From a virus: DNA of 45,164 nt. The DNA lies in the IMG/VR virus record IMGVR_UViG_3300027963_000005, positions 1 through 45,164 of that record. One strand, given 5' to 3'. Every line of letters starts with the position of its first letter. Position 1 is the first letter of the stretch. A program made the translations under genes and the position numbers. Under the pieces are notes generated by a model, which had not been told where the DNA came from, did not search any database, and was given only the letters and a program-made list of their open reading frames with translations. This document shows, piece after piece, positions 1 to 45,164 of the stretch.

Positions 1-26
1 AGAGTAACGACCAAATTGCAGCCTGA
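1..26 (+). CDS. 3' end of terminase small subunit (continues from the other end)
   Basis: These bases encode the last residues of the small terminase subunit (ending S-N-D-Q-I-A-A, stop TGA at 24-26). The full gene is at 44485-45063; this fragment exists only because the circular genome was opened inside it. The stop overlaps the terL start as TGATG, a translational-coupling arrangement. Confidence 0.9.
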
Positions 27-127
27 TGGACGCCTACGAAGCCGCGTTTTATGAGGGATTAAAGCCTGACCGCGACCTTACGGTGTGGGAATGGGCCGAC
101 GAACACCGGTATTTATCGAGCAAAGCG
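1..127. repeat. Terminal overlap, left copy (circular contig)
   Basis: These 127 bases are identical to the last 127 bases of the window (45038-45164). Joining the ends reads straight through the end of terS into terL with no loss of frame. An overlap of exactly 127 bases equals a common assembler k-mer size, so it most likely marks a circular assembly graph and not a physical direct terminal repeat. The non-redundant genome is then 45,037 bp. Confidence 0.95.
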
Positions 128-1963
128 TCGGCCGAGCCAGGCAAATGGCGCACAGATCGCACGCCATACCTGCGCGAAATCATGACCGTTCTGAGTTCAA
201 ATGACCCGACCCAGCGCGTTGTTTTCATGAAATCGGCCCAGATTGGCGGCACCGAGGTCGGGAACTGCTGGCTGGGTTACATCGTGCACCATTCACCTGG
301 CCCCGTTCTGTACGTCATGCCAACCGTGGAGATCGCCGAGAAGGCATCGAAGCAACGTATTGCCCCCATGATCGAGGAAAGCCCCGTGCTCAAGGAGCTG
401 ATTGCCCCAGCCCGCAGCAGGGACAGCGGCAATTCGCTGCTCACCAAGGAATTCAGGGGCGGCGTGCTCATGCTTACCGGCGCCAACAGCGCGGCGGGGC
501 TTCGGAGCATGCCGATCAAGACGTTGTTTTGTGACGAGTTGGACGCGTGGCCGCTGGACGTGGAGGGCGAGGGCTCTCCGCTGGCGCTGGCTGAGAAACG
601 CACCACGACATTCGCGCGCCGCAAGATTTTTCTAGTAAGCACCCCCACGCTGGCGGACACCAGCCGCATATCCATCGAATACGAGCGCAGCGATAAGCGG
701 CGCTACTTCGTGCCGTGCCCACACTGCGGCCACATGCAATGGCTGCGCTGGCGCGGGTACGATAACGACGCCACGGGCGGCCGTGCCAAGGAGTACCGAC
801 TGGTCTGGGCCGACGATGGCAAGACCAAAGCGGCCTACATTTGCGAGGAATGCGGCAGCTACATCGAGGAGCGGCACAAGACGGCGATGCTGCGGGGTGG
901 CGAGTGGCGCTCGACCGCTGTCGGAGACGGCATCACCAAGGGCTACCACATAAATTCGCTGTACTCACCCGCCGGCTGGAAGGCGTGGGTTGAAATCCTG
1001 CAGGAATTTGAGGACGCCAGCAAAGACCCCGCGCTGCTTAAGACGTTTGTGAACACCACGCTGGGGGAGCCGTTCGAGGAAGCGTACAGCGCGCGGCTGG
1101 ACGCGGAGGGGCTGGCCAAGCGGTCGGGTGGTTACGAGCTGCTGACCGTGCCCGCTGCTGGGCTGGTGGTGGTCGCCGGCTGTGACGTGCAGCGTGACCG
1201 TGTTGAAATTATCCAGCGCGCCTACGGCGAGGGCGAGCAGTCGTGGCTGGTAAATTACGCGGTGGTGCACGGCGACCCGCAGCGGCCGGAGCTGTGGGCT
1301 CAGGTGCTAAACGTGCTCGACATGGAGTTCCAGCACGAATCGGGCGCCATCGTGCGCACCTACGCGGCGGCGGTTGACTCGGGCGACGGCGAAACAACGC
1401 ACGCGGTGTATGCGTTCGCGCGGCAGAACAGGCACCGGCACATACTTGCGGTCAAGGGTATGAGCCAAGCTGGAAAGCCCGTGCTGGGTAAGCCGACCAA
1501 GCAGGACATCAACATCCGCAAGCAAACGATCAAGAACGGAGTGGAGCTGTGGCCATACGGTTCAGATACGGCCAAGAGCACGATCTACCAGCGGTTGAAA
1601 AATACGGAGGCGGGGCCTGGGACATTTCACTGGCCGATGGGCCTGCCCGCCGAGTATTGGCAACAACTTACGGCTGAAAAACAGATCGTTCGCATGCTAA
1701 ACGGCTTCCCCAAAAGAGTTTGGGTCAAGGCCGACAGCGCCCGCAACGAGGTTTTGGACTGTGAGGGCATGGCGCTTGCGGCGCTTCAATACATTTATAC
1801 GCGCCACAATCGACAGAGTTTCTGGCCCCAGATGCGCGCCCGCATCGAAAAAACCGCCGAAAAGCTGGCAGAATCAGCGCCAGTTGAGGCCGAAATTGAG
1901 CAAATGCCGGTGCCCGTCGCGCCAGTGGGCCGGCTATCCTTGGACGGCTGGCGCAGGGGGTAG
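26..1963 (+). CDS. Terminase large subunit, lambda gpA family
   Basis: ATPase/nuclease motor that cuts concatemeric DNA and pumps it through the portal into the prohead. The 645 residues fit the gpA (Phage_GpA) family. Visible features: the N-terminal YEAAFYEGLKPDRDLTVWEW stretch, a deviant Walker A at about residue 68 (KSAQIGGTE), a Walker B-like FCDELD at about 170, a four-cysteine zinc knuckle in the middle (CPHCGH and CEECGS), and acidic nuclease-domain residues such as GCDVQRD, AVDSGDGE and LDCEGMALA. The start overlaps the terS stop (TGATG). The gpA type implies cos packaging, which agrees with the lambda-like head genes downstream. The first 102 bases are repeated at the end of the window. 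Confidence 0.95.
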   Translation: MDAYEAAFYEGLKPDRDLTVWEWADEHRYLSSKASAEPGKWRTDRTPYLREIMTVLSSNDPTQRVVFMKSAQIGGTEVGNCWLGYIVHHSPGPVLYVMPTVEIAEKASKQRIAPMIEESPVLKELIAPARSRDSGNSLLTKEFRGGVLMLTGANSAAGLRSMPIKTLFCDELDAWPLDVEGEGSPLALAEKRTTTFARRKIFLVSTPTLADTSRISIEYERSDKRRYFVPCPHCGHMQWLRWRGYDNDATGGRAKEYRLVWADDGKTKAAYICEECGSYIEERHKTAMLRGGEWRSTAVGDGITKGYHINSLYSPAGWKAWVEILQEFEDASKDPALLKTFVNTTLGEPFEEAYSARLDAEGLAKRSGGYELLTVPAAGLVVVAGCDVQRDRVEIIQRAYGEGEQSWLVNYAVVHGDPQRPELWAQVLNVLDMEFQHESGAIVRTYAAAVDSGDGETTHAVYAFARQNRHRHILAVKGMSQAGKPVLGKPTKQDINIRKQTIKNGVELWPYGSDTAKSTIYQRLKNTEAGPGTFHWPMGLPAEYWQQLTAEKQIVRMLNGFPKRVWVKADSARNEVLDCEGMALAALQYIYTRHNRQSFWPQMRARIEKTAEKLAESAPVEAEIEQMPVPVAPVGRLSLDGWRRG

Positions 1964-1965
1964 CT

Positions 1966-2241
1966 ATGAAATCAGATATTGTTGCGGAAATTGCGGCCCT
2001 AGCCCGCGAAGTGGCCGGCGTTGACCCCGTGGCGGCGCAAAAGCTGGCCAATGCGGTGCGCAATACTTACGGCGGGCAGAGCGTGAGGATTTTGCCCCGC
2101 GCCCCCATCACGCTGGCGTCCATCGACCAAGAGCTGCGGCGCGGCAAGCCGGTGCGGGTGATTGCGCAGGAGCTTGGGGTAAGCCGAGCGACTTTATACC
2201 GGCACCTATCGCAAAAAAAGCCAATTCCGGCAGGTAATTGA
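1966..2241 (+). CDS. Small HTH protein, Mor-like, between terL and connector gene
   Basis: A 91-residue protein starting two bases after terL. The C-terminal half is a clear helix-turn-helix (RVIAQELGVSRATLYRHL). Upstream of it, NTYGGQSVRILPR recalls the GGQ-x-YIP segment of Mu Mor/C-type activators, which also end in a short HTH. It could be a DNA-binding regulator of late genes or an accessory packaging protein. The HTH itself is confident; the Mor assignment is tentative, and resolvase-type HTH proteins are the main alternative. Its position inside the packaging operon is unusual for a transcription factor. Confidence 0.7.
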   Translation: MKSDIVAEIAALAREVAGVDPVAAQKLANAVRNTYGGQSVRILPRAPITLASIDQELRRGKPVRVIAQELGVSRATLYRHLSQKKPIPAGN

Positions 2242-2267
2242 GACCAAAAAGACCGTAAAATCCGCAC

Positions 2268-2495
2268 ATGGCAGGCATCACACTGGCTCAGGCCCAAGCA
2301 CAGCTCGACAAATACTTAGCGGCTGAAACCGCTATTTTGACGGGGCAGTCGTACCGTATTGGCGAGCGCGAGCTGCGCAGGGCCAATTTGGCCGAGGTAC
2401 AGGCGGGCATAAGCCTATGGAATGACCGCGTGCAGGCGTTGAGCAATAGCGCGTCGGGTCGCAGCCGTGCCGTTTCTGTCCGCCCCGGCTGGTGA
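2268..2495 (+). CDS. Head-tail connector-type small protein (gpW position, DUF6148-like)
   Basis: A 75-residue, largely helical protein. The start MAGITLAQAQAQLDKYLAAE, the middle SYRIGERELRRANLAEVQ and the ending WNDRVQALS fit the small DUF6148-type phage proteins that sit directly before the portal, where lambda has gpW. It probably helps to close or extend the portal channel, by analogy with gpW. Sequence identity to gpW itself is not evident, so the role rests on gene order and size. It lies 26 bases after the HTH gene and 11 bases before the portal gene. Confidence 0.75.
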   Translation: MAGITLAQAQAQLDKYLAAETAILTGQSYRIGERELRRANLAEVQAGISLWNDRVQALSNSASGRSRAVSVRPGW

Positions 2496-2506
2496 ACCAC
2501 TAAATC

Positions 2507-4513
2507 ATGGCCAAACAAAAGATTCCATCGACGCTGATTGACCGCGCCATCGGGTATTTTTCACCCGAAACCGCATTCAAGCGCCACAAAGCACGCACCG
2601 CCATGGCTCTGACTGGCGGTGGCGGTTATCAAGGCGGCCAATATTCTGACCGTTTGAGTATGTGGCAGCCCGGCTCCGGCGACGCCGACACCAACATCGT
2701 CACCGACCGCCGCGAATTGATCGCGCGCTCGCGTGACCTAGTGCGCAATAGCCCGATTGCGGCTGGCGCGATTGAAACCGTGGTGACCAACGTGGTCGGC
2801 ACGGGCCTGAGCATGCAGTCGCATGTGGACGCTGATTATTTGGGCCTAGAGCCTGACGCGGCCGAGGAATGGCAGAGCAACGTCGAGCGCGAGTTCCGCA
2901 TGTGGGCCGAGAGCACCTACTGCGACGCGTATGAGCAGCAGAATTTTTATGAGATTCAGGACTTGGCCTTCCGCTCCAGCTTGGAGAGTGGTGACAGCTT
3001 TATCCTGATGACGCAGATCAAGCGCCCCGATTGGCCGCACGCCATGGCGCTGCAGGTGATCGAGGCCGACCGCATCAGCAACAAGGACAACAGCGCAGAC
3101 ACCCGCACGATGGTGCAGGGTATTGAGAAAACCGAGGACGGCCGCCCGCTGGCCGTCTGGGTAAGCGACCGCCACCCGCAGCAATGGGGCGCGGTGAAGG
3201 ATGTGAAGTGGACGCGAATCCCCGTGCGTGGGCAGTCGGGTCGGGTGAACATCATCCAGTTGTTCCGCAAAAAACGGCCAGGCCAGACGCGCGGCGTGCC
3301 TGAGCTGGCGCCCGTGATCGAGCCGCTGAAGCAGTTGGGCCGCTATACCGAGGCCGAGATCGCCGCCGCTGTGGTGGCCGGTGCGTTTAGCGTGTTTGTG
3401 AAAATGCAGCCCGACGCGTTTCAGGATTTATTCGACGATAGCGCGCAGGCGGCGATTACGAACAACGCCAAGCGCTGGGACGGGACGCTGCAGCCGGGTG
3501 CGGCCGTGAACCTGCTGCCCGGCGAGGAAATCCAGACCGCCGACGCGAGCCGCCCGAACCCGAATTTTGACCCGTTTGTCACCGCCATCATGAAGCAGGT
3601 CGGCATCGGCCTGAACGTGCCGTATGAGGTTTTGAGCAAGCACTTCCAGTCGAGCTACAGCGCCGCGCGTGCTGCGCTGCTTGATGCTTGGCGGACGTTC
3701 AAAATCCGCCGCACATGGCTGGCGTCGTCGTTCTGCCAAGTGGTCTATTCCGAATGGCTGGCCGATGCGGTGGCCTCTGGGCGCATACAGGCGCCGGGCT
3801 TCTTTGCCGACGCTGCCATCCGCCGCGCATGGTCTGGCGCGAGCTGGAACGGCGACGGGCCGGGTGCTATCGACCCCATGAAGGAAGCCGAGGCCGCTGG
3901 CAAGCGCATGGAGATTGGCCTGACCACGCTGGCCGAGGAAATCTTGAGCTACGACGGCGGCAACTGGGACGAGAAGCACCGCCAGCAGGTCGTGGAGCGC
4001 CACGAGCGCGAGGAGGCCGGTTTGGTGGCACCCGTAACGCAGCCGCAGCCCGGCGCCGCTGCCCCCATGGGGGGTGGCCAGCCCCAGCAGGGTGGCCCAG
4101 CGCAGGACGATGGGGCTGAGGACGAGCAGATCAGCGAGCAGGGCGGCATGATGGCACTGGCTGGCCGCGTGCATGCGCTGGAGCGTGTGGCGACCGTACA
4201 ACCGCCCAATGTGACCATTAGCGCACCGATTACAATCAACCAACCGCCGACCAACGTGTCGGTGGCATCGCCATCGGTGAACGTGGCTGCCCCAAGCGTG
4301 ACGGTGGAGGCGGTAATGCCCGAGCAGGCCGCGCCAGTGGTGCATGTGGCCGCGCCGAGCGTATCGGTTGAGGCCCCCAACGTGTCGGTGGAGGCGAATT
4401 TGCCGCCCGCGCAGGTGGTGGTGCAGCACCCCACGAGGGCGGTGCAACGCGTAGAGCGCGATGCAAATGACGATATTGTCGCAACGGTTACGGAGTACGA
4501 TTTGAAAGGTTGA
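2507..4513 (+). CDS. Portal protein, lambda gpB family
   Basis: Forms the dodecameric ring through which DNA enters the capsid. The 668 residues fit the lambda-family portal (Phage_portal_2): ARSRDLVRNSPIAAGAIETVVTNVVGTGL near residue 75, then ESGDSFILM, IEADRISN, HFQSSYSAARAALLDAW and TLAEEI. The core ends near residue 510. The last 150 residues are different: a low-complexity A/G/Q/P linker, then repeated short V-x-V units separated by AP or P (APSVNV, APSVTV, APSVSV, APNVSV) and a final acidic segment. This repetitive tail is not part of the usual portal fold and may have been recruited from another virion protein. Confidence 0.93.
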   Translation: MAKQKIPSTLIDRAIGYFSPETAFKRHKARTAMALTGGGGYQGGQYSDRLSMWQPGSGDADTNIVTDRRELIARSRDLVRNSPIAAGAIETVVTNVVGTGLSMQSHVDADYLGLEPDAAEEWQSNVEREFRMWAESTYCDAYEQQNFYEIQDLAFRSSLESGDSFILMTQIKRPDWPHAMALQVIEADRISNKDNSADTRTMVQGIEKTEDGRPLAVWVSDRHPQQWGAVKDVKWTRIPVRGQSGRVNIIQLFRKKRPGQTRGVPELAPVIEPLKQLGRYTEAEIAAAVVAGAFSVFVKMQPDAFQDLFDDSAQAAITNNAKRWDGTLQPGAAVNLLPGEEIQTADASRPNPNFDPFVTAIMKQVGIGLNVPYEVLSKHFQSSYSAARAALLDAWRTFKIRRTWLASSFCQVVYSEWLADAVASGRIQAPGFFADAAIRRAWSGASWNGDGPGAIDPMKEAEAAGKRMEIGLTTLAEEILSYDGGNWDEKHRQQVVERHEREEAGLVAPVTQPQPGAAAPMGGGQPQQGGPAQDDGAEDEQISEQGGMMALAGRVHALERVATVQPPNVTISAPITINQPPTNVSVASPSVNVAAPSVTVEAVMPEQAAPVVHVAAPSVSVEAPNVSVEANLPPAQVVVQHPTRAVQRVERDANDDIVATVTEYDLKG

Positions 4514-4514
4514 T

Positions 4515-4919
4515 ATGTCTTTATCGAACAACACCGAGAACGCAGTTCTCAAAGCACTTTTACAAGGCACTGACCTGCCATTTAGAGCTGGCGCGCAGCA
4601 ATATCTGGCGCTGTTTACTGCCGACCCAGGCGAGGCCGCATCGCTGGCAGCCGAGGCGAACTATACCGGTTACGCGCGCGTGGCCCTGACCAAGGCTAAC
4701 GCATGGACGGACGGCGGCAGCACGTTTACGAATGCGGCGCTGATTCAGTTCGGGCAGTGCACAGCCGGCACCAACGCCATCAGTCACTTCGCGGTGGTCG
4801 ATACGGCCAGCGGTGCGGTGGCCATGATGATTTCGGGTGCGCTGTCGAGCACGTTGAACGTAAGCTCAGGTATCCAGCCTCAGTTTTCGGCTAACTCGCT
4901 CCAAATTGCGGCCGATTAA
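4515..4919 (+). CDS. Small beta-rich virion/fibre-type protein
   Basis: A 134-residue protein, first of five virion-type genes placed between portal and protease. The pattern YLALFTADPGE, YTGYARVALT, TFTNAALIQFGQ and ISHFAVVDTASGA matches a small phage protein type often annotated as a tail-fibre or head decoration protein: an alternation of short beta strands with no enzyme motif. It starts one base after the portal stop. The structural role is inferred from composition and context; the exact location in the virion is unknown. Confidence 0.6.
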   Translation: MSLSNNTENAVLKALLQGTDLPFRAGAQQYLALFTADPGEAASLAAEANYTGYARVALTKANAWTDGGSTFTNAALIQFGQCTAGTNAISHFAVVDTASGAVAMMISGALSSTLNVSSGIQPQFSANSLQIAAD

Positions 4920-4931
4920 CGCTCTTAACCA

Positions 4932-5804
4932 ATGCTCCGCAACGTCCGCGATCTGGTTGACGCCGAAAACGGCGGTCAGACATTCTTTTCTGCGTGGCGT
5001 AAGGCCCCAACGCAAAGCACGGCGGCGGGCATTTGGTTCGATTTGTCGATGTCGCCAGGCAACCCCGTGCCGCAATACTATGCGGCAGCCCCGAATATTT
5101 CGGTGGCCCTGAGCCAGTCAACGGACGGCGGTATTCCGCACGGCACCAATGTGGCGGGCTCTGGCATGCGCAAGTACCTGCGCACGTTTGGCGTGATGAC
5201 GCCGACGGCTGCGGCTGCGCCGATGCAGATGATTTTGTGTGATTACCTGCTGTATTACCCGTTTATTGATATGTCGGTCACCGACTACCAGCCACTCACA
5301 ACGGCAGCCACATTGCCTCGCCTCAAGGACGGCAAGGGGCTGCAGATCATGGCGGTGGAAGTGGCCGGTCAAACGGGCGCGGGCAACCCACGGTTCAACA
5401 TCACATACACCAACAGCGCCGGCGTTTCAGGCCGCACCACCCCACTGGTGGCGTGCAATACGCAGCTTTCCAACGGCACGCTCATCACGTCGCAGCCGAC
5501 AGACCCAGCGCGCGCCGCAACTGGCCCGTTTATACCGCTGCAAGCCGGCGATACTGGGGTAAGATCAATCGACGGCATCACGTTCATGACGCCTGATGTG
5601 GGCCTAATTTCACTGGTCATCGTTGAGCCGATTGAGAACATATCGGTGCGCGGTATTGATGCGCCTATTGAGCGCACACCGGTGACGGATTATGCAGACC
5701 TGCCCATTATTGAGGACGACGCATATTTAGGTTTGATTTGCTGCCCAAACGGGTCGCTGGCGGGCGCGAATATAACCGGATGGATAAACACTACTTGGAA
5801 TTGA
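4932..5804 (+). CDS. Putative virion structural protein, paralogue 1
   Basis: A 290-residue protein with no enzymatic motif. It shares a block order with the next gene: an N-terminal SAWRKAP/GIWFDLS/GNP part, IPHG, a long beta-rich middle with RLKDGKGL and FNITYTNSAGVSGRTTP, then GPFIPLQAGDTGVRSIDGITF and a LVIVEPI strand. The next gene has LPHG, RYADGSGV, LSYTNSASVAGRLTP, GPFLPMMAGDAGIKSV and LVICKPL in the same order. The two are tandem paralogues and could form a hetero-oligomeric capsid or vertex decoration. The function is not recognised; structure prediction would be informative. Confidence 0.6.
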   Translation: MLRNVRDLVDAENGGQTFFSAWRKAPTQSTAAGIWFDLSMSPGNPVPQYYAAAPNISVALSQSTDGGIPHGTNVAGSGMRKYLRTFGVMTPTAAAAPMQMILCDYLLYYPFIDMSVTDYQPLTTAATLPRLKDGKGLQIMAVEVAGQTGAGNPRFNITYTNSAGVSGRTTPLVACNTQLSNGTLITSQPTDPARAATGPFIPLQAGDTGVRSIDGITFMTPDVGLISLVIVEPIENISVRGIDAPIERTPVTDYADLPIIEDDAYLGLICCPNGSLAGANITGWINTTWN

Positions 5805-5805
5805 T

Positions 5806-6927
5806 ATGCCCATAAACTCAATGGATTCACTGATCGCGGCGCTGTCCGCTGGTCAAACTTACCGCAGCGACTGGAATAAAAACGCGCTGCCCACGACCGC
5901 GCAGGTTGCCGGCCAATGGTATGACCTATCCACTGGCGCCGGTAACCCGATGATGAATAGCATCATCGGAAGCTCTGCCAATTTGGCGCACCAAGCCATT
6001 ACCGAAACCACCAGCATCACCGCCGCGTCTGGCGCTTTGGGTGGCTCGATTGCGGGCACGGTGTTTACCGATACAACGCACGGCAGCGGCCGGTTCACGG
6101 TCGGCATGGCGCTGTCCGGCACCGGCGTGGTGGCCGGCACCTACATCACATCGCTGGGCACTGGTACAGGCGCCAACGCTGGCGGCACGTACAACGTGAA
6201 CATTAGCCAGACCGTGACATCGCAAACGATCACCGGCACCGCTGTGGCTGGCGGGTTGCCGCACGGCGGCGACGTTGGAGCGCTCAATAAGCACCTGCTG
6301 AATGCGTCCGCGTTCAGCTCGGCAACCACCACCGCGCCGGCCATCATGATGCTGTACGACATGCTGGCCTGCTACACGATCACCAGCGTGACCACGACGG
6401 GCGCGCAGTCTTTTACCGGCCAAGCCGCATGGGCACGGTATGCCGACGGAAGTGGCGTTCGCGCGTTTTTAGTGCCGTCCGTTGTTATGGGCGCTGGCTC
6501 GCCGACAGTCCAGCTAAGCTACACCAATTCCGCCTCGGTGGCTGGCCGATTGACGCCTGCCGCCCCATCGCTGCCGGTTATCAACACCACGGCCCCCGTC
6601 GGCTCCATCGCCTACGCTGGCACAGGCGTCGGTAAGTACGGCCCATTCCTGCCCATGATGGCTGGCGACGCCGGCATTAAGTCCGTTCAAAGCATCAATT
6701 TCAGCGCCACCATGACCTCCGGCGTAATGAATTTGGTGATCTGCAAGCCGCTTGCCTACATGCCGATTACCACTGTGGGCGTGGCTTCCGAGCGTGATTT
6801 TGTGAACATGCTGCCGTCCATGCCTAGGATTTACGACGGCGCGTGCCTGCATTGGGCTATGTATGCCGGTGCAGCGACGCCGGTGAACAGTTCGTTCATG
6901 GGGCACATCGACACCGCATGGGCTTGA
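5806..6927 (+). CDS. Putative virion structural protein, paralogue 2 with inserted domain
   Basis: A 373-residue paralogue of the preceding gene (shared YTNSA-S/G-V-x-GR-x-TP, GPF-I/L-P-x-x-AGD, LPHG/IPHG). It is longer because of an insertion of about 80 residues near residues 65-145. The insertion is rich in G, T and S and shows the pattern GRFTVGMALSGTGV, AGTYITSLGTGTG and SQTVTSQTITGT. Such beta domains recur as mobile inserts in phage virion proteins; a similar one is present in the collar protein at 21470-22336. It starts one base after the previous stop. Probably displayed on the head surface; the role is inferred. Confidence 0.6.
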   Translation: MPINSMDSLIAALSAGQTYRSDWNKNALPTTAQVAGQWYDLSTGAGNPMMNSIIGSSANLAHQAITETTSITAASGALGGSIAGTVFTDTTHGSGRFTVGMALSGTGVVAGTYITSLGTGTGANAGGTYNVNISQTVTSQTITGTAVAGGLPHGGDVGALNKHLLNASAFSSATTTAPAIMMLYDMLACYTITSVTTTGAQSFTGQAAWARYADGSGVRAFLVPSVVMGAGSPTVQLSYTNSASVAGRLTPAAPSLPVINTTAPVGSIAYAGTGVGKYGPFLPMMAGDAGIKSVQSINFSATMTSGVMNLVICKPLAYMPITTVGVASERDFVNMLPSMPRIYDGACLHWAMYAGAATPVNSSFMGHIDTAWA

Positions 6928-6928
6928 T

Positions 6929-7624
6929 GTGCTGCACGGTAACGGAAGCGTACTGCACAAGCTGCCGCTGAGGTTTTTCGGCGGTAGCACCGCGTCGGTG
7001 GAGCCGCAGCTTCGTTCTAACTTCGGCAAAAACGGCTCGGTGCGGAACCGTTTTTATCAGGACAAAGCCACCACCAGCCTGAAACTGTACTCGCTGCCGG
7101 AGGGCACATACGCCGGCGTCGCTTGGATGTTGCCCCAAGGCGTCGGCGCTATGGCGTCCATTGGCGCAACGCTTGGCAGCGTTACAGCGGCCGGCTCGGG
7201 CGCCATGGGCGTCAACATTGCGGGCTCAGGCGGCTTGATTATCGAATTCGCACTGGCAAGTGGCCAGCTCATCAGCAGCGGGTACGGCTCGGCCGCGTTT
7301 GCGTTTGATGCTGCCGGCACGGCTTTGGCCACGCTCAACGGTTTGGGCTCCGCGAGCATCGCGTTTGCTACAAACACCCCGCAGATCGGTGCGCTCGGCT
7401 GGGTTTCAGCGTCCGGCGCCTACAGCGTGACCGCTGGCGTTACCAGCTACGCCATCGGAAAAATGGAGGGCAGCACGCTGAACGGCGGCGCGATGACGCC
7501 AGAGAGCATTGCGGCGGCCATCATCGCGGCCAGTAAAAACACGCCGCTGTGGGTGGATGTGCAGAAAATCATCGGCCAGCAGGTGCGCGGTTCGGGCTCG
7601 CAGGCTGACCCGTGGGGGCCTTAG
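6929..7624 (+). CDS. Putative virion protein, G/A/S-rich
   Basis: A 231-residue protein read from GTG at 6929, just after the previous stop. The N-terminal part (LPLRFFGG, FGKNGSVRNRFYQDKATTSLKLYSLPEGTYAGV) is followed by a long A/G/S-rich middle and a C-terminus with MTPESIAAAIIAASKNTPLWVDVQKIIGQQVRGSG. The latter resembles the short helical end found on several phage head-fibre or decoration proteins. An ATG at 6927 is in another frame and hits a stop quickly, so GTG is the only sensible start. No enzymatic motif is visible. Confidence 0.55.
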   Translation: MLHGNGSVLHKLPLRFFGGSTASVEPQLRSNFGKNGSVRNRFYQDKATTSLKLYSLPEGTYAGVAWMLPQGVGAMASIGATLGSVTAAGSGAMGVNIAGSGGLIIEFALASGQLISSGYGSAAFAFDAAGTALATLNGLGSASIAFATNTPQIGALGWVSASGAYSVTAGVTSYAIGKMEGSTLNGGAMTPESIAAAIIAASKNTPLWVDVQKIIGQQVRGSGSQADPWGP

Positions 7625-8026
7625 ATGTCCGCATGGGGTAGCAGCTGGGGCAGCGCTTGGGGCAGCGCGTGGGGGCCGGTTGAGGGCCAACCCGACGGCG
7701 CGATGTATGGGGTGGGTGGTTTTACGCTCACCGCCGTTGCCCAAGCCGTGGGTGCGCTTTATGCGGACGGCGTTGCAGCCCTGCCGCCGATTGTCGCCAT
7801 CGGCGAGCTGACCGCTGCAGACACTGGGCCGGTGGATATATCCGGTGCGGCCGCGTTTAGCGTGCAGGCGTTCGGCATCATGCTGGACGGCAACGAGTCG
7901 CCCATCCTGCGCCGCATATTTGCCGCGCCTACCGGTGGCGGGCCGAGCGCGCAGGTCACGCTGGAGCAGGTACTTACTGCCAAGCGCAAGAAGCGCGAGC
8001 GCGAGGAAATCCTGCTGCTGCTGTAA
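7625..8026 (+). CDS. Small protein with Trp-Gly repeat N-terminus
   Basis: A 133-residue protein starting immediately after the previous stop codon. It opens with a tandem repeat of the four-residue unit S/A-x-W-G (SAWGSSWGSAWGSAWG), has a beta-rich middle (FTLTAVAQAVGALYADGV), and ends in a very basic/acidic helix with KRKKREREE followed by four leucines. The Trp-Gly repeat may pack against another virion protein. The function is not recognised. As the last gene before the protease it closes the extra virion block. Confidence 0.55.
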   Translation: MSAWGSSWGSAWGSAWGPVEGQPDGAMYGVGGFTLTAVAQAVGALYADGVAALPPIVAIGELTAADTGPVDISGAAAFSVQAFGIMLDGNESPILRRIFAAPTGGGPSAQVTLEQVLTAKRKKREREEILLLL

Positions 8027-8077
8027 AGTCACGGCGGCCGCAAGAATTGAGACTTGAAACCGCGTTACAATCCAGCC

Positions 8078-9478
8078 ATGCAGCTAATTGATTTTCTCAC
8101 CTCCCCGTGGGCAGTTATGCCCGAAAAGTTACTGGAGATTCAGGCGGTGTATGCCGCCCACTTCCGTGGCGAAAAAATCGACATTGCAGCCATCGAGGCC
8201 AAACTGGGCCGCCCGTTGGCCAATGACCAGCAAGAATACCAAGTGCGCGAAGGCGGCGTGGCGGTGCTGTCCGTCAGCGGCGTGATTGCGAATAAAGCCA
8301 ACCTGATGACCCGCGTATCCGGCGGTGCATCGGCGCAGCTACTGCAAAAGCAGGTCGAGAGCATGCGCTCAGACCCCCGCGTGCGCTCGGCGGTGTTGGA
8401 TATGGACACGCCTGGCGGCAACGTGCTGGGCATCCCAGCGCTGGCCGAAAGCATCCGCGCCCTGAGCGCTGAGAAGCCGACAGTATCGGTAAGCACTGGC
8501 ACTATGGCATCGGCTGGCTACTGGGTCGGCAGCGCTGCCAACGCGGTATATATCAGCGGCCTCACCGATTACGTGGGCTCGATTGGCGTGGTGGCCACGC
8601 ACCAGTATGACCCCAAAGCGGCTAACGCGCAGACCACCGAGATCACCGCTGGCAAATTCAAGCGCATGGCCAGCGATAACGCACCGCTGAGTGCCGAGGG
8701 CAAGGCCTACATTCAGTCGCAGGTGGATTTTCTGTACTCTGTATTCGTTGAGACCGTTGCCCAAAACCGCCGCGTCAAGGTGGACGCTGTGCTGGAGAAC
8801 ATGGCCGACGGCCGCCTATTTATTGGCCAGCAGGCCATCGACGCGGGCTTAGTGGACGGTGTTGCCACTGTGGACGCGATGGTGGAGCGGTTGGCCAGTA
8901 ACCCGGAGCAGTTCGCCACCCGTCGCAAGGCGGTATTCGCGTCTGCCTCCGCTTCCGCCTCAAAGGTGGCCGGTAGTGCCTCGGCTGGTGCGGATGCAAG
9001 CGACGAGCGAGAGCCCGTTATTTTTTCAGATATTCCGAAAGGGACACAAATGTCAGCATCAGAATTGGCGGCGCAGTTTGCCGCTGAAAACCCAGAGGCT
9101 GCGGCGTTCATCCGCGCTGAGGGTGCCGCTGGCGAGCGCGACCGCATTCAGGCCGTGCGCGCCTCCGGTTTGCCAGGCCACGAGGATTTGATTGAGGCAT
9201 TGGCCTTCGATGGTAAGACCACCGGAGCCGAGGCAGCACTCCAGATCGTTGCAGCCGAGCGCACCAAGCTACAAGGCGTGGCTAACGCACGCGCAAGCGA
9301 TGCGCCCGCACCCGTTGCCCAAGCTGCTGTAGAGGCAGACAAAGGCGCCGAGGCTCAGGCTAAACCTGACGTTGTAAACAACGCCAGCGCCATGGATAAA
9401 GCAGCCCGTGATTACATGGCCGCAAATCCTGGCACCGACTACATTTCAGCAATTAAAGCAGTTCAGAAGGGAATCTAA
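8078..9478 (+). CDS. Prohead protease, peptidase S49 family, with C-terminal scaffold
   Basis: A lambda gpC-like serine protease that matures the prohead. Residues about 50-260 form an S49/SppA-type fold: VAVLSVSGVI, the DMDTPGGNV oxyanion-loop segment, the nucleophile serine in TMASAGYW and the general-base lysine in ITAGKFKRM. From about residue 320 the protein is alanine- and glutamate-rich and helical, as expected for a scaffold (see the nested start at 9050). I start at ATG 8078 (MQLIDFLTSPW); an in-frame TTG at 8054 is less likely. The 466-residue length is close to lambda gpC. The decoration protein gene follows after two bases. Confidence 0.9.
   Translation: MQLIDFLTSPWAVMPEKLLEIQAVYAAHFRGEKIDIAAIEAKLGRPLANDQQEYQVREGGVAVLSVSGVIANKANLMTRVSGGASAQLLQKQVESMRSDPRVRSAVLDMDTPGGNVLGIPALAESIRALSAEKPTVSVSTGTMASAGYWVGSAANAVYISGLTDYVGSIGVVATHQYDPKAANAQTTEITAGKFKRMASDNAPLSAEGKAYIQSQVDFLYSVFVETVAQNRRVKVDAVLENMADGRLFIGQQAIDAGLVDGVATVDAMVERLASNPEQFATRRKAVFASASASASKVAGSASAGADASDEREPVIFSDIPKGTQMSASELAAQFAAENPEAAAFIRAEGAAGERDRIQAVRASGLPGHEDLIEALAFDGKTTGAEAALQIVAAERTKLQGVANARASDAPAPVAQAAVEADKGAEAQAKPDVVNNASAMDKAARDYMAANPGTDYISAIKAVQKGI
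9050..9478 (+). CDS. Nested scaffold protein (Nu3-like internal start)
   Basis: An in-frame ATG at 9050, preceded by GAAAGGGA at a suitable distance, would give a separate 142-residue product made of the C-terminal, coil-forming half of the protease gene (MSASELAAQFAAENPEAAAF onward). Lambda makes its scaffold Nu3 in the same way from inside gene C. The internal ribosome site is visible; its use is inferred by analogy. Confidence 0.55.
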   Translation: MSASELAAQFAAENPEAAAFIRAEGAAGERDRIQAVRASGLPGHEDLIEALAFDGKTTGAEAALQIVAAERTKLQGVANARASDAPAPVAQAAVEADKGAEAQAKPDVVNNASAMDKAARDYMAANPGTDYISAIKAVQKGI

Positions 9479-9480
9479 TC

Positions 9481-9822
9481 ATGGCAGCTTCAGGTATTGA
9501 CATGCTCACAGTGGGCCTTACCGCCTCCGCAGCACTCGCACAATTTCAACCCGTGACAGCCGCTGGTGCTGCCGCAACCGCCGCTGGTAACGCTGTGGGC
9601 TTTGCCCGCATCGCAGTGGCTAACGGCGAGCGCGTGCCCGTCACCGTTTTGGGCACATCCGTGGCCATCGCTGGTGCCGCTATTACCGCCGGTGCTTTGG
9701 TGGAAGTTGGCACGACCGTGACCAAAGTCGTCACTAGGTCGGCTGGTGTTTCCATTGGCCGCGCTTTGACTGCTGCCGCCGCTGACGGCGACCAGATCGA
9801 AGTGTTGATCATCCCTAACTAA
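9481..9822 (+). CDS. Head decoration / capsid cement protein (DUF2190-like)
   Basis: A 113-residue, almost entirely small-residue, beta-rich protein between protease and major capsid genes, exactly where lambda has gpD. The pattern of a repeated A-G-x-A-V-G, then AITAGALVEVG and a C-terminal GRALTAAAADGDQIEVLII closely fits the DUF2190/capsid-cement type. It probably trimerises on the expanded capsid and stabilises it against DNA pressure. It starts two bases after the protease stop. Confidence 0.8.
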   Translation: MAASGIDMLTVGLTASAALAQFQPVTAAGAAATAAGNAVGFARIAVANGERVPVTVLGTSVAIAGAAITAGALVEVGTTVTKVVTRSAGVSIGRALTAAAADGDQIEVLIIPN

Positions 9823-9840
9823 TTTCAGGAGTTCTAAAAA

Positions 9841-10791
9841 ATGCCACAGCTTACACTTTCACAAGCGCGGGTAATTAACCCCGTCCTGACCCAGATTGCA
9901 CAGGGCTTCAAACAGCTCGACCTAGTGGGCGATATGTTGTTCCCCCGCATCCCCGTGGGCATGCGCGCTGGCAACATCATCACCTTCGGCAAAGAAGACT
10001 TCATGCTGTACAGCTCGGCCCGCGCCCCCGGTGAGAACACCAAGCGCGTCGCCTACGGCTACAGCTCCGGCACCTTCGGCTTGGTGGACTACTCGCTCGA
10101 GGGCCAGTTGCCCATCGAAATCCAGCAGGAAGCCACCGCTGGCGAAAACGGTTTCAGCATCGATATGGCCACATTGACCATTAACAAGACGCTGAGCATC
10201 ATGAACCTGCGCTTGGAAAAGGCACAGGCTGACTTGGCCCGCGCTGCTGGCAACTACGGCGCCGGCAACAAGACCACACTGTCTGGCACCAGCCAGTGGA
10301 GCGACTACAGCGGCACATCTAACCCTATCGCCACCATTGAGACCGCTAAGGAAGCCATCCGCGCTTCTACTGGCAAGCGTCCTAACGTGTGCGTGATGGG
10401 CCCCGCCGTGATGTCAAAACTGCGCCAGCACCCCGTGATTGTTGACCGCATGAAGTACACCGGCCGCGACGTAGCCACCAACGAGTTGTTGGCCTCATTG
10501 TTTGGCGTGAACCAAGTGATCGTGGGTGAGGGCATCTTCGCCTCCGACGCTGGCACATTCAGCGACATCTGGGGCAAGGATGTGGTCTTGGCTTACACCG
10601 AGACCTCGCCTCTGGCTTCCATGGGCACGCCTTCCTACGGCTACACCTACAACCTCGACGGCTACCCCGTGGTCGAGCAGCCCTACTACGAGCGCAACAG
10701 CAAGAGCTGGTTCTTCCCAGTGTCTCGCTCCGAAGCGCCCGTGATCGCTGCTGCAACCGCTGGCTACCTGATCACCAACGCTGTCGCCTAA
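9841..10791 (+). CDS. Major capsid protein, HK97-fold type
   Basis: Main shell protein of the head. The 316 residues begin with a helical arm (TLSQARVINPVLTQIAQGF), then LVGDMLFPRIPV. A middle helix and loop include ETAKEAIRASTGKRPNVCVMG, a common capsid-core signature. The end has GYPVVEQPYYERNSKSWFFPVSRSEAPVI. It follows the decoration gene and has a usable ribosome site (TTTCAGGAG) nine bases upstream. The codons look highly optimised (many GCC, CTG, AAC), as expected for the most abundant virion protein. Confidence 0.88.
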   Translation: MPQLTLSQARVINPVLTQIAQGFKQLDLVGDMLFPRIPVGMRAGNIITFGKEDFMLYSSARAPGENTKRVAYGYSSGTFGLVDYSLEGQLPIEIQQEATAGENGFSIDMATLTINKTLSIMNLRLEKAQADLARAAGNYGAGNKTTLSGTSQWSDYSGTSNPIATIETAKEAIRASTGKRPNVCVMGPAVMSKLRQHPVIVDRMKYTGRDVATNELLASLFGVNQVIVGEGIFASDAGTFSDIWGKDVVLAYTETSPLASMGTPSYGYTYNLDGYPVVEQPYYERNSKSWFFPVSRSEAPVIAAATAGYLITNAVA

Positions 10792-10806
10792 TCGGCTGGG
10801 GGAATT

Positions 10807-10983
10807 ATGAAATTAGTCATCAATTCCCCCGTCGAGCACGACGGGAAGGCGCTGGAGGTCGGTGACTCGGTTGATCTGCCCAAGCAGTTCGCCGAGGCCC
10901 TGATCGCCGTTGGCGCTGCCGCTGAGACCGTGGGCAAGAGCAAGGCCAAGGCCGAGCCTGCCGACGAACCTGCCGAGGCTTAA
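10807..10983 (+). CDS. Small head-tail region protein (DUF7210-like)
   Basis: A 58-residue protein starting at ATG 10807 after GGGGGAATT. The pattern MKLVINSPVEHDGKALEVGDSVDLP, then A-E-A-L-I-A-V-G-A-A and an acidic/lysine tail, is seen in very small proteins encoded after many phage major capsid genes, which may occupy a head-completion role. No catalytic motif is visible. It ends two bases before the next gene. Confidence 0.65.
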   Translation: MKLVINSPVEHDGKALEVGDSVDLPKQFAEALIAVGAAAETVGKSKAKAEPADEPAEA

Positions 10984-10985
10984 TC

Positions 10986-11285
10986 GTGGCGTTTGCCGAG
11001 GACATGAGCGTTTTTTTTGATGTGGACGAGTTCGCGGTTGCGGCCACGTTCACCACATCGGGGGGCGCTCAGGTCTCGGCATCCGTCATTTTTGACATGC
11101 CGACCGAGGAAATACTGGGCGGCGATATGTTGAGCGACGAATACGCCATGACCTACCAAGCGGGCGAGCTGTCCGCTGTAAAGGCTGGCGACTACGGTTT
11201 TATCGGTGGCAACCGCTACCGCATACGCTCAATCAAAATGATTCACGATGGCGCGCTTAAAGAAGCGAAGCTGACCAAGGCCTGA
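10986..11285 (+). CDS. Head-tail joining protein, lambda gpFII-like
   Basis: A 99-residue protein read from GTG 10986. The mixed beta pattern, with SVFFDVDEFAVAATF near the start and AVKAGDYGFIGGNRYRIRSI near the end, fits the gpFII/Gifsy-2 attachment family. That family forms the ring linking connector to tail terminator. The order capsid, FII, U and tail tube matches lambda except that no Z gene lies between FII and U: the next gene starts two bases after this stop. Confidence 0.75.
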   Translation: MAFAEDMSVFFDVDEFAVAATFTTSGGAQVSASVIFDMPTEEILGGDMLSDEYAMTYQAGELSAVKAGDYGFIGGNRYRIRSIKMIHDGALKEAKLTKA

Positions 11286-11286
11286 C

Positions 11287-11709
11287 ATGCCAAGCAAGCG
11301 CGAGCAGATACTGGCCAAATTTGCACAGGTACTGGCCGCCACAGCTGGCGTTGCTGGCCGCGTGTACCGCAGCAGCCCTGAGCCGTCCACGCTGGACGAG
11401 ACGCCGTGCCTCGAAATCCGCTGGAGCGCTGAGAACGCAAGCCCTGAAACGGTGCCACAACTGGAGCGCACACTGACCGTGCATGTGTCCGTGCTGGCCC
11501 GTGGCGATGTGCCCGACACTGAGGCTGATGCTGTGATCGTTAGTGCGCATGCACTGATCATGGCCGACCCGTCGCTGGGCGGCTTGGCGATTGATACGCG
11601 CTTAGACAGCGCGGGCTTTGAATTTGTAAGTGCTGACCAAACGGGCGGCAGACTTACGCACGATTACGCTGTAAAATTCCGGCATAGTTATGCCGACATG
11701 ACGATTTAA
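11287..11709 (+). CDS. Tail terminator protein, lambda gpU-like
   Basis: A 140-residue protein directly before the tail tube gene. Features: a short N-terminal helix (REQILAKFAQVLAATAGV), RVYRSSPEP, the LEIRWSAENA strand, and the long strand LTVHVSVLARGDVPDTEADAVI followed by a helix and GFEFVSADQTGGRLTHDYAVKFRHSY. The last part is typical of gpU-like terminators that stop tube growth. The assignment rests on this pattern and on position. Confidence 0.75.
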   Translation: MPSKREQILAKFAQVLAATAGVAGRVYRSSPEPSTLDETPCLEIRWSAENASPETVPQLERTLTVHVSVLARGDVPDTEADAVIVSAHALIMADPSLGGLAIDTRLDSAGFEFVSADQTGGRLTHDYAVKFRHSYADMTI

Positions 11710-11724
11710 TAAGGGGCCACGACC

Positions 11725-12888
11725 ATGCCATTACTGCAACGCAAGCGAGTTATCCTCGCAAAAATCGAATCTTCCTACGGTGTTGACCCTACGCCTACCG
11801 GCGCAGCCAACGCCATCATGGTGCGCAACCTGAACGTCACGCCGCAGGACGCGGACTTTGTTGACCGCAATCTGGTGCGCCCCTACTTGGGCCGCAGCGA
11901 GCAGTTGCCTGCTGCCATACGCGCCATGATCGACTTTGAGGTTGAGATTGCAGGCGCTGGTACTGCGGGCACGGCCCCAGGCTACGGGCCTTTGCTGCGT
12001 GCTTGCGCGTTTTCCGAGAACGCATTGGCCTCAGCCCTGACTGGCACCGCACAGGCTGGCGGCACCAACACCATCACACTCGCGGCCGCTGGCTCCAGCG
12101 CGGTCGATGACTTTTATTTGGGCATGCCCATCCGCATCACCGGCGGCACCGGCTCCGGCCAGAGCAGCATGATCGTGGACTACAACGGCACCACCAAGGT
12201 GGCCACCGTGTTGACCAACTGGACGACACAGCCCACAGCGACCAGCACCTACAGCATCGACGCGAATGTGGCCTATGCGCCCATCAGTTCAAACTTTGAG
12301 AGCGTCACGATCTACCTGAACGTGGACGGCGTGCTGCACAAGATGACCGGCGCCCGTGGCACTGTGTCCGTATCGCTCAAAGCGAAGGATATTCCAGTCT
12401 ATAAATTCACGTTCACTGGCCTCTACAACACCGTGACCGATACCGCAGCGCCTACGCCAGCTTATACGGCTTTCCAGACACCGCTGACCGTGACCAACGT
12501 GAACACCACACCGTTCGCGCTGCACGGCTACGCCGCTGTGCTGTCTGAGTTGAGCGTGGACATGGCCAACCAAGTGGTGCACCGCACGCTGGTGGGCGGC
12601 TCCGAGGCTGTGCTGATTACCGACCGCGCTGTGCAGGGCAACGTGACCATCGAGGCCACAACAGTCGCCGCTAAGGACTGGTGGACGGCCGCCAAGAACG
12701 CCACCGTTGGCGCATTGGACATCACCCACGGCACTGCAGCCGGCAACAAGGTACGCATGGGCAGCGCCCGCGTGCAGTTGACCAAGCCTACATACAGCGA
12801 CATGGACGGCGTGGCCATGGTGGGCATGGGCGCTAACTTCATCCCGTCAAGCCAAGGCAATGACGAATTCTTAGTTTCGGTGCAATAA
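11725..12888 (+). CDS. Major tail tube protein
   Basis: A 387-residue tube protein of the non-contractile tail. It starts LLQRKRVILAKIESSYGVDPTPTGAANAI and continues VRNLNVTPQDADFVDRNLVRPYLG, a recognisable opening of phage tail tube proteins. A long beta-rich body follows, including YAPISSNFESVTIYLNVDGVLHKMTGARGTVSVSLKAKDIPVYKFTFTG. At roughly twice the length of a minimal tube protein it may carry an outward-facing extra domain. It ends exactly at the base before the next start (12889). Confidence 0.87.
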   Translation: MPLLQRKRVILAKIESSYGVDPTPTGAANAIMVRNLNVTPQDADFVDRNLVRPYLGRSEQLPAAIRAMIDFEVEIAGAGTAGTAPGYGPLLRACAFSENALASALTGTAQAGGTNTITLAAAGSSAVDDFYLGMPIRITGGTGSGQSSMIVDYNGTTKVATVLTNWTTQPTATSTYSIDANVAYAPISSNFESVTIYLNVDGVLHKMTGARGTVSVSLKAKDIPVYKFTFTGLYNTVTDTAAPTPAYTAFQTPLTVTNVNTTPFALHGYAAVLSELSVDMANQVVHRTLVGGSEAVLITDRAVQGNVTIEATTVAAKDWWTAAKNATVGALDITHGTAAGNKVRMGSARVQLTKPTYSDMDGVAMVGMGANFIPSSQGNDEFLVSVQ

Positions 12889-13227
12889 ATGTTCAAAATT
12901 ACGCAAACTGCTTCCTACAGCTGGCCCGTTTCGGTCAACATCCCGACCAATGGCGGGCTGTACGAAAAGCAAACCTTTGACGGCGATTTCAAGCGCTTGG
13001 CTGACAGCCGCTTGAAGGAAATCCGCATGGCCGTGGAAAAAGAGGAAATGACCGACGCCGACTTCGTGCGCGAGGTCATGGTCGGCTGGAAGGGCGTGAC
13101 CGACGGCACCAATGATGTGCCGTTCAGCGAGAGCGCGCTGGCCCAGCTGCTCGATATCCCTGGCGTGTCGGGCGCGATTGTGACGGCGGTGATTGAATCG
13201 CTGTCGGGGTTGAAGCGAAAAAACTGA
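12889..13227 (+). CDS. Tail assembly chaperone, gpG-like
   Basis: A 112-residue chaperone that, with its frameshifted longer form, coats the tape measure protein during tail assembly. It starts directly after the tube gene. The C-terminal helical part (MTDADFVREVMVGWKGVTDGTNDVPFSESALAQLLDIPGV) is characteristic of G-type chaperones with an added chaperone domain. The last codons are CGA AAA AAC TGA, so the stop sits right behind a slippery heptamer that leads into the T frame. Confidence 0.85.
   Translation: MFKITQTASYSWPVSVNIPTNGGLYEKQTFDGDFKRLADSRLKEIRMAVEKEEMTDADFVREVMVGWKGVTDGTNDVPFSESALAQLLDIPGVSGAIVTAVIESLSGLKRKN
13218..13224 (+). promoter_or_regulatory. Programmed -1 frameshift site A AAA AAC
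   Basis: The heptamer AAAAAAC is in the correct phase (A_AAA_AAC) three bases before the stop of the G-like gene, whose stop codon TGA is the next codon. A one-base slip back continues openly as CTG ATT GAG GCC TCC into the downstream T-like reading frame, which has no strong start of its own. This is the classic lambda G/GT arrangement with a canonical X-XXY-YYZ site. Confidence 0.88.
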
Positions 13228-13577
13228 TTGAGGCCTCCACGCACTGGGTGCGCGGGGGCAAGGTAAAGAACGACGAAGCGCTGGCAGACCTTGATGTGTG
13301 GGGCGGTGCCCCGCCCGAAATGGTCGAGGCGATGACAGAGGAATCGGTCGAGTTTGAAATAGAGCCGGATAATTGGGAAACGGTGCTGCTGTTTATGCGT
13401 GTGCAGACACAATGGCGGCACGGTTTCGCAGGCCCCACGGGGCTGGATTACGTAGGCGTCGAGGCGTGTATGCGGATGGCCGGCATCAAGCGCACCGACG
13501 AATTGTTTGATGGGTTGCAGGTAATGGAGTTTGCCGCGCTGCAAGCGATTGGCGAGAGGAATAAAAATGGCAGTTGA
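13224..13577 (+). CDS. T domain of the G-T tail chaperone, made by -1 frameshift
   Basis: About 117 codons in the -1 frame relative to the G-like gene. The frame is open from the slippery site (13218-13224) to the stop at 13577, so the fused product would be about 229 residues. A GTG at 13248 could start it independently, but no ribosome site is seen. The DVWGGAPPEMVEA segment and the following WETVLLFMRVQTQWRHGFAGPTGLDYVGV correspond to the DUF1799-type T domain found in many such fusions. It overlaps the tape measure start by 11 bases. Confidence 0.82.
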   Translation: MIEASTHWVRGGKVKNDEALADLDVWGGAPPEMVEAMTEESVEFEIEPDNWETVLLFMRVQTQWRHGFAGPTGLDYVGVEACMRMAGIKRTDELFDGLQVMEFAALQAIGERNKNGS

Positions 13578-15855
13578 TCTGGGCGCGTCATTTAAGATCG
13601 CGGCGAGCGTTCAAGGCCAGCAGGCCATCGACAACCTGAATAAATCGGTGGGCAGCCTGACCGGCTTGGCCAAAGGCGCTGGCTTAGCGCTCGCCGGCCT
13701 TGGCGCTGGCGTCGGCCTATCGGTGCTCAAAGACAAATTCGACGAAATCATCAGCAGCGCGGCCAACCTGAAAGACGTGGCCGAGCGCACCGGCTCCACC
13801 GTTGAGAACATGGGCGCGCTGTCACGCGCGGCCAACCTGACCAATAACGATTTTGGTGAGGTCGAGAAGGCCATCATCAAAATGAACAAGGCGCTGGCTG
13901 GCAGCGATGACGCCAGCAAGGGTGCCGCGCACGCGCTGGAGGCCATCGGCCTGAGCAGCAAGGAGCTGCGCCAGCTTGACCCCGCCGAGGCGTTCAAGCG
14001 TATTTCCACCGCCATGGCCGGCTTTGAGGAAGGTGCCGGCAAGGTCGCTGTGGCCATGGACATCTTTGGCAAGAACGGCGCGCAAGTTATTCCGTTCATG
14101 AATGACTTAGTGGACGTTGGCGACTTGGTGAGCAAAACCACCAAAGAGCAGGCCGAGCAGGCCGACCAGTATGAAAAGAATCTAAAGCGCCTGAGCGCTG
14201 CCAAAGGTGAGCTGTACAAAGTCATCAGCATGCAGGTGCTGCCGGTGGCTGATGCGTTTGTCAAAATGCTGGTCGACACCAACACCGAAACCAACGGCGT
14301 GCGTGGCGCGGTGAAGGGGCTAGCGGACGACGGTTTGCTGACCAGTGTGTTTAAGGAGGCTGCACGCGCTGCCGCCGCGTTCATGGATATTTTGTCTTTG
14401 GTCGGTAAGGCCGTGGCGCAGCTAGGCAGCTCGCTCGCTGTGATTGCTAACGACATTGCCACCGCCGTGGAGCTGGCCGTTAAAGCGCCTGGCGCAATGT
14501 TCAAGGATGGCGGCCTTGATGAACTGAGGCGCATACTTGACCAGCGCCGCGCGTTTGTTGCGGCTGCCAATGAGGACATGGCCAAGCGCTGGGCGACCGT
14601 GACGCCATTCACCGACTCGCTGGAAAAGCAATTCCAGCAGATGGGCCAGCCTTCGGCACCGTCGGCACCGCGCAGCAGCGCGCTCAAGGGCTACCAGTCA
14701 AAGGACGTCACCCCAAAAGTCGAGAAGGCCGACCCGTTCAAGACCGAAATGGACAGCCTTGGCCGCGAGGCTGCCAAGCTGGAATTCCAAGCCAAGCACA
14801 TCACGGAGTATGAGGACAAAATCACCAGCGCACGCGAGGCGCAGATTCGTTTTGATATTGAGTTTGGCAAGTTCAAAGACCTGACCGAAAAGCAGAAAAT
14901 CCAGCTGCTGATGCAAGCCAGCGCGGTCGATACGTTTGCCGAAAAGCTGCGCGTGGCCAAGGAAGGTTTGGATTTTGACAAGCAGACCAAGAAGATCGAG
15001 GCCGAAACACGCGCCATTGGCCTGAACAATTTGGAGAAGCAGAAACTAATTGCGCTGCAAGACCTTGAAAACCGTGGCATCAAGGAAGGCACCGCCGAAT
15101 ATGAGCGGCTTTCTCAGCGCCGCATCAAGGCCTTAGAAGATCAAAAGAAGGCCCAGCAGAGCCCCATGGCTGGCGCCATGCAAGGTTTCAACGACATCGC
15201 CGACGTGATCGAAAACCGCGCGGCCCGTGTGCGTGATGCGCTGGTCAATGCGTTTAACACTGGCGCCGATGCTCTGACCGAATTCGTGATGACCGGCAAG
15301 CTGAATTTCAGCGGTTTCGCCCAGTCGGTGATCAAGGACATCATCAACATGATCATCAAGCAGCAGATGTTCAACGCGCTGTCGGCGTTTAAGAACGCTG
15401 GCGGCTTTGGCCAAGTGGCTGGTGCGCTGGGTGGCTTGGGTTCGATCTTTGGTGGTGGTGGCGGTTCCACATTTGTAAATCAGGCAGGCGGCGTGGAATT
15501 GGCCGGCTCGCTCGGCTTTGCCAACGGCGGCGTGATGACCAGCGCGGGCTCAATGCCTCTGCACAAATATGCAAGCGGCGGGATTGCCAATAGCCCACAG
15601 GTGGCAATCTTTGGCGAGGGCAGGGTTCCAGAGGCTTACGTTCCGCTAAACGATGGCCGCACCATTCCCGTCACCATTCAGGGCGGCACACAGGGTGGCC
15701 AAGCCGTCAATGTGAACGTGACCGTCAACGCGCAGACCGGCCAAGTCGAGAAAGACGGCGAGGGCAGCTTTGCCAAGCTGGGGGCGGCCATTGCCAACGC
15801 GGTGCGCGCTGAGATCGTCGTTCAACGTCGTCCTGGCGGCTTGCTGGCGGCGTAA
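13567..15855 (+). CDS. Tail tape measure protein
   Basis: Sets tail length and is thought to be injected ahead of DNA. Start chosen at ATG 13567 (MAVDLGASFKIAASVQG), preceded by GAGAGGA, giving 762 residues. A hydrophobic helix lies at residues 31-54 (LTGLAKGAGLALAGLGAGVG). Long alpha-helical and coiled stretches follow, then the conserved C-terminal region with LNFSGFAQSVIKDIINMIIKQQM, a glycine-rich FGGGGGSTF turn and VAIFGEGRVPEAYVPLNDG. By comparison with lambda gpH, this length suggests a tail of roughly 115 nm (inference). Confidence 0.93.
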   Translation: MAVDLGASFKIAASVQGQQAIDNLNKSVGSLTGLAKGAGLALAGLGAGVGLSVLKDKFDEIISSAANLKDVAERTGSTVENMGALSRAANLTNNDFGEVEKAIIKMNKALAGSDDASKGAAHALEAIGLSSKELRQLDPAEAFKRISTAMAGFEEGAGKVAVAMDIFGKNGAQVIPFMNDLVDVGDLVSKTTKEQAEQADQYEKNLKRLSAAKGELYKVISMQVLPVADAFVKMLVDTNTETNGVRGAVKGLADDGLLTSVFKEAARAAAAFMDILSLVGKAVAQLGSSLAVIANDIATAVELAVKAPGAMFKDGGLDELRRILDQRRAFVAAANEDMAKRWATVTPFTDSLEKQFQQMGQPSAPSAPRSSALKGYQSKDVTPKVEKADPFKTEMDSLGREAAKLEFQAKHITEYEDKITSAREAQIRFDIEFGKFKDLTEKQKIQLLMQASAVDTFAEKLRVAKEGLDFDKQTKKIEAETRAIGLNNLEKQKLIALQDLENRGIKEGTAEYERLSQRRIKALEDQKKAQQSPMAGAMQGFNDIADVIENRAARVRDALVNAFNTGADALTEFVMTGKLNFSGFAQSVIKDIINMIIKQQMFNALSAFKNAGGFGQVAGALGGLGSIFGGGGGSTFVNQAGGVELAGSLGFANGGVMTSAGSMPLHKYASGGIANSPQVAIFGEGRVPEAYVPLNDGRTIPVTIQGGTQGGQAVNVNVTVNAQTGQVEKDGEGSFAKLGAAIANAVRAEIVVQRRPGGLLAA

Positions 15856-15864
15856 AATACACCC

Positions 15865-16203
15865 ATGGCCACCTTCACTTACACACCAGACCTCGCAGCA
15901 CAGGTGCAGGTAAAGCCCCGCGTGCTGACGGCTAAATTCGGGGATGGCTACGAGCAGAGAACAGCAGACGGAATCAACATCCGCCCACGTGAATGGGGCC
16001 TGACGTTCAACACCCGCACGGACGCCGAGATCGCGCCCATCATTGCGTTTTTGGAATCGAGCAACGGCATCTCGGCATTCGACTGGACGCCGCCGGCTGG
16101 CAGCACTGGCAAGTGGGTATGTGAGAATTGGATTCAGACCATCGTGGCCAAGGGCGTGAATAATCTGAGCGCCACCTTCCGCGAGGTTTGGGAACCGACG
16201 TGA
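15865..16203 (+). CDS. Minor tail protein, lambda gpM-like
   Basis: A 112-residue protein with the M-family signature PRVLTAKFGDGYEQRTADGI and the end FDWTPPAGSTGKWVCENW, then LSATFREVWEPT. It belongs to the Phage_min_tail family and forms part of the distal tail ring between tube and tip. It starts nine bases after the tape measure stop, and its stop overlaps the next start (GTGA). Confidence 0.9.
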   Translation: MATFTYTPDLAAQVQVKPRVLTAKFGDGYEQRTADGINIRPREWGLTFNTRTDAEIAPIIAFLESSNGISAFDWTPPAGSTGKWVCENWIQTIVAKGVNNLSATFREVWEPT

Positions 16204-16895
16204 CGATTAAGCAAGACCTGAACACGACCGGCGCCAAGCAGCTGGTCGAATTGTTTGAGCTGGACTGCACCACGTTGGGTGGCTCGCTGCTGCGTTTCCA
16301 CAATGGCAAGAACGCATTGAGCAACGATGTCGTCTGGCAGGGCAACACCTACAACGCATTCCCCATTGAGGCCACGGGCTTCGAGTTCAGCGGGCGTGGC
16401 ACGTTACCGAGGCCAACCCTGCGCGTGGCGAACGTGACCGGCCTGCTGGGCGTGCTGGTGCGCAATTACCAAGACCTGATCGGCGCGAAGCTGACCCGCA
16501 AGCGCACGCTCATGCAGTATCTGGACGCGGTAAATTTTACGGGCGGTGTGAACCCCAGCGCAGACCCCACAGCGGCGCTGCCTGACGACGTGTATTTCAT
16601 CGACCGCAAAGTCGTGGAAAACAAGGTGCTGGTCGAGTTTGAGCTGGCCGCGTCGTTTGACGTGGCCGGTGTCCAGCTGCCGCGCCGTTATATCGTCCAG
16701 AATGTTTGCGTCTGGACGTACCGTGGTGGCGACTGCTCTTACACGGGCACGGCTTACTTCGACGCCAACGACCAGCCGGTCGCAACGCTGGCGCAGGACG
16801 TGTGTGGCAAGCGGCTGTCGAGCTGCAAGGCCCGTTTTGGCCAGTATGCCGAGCTGCCCGCTGGCCTATTCCCCGCCGCAGGTTTGACCCGATGA
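16200..16895 (+). CDS. Minor tail protein, lambda gpL-like, iron-sulfur type
   Basis: A 231-residue protein. I choose GTG 16200 because it overlaps the M stop as GTGA and gives VTIKQDLNTTGAKQLVELFELD, a typical L-family opening; an in-frame TTG at 16188 lies further upstream. Four conserved cysteines in the C-terminal third (NVCVWTY, GGDCSY, DVCGKR, SSCKARF) match the cluster-binding set of lambda gpL, a tip protein reported to hold a [4Fe-4S] centre. The stop overlaps the K start as ATGA. Confidence 0.9.
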   Translation: MTIKQDLNTTGAKQLVELFELDCTTLGGSLLRFHNGKNALSNDVVWQGNTYNAFPIEATGFEFSGRGTLPRPTLRVANVTGLLGVLVRNYQDLIGAKLTRKRTLMQYLDAVNFTGGVNPSADPTAALPDDVYFIDRKVVENKVLVEFELAASFDVAGVQLPRRYIVQNVCVWTYRGGDCSYTGTAYFDANDQPVATLAQDVCGKRLSSCKARFGQYAELPAGLFPAAGLTR

Positions 16896-17590
16896 GCTGG
16901 CGTGCTGAGGCTGAGGCCTACGCGCGCGAACACTACCCCAGAGAAGCGTGCGGATTGGTGGTTATTTTCAAGGGCCGCGAGCGTTTCGTGCCGTGCCGCA
17001 ACCAAGCGCAGGGCGAGGACAATTTCATCATCAGCGCCGAGGACTACGCCGAGGCCGAGGACATGGGCGAGGTGGTGGCCATATGGCACAGCCACTGCAA
17101 CATTGGCCCCGAACCGTCTGAGGCCGACCGCGTATCGTGCGAGCGCAGCGGCTTGGAATGGCACATATATGCCCATCCGGTTGATAGGTGGCACTCCTTT
17201 ATTCCATCTGGTTATAAGGCCCCGCTGATTGGCCGCCAGTTCCAGCCGCCGACGCTCGACTGCTATGCGCTCATCCGCGACTGGTACGCCGAGGAACGGG
17301 GCATCACGCTGCCCGACTTCGACCGCGCCGATGGCTGGTGGCTGCGCGGCGGGAATCTGTACTTGGAAAACTTTGGCAAGGCTGGGTTTGTGGCTGTCTC
17401 AGACGGCCCCAAAAATGGAGATGTTTTGCTCATGCAGATCGCCAGCCCAGTGCCTAACCATGGTGCGATATGGTTGGAGGGGGATATAATTCTTCATCAT
17501 CTCCACGGGCGACTTTCGAGCCGCGACGTATTTGGAGAATATTTCAGGAAAAATCACACCCACACCCTGCGCCATGCTCCGCGAAATTAG
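16892..17590 (+). CDS. Tail tip peptidase, lambda gpK-like (JAMM + NlpC/P60)
   Basis: A 232-residue two-domain enzyme. The N-terminal MPN/JAMM metal-peptidase domain has the motif H-S-H-x10-D (WHSHCNIGPEPSEADR) preceded by its glutamate (REACGLVV). The C-terminal NlpC/P60 domain has the catalytic cysteine in LDCYALIRDWY and the histidine in NHGAIWL. The protein is thought to process tip components or cut peptidoglycan during entry. Start at ATG 16892, overlapping the L stop; the 3' end overlaps gene I by 17 bases. Confidence 0.92.
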   Translation: MSWRAEAEAYAREHYPREACGLVVIFKGRERFVPCRNQAQGEDNFIISAEDYAEAEDMGEVVAIWHSHCNIGPEPSEADRVSCERSGLEWHIYAHPVDRWHSFIPSGYKAPLIGRQFQPPTLDCYALIRDWYAEERGITLPDFDRADGWWLRGGNLYLENFGKAGFVAVSDGPKNGDVLLMQIASPVPNHGAIWLEGDIILHHLHGRLSSRDVFGEYFRKNHTHTLRHAPRN

Positions 17591-18176
17591 ACTTTACGGC
17601 GAACTGGGGCGGCGCTTCGGGCGTGTCCATCACTTGGCGGTCGAATCCGTTGGCGAGGCCATCCGCGCGTTTATGGCCAACTATCAGGATTTCGAGCGCG
17701 TGATGCTCGACACCGCGCATGGCTATAAGGTTTGGACGGGCACGACCCGCGTGGCTGAGGCCGATGACATCAACCTGCCGAGTGGCCAGCGCGAGGTCAT
17801 CCGCATTGCGCCCGTGGTGGTCGGTGCGGGTGGTAACGGTTTCGGCCAGTTTATTCTCGGCGCGGCGCTGGTGGCCGCTGCGGTACTGATGCCCGCAAGC
17901 ATTGGTGCCATCGGTCTGTTTGGCTCCACCACCGTGGCCGGCATTGTGGGCTCCATCGGCGTATCGCTGGCGCTGGGCGGTATCGCTCAGATGCTGTCGC
18001 CGCACCCAGCCACCAACGCGGGCGACGTGAACAATACGGGCAACCCTAGCTATGTGTTCAACGGCGCGGTCAACACCAGCGCCCAAGGCAACCCCGTGCC
18101 CGTCGGCTATGGCCGCCTGATCGTCGGCAGCGCGGTGATCAGCGCCGGCATCAGCACCGAGGACATCCCGTCATGA
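17574..18176 (+). CDS. Tail assembly protein, lambda gpI-like
   Basis: A 200-residue protein starting at ATG 17574 inside the end of gene K; an in-frame TTG at 17532 is less likely. The N-terminal ubiquitin-like half has MLREIRLYGELGRRFGRVHHLAVESVGEAIRAF. A hydrophobic glycine-rich segment with two likely membrane-spanning stretches follows (FILGAALVAAAVLMPASIGAIG and VAGIVGSIGVSLALGGIAQML). The C-terminal GNPVPVGYGRLIVGSAVISAGI is a hallmark of the family. Needed to assemble J into the tip. The stop overlaps the J start as ATGA. Confidence 0.9.
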   Translation: MLREIRLYGELGRRFGRVHHLAVESVGEAIRAFMANYQDFERVMLDTAHGYKVWTGTTRVAEADDINLPSGQREVIRIAPVVVGAGGNGFGQFILGAALVAAAVLMPASIGAIGLFGSTTVAGIVGSIGVSLALGGIAQMLSPHPATNAGDVNNTGNPSYVFNGAVNTSAQGNPVPVGYGRLIVGSAVISAGISTEDIPS

Positions 18177-21100
18177 ACATCCACGGCGCTGGCGGTGGTG
18201 GTGGCGGCGGTGGCGGCAAGGGCGGCGGTGGCGGCTCCGGCTCGGTTGTTGCCAGCATTGCGCCCGACAGCCTGCGCAGCAAGGCCTACGCGCGTGTGCT
18301 TGATCTGGTGTGCGAGGGCGAGATCGAAGGCTTGGTCAATGGCGCTAAGTCAATTTATTTGGACGGCACGCCAATACAGAACGCGGACGGAAGTTATAAC
18401 TTCGGCGGCGTGACGTGGACGAGCCGTAACGGCACGCAACAGCAGTCATACATCGCGGGCTTCCCCGCCGTTGAGAGCACCAGCACCGTCAACGTCGAGG
18501 TGAAATACGCCTCGCCGGTCACGCGCCAATACACCAACGCCAACATCAACGCCTTGGTGGTCACCATCGCGGTGCCGCAGCTTACATATCAGGACACCAG
18601 CACGGGCAACGTGTCGGGCACCTCGGTGGGCATCGCCATCGACGTGCAGACCAACGGCGGCGGCTTTGTGCGGCAAGACCTCAAAGGCGCTGGAACGATC
18701 AGCGGCAAGACCTCCGGCCGCTACCAGCGCAGCTTCCGCATCAACCTCACCGGCACCGGCCCGTGGGACGTGCGCGTGGTGCGCCTAACGGCCGACAGCA
18801 CGGCGGACAACCTGCAAAATAAAACCGTCTGGGATTCGGTCACCGAAATCGTGGACACAAAGATGCGCTATCCCAACAGCGCACTGGTGGGCCTGAGCGT
18901 TGACGCGAGCCAGTTCAGCAACATCCCCACGCGCGCTTACGACATGAAGCTGCTGCGCGTGCGGGTGCCTAGCAATTACAACGCAACGAACCGCACCTAC
19001 ACCGGCTCATGGGACGGCACATTTCAGGTGGCGTGGACGGATAACCCCGCTTGGTGCTTCTACGACATGCTGACCAGCTCGCGCTACGGGCTTGGCGGCT
19101 TCATTACCGCCTCGCAGGTCGATAAATGGGCGCTGTATGCCATCGGCCAGTATTGCGACCAGCTGGTGCCGGACGGCTTCGGGGGCACTGAGCCGCGCTT
19201 TACGTGCAACCTCTACCTGCAAAGCCGCGAGGAAGCCTACAAGGTGCTGGCCGATATGGCCTCCATCTTTAGGGGCATGGCGTTCTGGTCGTCGGGCAGC
19301 ATCACAGCGGTGCAGGACGCGCCCGCAACGGCGGCTTACCTCTACACGCAGGCCAACGTAGTCGATGGCGTGTTCACGTATTCGGGCAGCAGCGCCAAGG
19401 CACGGCACACGGTTGCGCTGGTGACGTGGAACGACATGGCCGACATGGGCCGCCAGAAGGTCGAATACGTCGAGGACACCGCAGGCATCGCACGTTACGG
19501 CGTGGTGACCACGCAGATCGCGGCCATCGGTTGCACAAGCAGGGGGCAGGCCAACCGTGCAGGGCGCTGGCTGCTGTTCAGCGAGCGGCTTGAAACCGAG
19601 ACGGTGAGCTTAAAAACCGGCTTGGACGGCATGATTTGCCGGCCAGGCCAGATCATCAAAGTCGCCGACCCATCCCGTGCGGGTGTGCGTTACGGCGGGC
19701 GCATTGTGGCGGCCAGCACCACATCGGTGACGGTTGACAACGCGGTGACGCTGACGGCTGGTCAGGCCTACACGCTCTCGGTTCTGAAATCCGACGGCAC
19801 GGTGCAGGATGCGGGCATCACCCACAGCGGCGGCACGCTGGCCACGTTTACGCTGGCGACGGCGCTGCCTGAGACACCATCCGTTGGCGGCATCTGGATG
19901 CTGACCAGCGCGCAGGTGGCCCCGCAGACGTTCCGCGTAATTGCGGTGCGCGAGAACGACCGGCACGAATTCGAGGTGACCGCGCTGGCGCATGAGCCGA
20001 GCAAATTCGACGCGGTGGAGCAGGGCCTGCAATTACAGACCCGCAGCTACACGGTGCTGACCGAAAAGCCCGCGACGCCGACCAACCTAGTGGTGACGGA
20101 CGCGCTGTACAAAACCAGCCAAGGCGTGCGGGTGCGGGTGTCGGTGTCATGGACGCCGGTGCGGATGGCCACGGCCTACGCGGTGACCAGCCAAGCCGCC
20201 GGCGGCAACGTATCGCCGGAGCTGGTGACGCCGAACCCAAGCATTGACCTGCTCGACCTAACCGAGGGCACCTACACCATCAGCGTGTGGGCGATCAGCG
20301 CCGTGGGTATCCGGAGCGCCACGGCCGCGTCGGTGCAATACCAGGTGCTGGGCAAAACCGCACCGCCTGAGAACGTGCAGGGCTTTGTGGTGGCGCGTAA
20401 CGGCAACGCGCTGAATTTCACATGGCGGCAGGTGGGCGACGTTGACCTCGACCACTACGAGATACGGCAGGGCCTGAGCTGGAACGCTGGCATCGTGATC
20501 GGCTCGACCGTTTCCAATTCGTTCAGCTGGACGGCACCGCGCGGCGGCACGTTTATGGTCAAGGCCGTGGACACGTCGGGCAATTACAGCTCGAGCGAAT
20601 CGGTGGTCGATGCGCCGGACGTGAGCGGCATCAACGCGGTGGTGACCAGCAGCGAATCGGCGCGCAACTGGAACGGCACTACGGTAAACGCGCTGGTGCT
20701 GGGCTTGGTGCAGCAGCTGCAATGGGTCGATTTAGACACATGGGCGACCGCGCCAACGTGGGACGCCACGACATTCTCTGGCGGCGTGATCAGCAACGGC
20801 ACCAAGCCGTGGTCGGCCTATACGGGAAACTGGAATTTATACGCCCAGCCGTGGATTTTCTTGGATACGGTGAGCAACGGCACATACACGACCCAGCCCA
20901 TCGATATAGGCTACAAGGCCACCAGCACGGTGTACATCGACAACCTGCTGGAGGCGCTGCAGGTGGTGCCACCGTGGACGTCGTTCACTGACCCGTGGGT
21001 CAACTATTCCGCGCCGGATTGGACGTGGCAGGGGCGCAGCGGCGGCATATCGGCTGCGTTTGAGATTGCGACCAGCGACGACAATGTGACGTGGGGCCAG

Positions 21101-21466
21101 TGGCAGCAGTTCACGCCTGGCGCCTACAGCTTCCGATACGTCAAGCTGCGCGTCACGCTGGCATCCGAGGACGTGTCGGTCGTGCCTTACATGACCCGAT
21201 TCAATGTGCAGATCGACGTGCCCGACCGCGTGGTGCACTTCGGCAGCGTATCGGTTCCGCTCGCTGGCGTGACTTTATCTTTCACGCCTGAATTCGTGGG
21301 CATACAGACCGTGCAATGCACGTTACAATCAGCAACAAGCGGTGACAGAATAACGGTGCAGGGTAAATCCACCACCGGCGTGACCGTGAAAGTATTTGAC
21401 AGCGCTGGAAACGCAAAATCCGGCGTCATTGATGTTGATGCATTTGGCTACGGGGAAAAATACTAA
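18173..21466 (+). CDS. Tail tip host-specificity protein, lambda gpJ-like
   Basis: The central tip fibre and main receptor-binding hub, 1097 residues. It starts with a striking glycine run (residues about 4-24), then SLRSKAYARVLDLVCEGEIEGLVNGAKSIYLDGTPI, the standard J opening. The middle has WCFYDMLTSSRYGLGGFI and GMICRPGQIIKVADPSRAGVRYGGRI. Fibronectin type III-like units follow from about residue 635 to 830. The last 250 residues are rich in W, T and S (DTWATAPTWDATTF, VPPWTSFTDPWVNY) and are probably exposed at the tip. No N-terminal gene is missing, so the M-L-K-I-J set is complete. Confidence 0.93.
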   Translation: MNIHGAGGGGGGGGGKGGGGGSGSVVASIAPDSLRSKAYARVLDLVCEGEIEGLVNGAKSIYLDGTPIQNADGSYNFGGVTWTSRNGTQQQSYIAGFPAVESTSTVNVEVKYASPVTRQYTNANINALVVTIAVPQLTYQDTSTGNVSGTSVGIAIDVQTNGGGFVRQDLKGAGTISGKTSGRYQRSFRINLTGTGPWDVRVVRLTADSTADNLQNKTVWDSVTEIVDTKMRYPNSALVGLSVDASQFSNIPTRAYDMKLLRVRVPSNYNATNRTYTGSWDGTFQVAWTDNPAWCFYDMLTSSRYGLGGFITASQVDKWALYAIGQYCDQLVPDGFGGTEPRFTCNLYLQSREEAYKVLADMASIFRGMAFWSSGSITAVQDAPATAAYLYTQANVVDGVFTYSGSSAKARHTVALVTWNDMADMGRQKVEYVEDTAGIARYGVVTTQIAAIGCTSRGQANRAGRWLLFSERLETETVSLKTGLDGMICRPGQIIKVADPSRAGVRYGGRIVAASTTSVTVDNAVTLTAGQAYTLSVLKSDGTVQDAGITHSGGTLATFTLATALPETPSVGGIWMLTSAQVAPQTFRVIAVRENDRHEFEVTALAHEPSKFDAVEQGLQLQTRSYTVLTEKPATPTNLVVTDALYKTSQGVRVRVSVSWTPVRMATAYAVTSQAAGGNVSPELVTPNPSIDLLDLTEGTYTISVWAISAVGIRSATAASVQYQVLGKTAPPENVQGFVVARNGNALNFTWRQVGDVDLDHYEIRQGLSWNAGIVIGSTVSNSFSWTAPRGGTFMVKAVDTSGNYSSSESVVDAPDVSGINAVVTSSESARNWNGTTVNALVLGLVQQLQWVDLDTWATAPTWDATTFSGGVISNGTKPWSAYTGNWNLYAQPWIFLDTVSNGTYTTQPIDIGYKATSTVYIDNLLEALQVVPPWTSFTDPWVNYSAPDWTWQGRSGGISAAFEIATSDDNVTWGQWQQFTPGAYSFRYVKLRVTLASEDVSVVPYMTRFNVQIDVPDRVVHFGSVSVPLAGVTLSFTPEFVGIQTVQCTLQSATSGDRITVQGKSTTGVTVKVFDSAGNAKSGVIDVDAFGYGEKY

Positions 21467-21469
21467 TTT

Positions 21470-22336
21470 ATGGCTTGGCCTGCTGGTGGGATTTCCACTT
21501 CCGACTTAGACGCGGGGTCTGACTCCCCAGCACTTGCGCGCACCGCAATTTTGGCAGCCGTGCAGCAGGTGAACGACTTGGCGGCCATGTTGGGTGTGCC
21601 GCTTGGGGCGGCATCGCTGGATTCGTCCGGCCTGCTGCCATCGGCCCAACTGCCAAGCGGTATTATCCCCGCCGGCTTACTTTCCCCCTACGCTGGCGGA
21701 ACGGCCCCGACTGGCTGGCTGCTTTGTTACGGCCAAGCGGTAAGCCGCGCCACATATTCCAACCTATTCACGGCCATCGGCACCCAGTATGGCGTCGGTG
21801 ACGGCTCGACCACGTTCAACCTTCCCGATATGCGCGACCGTGTGCCCGTCGGTAAGGGCGATATGGGCGGCACGGCAGCGGCGCTGCTGACCTACACCAG
21901 CAACGCCACGACCACGGCTGGCAGCGCTGTGGTGACCGGCATCACCAGCACCACGGGCCTCGCTGTCGGCATGGTGGTGGTATCGGCCAACATCCCAACC
22001 GGCCGCACGATTGCGAGCATCGACAGCGCCACGCAGATCACATTGAACAGCGGCACCAGCGTATTGGCTGGCACGGCCAGCACACGGTTTGCGGTAGTGG
22101 ACACAGCTACGCTTGGCGCAACTGGCGGCACGGGCGTCCACGCGCTGACCACGGCTCAGATACCGGCGCACACGCACACGGTGCAGGCGCAGTCGGCATC
22201 GTCGGTGAACGCTGGCGGCTTTAACACGGCAATGAACACCGGAGCGGCCACGCTGACATCAAGCTCGACGGGCGGCGGGCAGGCGCACCCCAATGTGCAG
22301 CCCAGCGCGGTCGCCAATTACATCATTAAAACCTGA
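21470..22336 (+). CDS. Tail collar-domain fibre protein
   Basis: A 288-residue protein with a phage tail collar domain in the middle: PTGWLLCYGQAVSRATYSNLF, then FNLPDMRDRVPVGKGDM, near residues 80-130. A beta-rich insert of roughly 60 residues follows (SAVVTGITSTTGLAVGMVVVSANIPTGRTI). It ends with the family end AQIPAHTHTV and a C-terminal GGGQAHPNVQPSAVANYIIKT. The insert is of the same kind as the one in the virion protein at 5806-6927. Probably part of a side fibre. It starts three bases after J ends. Confidence 0.82.
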   Translation: MAWPAGGISTSDLDAGSDSPALARTAILAAVQQVNDLAAMLGVPLGAASLDSSGLLPSAQLPSGIIPAGLLSPYAGGTAPTGWLLCYGQAVSRATYSNLFTAIGTQYGVGDGSTTFNLPDMRDRVPVGKGDMGGTAAALLTYTSNATTTAGSAVVTGITSTTGLAVGMVVVSANIPTGRTIASIDSATQITLNSGTSVLAGTASTRFAVVDTATLGATGGTGVHALTTAQIPAHTHTVQAQSASSVNAGGFNTAMNTGAATLTSSSTGGGQAHPNVQPSAVANYIIKT

Positions 22337-22348
22337 CCGAGGTAATTT

Positions 22349-23005
22349 ATGGCATGGCAGTCATCCACGATTAACCCAGCGACGACCACACCGGCCGCTG
22401 ATATTTCCAAGATCACGAACGACCTGAGCGTATTGCGTGGCGTAATTGGCGGCACGGCGGATGCTGCGGTGCCGTCCGCGTGGTCGGGTAAGACATCGGA
22501 CACCGGTGCGGCCAAGCTGCCCAACGGCACCACGGCGCAGCGCGATGTGTCGCCAGCGGTGGGCTACTTCCGTTTCAACACCACGCTGGGCCAGTGGGAG
22601 TATTACACCGGCTCGGCTTGGGTGCAGGTGATGCCCGACGATGGTACGGCGGCCAAGCTAACATTGGCGCAGACGTTCACGAAGGCCCAGCGCGGTGCTG
22701 TGGTTGCGTTGACAGACGGCGCGACCATCACGCCTGATTTTTCGCTGGCCAATAATTTCAGCGTCACCCTTGGCGGCAGCCGCACGCTGGCCAACCCGAC
22801 CAACCTGACGGCTGGCCAGTCGGGTGTCATTACGATCACGCAGGACGCGACCGGCTCGCGCGCCTTGGCGTTTGGCAGTCAGTGGAAATTCCCAGGCGGT
22901 ACGACGCCAACGCTGACCACCACGGCCAACGCGGTGGACGACCTTGTTTACTTTGTAGAATCCAGCACCCGCATTGCAGCTCGATTGATCGGGGCCGTGG
23001 CATGA
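22349..23005 (+). CDS. Tail fibre-associated protein
   Basis: A 218-residue, beta-rich protein. The N-terminal SKITNDLSVLRGVIGGTADAAVP resembles the short coiled base of fibre proteins. The middle QRDVSPAVGYFRFNTTLGQWEYYTGSAWVQV is a motif seen in many phage fibre/collar proteins. The end (TDGATITPDFSLANNFSVTLGGSRTLANPTNLTAGQSGVITITQD) is a repetitive beta region common in marine and freshwater phage fibres. Its stop overlaps the next start as ATGA, so the two are translated together. Confidence 0.7.
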   Translation: MAWQSSTINPATTTPAADISKITNDLSVLRGVIGGTADAAVPSAWSGKTSDTGAAKLPNGTTAQRDVSPAVGYFRFNTTLGQWEYYTGSAWVQVMPDDGTAAKLTLAQTFTKAQRGAVVALTDGATITPDFSLANNFSVTLGGSRTLANPTNLTAGQSGVITITQDATGSRALAFGSQWKFPGGTTPTLTTTANAVDDLVYFVESSTRIAARLIGAVA

Positions 23006-25461
23006 TTTTGAACCCGCTACTGCTTGGTGGTGACGATACCTACACCATCAGCCGCAGTCTGCGTTTCCGTTCTAGTGCAAATGCTTATTTGTCGCGGACT
23101 CCTAGTGTTGCGGGTAATCGCAAAACTTGGACATATTCAGTTTGGGTAAAGCGCGGAGCATTATCTCCAAATATTAGTGGAATGTCTTTGCTAGATGCTG
23201 GACGACCTAATAATCCTTGGACATTAATAGGCCTTTCAACCGACAGTAATTATTCGGCAGATAATGGAATAACTGTCGCAACAACTGCTGGCGTTTCTCC
23301 CGGTGTTTACACATCAGCGTCCTATAGAGACCCATCTTCTTGGTATCACATTGTTGTGGCTATGGACACCACTCAAGCAACGGCTGCAAACAGAATTAAA
23401 GTTTATGTAAATGGAGTTCAGCAAAGCATTAATTCATTTAACATTCCAGCGCAAAACTACGATACCTATGTAAATAGCACTACTTCGCATTCAATAGGCG
23501 CATTGTCTAACGGTGGGGGAAGTAATAACTTTGATGGTTATTTGGCAGAGGTCAATCTCATCGACGGACAGGCCCTGACCCCATCCTCCTTCGGCGCATT
23601 CAACGCCACCACGGGCGTATGGCAGCCTAAGAAATACACGGGCAGCTATGGCACGAACGGGTTTTATCTGCCGTTCACAAACAACGCATCTACAACTACG
23701 CTGGGCTATGACTTTAGCCCGAACGGTAACAACTGGACGACTAACAACATCAGCCTAACTGCTGGGTCTACCTATGACAGCATGACTGATGTGCCTACGC
23801 TGACCAGTGCTACTGCGGCGAACTACTGTGTGATGAATCCTTTGTATAAAGGGCCAAATATTTCAGCAATCAATGCCAACTTACAAACATCGTGGGCTTC
23901 TACTGGTAATTTTCACGAAACGATTGCCGCAACTATTGCAGTTAATTCTGGCAAATGGTATTGGGAAATTACCAAAAATGACACAAGAACCGACTCAGAA
24001 ACAATCGGAATAATTAGATCAGATGTAACTCAGTCAAATATGAACGGGCAAATGGCTTATGGTCAATCAGCATCCCCATCGTATTCTTGGTCTGTTGAAG
24101 GGAACAAATATAAAGATAGCGCAAGCGGGGGCGCTTATGGGTCTGCGTGGACAACAAACGGAGACATTATTGGTGTTGCATTAGATTTGTCTACAAACCC
24201 CGGCACAATTACCATGTATAAAAATGGTGTAAGCCAAGGAACAATGTATTCCGACATCAGCACATCCTTTTCTTGGATTCCTGCTGTTAGCGGCTATGGA
24301 TCAGGTGCGACATCATCTTTTATTGCCAACTTCGGTCAACGCCCCTTTAGCTACACACCCCCAAGTGGCTTTGTAGCACTCAACACTTACAACCTGCCAA
24401 CGCCTACGATTAGCAACGGGGCGGCGCATATGGCGGCTACGACTTATGTGGGTAATGGAGCAAACAGGTCTATCAGTAATGCCGTAAATGGCGTTTCATT
24501 TCAACCTGATTTTGTATGGGTAAAAAATAGAACTAATGCGTATGACCACAACACATACGATTCTTTGCGTCCACAAGGTTCTCGCCTTATTACAAATCTT
24601 ACAAATGCTGAAGGTAGCACGACAACAGTACAGGTAAATTCATTTAATTCTGATGGTTTTGGTCTTGGTACTTACATTGGCGTTAATGAATCAGGTTCTG
24701 CATTTGTCGGCTGGCAATGGAAAGCAGGTGGAACTCCCGCAGTAACCAATACCGCAGGGTCTATCACTTCACAAGTGTCGGCTAATACAGCGGCAGGGTT
24801 TAGCGTAGTGACTTATACGGGCACAGGTGCAAATGCGACCGTGGGACATGGGTTGGGTGTTGCTCCACAAATGGTTATTGTTAAAGCTAGAAATTTGCCC
24901 AATAGTATTGCTAGGCCTTGGGCGGTATGGCATACAGGTTTATCTGCAACTGAGGTGTTATTTTTAAACGATACAGCGGCAAAAAGCACAGGTGCAACAA
25001 CTTATTGGAATAGCACGCTTCCTACATCTACTGTTTTTTCACTAGGAAATGAACCAGTTGTAAATGGATCTATTGGAACTGTAGGTCAGTATGTTGCCTA
25101 CTGCTTTGCCGCAGTACCCGGCTATTCAGCATTTGGCTCATACACAGGCAATGGAAGCACGGATGGGCCTTTTGTGTACACAGGTTTCCGTCCACGGTTT
25201 GTGTTAGTAAAATGCTCAAGCAATTCAACTGCTTCTACAGTATGGACTATTTGGGACACTAGCCGAAGCCCATATAACGCATCGGTGAATGAGTTATATG
25301 CAAACTCAAGCGCAGCGGAAGGCGTGGATTCAAACGGTATTGACATTTTGTCCAATGGGTTCAAGCCCAAGCGAAATTCTGAATACGCAAACTTAAGTGG
25401 CTGGACATACATCTACATGGCATTTGCCGAATCACCATTCAAAACTTCCCTCGCACGATAG
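23002..25461 (+). CDS. Large tail adhesin with LamG and SPRY-like domains
   Basis: An 819-residue receptor-binding candidate. Start at ATG 23002, overlapping the previous stop. Residues about 15-190 form a concanavalin/LamG-like lectin domain (FRSSANAYLSRTPSV, TWTYSVWVKRG, SSWYHIVVAMD, IKVYVNGVQQS, FDGYLAEVNLIDGQ). Residues about 310-450 form a SPRY-like domain (GKWYWEITKND, IIGVALDLSTNPGTITMYKNGVSQG, FSWIPAVSGYGSG). Two C-terminal DUF7483-like blocks follow (FVWVKNRTNAYDHN, FVGWQWKAGG, ISTQVSANTAAGFSVVTYTG-like, FRPRFVLVKCSS). Large parts are visibly AT-rich with A/T-ending codons, unlike their neighbours, suggesting recent acquisition. Confidence 0.82.
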   Translation: MILNPLLLGGDDTYTISRSLRFRSSANAYLSRTPSVAGNRKTWTYSVWVKRGALSPNISGMSLLDAGRPNNPWTLIGLSTDSNYSADNGITVATTAGVSPGVYTSASYRDPSSWYHIVVAMDTTQATAANRIKVYVNGVQQSINSFNIPAQNYDTYVNSTTSHSIGALSNGGGSNNFDGYLAEVNLIDGQALTPSSFGAFNATTGVWQPKKYTGSYGTNGFYLPFTNNASTTTLGYDFSPNGNNWTTNNISLTAGSTYDSMTDVPTLTSATAANYCVMNPLYKGPNISAINANLQTSWASTGNFHETIAATIAVNSGKWYWEITKNDTRTDSETIGIIRSDVTQSNMNGQMAYGQSASPSYSWSVEGNKYKDSASGGAYGSAWTTNGDIIGVALDLSTNPGTITMYKNGVSQGTMYSDISTSFSWIPAVSGYGSGATSSFIANFGQRPFSYTPPSGFVALNTYNLPTPTISNGAAHMAATTYVGNGANRSISNAVNGVSFQPDFVWVKNRTNAYDHNTYDSLRPQGSRLITNLTNAEGSTTTVQVNSFNSDGFGLGTYIGVNESGSAFVGWQWKAGGTPAVTNTAGSITSQVSANTAAGFSVVTYTGTGANATVGHGLGVAPQMVIVKARNLPNSIARPWAVWHTGLSATEVLFLNDTAAKSTGATTYWNSTLPTSTVFSLGNEPVVNGSIGTVGQYVAYCFAAVPGYSAFGSYTGNGSTDGPFVYTGFRPRFVLVKCSSNSTASTVWTIWDTSRSPYNASVNELYANSSAAEGVDSNGIDILSNGFKPKRNSEYANLSGWTYIYMAFAESPFKTSLAR

Positions 25462-25469
25462 GAACTAAC

Positions 25470-25979
25470 ATGTTTGTATTAAACGGAAAGCGAATCAATA
25501 TCTACGCGCAGTTTGAGACCGAGGACGGTACGCGCTACGCTAACTTAATAAACCCTGACGTCAGGGCTTCGGTGGGCGTTCAGGAAATACCTGACCCAGT
25601 GCCCCCTGAAGATTATTCGGACGAGACCTATTACCGCACCGAGCAGGACACTGCGCCTTATGTGGTTTTTACGCGCAAGTCAGACGAACAGCTAGAGGCG
25701 CTGCGCGTCAGCAAGGTCAACGCAAAACTGGCGGTTATACGCCAAGTGCGCGAGGGTATCCTGAACCGTTTGGCTGGCATTGCGTTGGCTGCTGGTTTGG
25801 CTGGCGATGATTCCACGACTGCCGCATTTGTGGCTGTGCGCAAGGGGCTGCTGGACATCACCACGGACTTGCCGACCAACCCAGCAGAGATCGACGATGC
25901 GGTGGTGCAGCGTTACCAAGCGCTGGTCGCTAAGTGCACTCCGGCCATGGCTGGCGCATTTAATCAGGTGGACGCTTGA
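25470..25979 (+). CDS. Tail fibre-associated/assembly-type protein
   Basis: A 169-residue protein following the adhesin by eight bases. The N-terminal MFVLNGKRINIYAQFETEDGTRYANLINPDVRASVGVQEIPD is a short beta domain often found beside phage fibre genes. An acidic linker and a C-terminal helical half (QLEALRVSKVNAKLAVIRQVREGILNRLAGIALAA) follow. It may be a fibre assembly factor. GC-rich codon use returns here after the AT-rich adhesin. The stop overlaps the next start (TTGA). Confidence 0.6.
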   Translation: MFVLNGKRINIYAQFETEDGTRYANLINPDVRASVGVQEIPDPVPPEDYSDETYYRTEQDTAPYVVFTRKSDEQLEALRVSKVNAKLAVIRQVREGILNRLAGIALAAGLAGDDSTTAAFVAVRKGLLDITTDLPTNPAEIDDAVVQRYQALVAKCTPAMAGAFNQVDA

Positions 25980-26275
25980 TCTCGGTTTTGGTGCTCTGGC
26001 CCGTGTACATCGTCGCGGTGCAGTACCTGCGCGGCGGCTGGTGGCGGCTGCTGGCCCCGTTCACGTTTGTGGCGCTGGTGCTCGATGTGGTGCTGAACTA
26101 CACCGAGCTGGCGCTGCTCACATGGGACTGGCCGCGCGACCGTTACGAGGTCACATTTTCAAACCGGCTCAAACGCCTGGTGGCCCGTGACGACTGGCGC
26201 GGTAAGCTGGCCCGCTACATTGCAACCAAGATGCTGAACCCCTACGACCCGACGGGCACGCACGTCGCGGTTTAG
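25976..26275 (+). CDS. Phage membrane protein of unknown function
   Basis: A 99-residue protein with probable start TTG 25976 overlapping the preceding stop. Two hydrophobic segments lie at residues about 3-17 and 25-50 (VLVLWPVYIVAVQYL; LLAPFTFVALVLDVVLNYTEL). A basic cytoplasmic tail has the pattern EVTFSNRLKRL and a terminal MLNPYDPTGTHV. This TFSxRLxRL...LNxxDPxGxH pattern recurs in small proteins near phage lysis genes, but no function is known to me. Its 3' end overlaps the convergent gene by four bases. Confidence 0.6.
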   Translation: MISVLVLWPVYIVAVQYLRGGWWRLLAPFTFVALVLDVVLNYTELALLTWDWPRDRYEVTFSNRLKRLVARDDWRGKLARYIATKMLNPYDPTGTHVAV

Positions 26276-26871
26276 CGCGCCGTTGCCACGGCGTCTTTTA
26301 GCGCCTGCTCTAAGTTATCGACGAACCGCGCGCGGGCCATCTTCATGCCGTCCTTGCCGAGCCCCAGCCGTTCTTTCATTTGTGTGCGTGGCACCAGCAG
26401 GTAGAGCAACTTCAGGCGCTGCCCATTGGCTCCTTTGCGGGCCTTTTTCAGTGCCAGCCATTTGTGGCCGTTCATTTCGATAATCTCAGCCTTATCGCCC
26501 AGCGCTTTGGGGCGGTCGGATTTCGCGATCAGGTCGGTCTTGGTGCGCTTGACCATGCTGGTTGGGATGGCGATGTAGTTGCGCAACGGGCTGCGCGGCC
26601 CGCCGGTTTCCTGAATGCCCATAAATTTGTCGCGCGAATAAACCACGGCCTCCAGCTTGGCCTTGGTGGCCTTCTCGACGCGGATGCCCTGCACAATCCA
26701 CTGGCGACGCAAAATAAAGCGGTTGGGCATATTCTTGCGCACCTCGGCCTGCACATCGTATGCGGTTTTCGTCAAGGCTTTGGCCACCGCAAATTTAAGT
26801 TGTTGCGCCTCGGTGATGCTTTTCAGCTTCGCGATGGCTTTCTCAATATCGGTGCTGACTGATAAATTCAT
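26272..26871 (-). CDS. Tail completion protein-like (gpZ-type), inverted and out of place
   Basis: A 199-residue, very basic protein on the opposite strand to all surrounding late genes. It opens with STDIEKAIAKLKSITEAQQLKFAVAKALTKTAYDVQAEVRKNM, then FILRRQWIVQGIRVEKATKAKLEAVVYSRDKFMGIQETGG and KLLYLLVPRTQ. Length, basic composition and the helix-then-RRR-then-beta order resemble prophage minor tail protein Z. No Z gene lies in the normal place between FII and U. It could therefore be the displaced Z or an unrelated inserted gene. No clear ribosome site precedes its ATG. Confidence 0.55.
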   Translation of the reverse strand: MNLSVSTDIEKAIAKLKSITEAQQLKFAVAKALTKTAYDVQAEVRKNMPNRFILRRQWIVQGIRVEKATKAKLEAVVYSRDKFMGIQETGGPRSPLRNYIAIPTSMVKRTKTDLIAKSDRPKALGDKAEIIEMNGHKWLALKKARKGANGQRLKLLYLLVPRTQMKERLGLGKDGMKMARARFVDNLEQALKDAVATAR

Positions 26872-26952
26872 GGGTGGATCATAGTTTAGCGCGTGTCACA
26901 TTGCACCGCATCCTTTAGAATACACTAGCGGAAACCCCAATTATTTACACCC

Positions 26953-27267
26953 ATGACTGAATCCGAAATTGCAGGCCTCAAAGCCAAGCTGGAGATGCTT
27001 CACGCCGACTTGGGCGAGATGAAGGGCATCATGAAGGAAATGTCGTCGGCCATCACACGGCTGACGCTGGTCGAGGAACGGGTGACGCGCAACAGCTCGG
27101 GCATGGAGCGGGCGTTCACGCAGATCACCGAGATCGACCGCCGCGTGGACGTGCTTGAGAAGCAAGCGGTCACTAACAAGCAAACAAGCGACTGGGTGGG
27201 CAAGGCATTATGGGCGGCCGCAGCCGCAGCCGCGACATTTGTTGCCAAAAAAGCGGGGTTGTTTTGA
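26953..27267 (+). CDS. XhlA-like coiled-coil membrane protein (lysis)
   Basis: A 104-residue protein. Residues about 1-75 form a heptad-like coiled coil (GLKAKLEMLHADLGEMKGIMKEM, VEERVTRNSSGMERAFTQITEIDRRVDVLEKQ). The end is one transmembrane helix (WVGKALWAAAAAAATFVAKKAGLF). This matches haemolysin XhlA-type proteins, which cooperate with a holin at the membrane in phage and prophage lysis. It is the first gene of the lysis cassette, and its stop overlaps a TTG start of the next gene (TTGA). Confidence 0.72.
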   Translation: MTESEIAGLKAKLEMLHADLGEMKGIMKEMSSAITRLTLVEERVTRNSSGMERAFTQITEIDRRVDVLEKQAVTNKQTSDWVGKALWAAAAAAATFVAKKAGLF

Positions 27268-27473
27268 ATTTTGATTTCTTCGGCGGTCGCCGTTTTATTG
27301 CGACCATCGGAGCTGGGGCTGTAACGGCCTTCTTGTGTTACGCCGGCAAGATCGACGGCGGCGTGTATTCGTCAGTAATTATTGCAACGGTTGCGGCCTA
27401 TATCGCGGGCAATGTGACCGAGCGGCATATCAACGCTAATAAGGCGAAAGAAGATGCGGAAAAACGAGATTGA
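27264..27473 (+). CDS. Putative holin
   Basis: A 69-residue protein with start TTG 27264, overlapping the previous stop. It begins NFDFFGGRRF, then has two hydrophobic stretches (IATIGAGAVTAFLCYAG and VYSSVIIATVAAYIAGNV), a short positive-negative tail and the ending KAKEDAEKRD. Size, two helices, a charged C-terminus and a position directly before the endolysin all fit a class II holin. No sequence family was recognised. The 3' end overlaps the endolysin start by 20 bases. Confidence 0.65.
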   Translation: MNFDFFGGRRFIATIGAGAVTAFLCYAGKIDGGVYSSVIIATVAAYIAGNVTERHINANKAKEDAEKRD

Positions 27474-28068
27474 GTGGCACAAAATACTGACCGACTTGGG
27501 CGTCTGTGCTGGCACGGCCATGCACTGGGCGCCAGTTTTTGCTTCGGTCATTGACGACGATACCTTCAGCGCAGGTGTGGCTGACCTTGCCCCGTTCTTG
27601 GGACAAATCCTGCACGAATCCGGCAAGCTGGAGCACGTCGAGGAAAATCTAAACTACAGCGCCGAGCGCCTCACCAAGGTTTGGCCCGCACGTTTCCCCA
27701 CTGTGGGCATTGCGCGCGTGTGCGAGCGCAACCCGCAGGCCTTGGGCAATAAGGTTTACGGCGGCCGCATGGGCAACAACATGGACGGCGACGGCTACAA
27801 ATTCCGTGGCCGTGGCCTGCTGCAGGTGACCGGCCGCGATAATTACCGACTGGTTGGTAAGGCCATCGGGCTTGACCTCGAAACCTATCCCGACTCGCTA
27901 TGCCACCCCGAGGTCGCGCTGCGCTCGGCCATTGCGTGGTGGGAAAAGAAAATACCCGACGGCGTGCTGGGCGACGTGATGCGCGTGACCAAGCTGGTCA
28001 ACGGCGGCACGAACGGGCTGGACGACCGTGCGCAGCTGACCGAGCTGGCCATGGAGGCGTTGGCGTGA
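27454..28068 (+). CDS. Endolysin, glycoside hydrolase family 19 (chitinase-like)
   Basis: Cuts the glycan backbone of peptidoglycan at the end of infection. The 204 residues include LAPFLGQILHESGKLEHVEENLNYSAERL, with the catalytic glutamate in HESG and a second conserved glutamate in HVEE. Next come GNKVYGGRMGN, the family segment YKFRGRGLLQVTGRDNYR and the C-terminal RSAIAWWEKKIP with VTKLVNGGTNGLDDR. There is no signal peptide, so export would depend on the holin. The stop overlaps the next start (GTGA). Confidence 0.93.
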   Translation: MRKNEIEWHKILTDLGVCAGTAMHWAPVFASVIDDDTFSAGVADLAPFLGQILHESGKLEHVEENLNYSAERLTKVWPARFPTVGIARVCERNPQALGNKVYGGRMGNNMDGDGYKFRGRGLLQVTGRDNYRLVGKAIGLDLETYPDSLCHPEVALRSAIAWWEKKIPDGVLGDVMRVTKLVNGGTNGLDDRAQLTELAMEALA

Positions 28069-28193
28069 ACAACGTCGAGTACCTGAACACACGCTGGTGG
28101 GTGCGCCCCCTGATGATCGTGGCGTCGGCCTTCGGCGCCCAGTCGAGCCCCGTCGTGTGGTGGTTCGTGATTCGCTGGGGGGTGATCGAATGA
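28065..28193 (+). CDS. Small membrane protein in lysis cassette
   Basis: A 42-residue protein read from GTG 28065 (GTGA overlap with the endolysin stop), ending in the ATGA overlap with Rz. It has one hydrophobic stretch (VRPLMIVASAFGAQSSPVVWWFVI) and four tryptophans. It may be a holin partner or an antiholin; no family was recognised. The tight overlaps on both sides support real translation. Confidence 0.6.
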   Translation: MNNVEYLNTRWWVRPLMIVASAFGAQSSPVVWWFVIRWGVIE

Positions 28194-28687
28194 CCGCGCT
28201 GCTGGCGTTTTACGACTGGCTGCCGCGCTGGTTGCTGATTGCCGCCATCGCTGGCTTGGCTGTGATGTACGGCCGTGTGGCCCTGCGCGAGGGTGGGCTG
28301 ATGTCCGAGCTATCGCTGGCGCGGCATGAGCTGACCCAGCTGCAGCTCGCCGTGGCCGAGGCCAACACCAAGGCGGCAAACCAAGCGGCCGCATTGCAAC
28401 AAAAAGTTATTGAGGCACAAAATGAAGCAAAAATCCGCGAAACTGCGTTGCGCAATGATGCTCTGGCCGCTCGCTCTGAGCTTGACGGGCTGTATGACGA
28501 CATCGACAAAATACGTGGTCAGCTCGCCGGAGCTTCCGCCGCCGCCGCAACTGAGCGAGCCGTTACCATCGGCTCCGTACTCCAAGACTGCAGCCGAAAA
28601 TATCAAGAGCTGGCGGCAAAAAGCGACCAGCACGTCAACGACCTCCGCACCGTGATCGAAGCCTGGCCACGCACGCACATGAAATGA
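28190..28687 (+). CDS. Rz: i-spanin Rz
   Basis: A 165-residue inner-membrane spanin subunit. Start at ATG 28190. One N-terminal membrane helix (LPRWLLIAAIAGLAVMYGRVAL) is followed by a long periplasmic coiled coil (SLARHELTQLQLAVAEANTKAANQAAALQQKVIEAQNEAKIRE). A conserved-looking end has LQDCSRKYQELAAKSDQHVNDLRT. Together with the embedded Rz1 it would fuse inner and outer membranes after the wall is cut, which implies a Gram-negative host. Confidence 0.88.
   Translation: MTALLAFYDWLPRWLLIAAIAGLAVMYGRVALREGGLMSELSLARHELTQLQLAVAEANTKAANQAAALQQKVIEAQNEAKIRETALRNDALAARSELDGLYDDIDKIRGQLAGASAAAATERAVTIGSVLQDCSRKYQELAAKSDQHVNDLRTVIEAWPRTHMK
28422..28655 (+). CDS. Rz1: o-spanin Rz1 lipoprotein, embedded in Rz
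   Basis: A 77-residue protein entirely inside Rz, in another frame, from ATG 28422 (the MKQKSAKLRCAMMLWP start). It has a lipoprotein signal peptide with lipobox LTGC at residues 21-24 (PLALSLTGC) and then a proline-rich outer-membrane segment (SSPELPPPPQLSEPLPSAPYS). This is the classic Rz1 layout. The overlap is complete, as in lambda. Confidence 0.87.
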   Translation: MKQKSAKLRCAMMLWPLALSLTGCMTTSTKYVVSSPELPPPPQLSEPLPSAPYSKTAAENIKSWRQKATSTSTTSAP

Positions 28688-28726
28688 GTTCTCCTTGGTT
28701 GGCGGACTGACTCGCCGCGACCCTTT

Positions 28727-28759
28727 GCCCCTAGGCGTCAAAACCTAGGGGCTTTTTTT
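28727..28759 (+). terminator. Rho-independent terminator after the lysis cassette
   Basis: A perfect stem GCCCCTAGG / CCTAGGGGC with an eight-base loop (CGTCAAAA) is followed directly by seven Ts (28753-28759). It closes the late transcript 40 bases after the Rz stop and separates it from the accessory PP-loop gene. Confidence 0.93.
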
Positions 28760-28792
28760 CCTATTTGCCTGCAAGAATGTTTGCGTTTAATG

Positions 28793-28809
28793 TAGCGCTC
28801 CCTCCGGGG
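28793..28809 (+). repeat. 17-bp repeat TAGCGCTCCCTCCGGGG, copy 1
   Basis: The same 17 bases occur at 30505-30521. Here TAGCG is matched by CGCTA at 28813-28817, so the copy can form a short stem-loop. The two copies bracket the PAPS-reductase-family gene and the 700-bp region after it, and lie outside all clear phage modules. Confidence 0.8.
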
Positions 28810-28822
28810 GACCGCTAATGGT

Positions 28823-28927
28823 TTTACAACTTCTGTAAATAATCTTACGGGAGGCAATGATTCAAGGGCGGCGGACGCCAAATTCAAACGTTGCGGCGGA
28901 AGTACATTTACAATGTAAAATGTTTAC
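28823..28927. promoter_or_regulatory. Cluster of TTTAC/GTAAA half-sites before the PP-loop gene
   Basis: Five half-sites are visible: TTTAC 28823, GTAAA 28835, TTTAC 28907, GTAAA 28915 and TTTAC 28923. The pair at 28907-28919 is the perfect palindrome TTTACAATGTAAA, the same TTTAC-N3-GTAAA pattern found at the early promoters at 36957 and 40111. It is probably a repressor-binding region that ties the accessory gene to phage control (inference). Confidence 0.6.
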
Positions 28928-28934
28928 GGCGTGA
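28857..28934 (+). CDS. Possible 25-codon leader ORF
   Basis: A 25-residue reading frame (MIQGRRTPNSNVAAEVHLQC and five more residues) preceded by a very good ribosome site, CGGGAGGCA, six bases upstream of ATG. It runs across the TTTAC/GTAAA palindrome and stops 30 bases before the PP-loop gene. It could be a leader peptide or chance; no homologue was recognised. Confidence 0.25.
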   Translation: MIQGRRTPNSNVAAEVHLQCKMFTA

Positions 28935-28964
28935 CTTTGCGCTGTGATTCCGAATAATTGATAT

Positions 28965-29918
28965 ATGAATGAACACAACATCATCAGCGTATCCGGGGGA
29001 AAAGACAGCACAGCGTTGCTGCTACTGGCCATAGAACGACAGCCGGACAACATGCAGGCTGTATTCGCCGACACCGGCCACGAGCACCCGCAGACTTACG
29101 AGTATGTGCAGTACCTGAACGACAAGGTGTTTCCGATCCGCACGGTGCGGGCCGACTTCACTGCGGACATTGAGCGCAAGCGCGGTTTTGTCGCCACCAA
29201 GTGGCGCGAGCAGGGCATTCCCGAGGACACCGTGCTGCGAGCCATCGCGGCGCTGCAGCCCACAGGAAATCCATTTCTGGACCTGTGCATCTGGAAGGGC
29301 CGCTTCCCAAGCACCAAGGCGCGGTTCTGCAGCGAGGAGCTGAAGCGCAATCCTATCATCGAGCAGGTGCAGGCACCGCTGATTGACGCTGGCGACGATG
29401 TGATCAGCTGGCAGGGAGTGCGGGCCGACGAAAGCCTGGCTCGGCGCAACCTGGTGGAGATGGAGTCGAAGGCCACATGGCCGAACGGCGCGACGCTCTG
29501 GAATTACCGGCCCATCCTGAAGTGGACGGCGGAGGACTGCTTCGCCATGCACCGCAAGCACGGCATCAAGCACAACCCGCTGTACGAGCAGGGTATGGGC
29601 CGCGTCGGCTGTATGCCGTGCATCCACGCGCGCAAGGATGAGCTGCTGGCGATATCGCAGCGGTTCCCGGAGGAGATTGAGCGCGTTGCCGACTGGGAGC
29701 GGATTGTCGCCATGGCCAGCAAAAGGCAAGGAGCTACTTTTTTCAGTGGTGATTTAGGGCATTCTCCGACGCCAGAAGAAGCTGTTGCGGCCTTCAACAT
29801 CTATTCAATGGTGGAGTGGTCCAAGACCAGCCGGGGGAAAAGCAACTTCGACCTGTTCCGCACTGACAGCATCGAGCCCGGCGCGCTGTGCTCCAGCATT
29901 TACGGCTTGTGTGAATGA
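28965..29918 (+). CDS. PAPS reductase-family PP-loop protein (accessory gene)
   Basis: A 317-residue ATP-pyrophosphatase-type protein. The PP-loop motif SGGKDSTALLLLA is at residues 10-22, followed by FADTGHEHPQTYEYV. Cysteines occur in ARFCSEELKR, GCMPCI and ALCSSIYGLCE, a spacing that could hold an iron-sulfur cluster as in DndC and some PAPS reductases. The family activates an acceptor with ATP and often moves sulfur. In phages such genes are variable extras, and the substrate is unknown here. No DndA, DndD or DndE partner is present, so phosphorothioation by this gene alone is unlikely. The ATG lies between a half-site cluster and an AT-rich leader without a clear ribosome site. Confidence 0.82.
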   Translation: MNEHNIISVSGGKDSTALLLLAIERQPDNMQAVFADTGHEHPQTYEYVQYLNDKVFPIRTVRADFTADIERKRGFVATKWREQGIPEDTVLRAIAALQPTGNPFLDLCIWKGRFPSTKARFCSEELKRNPIIEQVQAPLIDAGDDVISWQGVRADESLARRNLVEMESKATWPNGATLWNYRPILKWTAEDCFAMHRKHGIKHNPLYEQGMGRVGCMPCIHARKDELLAISQRFPEEIERVADWERIVAMASKRQGATFFSGDLGHSPTPEEAVAAFNIYSMVEWSKTSRGKSNFDLFRTDSIEPGALCSSIYGLCE

Positions 29919-30434
29919 AGATCGAGACTGAGTGATATCGGCCACAATTCACCGCTGATAGCGTTTGCCGCTATTCGGTGCTTGCCAGATTCCCACACTG
30001 CGGTCAGGCTACGGTGCGTGGGATCACTCCCACGCACCGCGCCCCGAGGCCTCCAAGTTCCGAAGGGCCGCGTGCTTCCCGAGGGGTGGCGTTCGCAACA
30101 CGCCGCACATCGGTGCCGGGGGCTGGATCAGAGCCTCCGGCCCTTCCCTTCGGGCCTGCCGAATCACAGCCGCCAGGCGACCGAATCCGTCAAGCGACAC
30201 ATCGTAGGGCTTCCAGCACCCTGCGCCAAACCGCGCGCCCCCCGCTTCACAGGAAATCCGCGCACTGCGACACGTTTTCAACGATCGCATATCGCGCCGT
30301 CTTAACCGCCCATTAGCCCAAATGATGGCCTACTACATCTAGTAGGCCCCCCAATCTGCCGCTTTTTCAGGCACGCAAACCATTTTCCGATTACTGCGAT
30401 TTACTTCCTTGCTGCGAGTGCGAAAAGCCCAGCG

Positions 30435-30471
30435 TTCCCATTGTGCGGTGCGACAAAAATGGGAATTTTTT
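30435..30471 (+). terminator. Terminator-like stem-loop before the integrase
   Basis: Stem TTCCCATT / AATGGGAA (30435-30442 and 30458-30465) with a 15-base loop, followed by six Ts. The stem has only three G-C pairs, so its strength is uncertain. It would end transcription from the accessory region before int. Confidence 0.5.
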
Positions 30472-30504
30472 CGCTCTTGATGTCCAAAAATTAGGCGGCT
30501 AAGT

Positions 30505-30521
30505 TAGCGCTCCCTCCGGGG
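30505..30521 (+). repeat. 17-bp repeat TAGCGCTCCCTCCGGGG, copy 2
   Basis: Second copy of the repeat at 28793-28809. Extended by a base to TTAGCGC, it is matched by GCGCTAA at 30533-30539, giving a seven-bp stem. It lies about 100 bases upstream of the integrase start. Confidence 0.8.
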
Positions 30522-30543
30522 TAGCGGCGCAAGCGCTAACGCT

Positions 30544-30549
30544 TTGACA
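30544..30549 (+). promoter_or_regulatory. Consensus -35 box upstream of integrase
   Basis: TTGACA, a perfect sigma70 -35 hexamer, 72 bases before int. A -10 box at the right distance is poor (CAATTA region, 30567-30573), and an inverted repeat AATTGGG/CCCAATT fills the spacer, as an operator would. Confidence 0.35.
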
Positions 30550-30620
30550 AAATTGGGCAATCATTCCCAATTACGCGCCAGCGGCTCCGGTGTCAGTTTT
30601 GCGCCATCGGAGATTCGCAC

Positions 30621-31514
30621 ATGCACACCACACTGGAACTATTCACCGGCTACCTGCGCACTCTTGAGGGCCGCGCGTCGCTGCTTACGGCCAAGCGCAT
30701 TCTGATACCCGCTGGCGAGGAAATCGCCAAGCCGGCCGCCTCCGTGACGCCGCAGGACATTGTGGCCGTGCTGCGTCCGATCTACGCGCGGGGCTCGCGG
30801 GTGCAGGCGGACAAGGCGCGGATGTTCATGCGGGCAGCGTTTGAGTGGGGGCTGAAGGCTGGCAACGACTACCGCGTGGTGGATGCCCGCGACTGGGGGC
30901 TGGCGCGCAACCCTGCGGCGGCGATACCGCGCGACACGGGCAGCCAGCGGGCGGGGCAGCGCTGGCTACGGGCTGATGAGTTTGCCGCACTGCTGCGCTG
31001 GGCACGCAAGTGCCGCACGCGTGACGGCATCCGGTGCCTGCTGCTGACGGGGCAGCGGGTGCAGGAGATCACGCACATGCGGGTGGAGCAGTGGGACGCT
31101 GCCGAGCGCACCATCTACTGGGAGACGACCAAGGCGGGGATGCCGCACTGCATTCCGGTGGTGGATGAGGTGGCCGAGATTCTGAACGCCCGCGCGGCCC
31201 TTGGGCATGCGTTCATGTTTCCGGCGCGGCGGGCTATGGGGCGGCCGGTGCCGGTGGTGACGACGAAGCACGCGCTGTACCGATTCGGCGCCGCTCGCGG
31301 CTGGGAGCACTTCACCAGCCGCGACCTGCGGCGGACATGGAAAACGCTGGCGGGGCAGGCTGGGCTAACGAAGCTGGAGCGCGACCTGCTCCAGAACCAC
31401 GCAAGATCGGGGGATGTGTCGAGCAAGCACTACGACCGCTGGGCTTCTTTACCCGAAAAGCGCGCGGCCGTATCTCGCTGGCAGGCGTGGCTAGAGCAGC
31501 AATGCGGCCCCTAA
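30621..31514 (+). CDS. int: Tyrosine integrase/recombinase
   Basis: A 297-residue site-specific recombinase that would integrate and excise the phage genome. Catalytic set: first arginine in LLTGQRVQEITHMRV (about residue 143), the lysine in the following beta hairpin, R in TSRDLRRTWKT, histidine in LLQNHARSGD and the tyrosine nucleophile in SSKHYDRW (about residue 273). The N-terminal 100 residues form a core-binding-type helical domain (QADKARMFMRAAFEWGLKA). A ribosome site CGGAGA lies ten bases before ATG. It is convergent with, and overlaps by 24 bases, the mini membrane gene on the other strand. This gene makes the phage temperate. Confidence 0.92.
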   Translation: MHTTLELFTGYLRTLEGRASLLTAKRILIPAGEEIAKPAASVTPQDIVAVLRPIYARGSRVQADKARMFMRAAFEWGLKAGNDYRVVDARDWGLARNPAAAIPRDTGSQRAGQRWLRADEFAALLRWARKCRTRDGIRCLLLTGQRVQEITHMRVEQWDAAERTIYWETTKAGMPHCIPVVDEVAEILNARAALGHAFMFPARRAMGRPVPVVTTKHALYRFGAARGWEHFTSRDLRRTWKTLAGQAGLTKLERDLLQNHARSGDVSSKHYDRWASLPEKRAAVSRWQAWLEQQCGP

Positions 31515-31586
31515 TATGCCGAGGCCAAAGCAGACCACGTTACTGATGGCGATTAAGAGGGCGACTTCGAGCGTGTCGGGGCTCAT
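31491..31586 (-). CDS. Mini membrane protein coupled to HTH gene
   Basis: A 31-residue peptide: MSPDTLEVALLIAISNVVCF and then a leucine/alanine end, essentially a single membrane helix with a short acidic N-terminus. Its ATG overlaps the stop of the HTH gene (ATGA), which argues for translation by coupling. The function is unknown; small membrane peptides of this kind in lysogeny regions sometimes act in exclusion or membrane sensing, but that is only a possibility. Confidence 0.5.
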   Translation of the reverse strand: MSPDTLEVALLIAISNVVCFGLGILGAALLL

Positions 31587-31798
31587 AAATTCACCCTGAA
31601 GGCTTCGGGCAGGTTGTCGTTCGCCGGCTCCAGCCGGCGCAGCTCCATCATGCAGCGCAGGGCAACATTGACGAAGCAGGGGCAGCACTTGCCCCTGCGC
31701 CAGTTGGATACGGTCTGTCTAGTTACGCCGAGCGCTGCTGCCAGTTTGGTGTCGCTGAGATTGAGCTTTTTTTGGGCATCCGCAACAAAGCTATTCAC
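31583..31798 (-). CDS. Small HTH transcriptional regulator
   Basis: A 71-residue DNA-binding protein with an XRE-type helix-turn-helix (LSDTKLAAALGVTRQTVSNWRRG). I choose GTG 31798 because AGGTGA lies at a proper distance; GTG 31807 would add three residues but place that site inside the gene. It is the regulator gene nearest to int and has a 13-bp palindrome, TTTGCAAAGCAAA (31825-31837), just upstream as a possible self-operator. It is too small to contain a LexA-type cleavage domain, so it is not a classical CI. Confidence 0.75.
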   Translation of the reverse strand: MNSFVADAQKKLNLSDTKLAAALGVTRQTVSNWRRGKCCPCFVNVALRCMMELRRLEPANDNLPEAFRVNL

Positions 31799-31824
31799 GT
31801 GTCTCACCTGCGTAAATCAGTGCA

Positions 31825-31837
31825 TTTGCAAAGCAAA
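31825..31837. promoter_or_regulatory. Palindrome upstream of HTH gene
   Basis: TTTGC-AAA-GCAAA, a perfect interrupted palindrome of 13 bases located 27 bases upstream of the HTH start on the minus strand. Its layout (5-3-5) is the same as the TTTAC-N3-GTAAA element used elsewhere, but the sequence differs at the inner base pairs. It could be an operator. Confidence 0.35.
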
Positions 31838-31868
31838 TTGAGCAGCAGAATCAGATGTACACAATCCG

Positions 31869-31903
31869 TAAAAAAAAAGCCCCAACACCGAAATGCTGGG
31901 GCT
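31869..31903 (-). terminator. Rho-independent terminator of the recombination operon
   Basis: Read on the minus strand: AGCCCCAGCA, loop TTTCGG, TGTTGGGGCT with one mismatch, then a run of nine Ts (plus-strand A 31870-31878). It lies 23 bases after the SSB-like gene and insulates it from the HTH gene. Confidence 0.9.
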
Positions 31904-31925
31904 GATTGGCGGTGTTATTTATCGG

Positions 31926-32207
31926 TCAGAAATCAATGTCGTCATCGACCGGCCGCTGCGCCGCAGGCTTACCAGCTGGGCGCTGGCCGTCGTCTTGGCG
32001 GGGCTCAAACAACGATAAAACCAAGGTATCTCGGTTGTCTGGGTTCGGCACGCCGGCGGGGTTGAACGTGCGCTTTAGGATGAGGTACGGGCCGTTTTGG
32101 CCTTCCATCATTGTGCCGACGTTTTCATAACGCGACTTAATTTGACCGTTGCGGTCTGTGTATTCGCCAGTCTTAACAGCGATATCAAATTTGCGTGTGT
32201 TTGCCAT
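31926..32207 (-). CDS. SSB-like protein with acidic tail
   Basis: A 93-residue protein, last of the recombination operon. The N-terminal part (KFDIAVKTGEYTDRNGQIKSRYENVGTMMEG, then YLILKRTFNPAG) is a short beta-rich fold. The C-terminus is a proline/glutamine linker ending in the acidic tip DDDIDF, which strongly resembles the DDDIPF end through which SSB proteins bind partners. It is shorter than a typical SSB, so the OB fold is not proven. It lies beside a Sak4-type ATPase, as small SSBs often do. Ribosome site AAAGGA. Confidence 0.65.
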   Translation of the reverse strand: MANTRKFDIAVKTGEYTDRNGQIKSRYENVGTMMEGQNGPYLILKRTFNPAGVPNPDNRDTLVLSLFEPRQDDGQRPAGKPAAQRPVDDDIDF

Positions 32208-32230
32208 AATGTCCTTTCAGTTGGCGTGGT

Positions 32231-33196
32231 TTAGAAAACTTCGTTACCGGCGGCTGCCGCATTCAATGCATCGAGCGCTGGGTCGTCGTGCTGGGCCTCG
32301 GGGGCCTGGCGGGCTTTGTCGAATGCCTCGGCGCTGGCCTTGGCGGATTCGATGAATGCTTTGCCTAGGGATTTTTGAACGGCCTTTGGTGTGGCCTCCC
32401 ATGCCGCGCGCAATGATTCCATGCCGCCCTCGGTGGCCAGCTGGACGAGGCCACGGTGGTGCTCTACGGCGGGGTCGAGCTGCTTGGCGCCGTCAACCCA
32501 TGCGCGGAGATCGGAGCCGTCTTTCATGGTGAGATAACCGGTGCCGCGTCCCATGATTTCTTGTAGGGCGGCTGGGCATTTGATGACTTCCTGACGCTTG
32601 CCTTGGTCATGCAGCATTAGGCTGACTGTGGCCTCAAACATCACATTTTTTTCAGTAATCGGCTGCAAGCCCATATCTACATAGACGGTCTTTTCGCGGC
32701 CATCGACGTATTGCTTTTCCGGCTTCGCTTTTTCGCGGGCACGCAGGCAAAGAATGACGTGCATTGGGCTCGCCAGCAAAGCCGACATAAATTTCTTATG
32801 CTCACTCTTGGCTTTGTTCCAGTTTGGTAGGCGCGGGTTTCCGGCCTCGGCAATTTCTTGGATGCCTCCGAGCCCTTCGTATTCATGGCTGCCGCTGTCG
32901 ATCACCAGCACCTCGACGCCTGCTGCGGCAAATTCTTCGATGGCTTGGACGTAGCGCTGTGGCGAAAACGGCGGGCGCAACTCAGCGTACAGAAACGAAT
33001 TCGGCAGTTCGTCCGCGTACAGACGGCCGCGTCCAGACTCGGTGTCCAAGAAGCCCACTTCTTTTCCGTTGCCATTGGCCATGCCATAGGCGAGCTGGAG
33101 CGCTGTGTAGGTCTTGCCCCCGCCCGAAACGCCGGCAAGAAATACCAGCAACCGTGCGCCTTCGCGCTTTGCTTCTACGATGTTCAGAATGCTCAT
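32231..33196 (-). CDS. RecA-like ATPase, Sak4-type (AAA_24) recombinase
   Basis: A 321-residue RecA-core ATPase. Walker A GVSGGGKT (about residues 23-30), then GKEVGFLDTESGRG, and a Walker B-like strand in VEVLVIDSGSHEYEG. A conserved core segment MHVILCLRAREKAKPEKQ and a C-terminal helical tail follow. This pattern fits the phage nucleotide-binding/Sak4 group of single-strand annealing and exchange proteins. It acts with the RecE-like exonuclease and the SSB-like protein in one operon. Ribosome site AAGGAACA before ATG. Non-Sak4 ATPases with the same fold cannot be fully excluded. Confidence 0.8.
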   Translation of the reverse strand: MSILNIVEAKREGARLLVFLAGVSGGGKTYTALQLAYGMANGNGKEVGFLDTESGRGRLYADELPNSFLYAELRPPFSPQRYVQAIEEFAAAGVEVLVIDSGSHEYEGLGGIQEIAEAGNPRLPNWNKAKSEHKKFMSALLASPMHVILCLRAREKAKPEKQYVDGREKTVYVDMGLQPITEKNVMFEATVSLMLHDQGKRQEVIKCPAALQEIMGRGTGYLTMKDGSDLRAWVDGAKQLDPAVEHHRGLVQLATEGGMESLRAAWEATPKAVQKSLGKAFIESAKASAEAFDKARQAPEAQHDDPALDALNAAAAGNEVF

Positions 33197-33208
33197 ATTG
33201 TTCCTTAT

Positions 33209-33856
33209 TTAAGTGTGGCGAATCCACTCGCCTGGTTCAGTGAAAACGTGTGTATTGCGTTTGCTGCAGTTCATGCTTGCCGGTATGACCTGAAGATTAT
33301 TCGCGCAATGAAAACCGGTTGCGGTCTTGGACCGCAGCGGGATCATGTGGTCAATGTGCCACCTAACCCCAGTACATTTCTCTCGCAGGCGGACCAATCT
33401 CCTAGCCTCGATTTCAACTAGTTGATCGAGTTCGCCATACCAAATAGGAATTGCTCGCAATTTTGCCGCTTGGCGTTTTGCCACCTGCTGGACGATTTCC
33501 GCGCTGCGCTCTAAATACAGTTCGCGTTTACGTGCGTTTATCTGGTCTTTGCGTGCGTTCCGCTGGTTACGCTTTTCGATCCGGCTGGACTCAACGTCGG
33601 AATAATACCTTTGCAAAACATTCTGCACCTTTTTTGCGCGATTGCTTGCGTACCATTCCGCGTAGTATTTCGCATATCGGCTTTGATACTCTTGGCCGAG
33701 TAGAGCGCGCTTTCGCTGCTGGATGCTACGATCGCACTCCATGCAAGTACCCTTGACCCTCCGCATGGCAACGTGCCCATGCTTGCAGGGTTTCCCAGTA
33801 AAGTAGTGCGTGCGGCCTTCTTTAATTGCTTGTGATCGCATGATAATTTCAAACAT
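33209..33856 (-). CDS. HNH endonuclease, likely free-standing homing type
   Basis: A 215-residue nuclease. The N-terminal region has paired cysteines (GKPCKHGHVAMRRVKGTCMECD), a zinc-type segment seen in phage HNH homing enzymes. A long basic helical linker full of R, K and N follows, then the HNH core WHIDHMIPLRSKTATGFHCANNLQVIPASMNCSKRN. I choose ATG 33856 because AACCAAGGAG then sits at a better distance than for ATG 33859. It lies between the exonuclease and ATPase of one recombination operon, and its own start element copies that of the neighbours. Probably a mobile gene. Confidence 0.85.
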   Translation of the reverse strand: MFEIIMRSQAIKEGRTHYFTGKPCKHGHVAMRRVKGTCMECDRSIQQRKRALLGQEYQSRYAKYYAEWYASNRAKKVQNVLQRYYSDVESSRIEKRNQRNARKDQINARKRELYLERSAEIVQQVAKRQAAKLRAIPIWYGELDQLVEIEARRLVRLREKCTGVRWHIDHMIPLRSKTATGFHCANNLQVIPASMNCSKRNTHVFTEPGEWIRHT

Positions 33857-33879
33857 CATCTACTCCTTGGTTAAAAAAA

Positions 33880-34740
33880 TTATGCCGCCACCGCCTCGGC
33901 CACCTGCTTGGCCGCCCATGCGGGCAGCTCCAGCGGTTGGACGGTTTGGGGGTATCCGTACCAGCGGTTGTTGCGGGCGCAGTCGGCGTAAATGCCGAGC
34001 AGGCGGCGGTATTCGCGGCGGCCAAATTCGAGAAAGTCGGCGGCTGCGCTGTAGTATGCGGTCGCGTATGGCTCGGCCTTTTCTTGGGCCAGCCAAATGA
34101 ATGCCGGTGGCCCGCTGGTGCCGTGTACTTGCTGAAAGCCGTCGGCGTAGTAAGCCGCCTGAATGTGCAAATCCCAGTTCATCGAATACTTGGCAAACCC
34201 TGCGGCGCTCATGTCCTCGCCGGTCTTGCCGTCAACGAGCAGTCCGTTGGGAAACATCGCGCAGGGTGGCACGGCGTAATCGGGGCGGATTTTGCACGCG
34301 GCGCCGGTGGTGGCGTCTGTCCAGAATAACGACGCCTCGGCAACCCCGCCGTCTTGGCCGAATATCACCTTGCTGATGGGGTGCGCGGCTGCGCTGGCGG
34401 TCATGGCCTTGATGCGCGCCATGTCGTCGAACGATAGCGGCTGCTTACCTGATGCTTCCAGCTCCGCGAACAGCGCCTTGCCTTCTTTTGTGCGGCGGTC
34501 GAGGCCTTCGGGTATCTCGATGTATTCGGCCTCGAATGCTTCGGGCTCAAAAATGGCCGCGTGCCATGCGGTGCCCAGCTTCATGGCTGGCGTTGGCTCT
34601 TGCGGCTTGCGGTTTGGGTCGCGGTAGGCGGCCCAATAATGCAACGGGCTGCGGGCGATCAGCTTGAGGCCGCTGCTGCCGACTGCGCTGTGGCCATGGT
34701 AGGCCTCATTTGGCATATCTGCCTTGATCTCAGTGCTCAT
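33880..34740 (-). CDS. RecE/exonuclease VIII-like PD-(D/E)XK nuclease
   Basis: A 286-residue 5'-3' exonuclease candidate that prepares DNA ends for the Sak4-type protein. The N-terminal ADMPNEAYHGHSAVGSSGLKLIARSPLHYWAA is the typical opening of exonuclease VIII/RecE-like phage proteins. The core has MKLGTAWHAAIFEPEAFEAEY, then KIRPDYAV and LLVDGKTGEDMSAAGFAKYSMNWDLHIQAAYY, giving the D...D-x-K catalytic layout of the family. First gene of the minus-strand operon, with AACCAAGGAG at 34745-34754 as ribosome site. Confidence 0.87.
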   Translation of the reverse strand: MSTEIKADMPNEAYHGHSAVGSSGLKLIARSPLHYWAAYRDPNRKPQEPTPAMKLGTAWHAAIFEPEAFEAEYIEIPEGLDRRTKEGKALFAELEASGKQPLSFDDMARIKAMTASAAAHPISKVIFGQDGGVAEASLFWTDATTGAACKIRPDYAVPPCAMFPNGLLVDGKTGEDMSAAGFAKYSMNWDLHIQAAYYADGFQQVHGTSGPPAFIWLAQEKAEPYATAYYSAAADFLEFGRREYRRLLGIYADCARNNRWYGYPQTVQPLELPAWAAKQVAEAVAA

Positions 34741-34885
34741 TTTTCTCCTTGGTTTATGTACGTGTTGCGTAACCAGTGCTGAAAGTATAGCGCATTTATT
34801 TACGGGTGGCGGAATTTATTTGTGCTTTACGTAGTATATACTCAGCGCGTACACTTTCAACACGACATTATTTTACGGGGCACAC
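34741..34885. promoter_or_regulatory. Divergent early control region
   Basis: Lies between the minus-strand recombination operon and the Cro-size gene. Plus strand: -35 TTTACG (34826-34831) and -10 TACACT (34850-34855), followed by TTCAACAC as in the other two early promoters. The -35 starts the near-palindrome TTTAC-GTA-GTATA. AGTATATACT (34833-34842) is also palindromic. Minus strand: a -10-like TATACT in the region 34786-34791. Good candidate for the main genetic switch. Confidence 0.65.
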
Positions 34886-35083
34886 ATGAAGATGATCGAA
34901 TACAGGCGGCTGAGGCGGCAAACGCGCAAGCAAGTGGCCGACGAGCTGCAGACCACCATCACGACGGTCTACCGGCTGGAAACGGGCCGACACGGTGCCA
35001 GCGCTGAGATGCTCAAGCGCATCGGCACTTGGTCAAACGGTGCGGTGACGGCGAACGACCTGGTGGGGGCGAGGCCGGTATGA
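34886..35083 (+). CDS. Cro-size HTH regulator
   Basis: A 65-residue XRE-type DNA-binding protein: EYRRLRRQTRKQVADELQTTITTVYRLETGRHGASAEMLKRIGTWSNGAVTANDLV. The helix-turn-helix covers nearly the whole length, as in Cro. It is the first gene of the rightward early operon and lies on the divergent control region. A ribosome site TTACGGGGCA precedes ATG. Its stop overlaps the next start (ATGA). Probably turns down the lysogeny side; the target could be the TTTAC-N3-GTAAA sites (inference). Confidence 0.8.
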   Translation: MKMIEYRRLRRQTRKQVADELQTTITTVYRLETGRHGASAEMLKRIGTWSNGAVTANDLVGARPV

Positions 35084-35376
35084 AGCCGCTGTACCTTGCG
35101 GGGCCGATGAGCGGCTACCCCGAATTCAACTACCCAGCATTCAACGCTAAGGCCGCCGAGCTTCGTGGGCTGGGCTTTACAGTATGCAACCCCGCCGAAA
35201 ACGGGCTAGGCGCCGATGCATCGTGGGACGAGCACATGCGGGCCGATCTGGCCATGCTGCTCCAGTGCGACGCCATCTATCTGCTGCCTGGCTGGTCAAA
35301 ATCACGCGGCGCAACGCTGGAGCACGCCATCGCGCTGGAGCTGGGGATGGCGATTACTTATGGGGCGACTGAGTGA
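35080..35376 (+). CDS. DUF4406 / nucleoside deoxyribosyltransferase-like protein
   Basis: A 98-residue protein with the DUF4406 signature LYLAGPMSGYPEFNYPAFNAKAAELRGLGFTVCNPAE and CDAIYLLPGWSKSRGATLEHAIALELGM. The fold is related to nucleoside 2-deoxyribosyltransferases, with the glutamate in TLEHAIAL as the likely catalytic position. Phages often carry it, and a role in nucleotide salvage or modification is assumed but unproven. It overlaps genes on both sides (ATGA, GTGA). Confidence 0.85.
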   Translation: MKPLYLAGPMSGYPEFNYPAFNAKAAELRGLGFTVCNPAENGLGADASWDEHMRADLAMLLQCDAIYLLPGWSKSRGATLEHAIALELGMAITYGATE

Positions 35377-36914
35377 CCAGCCTGCGCCCCTACCAGACCG
35401 CCATGGTGCGCGAGGTGTCGCAGCACTATCAATCCGGCGTTCAGGGCGTGCTCATGCAATCGGCTACCGGTTCGGGCAAAACCCGCACGGCCAGCTACAT
35501 CGTGGGCAAATACGCAATGACCTGCAGGCAGGTGCTGTGGCTGGTGCACCGCGAGGAATTGCTGATGCAGGCGGCGATGACGTTCGCGCAGCAGGGCATC
35601 AACCACCGGCTGGTGTGCGCCGATAGCAGCGCGCGGGCGATTAAGGCGCAGCAGTTCCGCGAGCTGGGGCGCACGTATGTCAACCCCACCGCGCAGGTCG
35701 TGGTGGCCAGCATCCAGACCATTGTGCGGCGGCTTGACCGGCTGCCGTGGCTCCAGCCCGCGCAGATCATTGCCGATGAGGCCCACCTATCGCTGGCGGC
35801 CACATGGCGGAGAGTGCTGGAGCACTGGCCCAATGCGCGGCTGCTGGGCCTTAGCGCAACGCCGACCAGGCTGGACTGTCAATCGTTCTCACGCGCCGAC
35901 GGTGGGCTGTACGACACGCTGGTGTCCGGCCCGCCGGTGGCTGACCTGATCGAGTGGGGCAACCTCGCGCGGTTTAAGGTGTACGCGCCGCCCATACACT
36001 TCCGCGAGGGCGTCAAGCTGCGCCGCAAGGGGGGCGACTACGACACCAAGGACTTGGAAGCTGAACTGGATGCGCCGGTGATCTACGGCGACGTGATTGG
36101 CCACTACGAAAAACTGAGCAGGGGCAAGCCGGCCATTGCGTTCTGCCCCACGGTGGCCAGTGCCGAGCGTTTCGCGCAGGCGTTCCGTGATGCCGGATAC
36201 AAGGCCATTGCACTGGACGGCACCACGGACGACGCGGTGCGCCGGCGTAGCCTGCAGCAGTTGGGTGCGGGCGAGCTGGACGTTGTGACCAGCGTTTCGA
36301 TTCTGGTCGAGGGCCTCGACGTTCCGTATGCCACCACGGCGCTGATGTTGCGCAGGACTGAATCGCTGTCGCTGTACCTGCAAGCCGTAGGCCGTGTGCT
36401 GCGCCCCCACCCGCAAAAAGACCACGCCATCATTCTCGATTTTGTCGGCGTCACATCCATTCACGGTTTCCCAGACGAGCTGCGCGAATGGTCGCTCGAT
36501 GGCAAGCAGCGCCGCGTGCGGGCCGCAAACGATAACGAGCCGGACGTGAAGGTGCAGACCTGCACGCACTGCTTCGCGGTGCATGTGCCAGCGCCGGTGT
36601 GCCCAGCGTGCGGGCATGAGCACCCAATAAAACAGCGCCGCGAAATGCAGCAGGTGGACGGCGCCCTAGAGGAAATCACCGCCGACCAAATGGAGGCCAT
36701 CCGCCGCCAGAAGCGCCTGCTCCAAGGCCAAGCACAGTCGGTCGAGCAGCTGGTGGCGCAGGGTATCGGGCGCTTCCGTGCCATGAAGATCGTCGAGGCC
36801 CGCGAGCAAAAGGCCCGCCTCCGCGAGCAGGTACGGGACGCACGGCCGGATATTCCGATGCGGCAATTACTGGCCATGAAACCCGCAGAATTGCGCGCGG
36901 CCATTGCAGTATAG
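35373..36914 (+). CDS. Superfamily II DEAH-box helicase with zinc finger
   Basis: A 513-residue DNA helicase/translocase of the type found in phage replication modules. Start at GTG 35373 (GTGA overlap). Motif I ATGSGKT is at residues 31-37, motif Ia in LWLVHREELL, motif II IADEAHLS at about 132-138, motif III LLGLSATPTRLD and motif VI LQAVGRVLRPH. A four-cysteine zinc finger follows (CTHCFAVH, then CPACGHEH), and the C-terminal 110 residues are helical and basic. It resembles the UvsW/RecG-like and type I restriction helicase-like group. Confidence 0.9.
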   Translation: MTSLRPYQTAMVREVSQHYQSGVQGVLMQSATGSGKTRTASYIVGKYAMTCRQVLWLVHREELLMQAAMTFAQQGINHRLVCADSSARAIKAQQFRELGRTYVNPTAQVVVASIQTIVRRLDRLPWLQPAQIIADEAHLSLAATWRRVLEHWPNARLLGLSATPTRLDCQSFSRADGGLYDTLVSGPPVADLIEWGNLARFKVYAPPIHFREGVKLRRKGGDYDTKDLEAELDAPVIYGDVIGHYEKLSRGKPAIAFCPTVASAERFAQAFRDAGYKAIALDGTTDDAVRRRSLQQLGAGELDVVTSVSILVEGLDVPYATTALMLRRTESLSLYLQAVGRVLRPHPQKDHAIILDFVGVTSIHGFPDELREWSLDGKQRRVRAANDNEPDVKVQTCTHCFAVHVPAPVCPACGHEHPIKQRREMQQVDGALEEITADQMEAIRRQKRLLQGQAQSVEQLVAQGIGRFRAMKIVEAREQKARLREQVRDARPDIPMRQLLAMKPAELRAAIAV

Positions 36915-36939
36915 GTTTTACCTAATGACTTGGTGGTTT

Positions 36940-36993
36940 CAATAGTTAGAATTGTGTTTACGTTGTAAATATTCGGCGTATAGTTCAACACAT
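36940..36993 (+). promoter_or_regulatory. Early promoter with TTTAC-N3-GTAAA operator, copy 1
   Basis: -35 TTTACG (36957-36962), 16-base spacer, -10 TATAGT (36979-36984), then TTCAACACAT. The palindrome TTTACGTTGTAAA (36957-36969) covers the -35 box. The 54 bases match 40094-40147 at 47 positions. Drives the small-gene operon starting at 37021. Confidence 0.75.
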
Positions 36994-37020
36994 CGCAACA
37001 AACCAACCAAGGAGTTAAAG

Positions 37021-37215
37021 ATGAGCAAATACAAGTTAGACGTAGCGCGTGATGTGGACACAGATGAGCCTGGAAGCTACATCTTGAACCTGCCTCGCGG
37101 ATTTCGCTTCGACGATGAAGTCGTCCACGTTCGTGGATTCGACACCATGAAAGAGCTGCGTCAGTCCGTAAAGACAGACGTTATCCCGTGCGACTGCAAG
37201 GGTTGCGCTCAGTAA
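37021..37215 (+). CDS. Small early protein, unknown function
   Basis: A 64-residue protein starting at ATG 37021 behind AACCAAGGAG. It opens KYKLDVARDVDTDEPGSYILNLPRGFRFDDEVVHVRGFDTMKELRQSV and ends in a cysteine-rich CDCKGCAQ tail that might bind a metal. It is the first gene after the strong early promoter and is expected to be made early and in quantity. Not recognised. Confidence 0.65.
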   Translation: MSKYKLDVARDVDTDEPGSYILNLPRGFRFDDEVVHVRGFDTMKELRQSVKTDVIPCDCKGCAQ

Positions 37216-37224
37216 ATAAAAACA

Positions 37225-37238
37225 GGGGCCTCGGCCCC
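37225..37238 (+). other. Short intergenic stem-loop
   Basis: GGGGC-CTCG-GCCCC lies in the 49-base gap between two small early genes, without a T-run. It may stabilise or partly end the upstream mRNA. Confidence 0.4.
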
Positions 37239-37264
37239 AACCAACAAACCAAGGAGTAATTCAA

Positions 37265-37438
37265 ATGTTCAAAATCAACCAAATCGTTCGCGGCACAACT
37301 TCCGGTCACTATGTCGTCATGGGCTATCGCCCAGTGGGCACCGAGATCAAGGTGTGCGTTAAGCGCTGGGACACCATGAGCGGGCTGACCATGCCTGGCG
37401 AGATGGTTTTCGCGGCCGACGAATTGCGTGCCTACTAA
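37265..37438 (+). CDS. Small early protein, unknown function
   Basis: A 57-residue protein from ATG 37265 behind AACCAAGGAG. It begins MFKINQIVRGTTSGHYVVMGYRPV and ends GEMVFAADELRAY, a compact beta-type sequence of the kind found in tiny early phage proteins that read as a single small barrel. No known domain is recognised. The start element is the same as for its neighbours. Confidence 0.6.
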   Translation: MFKINQIVRGTTSGHYVVMGYRPVGTEIKVCVKRWDTMSGLTMPGEMVFAADELRAY

Positions 37439-37469
37439 TTTTTTCAACCAACCAAAGGAGTATTTAAAA

Positions 37470-37544
37470 ATGGATAAATTCGAAATCATCTGGTCTTGGA
37501 TGACCCTTGCCACCATCATGGTTATCACTGGTCTGGGGTTCTAA
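37470..37544 (+). CDS. Micro membrane peptide, 24 residues
   Basis: MDKFEIIWSWMTLATIMVITGLGF: one membrane helix with a short charged start. AACCAAAGGAG lies eleven bases upstream, a strong ribosome site of the same type as its neighbours. The next gene starts immediately after the stop. No function is recognised; size and initiation site are the support. Confidence 0.55.
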   Translation: MDKFEIIWSWMTLATIMVITGLGF

Positions 37545-37673
37545 ATGAAGCACTTGCACTTTATGGATTTACACCCCGAATACCGCTCGAAATTCTCACG
37601 CACGCACGATTGGTACGACGCATTAGTATTTACAATGTGGGTACTGTCGATTACTTCAATTTTCTTTCTGTAA
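37545..37673 (+). CDS. Small membrane-anchored peptide, 42 residues
   Basis: Starts at ATG 37545 directly behind the previous stop (TAAATG) and ends in a hydrophobic helix (ALVFTMWVLSITSIFFL). The first 27 residues are polar and rich in H, R and D. This is the second membrane peptide in a row. Translation by re-initiation is likely. Not recognised. Confidence 0.5.
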   Translation: MKHLHFMDLHPEYRSKFSRTHDWYDALVFTMWVLSITSIFFL

Positions 37674-37679
37674 TCAATC

Positions 37680-37856
37680 ATGTTCCAAGATTCTTTATTC
37701 GACCTTTTTGAGCGCCAGCCTGCGGTTGAGACCGAGCGGCAAATCCGCACCGAATGGCGCACCCGCGAGGAAATCATCAACGCGCTGGCACGCCAGCAGA
37801 TGGAGCAGATACGCGAGGAAATACAGCAGCAACGCAAACCGCTGGGGGTGCGGTAA
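37680..37856 (+). CDS. Small helical protein, unknown function
   Basis: A 58-residue protein starting at ATG 37680: MFQDSLFDLFERQPAVETER, then a long charged helix rich in R, E and Q. The MFQDSLFD opening resembles the short leading segment of other early phage proteins. Its stop and the next start share TAATG. Function unknown. Confidence 0.55.
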   Translation: MFQDSLFDLFERQPAVETERQIRTEWRTREEIINALARQQMEQIREEIQQQRKPLGVR

Positions 37857-38032
37857 TGGCCAGCATTCAAGACGACCTCAAAATGGCGCTGCACATCATC
37901 CTGCAGGCCCAGCACACGCTGGCGGTGCAGGATGCTGAAATCATGCGCTTACGCGCCGAGCTGCTGCGCACACGCGAGGAAACTGTCAACCTAACTATTG
38001 AGAAGCACCATGTGGCAAAACCGACTAAATAA
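37856..38032 (+). CDS. Small helical protein, unknown function
   Basis: A 58-residue, heptad-like coiled protein (SIQDDLKMALHIILQAQHTLAVQDAEIMRLRAELLRTREETVNL). It starts on the TAATG overlap at 37856. It may pair with the preceding helical protein. Its end overlaps the next small membrane gene by 23 bases. Confidence 0.55.
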   Translation: MASIQDDLKMALHIILQAQHTLAVQDAEIMRLRAELLRTREETVNLTIEKHHVAKPTK

Positions 38033-38144
38033 ATTAAAACTGGCCGCCGTGATTGCGGCGACCTGCTTTTTCTTGATGCTTTCGACCGTGATATTTGCGG
38101 CGCTGGGCACCATGCTGCTTACACACTGGGGTTTTTTAACGTGA
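38010..38144 (+). CDS. Small membrane protein, 44 residues
   Basis: MWQNRLNKLKLAAVIAATCF, then a hydrophobic helix to GFLT: a basic start followed by one long membrane segment. ATG 38010 lies within the end of the preceding gene. The stop TGA overlaps a GTG start (GTGA). Function unknown; possibly affects the host membrane early in infection. Confidence 0.5.
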   Translation: MWQNRLNKLKLAAVIAATCFFLMLSTVIFAALGTMLLTHWGFLT

Positions 38145-38305
38145 ACCAATCGGACTTAAAGCACGTGGCCGACGTTGTTGCCGAGGCGGCTGCAGTGCTT
38201 GAGTTGGCGGCAAAAGGCAGGGGCAACCCCATCCAGATGCGCCGCATGGCTGAGGAACTAAAGGCAGCGGAATTACTACTTAATGAGGTGAAAAATGAGA
38301 GTTGA
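38141..38305 (+). CDS. Small protein, 54 residues, unknown function
   Basis: Read from GTG 38141, overlapping the previous stop. Sequence NQSDLKHVADVVAEAAAVLELAAKGRGNPIQMRRMAEELKAAELLLNEV: a helical pair with an R/M-rich centre. It overlaps the next gene by 11 bases. Not recognised. Confidence 0.5.
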   Translation: MNQSDLKHVADVVAEAAAVLELAAKGRGNPIQMRRMAEELKAAELLLNEVKNES

Positions 38306-38486
38306 AGGCGCAGGTATGTACAAAGTCGTCCAACCCGTGGCCGTCGAGCCCGTGAAGCGCGTGGGCGCCGTCGACGAAAAAAAGGTGGCCGAAATCCGCA
38401 AGGAGCAGGCCGACAATGTTCAGCACATCGTCAAAACCCCTGAACCCAAGCGCGACCCTGAGCGCATTCTTTCGGAGCGCGTGTGA
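38295..38486 (+). CDS. Small charged protein, unknown function
   Basis: A 63-residue protein from ATG 38295, behind GAGGTG. It contains KVVQPVAVEPVKRVGAVDEKKVAEIRKEQADNVQHIV and is rich in V, P, E and K. It is probably flexible. It overlaps its neighbours on both sides (11 and 4 bases), typical of a tightly packed early operon. Confidence 0.5.
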   Translation: MRVEGAGMYKVVQPVAVEPVKRVGAVDEKKVAEIRKEQADNVQHIVKTPEPKRDPERILSERV

Positions 38487-38710
38487 CGGCTGAACTGACC
38501 AAGGCCGCCGAAATGGCCCTGAAAGCACTGGAGCTGGTGCGCGAGTTCAATCCCATGCCGCCATGCGACGAGGGCTTCGTGGACGACGCCATCCGAAACC
38601 TGAAGGTGGCGCTCACGCCCAGCTTGACCGCCGAGCGCTTTGTTTTGAGCGATGAGGACTTAGAGGCGCTCACCCACCAGCGCGCGCTGCTGAATCAGGG
38701 GGCGCGGTGA
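38483..38710 (+). CDS. Small helical protein, unknown function
   Basis: A 75-residue protein from GTG 38483 (GTGA overlap). Sequence TAELTKAAEMALKALELVREFNPMPPCDEGFVDDAIRNLKVAL is a short helical repeat similar in type to several small early phage proteins of unknown function. The stop overlaps the next start as GTGA. Confidence 0.55.
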   Translation: MTAELTKAAEMALKALELVREFNPMPPCDEGFVDDAIRNLKVALTPSLTAERFVLSDEDLEALTHQRALLNQGAR

Positions 38711-39003
38711 ATATCAAGGATGAGGCGATCAAGTACTCAATCGAGGTGATTGAGACGCACATGCGGGGCAGCGATGTGTACCCGCAGGCGATTCAGATTC
38801 TGGTGGCCGCTCTGCAGCATCCGGCCGTTGACCCCACACGGCTGGAGCGCTGGGCCAAGGCCACGCTGTCGCCCTACAACACTTCGCCCATGAGCGATGC
38901 CCAGCTGTCGGCCATCTGGCACTCGCTGCCGGACGGCGACGAAAAATTCATCAGCTACGGCCGCGCGGTTGAAACGGTGCACAACGTGAGGGGGCGGTCA
39001 TGA
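38707..39003 (+). CDS. Small early protein, unknown function
   Basis: A 98-residue protein from GTG 38707. Mixed helical sequence (IKYSIEVIETHMRGSDVYPQAIQILVAALQHP, then WHSLPDGDEKFISYGRAVETVH). The WHSLPDGDEKFISYGRAVE block looks like a conserved short phage motif but has no assigned function that I know. It overlaps the next gene as ATGA. Confidence 0.55.
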   Translation: MNIKDEAIKYSIEVIETHMRGSDVYPQAIQILVAALQHPAVDPTRLERWAKATLSPYNTSPMSDAQLSAIWHSLPDGDEKFISYGRAVETVHNVRGRS

Positions 39004-39242
39004 GCTGCGCCCACGTATGGACTGACATTAGCGCGAACCGCACGGATGAGTGGCAGTGCGCCATCTGCAAAACGCTGTACACGGACTCCAAGCCGAGCAC
39101 CGCACCGAAGCGCCATTGGGAAAGCCTGACGACGCGCGAGGTGAGCGACATCTTGGAAGATGTACGCAAACAAACCGCTGGCAATATCTACGCGGCTTTC
39201 GCGCGGGGTATTGAGGCGGCGTTAAAACACAAAAATACTTAA
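39000..39242 (+). CDS. Small protein with possible zinc site
   Basis: An 80-residue protein from ATG 39000. C3, H5, C20 and C23 (MSCAHVW and WQCAICK) could bind one zinc ion. The helical second half contains TTREVSDILEDVRKQTAGNIYAAFARGIEAALK. Possibly a nucleic-acid binding accessory protein. Not recognised beyond this. Confidence 0.55.
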   Translation: MSCAHVWTDISANRTDEWQCAICKTLYTDSKPSTAPKRHWESLTTREVSDILEDVRKQTAGNIYAAFARGIEAALKHKNT

Positions 39243-39254
39243 TCGGAGAATTTC

Positions 39255-39347
39255 ATGACTGCATCCCAATGGGTGTTGCTTGCCCTTGGCTTTTTTGCCG
39301 GTTGCTTGGCGACCGTGGCCTATATTTACGCGGCGGTGATCGAATGA
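39255..39347 (+). CDS. Micro membrane peptide, 30 residues
   Basis: ATG 39255 behind CGGAGAA. The sequence is one membrane helix (MTASQWVLLALGFFAGCLAT and a short end). Its stop overlaps the next start (ATGA). It is the fourth single-helix peptide in this early operon. Confidence 0.5.
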   Translation: MTASQWVLLALGFFAGCLATVAYIYAAVIE

Positions 39348-39583
39348 AGTGCCCGCTGTGTAACGCACCGACCGAGGTGCTGGAGACACGTGCCAGCCCA
39401 GCTGGCAAACGACGACGCTACCAGTGTTTCAATTTGCACAGGTTCACGACCACTGAAGCGGTCGTAGAATCTGCTTGTGCGAAACGCGGAAACAAACATT
39501 CAGAACGCTTGCCTGCTGGCGGCTGGCTCGGACAGCTCGGTGCTGGTCTGGCGCCAACAGTCGGGGGTGCTCCGTGCGTTTGA
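39344..39583 (+). CDS. NrdR-like zinc-ribbon protein
   Basis: A 79-residue protein from ATG 39344. MKCPLCNAPTEVLETRASPAGKRRRYQCFNLHRFTTTEAVVESA carries the CPxC...ETR...RRRYxC...HRFTTxE zinc-ribbon pattern of the NrdR N-terminus, a DNA-binding module. The ATP-cone of full NrdR is absent, so this is a stand-alone ribbon. The last 36 residues overlap the nuclease gene in another frame for 107 bases and may be only a tail without function. Confidence 0.7.
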   Translation: MKCPLCNAPTEVLETRASPAGKRRRYQCFNLHRFTTTEAVVESACAKRGNKHSERLPAGGWLGQLGAGLAPTVGGAPCV

Positions 39584-39848
39584 TGACCCGCGCCGTGTGG
39601 TCAAAGTCGGCGTGCCTGGCATGTCCGACCTGCTGGCCGTGGTAGCCGTGCAGATCACCGAAGATATGGTCGGCAAGACCGTCGGCGTGGCCGTGGCGGC
39701 TGAGATCAAAACCGACACGGGCAAGCAGCGGCCCAACCAGCGACTGTGGCAGGACGCGTTCCAGCGGCGTGGGGGCATTTATGCGCTCATCCGCTCACCG
39801 GCTGAAATGCTGGGCCTGATTGCGAGGGTGCAGCGTGGTGAATGGTGA
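39477..39848 (+). CDS. VRR-NUC nuclease
   Basis: A 123-residue nuclease of the VRR-NUC family, used by phages in replication or recombination. Start at GTG 39477 gives the typical opening RNAETNIQNACLLAAGSDSSVLVWRQQSGVLRAF. The active site follows: GVPGMSDLLAVV (aspartate), VAAEIKTDTGKQRPNQRLWQDAF (E-x-K), then GGIYALIRSPAEM. It overlaps the zinc-ribbon gene upstream by 107 bases and the next gene by 11. Relatives of this size act on branched DNA. Confidence 0.85.
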   Translation: MRNAETNIQNACLLAAGSDSSVLVWRQQSGVLRAFDDPRRVVKVGVPGMSDLLAVVAVQITEDMVGKTVGVAVAAEIKTDTGKQRPNQRLWQDAFQRRGGIYALIRSPAEMLGLIARVQRGEW

Positions 39849-40068
39849 CCTGATCGGCATGGTGCACGCCGAGCGTTGTGGCATGCGCTGCGGGCTGTAC
39901 GTATTCCCCGATAAGACCTACCGGCTGCGCTTTAACCTTGGCGTGGGCTGGCTGCCGACGCCGTTTCGCGAGAATTCGAAGGCGTGGACGGCTCTGTTCA
40001 ACACTGCCAGCTACAGCGACACGGAAGTCGAAATGCTGCGCAAAATCTGCAAGCCACAGCCATATTAG
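39838..40068 (+). CDS. Small protein, unknown function
   Basis: A 76-residue protein. Start GTG 39838 is chosen over 39835 because GAGGGTG is then at a better distance; the difference is one residue. Contains MVHAERCGMRCGLYVFPDKTYRLRFNLGVGWLP and a helical end. The FNTASYSDTEVEMLRKIC part looks like a small conserved phage element. Ends before the terminator-like stem at 40076. Confidence 0.5.
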   Translation: MNGDLIGMVHAERCGMRCGLYVFPDKTYRLRFNLGVGWLPTPFRENSKAWTALFNTASYSDTEVEMLRKICKPQPY

Positions 40069-40075
40069 GCTAAGG

Positions 40076-40103
40076 CTATTGGCCGGCCAAACCCAATAGT
40101 TTT
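40076..40103 (+). terminator. Terminator-like stem before second early promoter
   Basis: CTATTGG / CCAATAG with a ten-base loop is followed by TTTT. The overlapping TTGGCCGGCCAA is a 12-bp perfect palindrome. It partly overlaps the promoter block starting at 40094. Confidence 0.5.
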
Positions 40104-40147
40104 AATTGTGTTTACGATGTAAATACTTGGTTTATAGTTCAACACAT
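40094..40147 (+). promoter_or_regulatory. Early promoter with TTTAC-N3-GTAAA operator, copy 2
   Basis: -35 TTTACG (40111-40116), 16-base spacer, -10 TATAGT (40133-40138), then TTCAACACAT. The palindrome TTTACGATGTAAA (40111-40123) covers the -35 box. Nearly the same 54 bases as at 36940-36993 (47 matches). Drives the genes from 40185. Confidence 0.75.
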
Positions 40148-40184
40148 GGCAGCGACGCCATGTAACTAAACCAAGGAGCTGAAA

Positions 40185-40400
40185 ATGAACACTTACCAAG
40201 TCAAAATCACACACGCACAGATCGGCTGGACGACTGTGATTACCGCCGAAACTGCCAAGGCAGCAGCCAAGCTGGTCGGCAGCCTTGCTGTTGGTGTGGC
40301 CTGCTATATGACCCACGCCGCTGTGGTCAACAACATTGAGACCTTCACCTTTGAATCGCTGATCGGCAGCACAGCCGTCGTGGAAGTGGTGGTGGCTTAA
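40185..40400 (+). CDS. Small early protein, unknown function
   Basis: A 71-residue protein directly after the second early promoter, behind AACCAAGGAG. NTYQVKITHAQIGWTTVITAETAKAAAKLVGSLAVGVACYMTHAAVVNNIETF: a small alternating strand-helix-strand fold with no charged catalytic cluster. It ends exactly one base before the next gene. Confidence 0.6.
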   Translation: MNTYQVKITHAQIGWTTVITAETAKAAAKLVGSLAVGVACYMTHAAVVNNIETFTFESLIGSTAVVEVVVA

Positions 40401-40733
40401 ATGATCAAATTCAACAAATTCAACGTCACCAACGGCACACTCAAGGCCCGCGTGTCTTACAGCCTCGACAACCGCATGGACGGCCGCAAGTGCGTGACCA
40501 TTTACGCCAAGGACTACAACCGCGACCTCGGCCGCATGCTGCCGGAGGAATACTTCAACGACACGGACGCCTCGACCGACTATTTCGAGATGGGCCGCGT
40601 GGTGTTGTTTGAGACCAGCCCACACTACGATGCAGCCCGTGCCGCCGCGCTGGGTAAGCTGGCCGACGATGCGGCACGCTTTGCCGTCAACCGCGCCAAG
40701 CTGGCCGTCGCCTATGGGGTGGCCACATGCTGA
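40401..40733 (+). CDS. Small early protein, unknown function
   Basis: A 110-residue protein starting directly after the previous stop. FNKFNVTNGTLKARVSYSLDNRMDGRKCVTIYAKDYNRDLGRMLPEEYFNDTDASTDYFE resembles other small phage early proteins with a beta sheet and a helical end. I know of no function. It overlaps the next gene by seven bases. Confidence 0.6.
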   Translation: MIKFNKFNVTNGTLKARVSYSLDNRMDGRKCVTIYAKDYNRDLGRMLPEEYFNDTDASTDYFEMGRVVLFETSPHYDAARAAALGKLADDAARFAVNRAKLAVAYGVATC

Positions 40734-40888
40734 ACACCGACGACCTCCGCCAGATCGCGGATGCTATCGTGGCCGATATTGCGGCTGCCACGCCTGAGCA
40801 GGTGCTGGCGGCGACGGCCCAGCTCATGGCCGCGCACTCCATGCTTCGCAGCGCTATCAGCGAGGCCGAAAACAACCAACCAACCTAA
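40727..40888 (+). CDS. Small helical protein, unknown function
   Basis: A 53-residue protein from ATG 40727, overlapping the previous stop. LNTDDLRQIADAIVADIAAATPEQVLAATAQLMAAHSMLRSAISEAE is almost completely helical and alanine-rich. Function unknown. Confidence 0.5.
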   Translation: MLNTDDLRQIADAIVADIAAATPEQVLAATAQLMAAHSMLRSAISEAENNQPT

Positions 40889-40893
40889 AAACC

Positions 40894-41100
40894 ATGCAAC
40901 CTGAATTATTTAAACCCGAAGCCCGCCCCACCAAGGCGGCGATCATCCCCACCACGGCCACGTCACGCACCATGAGCTTATGGGAGCGCGGCACGTATGT
41001 ACCGGAGCCCCAGCACACCCCAGTACGGCCTGGCGCGCTGGACTACAAAAACCTGCCATCGCGCGGCTTTGGGGCCGACCCACGCGATGAGGGGCAATAA
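40894..41100 (+). CDS. Small proline-rich protein, unknown function
   Basis: A 68-residue protein from ATG 40894. The MQPELFKPEARPTKAAIIPTTATSRTMSLWERGTYVP opening includes a Pro-rich, flexible segment. The end PVRPGALDYKNLPSRGFG is also Pro-rich. Overlaps the next gene by 14 bases. Not recognised. Confidence 0.5.
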   Translation: MQPELFKPEARPTKAAIIPTTATSRTMSLWERGTYVPEPQHTPVRPGALDYKNLPSRGFGADPRDEGQ

Positions 41101-41314
41101 ATTGACACCAGCGGAAAGAAAACAGGCGTTCGACGCGCTGTATGACGCACTGCCTGGCAGCAACGCCGACAAGGTGCGCACCATTAGCCGCGTGCTATTT
41201 TGTAAGCCGAACACGGTGAGAATTTGGCACCTGAAGGCGCCGACCCGAATTATTCCTGAAGCGAAGCTGCGGATGCTTATGCGGGAGTTTGGGGCTGGGC
41301 AGAATCGGGTATGA
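41087..41314 (+). CDS. Small HTH DNA-binding protein
   Basis: A 75-residue protein from ATG 41087 (an in-frame TTG 41102, with GAGGGG at a good distance, is the alternative). The helical segment KVRTISRVLFCKPNTVRIWHLKAPTRIIPEAKLRMLMREF reads as a helix-turn-helix of the Cro/YdaS type. It is the last gene before the replication protein and may control it or the late region. Confidence 0.6.
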   Translation: MRGNKLTPAERKQAFDALYDALPGSNADKVRTISRVLFCKPNTVRIWHLKAPTRIIPEAKLRMLMREFGAGQNRV

Positions 41315-41365
41315 TTTGTTCGGGCTTGATCGCGGGTAGCTCCTGCGGTGACGAGCGGCCAAACC

Positions 41366-41400
41366 TCAGACGCGGCTGCGCCCTATTTTTTTGCGTCTGA
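41366..41400 (+). other. Stem-loop leader upstream of primase
   Basis: TCAGACGC / GCGTCTGA, a perfect eight-bp stem, encloses GGC-TGC-GCC and a run of seven Ts. The T-run sits inside the outer stem, so the two structures (outer stem, or inner hairpin plus T-run as a terminator) exclude each other, as in an attenuator. A 16-codon ORF follows. Confidence 0.5.
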
Positions 41401-41416
41401 ATTCTCTGAGGGAAAT

Positions 41417-41467
41417 ATGAATCACACAACTGCGCGCATCGACGCCTCAATTAAGGGGGCTGTATGA
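41417..41467 (+). CDS. Leader peptide of the primase gene, 16 residues
   Basis: MNHTTARIDASIKGAV from ATG 41417 behind GAGGGAAAT; its stop overlaps the primase start (ATGA at 41464). Size, overlap and the alternative stem-loop just upstream suggest translational coupling or attenuation of the primase gene. No function of the peptide itself is expected. Confidence 0.45.
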   Translation: MNHTTARIDASIKGAV

Positions 41468-43938
41468 GCGCTCTACCACTACCGCAGCAAGACCTATTGC
41501 CAGCCGACCTGATGGCCCGCCCCCAGTGGCTGTGCTGGAAGTTTGTGACTAAGGACGGCGCTAAAAAACCCAGCAAGATTCCCTACTACGCCACCACCGG
41601 CGAAACGCGCAAGGGTGGGCAGGGCGACGAATCCGATCGCGCCAATCTGGTGGACTACGACACTGCCATGGAGGCTGCAGCGCTGCGCGACTTCGACGGC
41701 GTGGGCTTTGCGTTTCTGCCAGGCGATGGGCTCATCGGCATCGACCTCGACGGGTGTTTCAACACCGACGACGCCGAGCGCGAGAACCGCGCACGCTCCA
41801 TCATTTCGGCATGCGGCAGTTACACCGAGCTAAGCCCAAGCGGTAACGGGGCACACATCATCGTTAAGGGCGAGACCCAGACATTTAAGTCAAACGAGCT
41901 GGGCATCGAGGTGTTTTGCGGCCGCCAGTTTTTTACGGTCACCGGCCAGCCCATGGCGGGCACGCCGTCGGAGGTGAGCGCCATCAACGCTGAGGTGCTG
42001 GAGAAGCTGCGCCGCACGGTTAAAGGCGCGCAACAGGCCACACCAGCTCCTGCTCGGCCTGCGGGCGCACAAGGCGAAAACACGGCCGCTAAGATTGAAT
42101 CAGCGCTGGCCATGATCAACCCCGACTGCGGATATGACGACTGGATGCGCGTCGGCATGGCAATCAACAACGAGCTGGGCGACGCCGGCCTGAGCGTGTG
42201 GGACTATTGGAGCAGCCGTGGCACCAAGTACAGCGGCTCGCGCGACTTAGAGGGGCACTGGCGCAGCTTTAAGGGCGACGGCGTGACTGTGGCCACGCTG
42301 TTTAAGATGGCTATGGATGCCGGCTGGCGGCCTCCCAAACCCGTGCTGGTGGCGCAAGCCCCAGCGCGTAGCGTTGACCCTGAGACTGGCGCAATATTGC
42401 CCGATGCGCCGACACCGTCGAACGACAACGGCCCCGCGGATGCATGGGGCCAGCCGATTGATATTTTTGGCGTGCAGCAGCCGCCAGCGTTGCCCTACGA
42501 CGTGCTGCCCGATTCGCTGGTGGCGTATGTGCGCGACCAGTCGGGTCTGACTGGCTGCGACCCCGCAATCATCGGCATGGGTGCATTGGTGGCCGCGGCT
42601 GCCTGCATTACCGATGGCATCAAGCTGCAACCCAAGCGGCACGACCCCACATGGACGGAATCGGCGCGTTTATGGGTGGCTTTCGTTGGCGACCCATCGA
42701 CCAAAAAATCACCGGCCATCAGCAAGGCTGTGCGCCACGTCAAGCGGCTCGACCACCGCATGGCCGAGGAAAACGCCGCGACGTTCTCGGATTACAAATG
42801 GCAGCACGACGCATGGAAGGACGCCAAGAAGGCCGACAAAAACGCGGCATCACTGGAGCCCGAAAAGCCCGCCACCAAGCGCCTGCTGGTTGAGGACATC
42901 ACGGTCGAGGCACTGACCGAAGTGCTGAAGGACAATCCCCGCGGCGTGCTTACGCTCAAGGATGAGCTGACCGGCTGGTTTGCCAGCATGGACGCCTACA
43001 AGGGCGCCAACAAGGGCGCGAGCATGGACAGGGCGCACTGGCTGGAGGCCTACAACGGCGGGCGCCGCTCCATCGACCGCATTACCCGCGGCACGGTGAT
43101 CGTTCCCAACTGGTCAACCTGCATCATCGGCGGCGTGCAGCCCGACATGATCAGACGCGTGGCCAGCGGCATGGGCAACGACGGCCTGCTGCAGCGCTTT
43201 ATGGTGATCGTGGCTCGCCCCGCGGTGTTGGACGATGACCGAGCTCCAGACCTTGGGGCTATGGACGAATTCGGGCGGCTATTCGACAAGCTCGAAGCCC
43301 TTGGGCCAGCGGACACCGTGGTGCGTTTGACCGAATCTGCACACCAGTCGCGTGAACGTGTGGCCAAATACGCCAAGCGCTTGATCGACGCATTAGATCA
43401 CCCACACCTGCAGGCATGGCTGGGCAAATGGGACGGTTTATATGCCCGCCTGCTGCTGCTTTACCATGTGATCGAATGCGCTGGCATGAACGTGTACCCA
43501 ACCAGCCGCGATGTCACCGCGGACGTGGCCAACAAGGTGGAGCGCCTATTGTGTGGCGTGCTTCTGCACCACGCGATTCATTTCTACACTGAGGTGGTGG
43601 ACGCAAACGATAAGCAAGAGCACATCCGCCAGCTGGGGCGCCTGATCTTGGCCAAGGGCTACACGCGCATCACCAAGCGCGACATCACCGTGTCGTGGAA
43701 GGCCAGCCGACGCATGGAGTGGTGGGAGCTGCGGCAGGTCATTGACGCCATGTGCACCATGGACTGGTTGCAACCTGACATGATGGCCATCGATACGGAT
43801 GGCAAACCGCGGGCTTGGCATGTGAACCAGCAGGCGCATACCAAGTTTAGCGCTGCAGCACAACGCGAGATCGACCGGCGACGCGATGCGGTCGAGGCCA
43901 TGCGTGAGCTAAGGAGTGAATACGCGAGCGAGGACTAA
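41464..43938 (+). CDS. Replication protein: primase-polymerase, PriCT-2 and DUF3987 helicase
   Basis: An 824-residue replication initiator and primase/helicase fusion. N-terminal primase-polymerase-like part (residues 1-185): WLCWKFVTKDGAKKPSKIPY, GIDLDGCFN with the D-x-D metal site, and LSPSGNGAHIIVKG. PriCT-2 linker (about 205-285): IESALAMINPDCGYDDWMRVGMAINNEL and WRSFKG. DUF3987 ATPase (about 345-760): GDPSTKKSPAISKAV as Walker A, LTLKDELTGWFASMD as Walker B, IIGGVQPDMI and TRDVTAD. It probably opens the phage origin and synthesises primers without a host primase. The ATG overlaps the leader peptide stop; GGGGGC precedes it. Confidence 0.9.
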   Translation: MSALPLPQQDLLPADLMARPQWLCWKFVTKDGAKKPSKIPYYATTGETRKGGQGDESDRANLVDYDTAMEAAALRDFDGVGFAFLPGDGLIGIDLDGCFNTDDAERENRARSIISACGSYTELSPSGNGAHIIVKGETQTFKSNELGIEVFCGRQFFTVTGQPMAGTPSEVSAINAEVLEKLRRTVKGAQQATPAPARPAGAQGENTAAKIESALAMINPDCGYDDWMRVGMAINNELGDAGLSVWDYWSSRGTKYSGSRDLEGHWRSFKGDGVTVATLFKMAMDAGWRPPKPVLVAQAPARSVDPETGAILPDAPTPSNDNGPADAWGQPIDIFGVQQPPALPYDVLPDSLVAYVRDQSGLTGCDPAIIGMGALVAAAACITDGIKLQPKRHDPTWTESARLWVAFVGDPSTKKSPAISKAVRHVKRLDHRMAEENAATFSDYKWQHDAWKDAKKADKNAASLEPEKPATKRLLVEDITVEALTEVLKDNPRGVLTLKDELTGWFASMDAYKGANKGASMDRAHWLEAYNGGRRSIDRITRGTVIVPNWSTCIIGGVQPDMIRRVASGMGNDGLLQRFMVIVARPAVLDDDRAPDLGAMDEFGRLFDKLEALGPADTVVRLTESAHQSRERVAKYAKRLIDALDHPHLQAWLGKWDGLYARLLLLYHVIECAGMNVYPTSRDVTADVANKVERLLCGVLLHHAIHFYTEVVDANDKQEHIRQLGRLILAKGYTRITKRDITVSWKASRRMEWWELRQVIDAMCTMDWLQPDMMAIDTDGKPRAWHVNQQAHTKFSAAAQREIDRRRDAVEAMRELRSEYASED

Positions 43939-43942
43939 CCTA

Positions 43943-44010
43943 TACAACAAAGTCAACAAGCCCAGCTCAGTCTGGGCTTTTTGTTGGCCTCCAGTGTTGA
44001 CTTTGTTGTA
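43943..44010. repeat. 15-bp inverted repeat bracketing a terminator
   Basis: TACAACAAAGTCAAC (43943-43957) and its exact reverse complement (43996-44010). The inner 13 bases recur at 44098-44110 in direct orientation. The repeat surrounds the terminator at 43958-43982 and can form a long extra stem. Confidence 0.85.
43958..43982 (+). terminator. Rho-independent terminator after the replication gene
   Basis: AAGCCCAG / CTGGGCTT with a six-base loop (CTCAGT) and a T-run to 43982. It ends the early/replication transcript 19 bases after the primase stop. Confidence 0.9.
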
Positions 44011-44097
44011 CGTGTGCGTAAGACAGAAGTGTTTTTATATATTTATTTCATAATATAAAATATATGCGCGAAATACTTTTATTCCCGCGCGTACGTG

Positions 44098-44162
44098 CAA
44101 CAAAGTCAACACACCCACAAGCTGGCACATGGATGTGGAACACACCCAAAAGCTGGCGCATG
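44098..44162 (+). repeat. Third CAACAAAGTCAAC copy and 24-base direct repeats
   Basis: CAACAAAGTCAAC is at 44098-44110. Overlapping it, a 24-base unit at 44108-44131 recurs at 44139-44162 with two mismatches (period 31 bases; core AAGCTGGC followed by CATG). Repeats with about three-turn spacing next to terS would suit binding sites of the terminase small subunit or of the replication protein. Confidence 0.7.
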
Positions 44163-44447
44163 CGGCTCGATCGATCTAGACGCGCTACAAGCGATTTAAA
44201 CACATTGGACATATCCACCCACCAACCACACCAATAAAACGCGCTGCGGGGCGATCTGATGCGTTCTAGTGGTATTGGTGGGGTGGGGGTACGTGTCAAG
44301 GTACTCCTAGGAGGGGGAGCCTCGGGGGTTAAGCAGCACCCCAAACCGTGGCCTGCGATAGATTTTGAGATGGGTTTAAAGGGCATAAGAGCCGCCCCGT
44401 ATATGATTTCCAGTTATATAGAACAAAACCGCAAGTTTTTTGCAGGT

Positions 44448-44476
44448 TTGCGAACCTCGGTTTGCGAAGTTATACT
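44448..44476 (+). promoter_or_regulatory. Sigma70-type promoter of terS
   Basis: -35 TTGCGA (44448-44453), 17-base spacer, -10 TATACT (44471-44476). The -10 lies only eight bases before the terS ATG, so the transcript would start at or almost at the start codon. AGGTT-TGCG-AACCT, a palindrome, covers the -35 and GGTTTGCGAA occurs twice (44445 and 44459), suggesting a bound activator or repressor. Confidence 0.6.
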
Positions 44477-44484
44477 TTGCACCC

Positions 44485-45063
44485 ATGGAGAGCGAACTAA
44501 TCCCAATTCGAGAAGCCGCCCGGCGGCTTGGCGTGTCTGACACCGCCATTCGCAAAGCTATTGCAGCGGGCAGGGTGAGCATTGCCGGCCGAACCGAGAC
44601 AAGTGATCGCCCCCTGCTGGCGTGGCCGCAGGCCGAACAGGACTGGCTGCGCAACACCAACCAGAACATGCGCAGCCACGTCGGCAATCGCGGCTCCAAA
44701 GTACGGAAAAGCGACCCGCCGCCCGTCGTCAAGCTGTTGACCAACACCGACACCTCAGACGCTGGCGAGCTGGGCGTGCCAGGCCTGAACGAATCGAAGG
44801 CCAAAAAGGAAAAATACTTGGCCGAGCTGGCGCGAATTGATTTCGAGAAGGCAGAAGGCAAGCTGATGGAGGTCGAGAAGATCAAGGCCTCGGCTTTTAA
44901 GGTTGCCCGCACTGTGCGCGACGGCCTGCTGAACCTGCCCGACCGGATTGCCCACGAGCTGGCACACGAAACCGAGGCGGCGCAGATACACAAGCGCCTG
45001 ATGGACGAAATCCGCACGGTGCTGGAAGCGTTGGCCCAGAGTAACGACCAAATTGCAGCCTGA
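44485..45063 (+). CDS. Terminase small subunit, lambda Nu1-like
   Basis: A 192-residue DNA-recognition subunit of the terminase. The N-terminal winged-HTH-like domain (LIPIREAARRLGVSDTAIRKAIAAGRVSI) matches the Nu1 type. A long charged middle (KAKKEKYLAELARIDFEKAEGKLMEVEKIKASAFKVARTVRDGLLNLPDRIAHELA) is the coiled assembly region. It would bind the repeats upstream (cosB-like) and present DNA to terL. ATG 44485 has no ribosome site, consistent with a leaderless start from the promoter at 44448. The stop overlaps terL as TGATG. Confidence 0.88.
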   Translation: MESELIPIREAARRLGVSDTAIRKAIAAGRVSIAGRTETSDRPLLAWPQAEQDWLRNTNQNMRSHVGNRGSKVRKSDPPPVVKLLTNTDTSDAGELGVPGLNESKAKKEKYLAELARIDFEKAEGKLMEVEKIKASAFKVARTVRDGLLNLPDRIAHELAHETEAAQIHKRLMDEIRTVLEALAQSNDQIAA

Positions 45064-45164
45064 TGGACGCCTACGAAGCCGCGTTTTATGAGGGATTAAA
45101 GCCTGACCGCGACCTTACGGTGTGGGAATGGGCCGACGAACACCGGTATTTATCGAGCAAAGCG
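45038..45164. repeat. Terminal overlap, right copy (circular contig)
   Basis: Exact copy of bases 1-127. Bases 45063-45164 are the first 102 bases of terL, so this stretch should be removed when the genome is closed. Confidence 0.95.
45063..45164 (+). CDS. Duplicate 5' end of terL (window artefact)
   Basis: Encodes the first 34 residues of the large terminase subunit (MDAYEAAFYEGLKPDRDLTV onward). It is not a second gene but the overlap left by circular assembly; the complete gene begins at 26. Confidence 0.9.
   Translation, partial: MDAYEAAFYEGLKPDRDLTVWEWADEHRYLSSKA

Follow-up and report, generated by a model that had tools for sequence, protein, structure and literature searches.

The window analysed here is one whole virus record, 45,164 bases long. 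The genes that bear on the control of its early operons, together with a terminator lying among them, are the following:

28965-29918, plus strand: PP-loop / PAPS-reductase-domain gene, an apparent target
31583-31807, minus strand: XRE-type HTH gene for a protein of 71-74 aa, the candidate repressor; it ends the leftward operon and is convergent with the integrase gene
31878-31903, minus strand: intrinsic terminator, separating the HTH gene from the SSB-like gene
33880-34740, minus strand: DUF3799 PDDEXK exonuclease-like gene, first in the leftward early operon, a putative target
34886-35083, plus strand: Cro-like HTH gene, first in the rightward early operon, a putative target and a less likely binder
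35373-36914, plus strand: DEAD/DEAH helicase gene, used as the anchor for finding relatives
40997-41314, plus strand: small HTH-like ORF with a likely start at 41087, upstream of the primase gene, a probable target

The leftward operon encodes the DUF3799 nuclease, an endonuclease VII-like protein, an AAA_24 ATPase and an SSB-like protein, and the HTH gene stands last, beyond the terminator; a GTG at 31798 may be a better start for it. A search for the S24 domain (PF00717), with positive controls included, gave no match in 14 records, among them several fragments, and a classical CI/Cro switch region is likewise missing. For these reasons the suggestion, made in a preliminary description of this DNA, that a repressor silences 'the switch' holds in a weaker form only.

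A scan of the window for the palindrome TTTAC-N3-GTAAA located all four copies that had been described, perfect ones at 28907, 36957 and 40111 and one with a single mismatch at 34826; two more one-mismatch copies, at 11663 and 22947, fall in the half occupied by the structural genes. The putative operators and the related features are:

28907-28919, plus strand: putative operator copy 1 (TTTACAATGTAAA), from the motif scan and the matrix rank, with the PP-loop gene 45 nt downstream
31825-31837, no strand assigned: possible autoregulatory site (TTTGCAAAGCAAA) with two mismatches, immediately preceding the HTH gene, fourth in matrix rank
34826-34838, no strand assigned: putative operator copy 4, with one mismatch, in the divergent region
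36940-36997, plus strand: duplicated promoter block, copy A (family D2)
36957-36969, plus strand: putative operator copy 2 (TTTACGTTGTAAA), in a rightward promoter with TTTACG as -35 and TATAGT as -10 (36979-36984)
40094-40151, plus strand: duplicated promoter block, copy B (family D2)
40111-40123, plus strand: putative operator copy 3 (TTTACGATGTAAA), with TTTACG as -35 and TATAGT as -10 (40133-40138)

In addition, a weaker copy (TTTACGGCGTGAC, 28923-28935) overlaps operator copy 1. Markov models of order 1 to 3 predict 0.015-0.055 perfect copies per window, against the three observed, and none of 600 simulated windows contained three or more, so that the comparison with random sequence, proposed at the outset as a check, speaks for the motif: a chance origin of its copies in the window is excluded. 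Among all perfect 5-nt inverted repeats of the whole window, TTTAC-N3 ties for the commonest, and the remaining common ones are all GC-rich, with spacings different from its own. The two promoter blocks are 86% identical over 58 nt, and the sites at 36957 and 40111, both belonging to one duplicated promoter, are therefore not independent copies. In full, the consensus operator would be about TATTTACRNYGTAAATA.

Promoters were assigned as matches to the consensus. At 36957 and 40111 the arrangement is TTTACG-N16-TATAGT, the left half-site coinciding with the -35 box, and the second of these promoters drives the operon running from 40185 to the primase gene. At 34826 the rightward reading, TTTACG-N18-TACACT, matches 8 of 12 positions and provides a weak -35 for the Cro-like gene. 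The divergent region has its best promoter in the leftward direction, TTGAAA-N16-TATACT (10/12, at 34860-34833), whose -10 box, TATACT, is the mismatched half-site of the same copy; a single operator at this position would overlap two promoter boxes, the -35 serving the Cro-like gene and the -10 serving the leftward operon. For the copy at 28907, a spacing of 15-18 nt yields no standard -10. The original statement that three of the copies cover a -35 box is thus firm for 36957 and 40111, weak for 34826 in the rightward direction and does not extend to 28907.

With the helicase as anchor, a set of over 80 related viral loci was collected. The motif is present in at least ten related uncultured phages, often at homologous places: in eight of them (L006, L014, L017, L018, L019, L020, L022 and L030), whose helicases are 40-57% identical to that of the window, it directly follows the helicase gene, and in L013 and L015 a perfect site marks the start of the DUF3799 gene. 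Since two of the three perfect copies of the window share their origin, these relatives give independent support. A weight matrix built on 30 of their sites, leaving the window out, ranked 36957 first, 40111 second, 28907 third and 34826 seventh in the 45 kb. Sites are mostly single and dispersed, tandem pairs being seen only in L015, G013 and possibly L013. L004, a near-identical copy of the window, was discarded as an independent relative; of six IMG/VR matches to TTGTGTTTACGNTGTAAA, four (L009-L012) were chance occurrences within genes of unrelated phages.

The accessory PP-loop gene had also been assigned to the regulon, and the relatives favour its inclusion. Its homologue in L013, 84% identical, follows the Cro-like gene as part of the rightward operon, with a perfect site upstream, while in the window the gene has an operator of its own; the location differs and the upstream operator is common to both, from which the gene appears to belong to the regulon.

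The position of the motif relative to promoter elements was evaluated at 36 sites. In 24 of them the left half serves as -35, with a -10-like hexamer at 15-18 nt on one strand, compared with 6.4 expected, and at most 13, in shuffled flanks; when either of two arrangements is accepted, such a hexamer accompanies 33 of the 36 sites (null 17.7). The remaining placement is over -10/+1, an overlap as would be expected of a repressor operator. At three sites (L007 13685, L013 7359 and L015 5321) the motif overlaps or directly follows a perfect TATAAT, a placement that makes sense only for repression.

These data bear on the explanation that the conserved sequence is merely a strong -35 element, retained or duplicated for its promoter function, with an incidental palindrome and no repressor. 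The sites at 36957 and 40111 do represent a single duplicated promoter, and TTTACG and TTTACA come close to the -35 consensus and have -10 boxes 16-17 nt away. In the alignment of the promoters that follow the helicase gene, however, the invariant columns mostly correspond to both arms of the palindrome, and the right arm, GTAAATA, varies as little as the -35 without being an element of sigma-70 promoters; as it sits in the spacer between -35 and -10, promoter function alone does not explain its conservation. The palindrome is moreover found at -10/+1 instead at the DUF3799 starts and at L007 13685, and the full dyad is far more frequent than chance and tracks the HTH gene. A promoter element pure and simple is hence a very improbable account. 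Even less credit is given to a host regulator that would bind the site and couple the early genes of the phage to host physiology. Some phages do use host repressors, which is established knowledge, but the presence of the site follows a phage gene and not the relatedness of the helicases, and the sites are numerous and phage-wide, reaching ten in G013.

A rival explanation with better prospects, although still an unlikely one, accepts the operator as real and assigns it to the Cro-like HTH protein at 34886 or to the small HTH-like protein near 41087. Both are phage proteins of the HTH type; sites adjoin the Cro-like gene (34826) and immediately precede homologues of the second gene in L183 and L019, and the family of the latter is confined to motif-positive phages. 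Nevertheless, in six relatives (L006, L007, L016, L018, L020 and L022) an unrelated ribbon-helix-helix gene stands in place of the Cro-like gene, and most of them keep the motif; being variable in its recognition helix between phages and often replaced, the Cro-like protein is a poor repressor candidate. The family of 41087 is absent from L030, which bears four sites, its recognition segment also varies between phages, and, with a site in front of its gene in L183 and L019, it is probably a target. Thus, of the three HTH proteins named in the preliminary description as possible binders, the evidence picks the one encoded at 31583.

Among all families of the region, that of the 31583 protein best tracks the distribution of the motif. 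HTH-positive loci (n=14, 218 kb) contain 17 perfect sites, a total in which the overlap of L114 and L183 makes one site appear twice; HTH-negative helicase relatives (n=65 after deduplication, 909 kb, with lower GC content) contain none. The reversed pattern, used as a control, occurs 0 times in the former and twice in the latter. The co-occurrence is in part due to shared ancestry, since most positive loci share the gene block, and a Fisher test makes no correction for it. L114, retrieved as a prospective check from viral contigs by HTH homology alone, is a 53-kb record with six perfect and four one-mismatch sites, most of them just upstream of gene starts. Two HTH-positive loci, L112, a 17-kb fragment also retrieved by HTH homology, and L016, itself a fragment, contain no site. 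Distant HTH matches (L115-L182, for the most part 65-73% along some 26 residues) were left unused; no perfect site occurs in their 728 kb.

The 31583 protein matches PF01381 with E=3e-6, passing the cut-off of that model, and searches of known protein families returned nothing beyond a generic HTH match. Its AlphaFold model is a compact four-helix HTH with a mean pLDDT of 78.5, for which Foldseek listed generic HTH proteins, including Aca2 (TM-score up to 0.70), Aca1 (up to 0.63) and P22 C2, none of them reaching an E of 0.05; the solved Aca proteins gave no sequence match to it at E<=1. The recognition helix is nearly invariant in the family (TRQTWRNWRRG), and that of the window is the most divergent one (TRQTVSNWRRG), although the sites of the window are near consensus. 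Homologues among the INPHARED phages amount to two weak fragments, and neither the PLSDB plasmids nor some 770 bacterial genomes contained a convincing one; hence no cultured host was found. Two elements near the gene were evaluated separately. The site at 31825 was kept as a mere suggestion of autoregulation, since the relatives have no conserved site at the HTH gene, and a conserved RNA stem-loop preceding the gene, strong in the window, L007, L017, L018 and L019, was dropped, being weak or absent in L013, L014, L015 and L114.

The sites, their conservation across phages, their overlap with promoters, at -35 or at -10/+1, and their co-occurrence with one HTH family are direct observations, and together they lend good support to the part of the preliminary description that postulated a single phage repressor acting at a shared operator. 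The preferred reading, considered probable, is that TTTAC-N3-GTAAA is the operator of a phage repressor that would exclude polymerase from the early promoters jointly, with the 31583 protein, acting as a dimer, as its most likely identity. Dimerisation, binding and repression by this protein are what we infer from the above, and would proceed as follows. The dimer would dock on the palindrome and cover the -35 boxes of the rightward promoters at 36957 and 40111; at 34826 it would cover two boxes at once, the -10 belonging to the leftward early promoter and the -35 used for the Cro-like gene, and at 28907 it would occupy the region before the PP-loop gene. With these regions covered, RNA polymerase would be shut out of all of them together. 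As the HTH gene is the last of the leftward operon, which is under one such site, a negative-feedback circuit would result. In L017, where the block is rearranged, the SSB-HTH and DUF3799 operons have a one-mismatch site between them, making feedback on its own operon likely.

Phage repressors acting at an operator that is repeated among promoters are a well-known kind of regulator. Like the XRE/HTH_3 repressors of phages, the 31583 protein has an HTH fold with a recognition helix, and its putative palindromic operator overlaps promoter boxes. The lambdoid Cro/CI proteins (lambda, 434, P22) are similar in being small XRE-type HTH proteins with palindromic operators over early promoter boxes, and P22 C2 is among the proteins resembling the predicted fold. 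They differ in that no S24 repressor is found here in 14 records, the candidate having 74 aa; in that mostly single dispersed operators replace the OL/OR triplets; and in that the HTH gene ends a leftward operon beside the integrase. Neither of two hallmarks of a lambda-type CI, the S24 domain and a divergent switch with cooperative operators in clusters, was thus found in these records.

In Aca systems, an early operon has the HTH gene at its 3' end and an inverted repeat within its core promoter (PMC9410906). Here the HTH gene is likewise last in an early operon, with Aca2 and Aca1 among the structural matches, and the site at the operon start is perfect in L013 and L015 and has one mismatch in the window. 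Aca proteins control one operon, whereas several are proposed here, and no acr gene is among the genes assigned here. MrpR of SP-beta is a single repressor acting through one repeated element (SPBRE) in many phage promoters (PMC10516654), a scheme equivalent to the one proposed, but MrpR has a tyrosine-recombinase fold and the present candidate is a 70-aa HTH protein. Cluster A mycobacteriophages (L5-type) also have many repressor sites per genome without a CI-type arrangement; their stoperators are asymmetric, bind the repressor as a monomer and in addition halt elongation (PMC9283540), whereas the sites described here are symmetric dyads located at predicted promoters, and an L5-type assignment, which calls for asymmetric sites away from promoters, would not suit them. 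A literature search gave no operator matching the TTTAC-N3-GTAAA consensus, and both the HTH family and the operator appear to be undescribed in the sources searched.

As to the biological role, the place of the HTH gene in the early operon speaks for an early-gene damper, Cro- or Aca-like, which is considered slightly more likely than not. The terminator before the HTH gene and the absence of a CI speak for a true lysogeny repressor, a role to be considered possible but rather less than probable. A broader proposal is more doubtful still: that an undescribed HTH family of about 70 aa is the master lysogeny repressor of integrase-bearing uncultured phages devoid of an S24 repressor, acting via 4-10 single operators that are fused to -35 boxes and move along with accessory genes.

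The analysis provides a concrete putative operator-repressor pair, made up of a testable consensus and a named protein, in a phage group for which the cultured-phage collection searched holds no relative of the candidate repressor. With this pair, early promoters, operon limits and regulon membership, the accessory PP-loop gene included, may be read straight from metagenomic sequence, and a possible mode of early-gene control is suggested for temperate phages without an S24 repressor.

About half of the relatives carry, as first rightward gene, a ribbon-helix-helix gene in place of the Cro-like HTH gene:

L006, 4116-4304, ribbon-helix-helix gene
L007, 6326-6508, ribbon-helix-helix gene
L016, L018, L020 and L022, ribbon-helix-helix gene

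In another relative, L017, the early module is rearranged (4565-8499), and a one-mismatch operator separates leftward SSB-HTH from rightward DUF3799-AAA24-Cro. Strong stem-loops, present in several phages (L007, L018, L019 and the window, at 31878-31903) and not universal, are located between the SSB-like and HTH genes; the one in L019 reaches -49.6 kcal/mol, with a z of -6. A related small HTH family (GVTRQTVYNWFEGKDVF) is abundant in many short viral contigs (L115-L182), which carry no perfect copy of the TTTAC-N3-GTAAA operator.

Elsewhere in the window, a 25-nt inverted repeat (43994-44018 and 44088-44112; 88% complementary, copies 69 nt apart) is flanked by the primase and small terminase genes. 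An intein-like insertion apparently lies within a terminase-like protein of an unrelated phage (L010, 803-3466).

A further palindrome, TTTAC-N7-GTAAA (TTTACAACTTCTGTAAA, 28823-28839), with a spacing unlike that of the operator, precedes operator copy 1 by 84 nt. The PP-loop/PAPS-reductase-domain gene is shared with a relative:

Window, 28965-29918, PP-loop/PAPS-reductase-domain gene
L013, 7677-8633, PP-loop/PAPS-reductase-domain gene

Since the two copies are 84% identical, against 65% for the helicases, and differ in genome position, the sequence comparison indicates an accessory gene, recently mobile.
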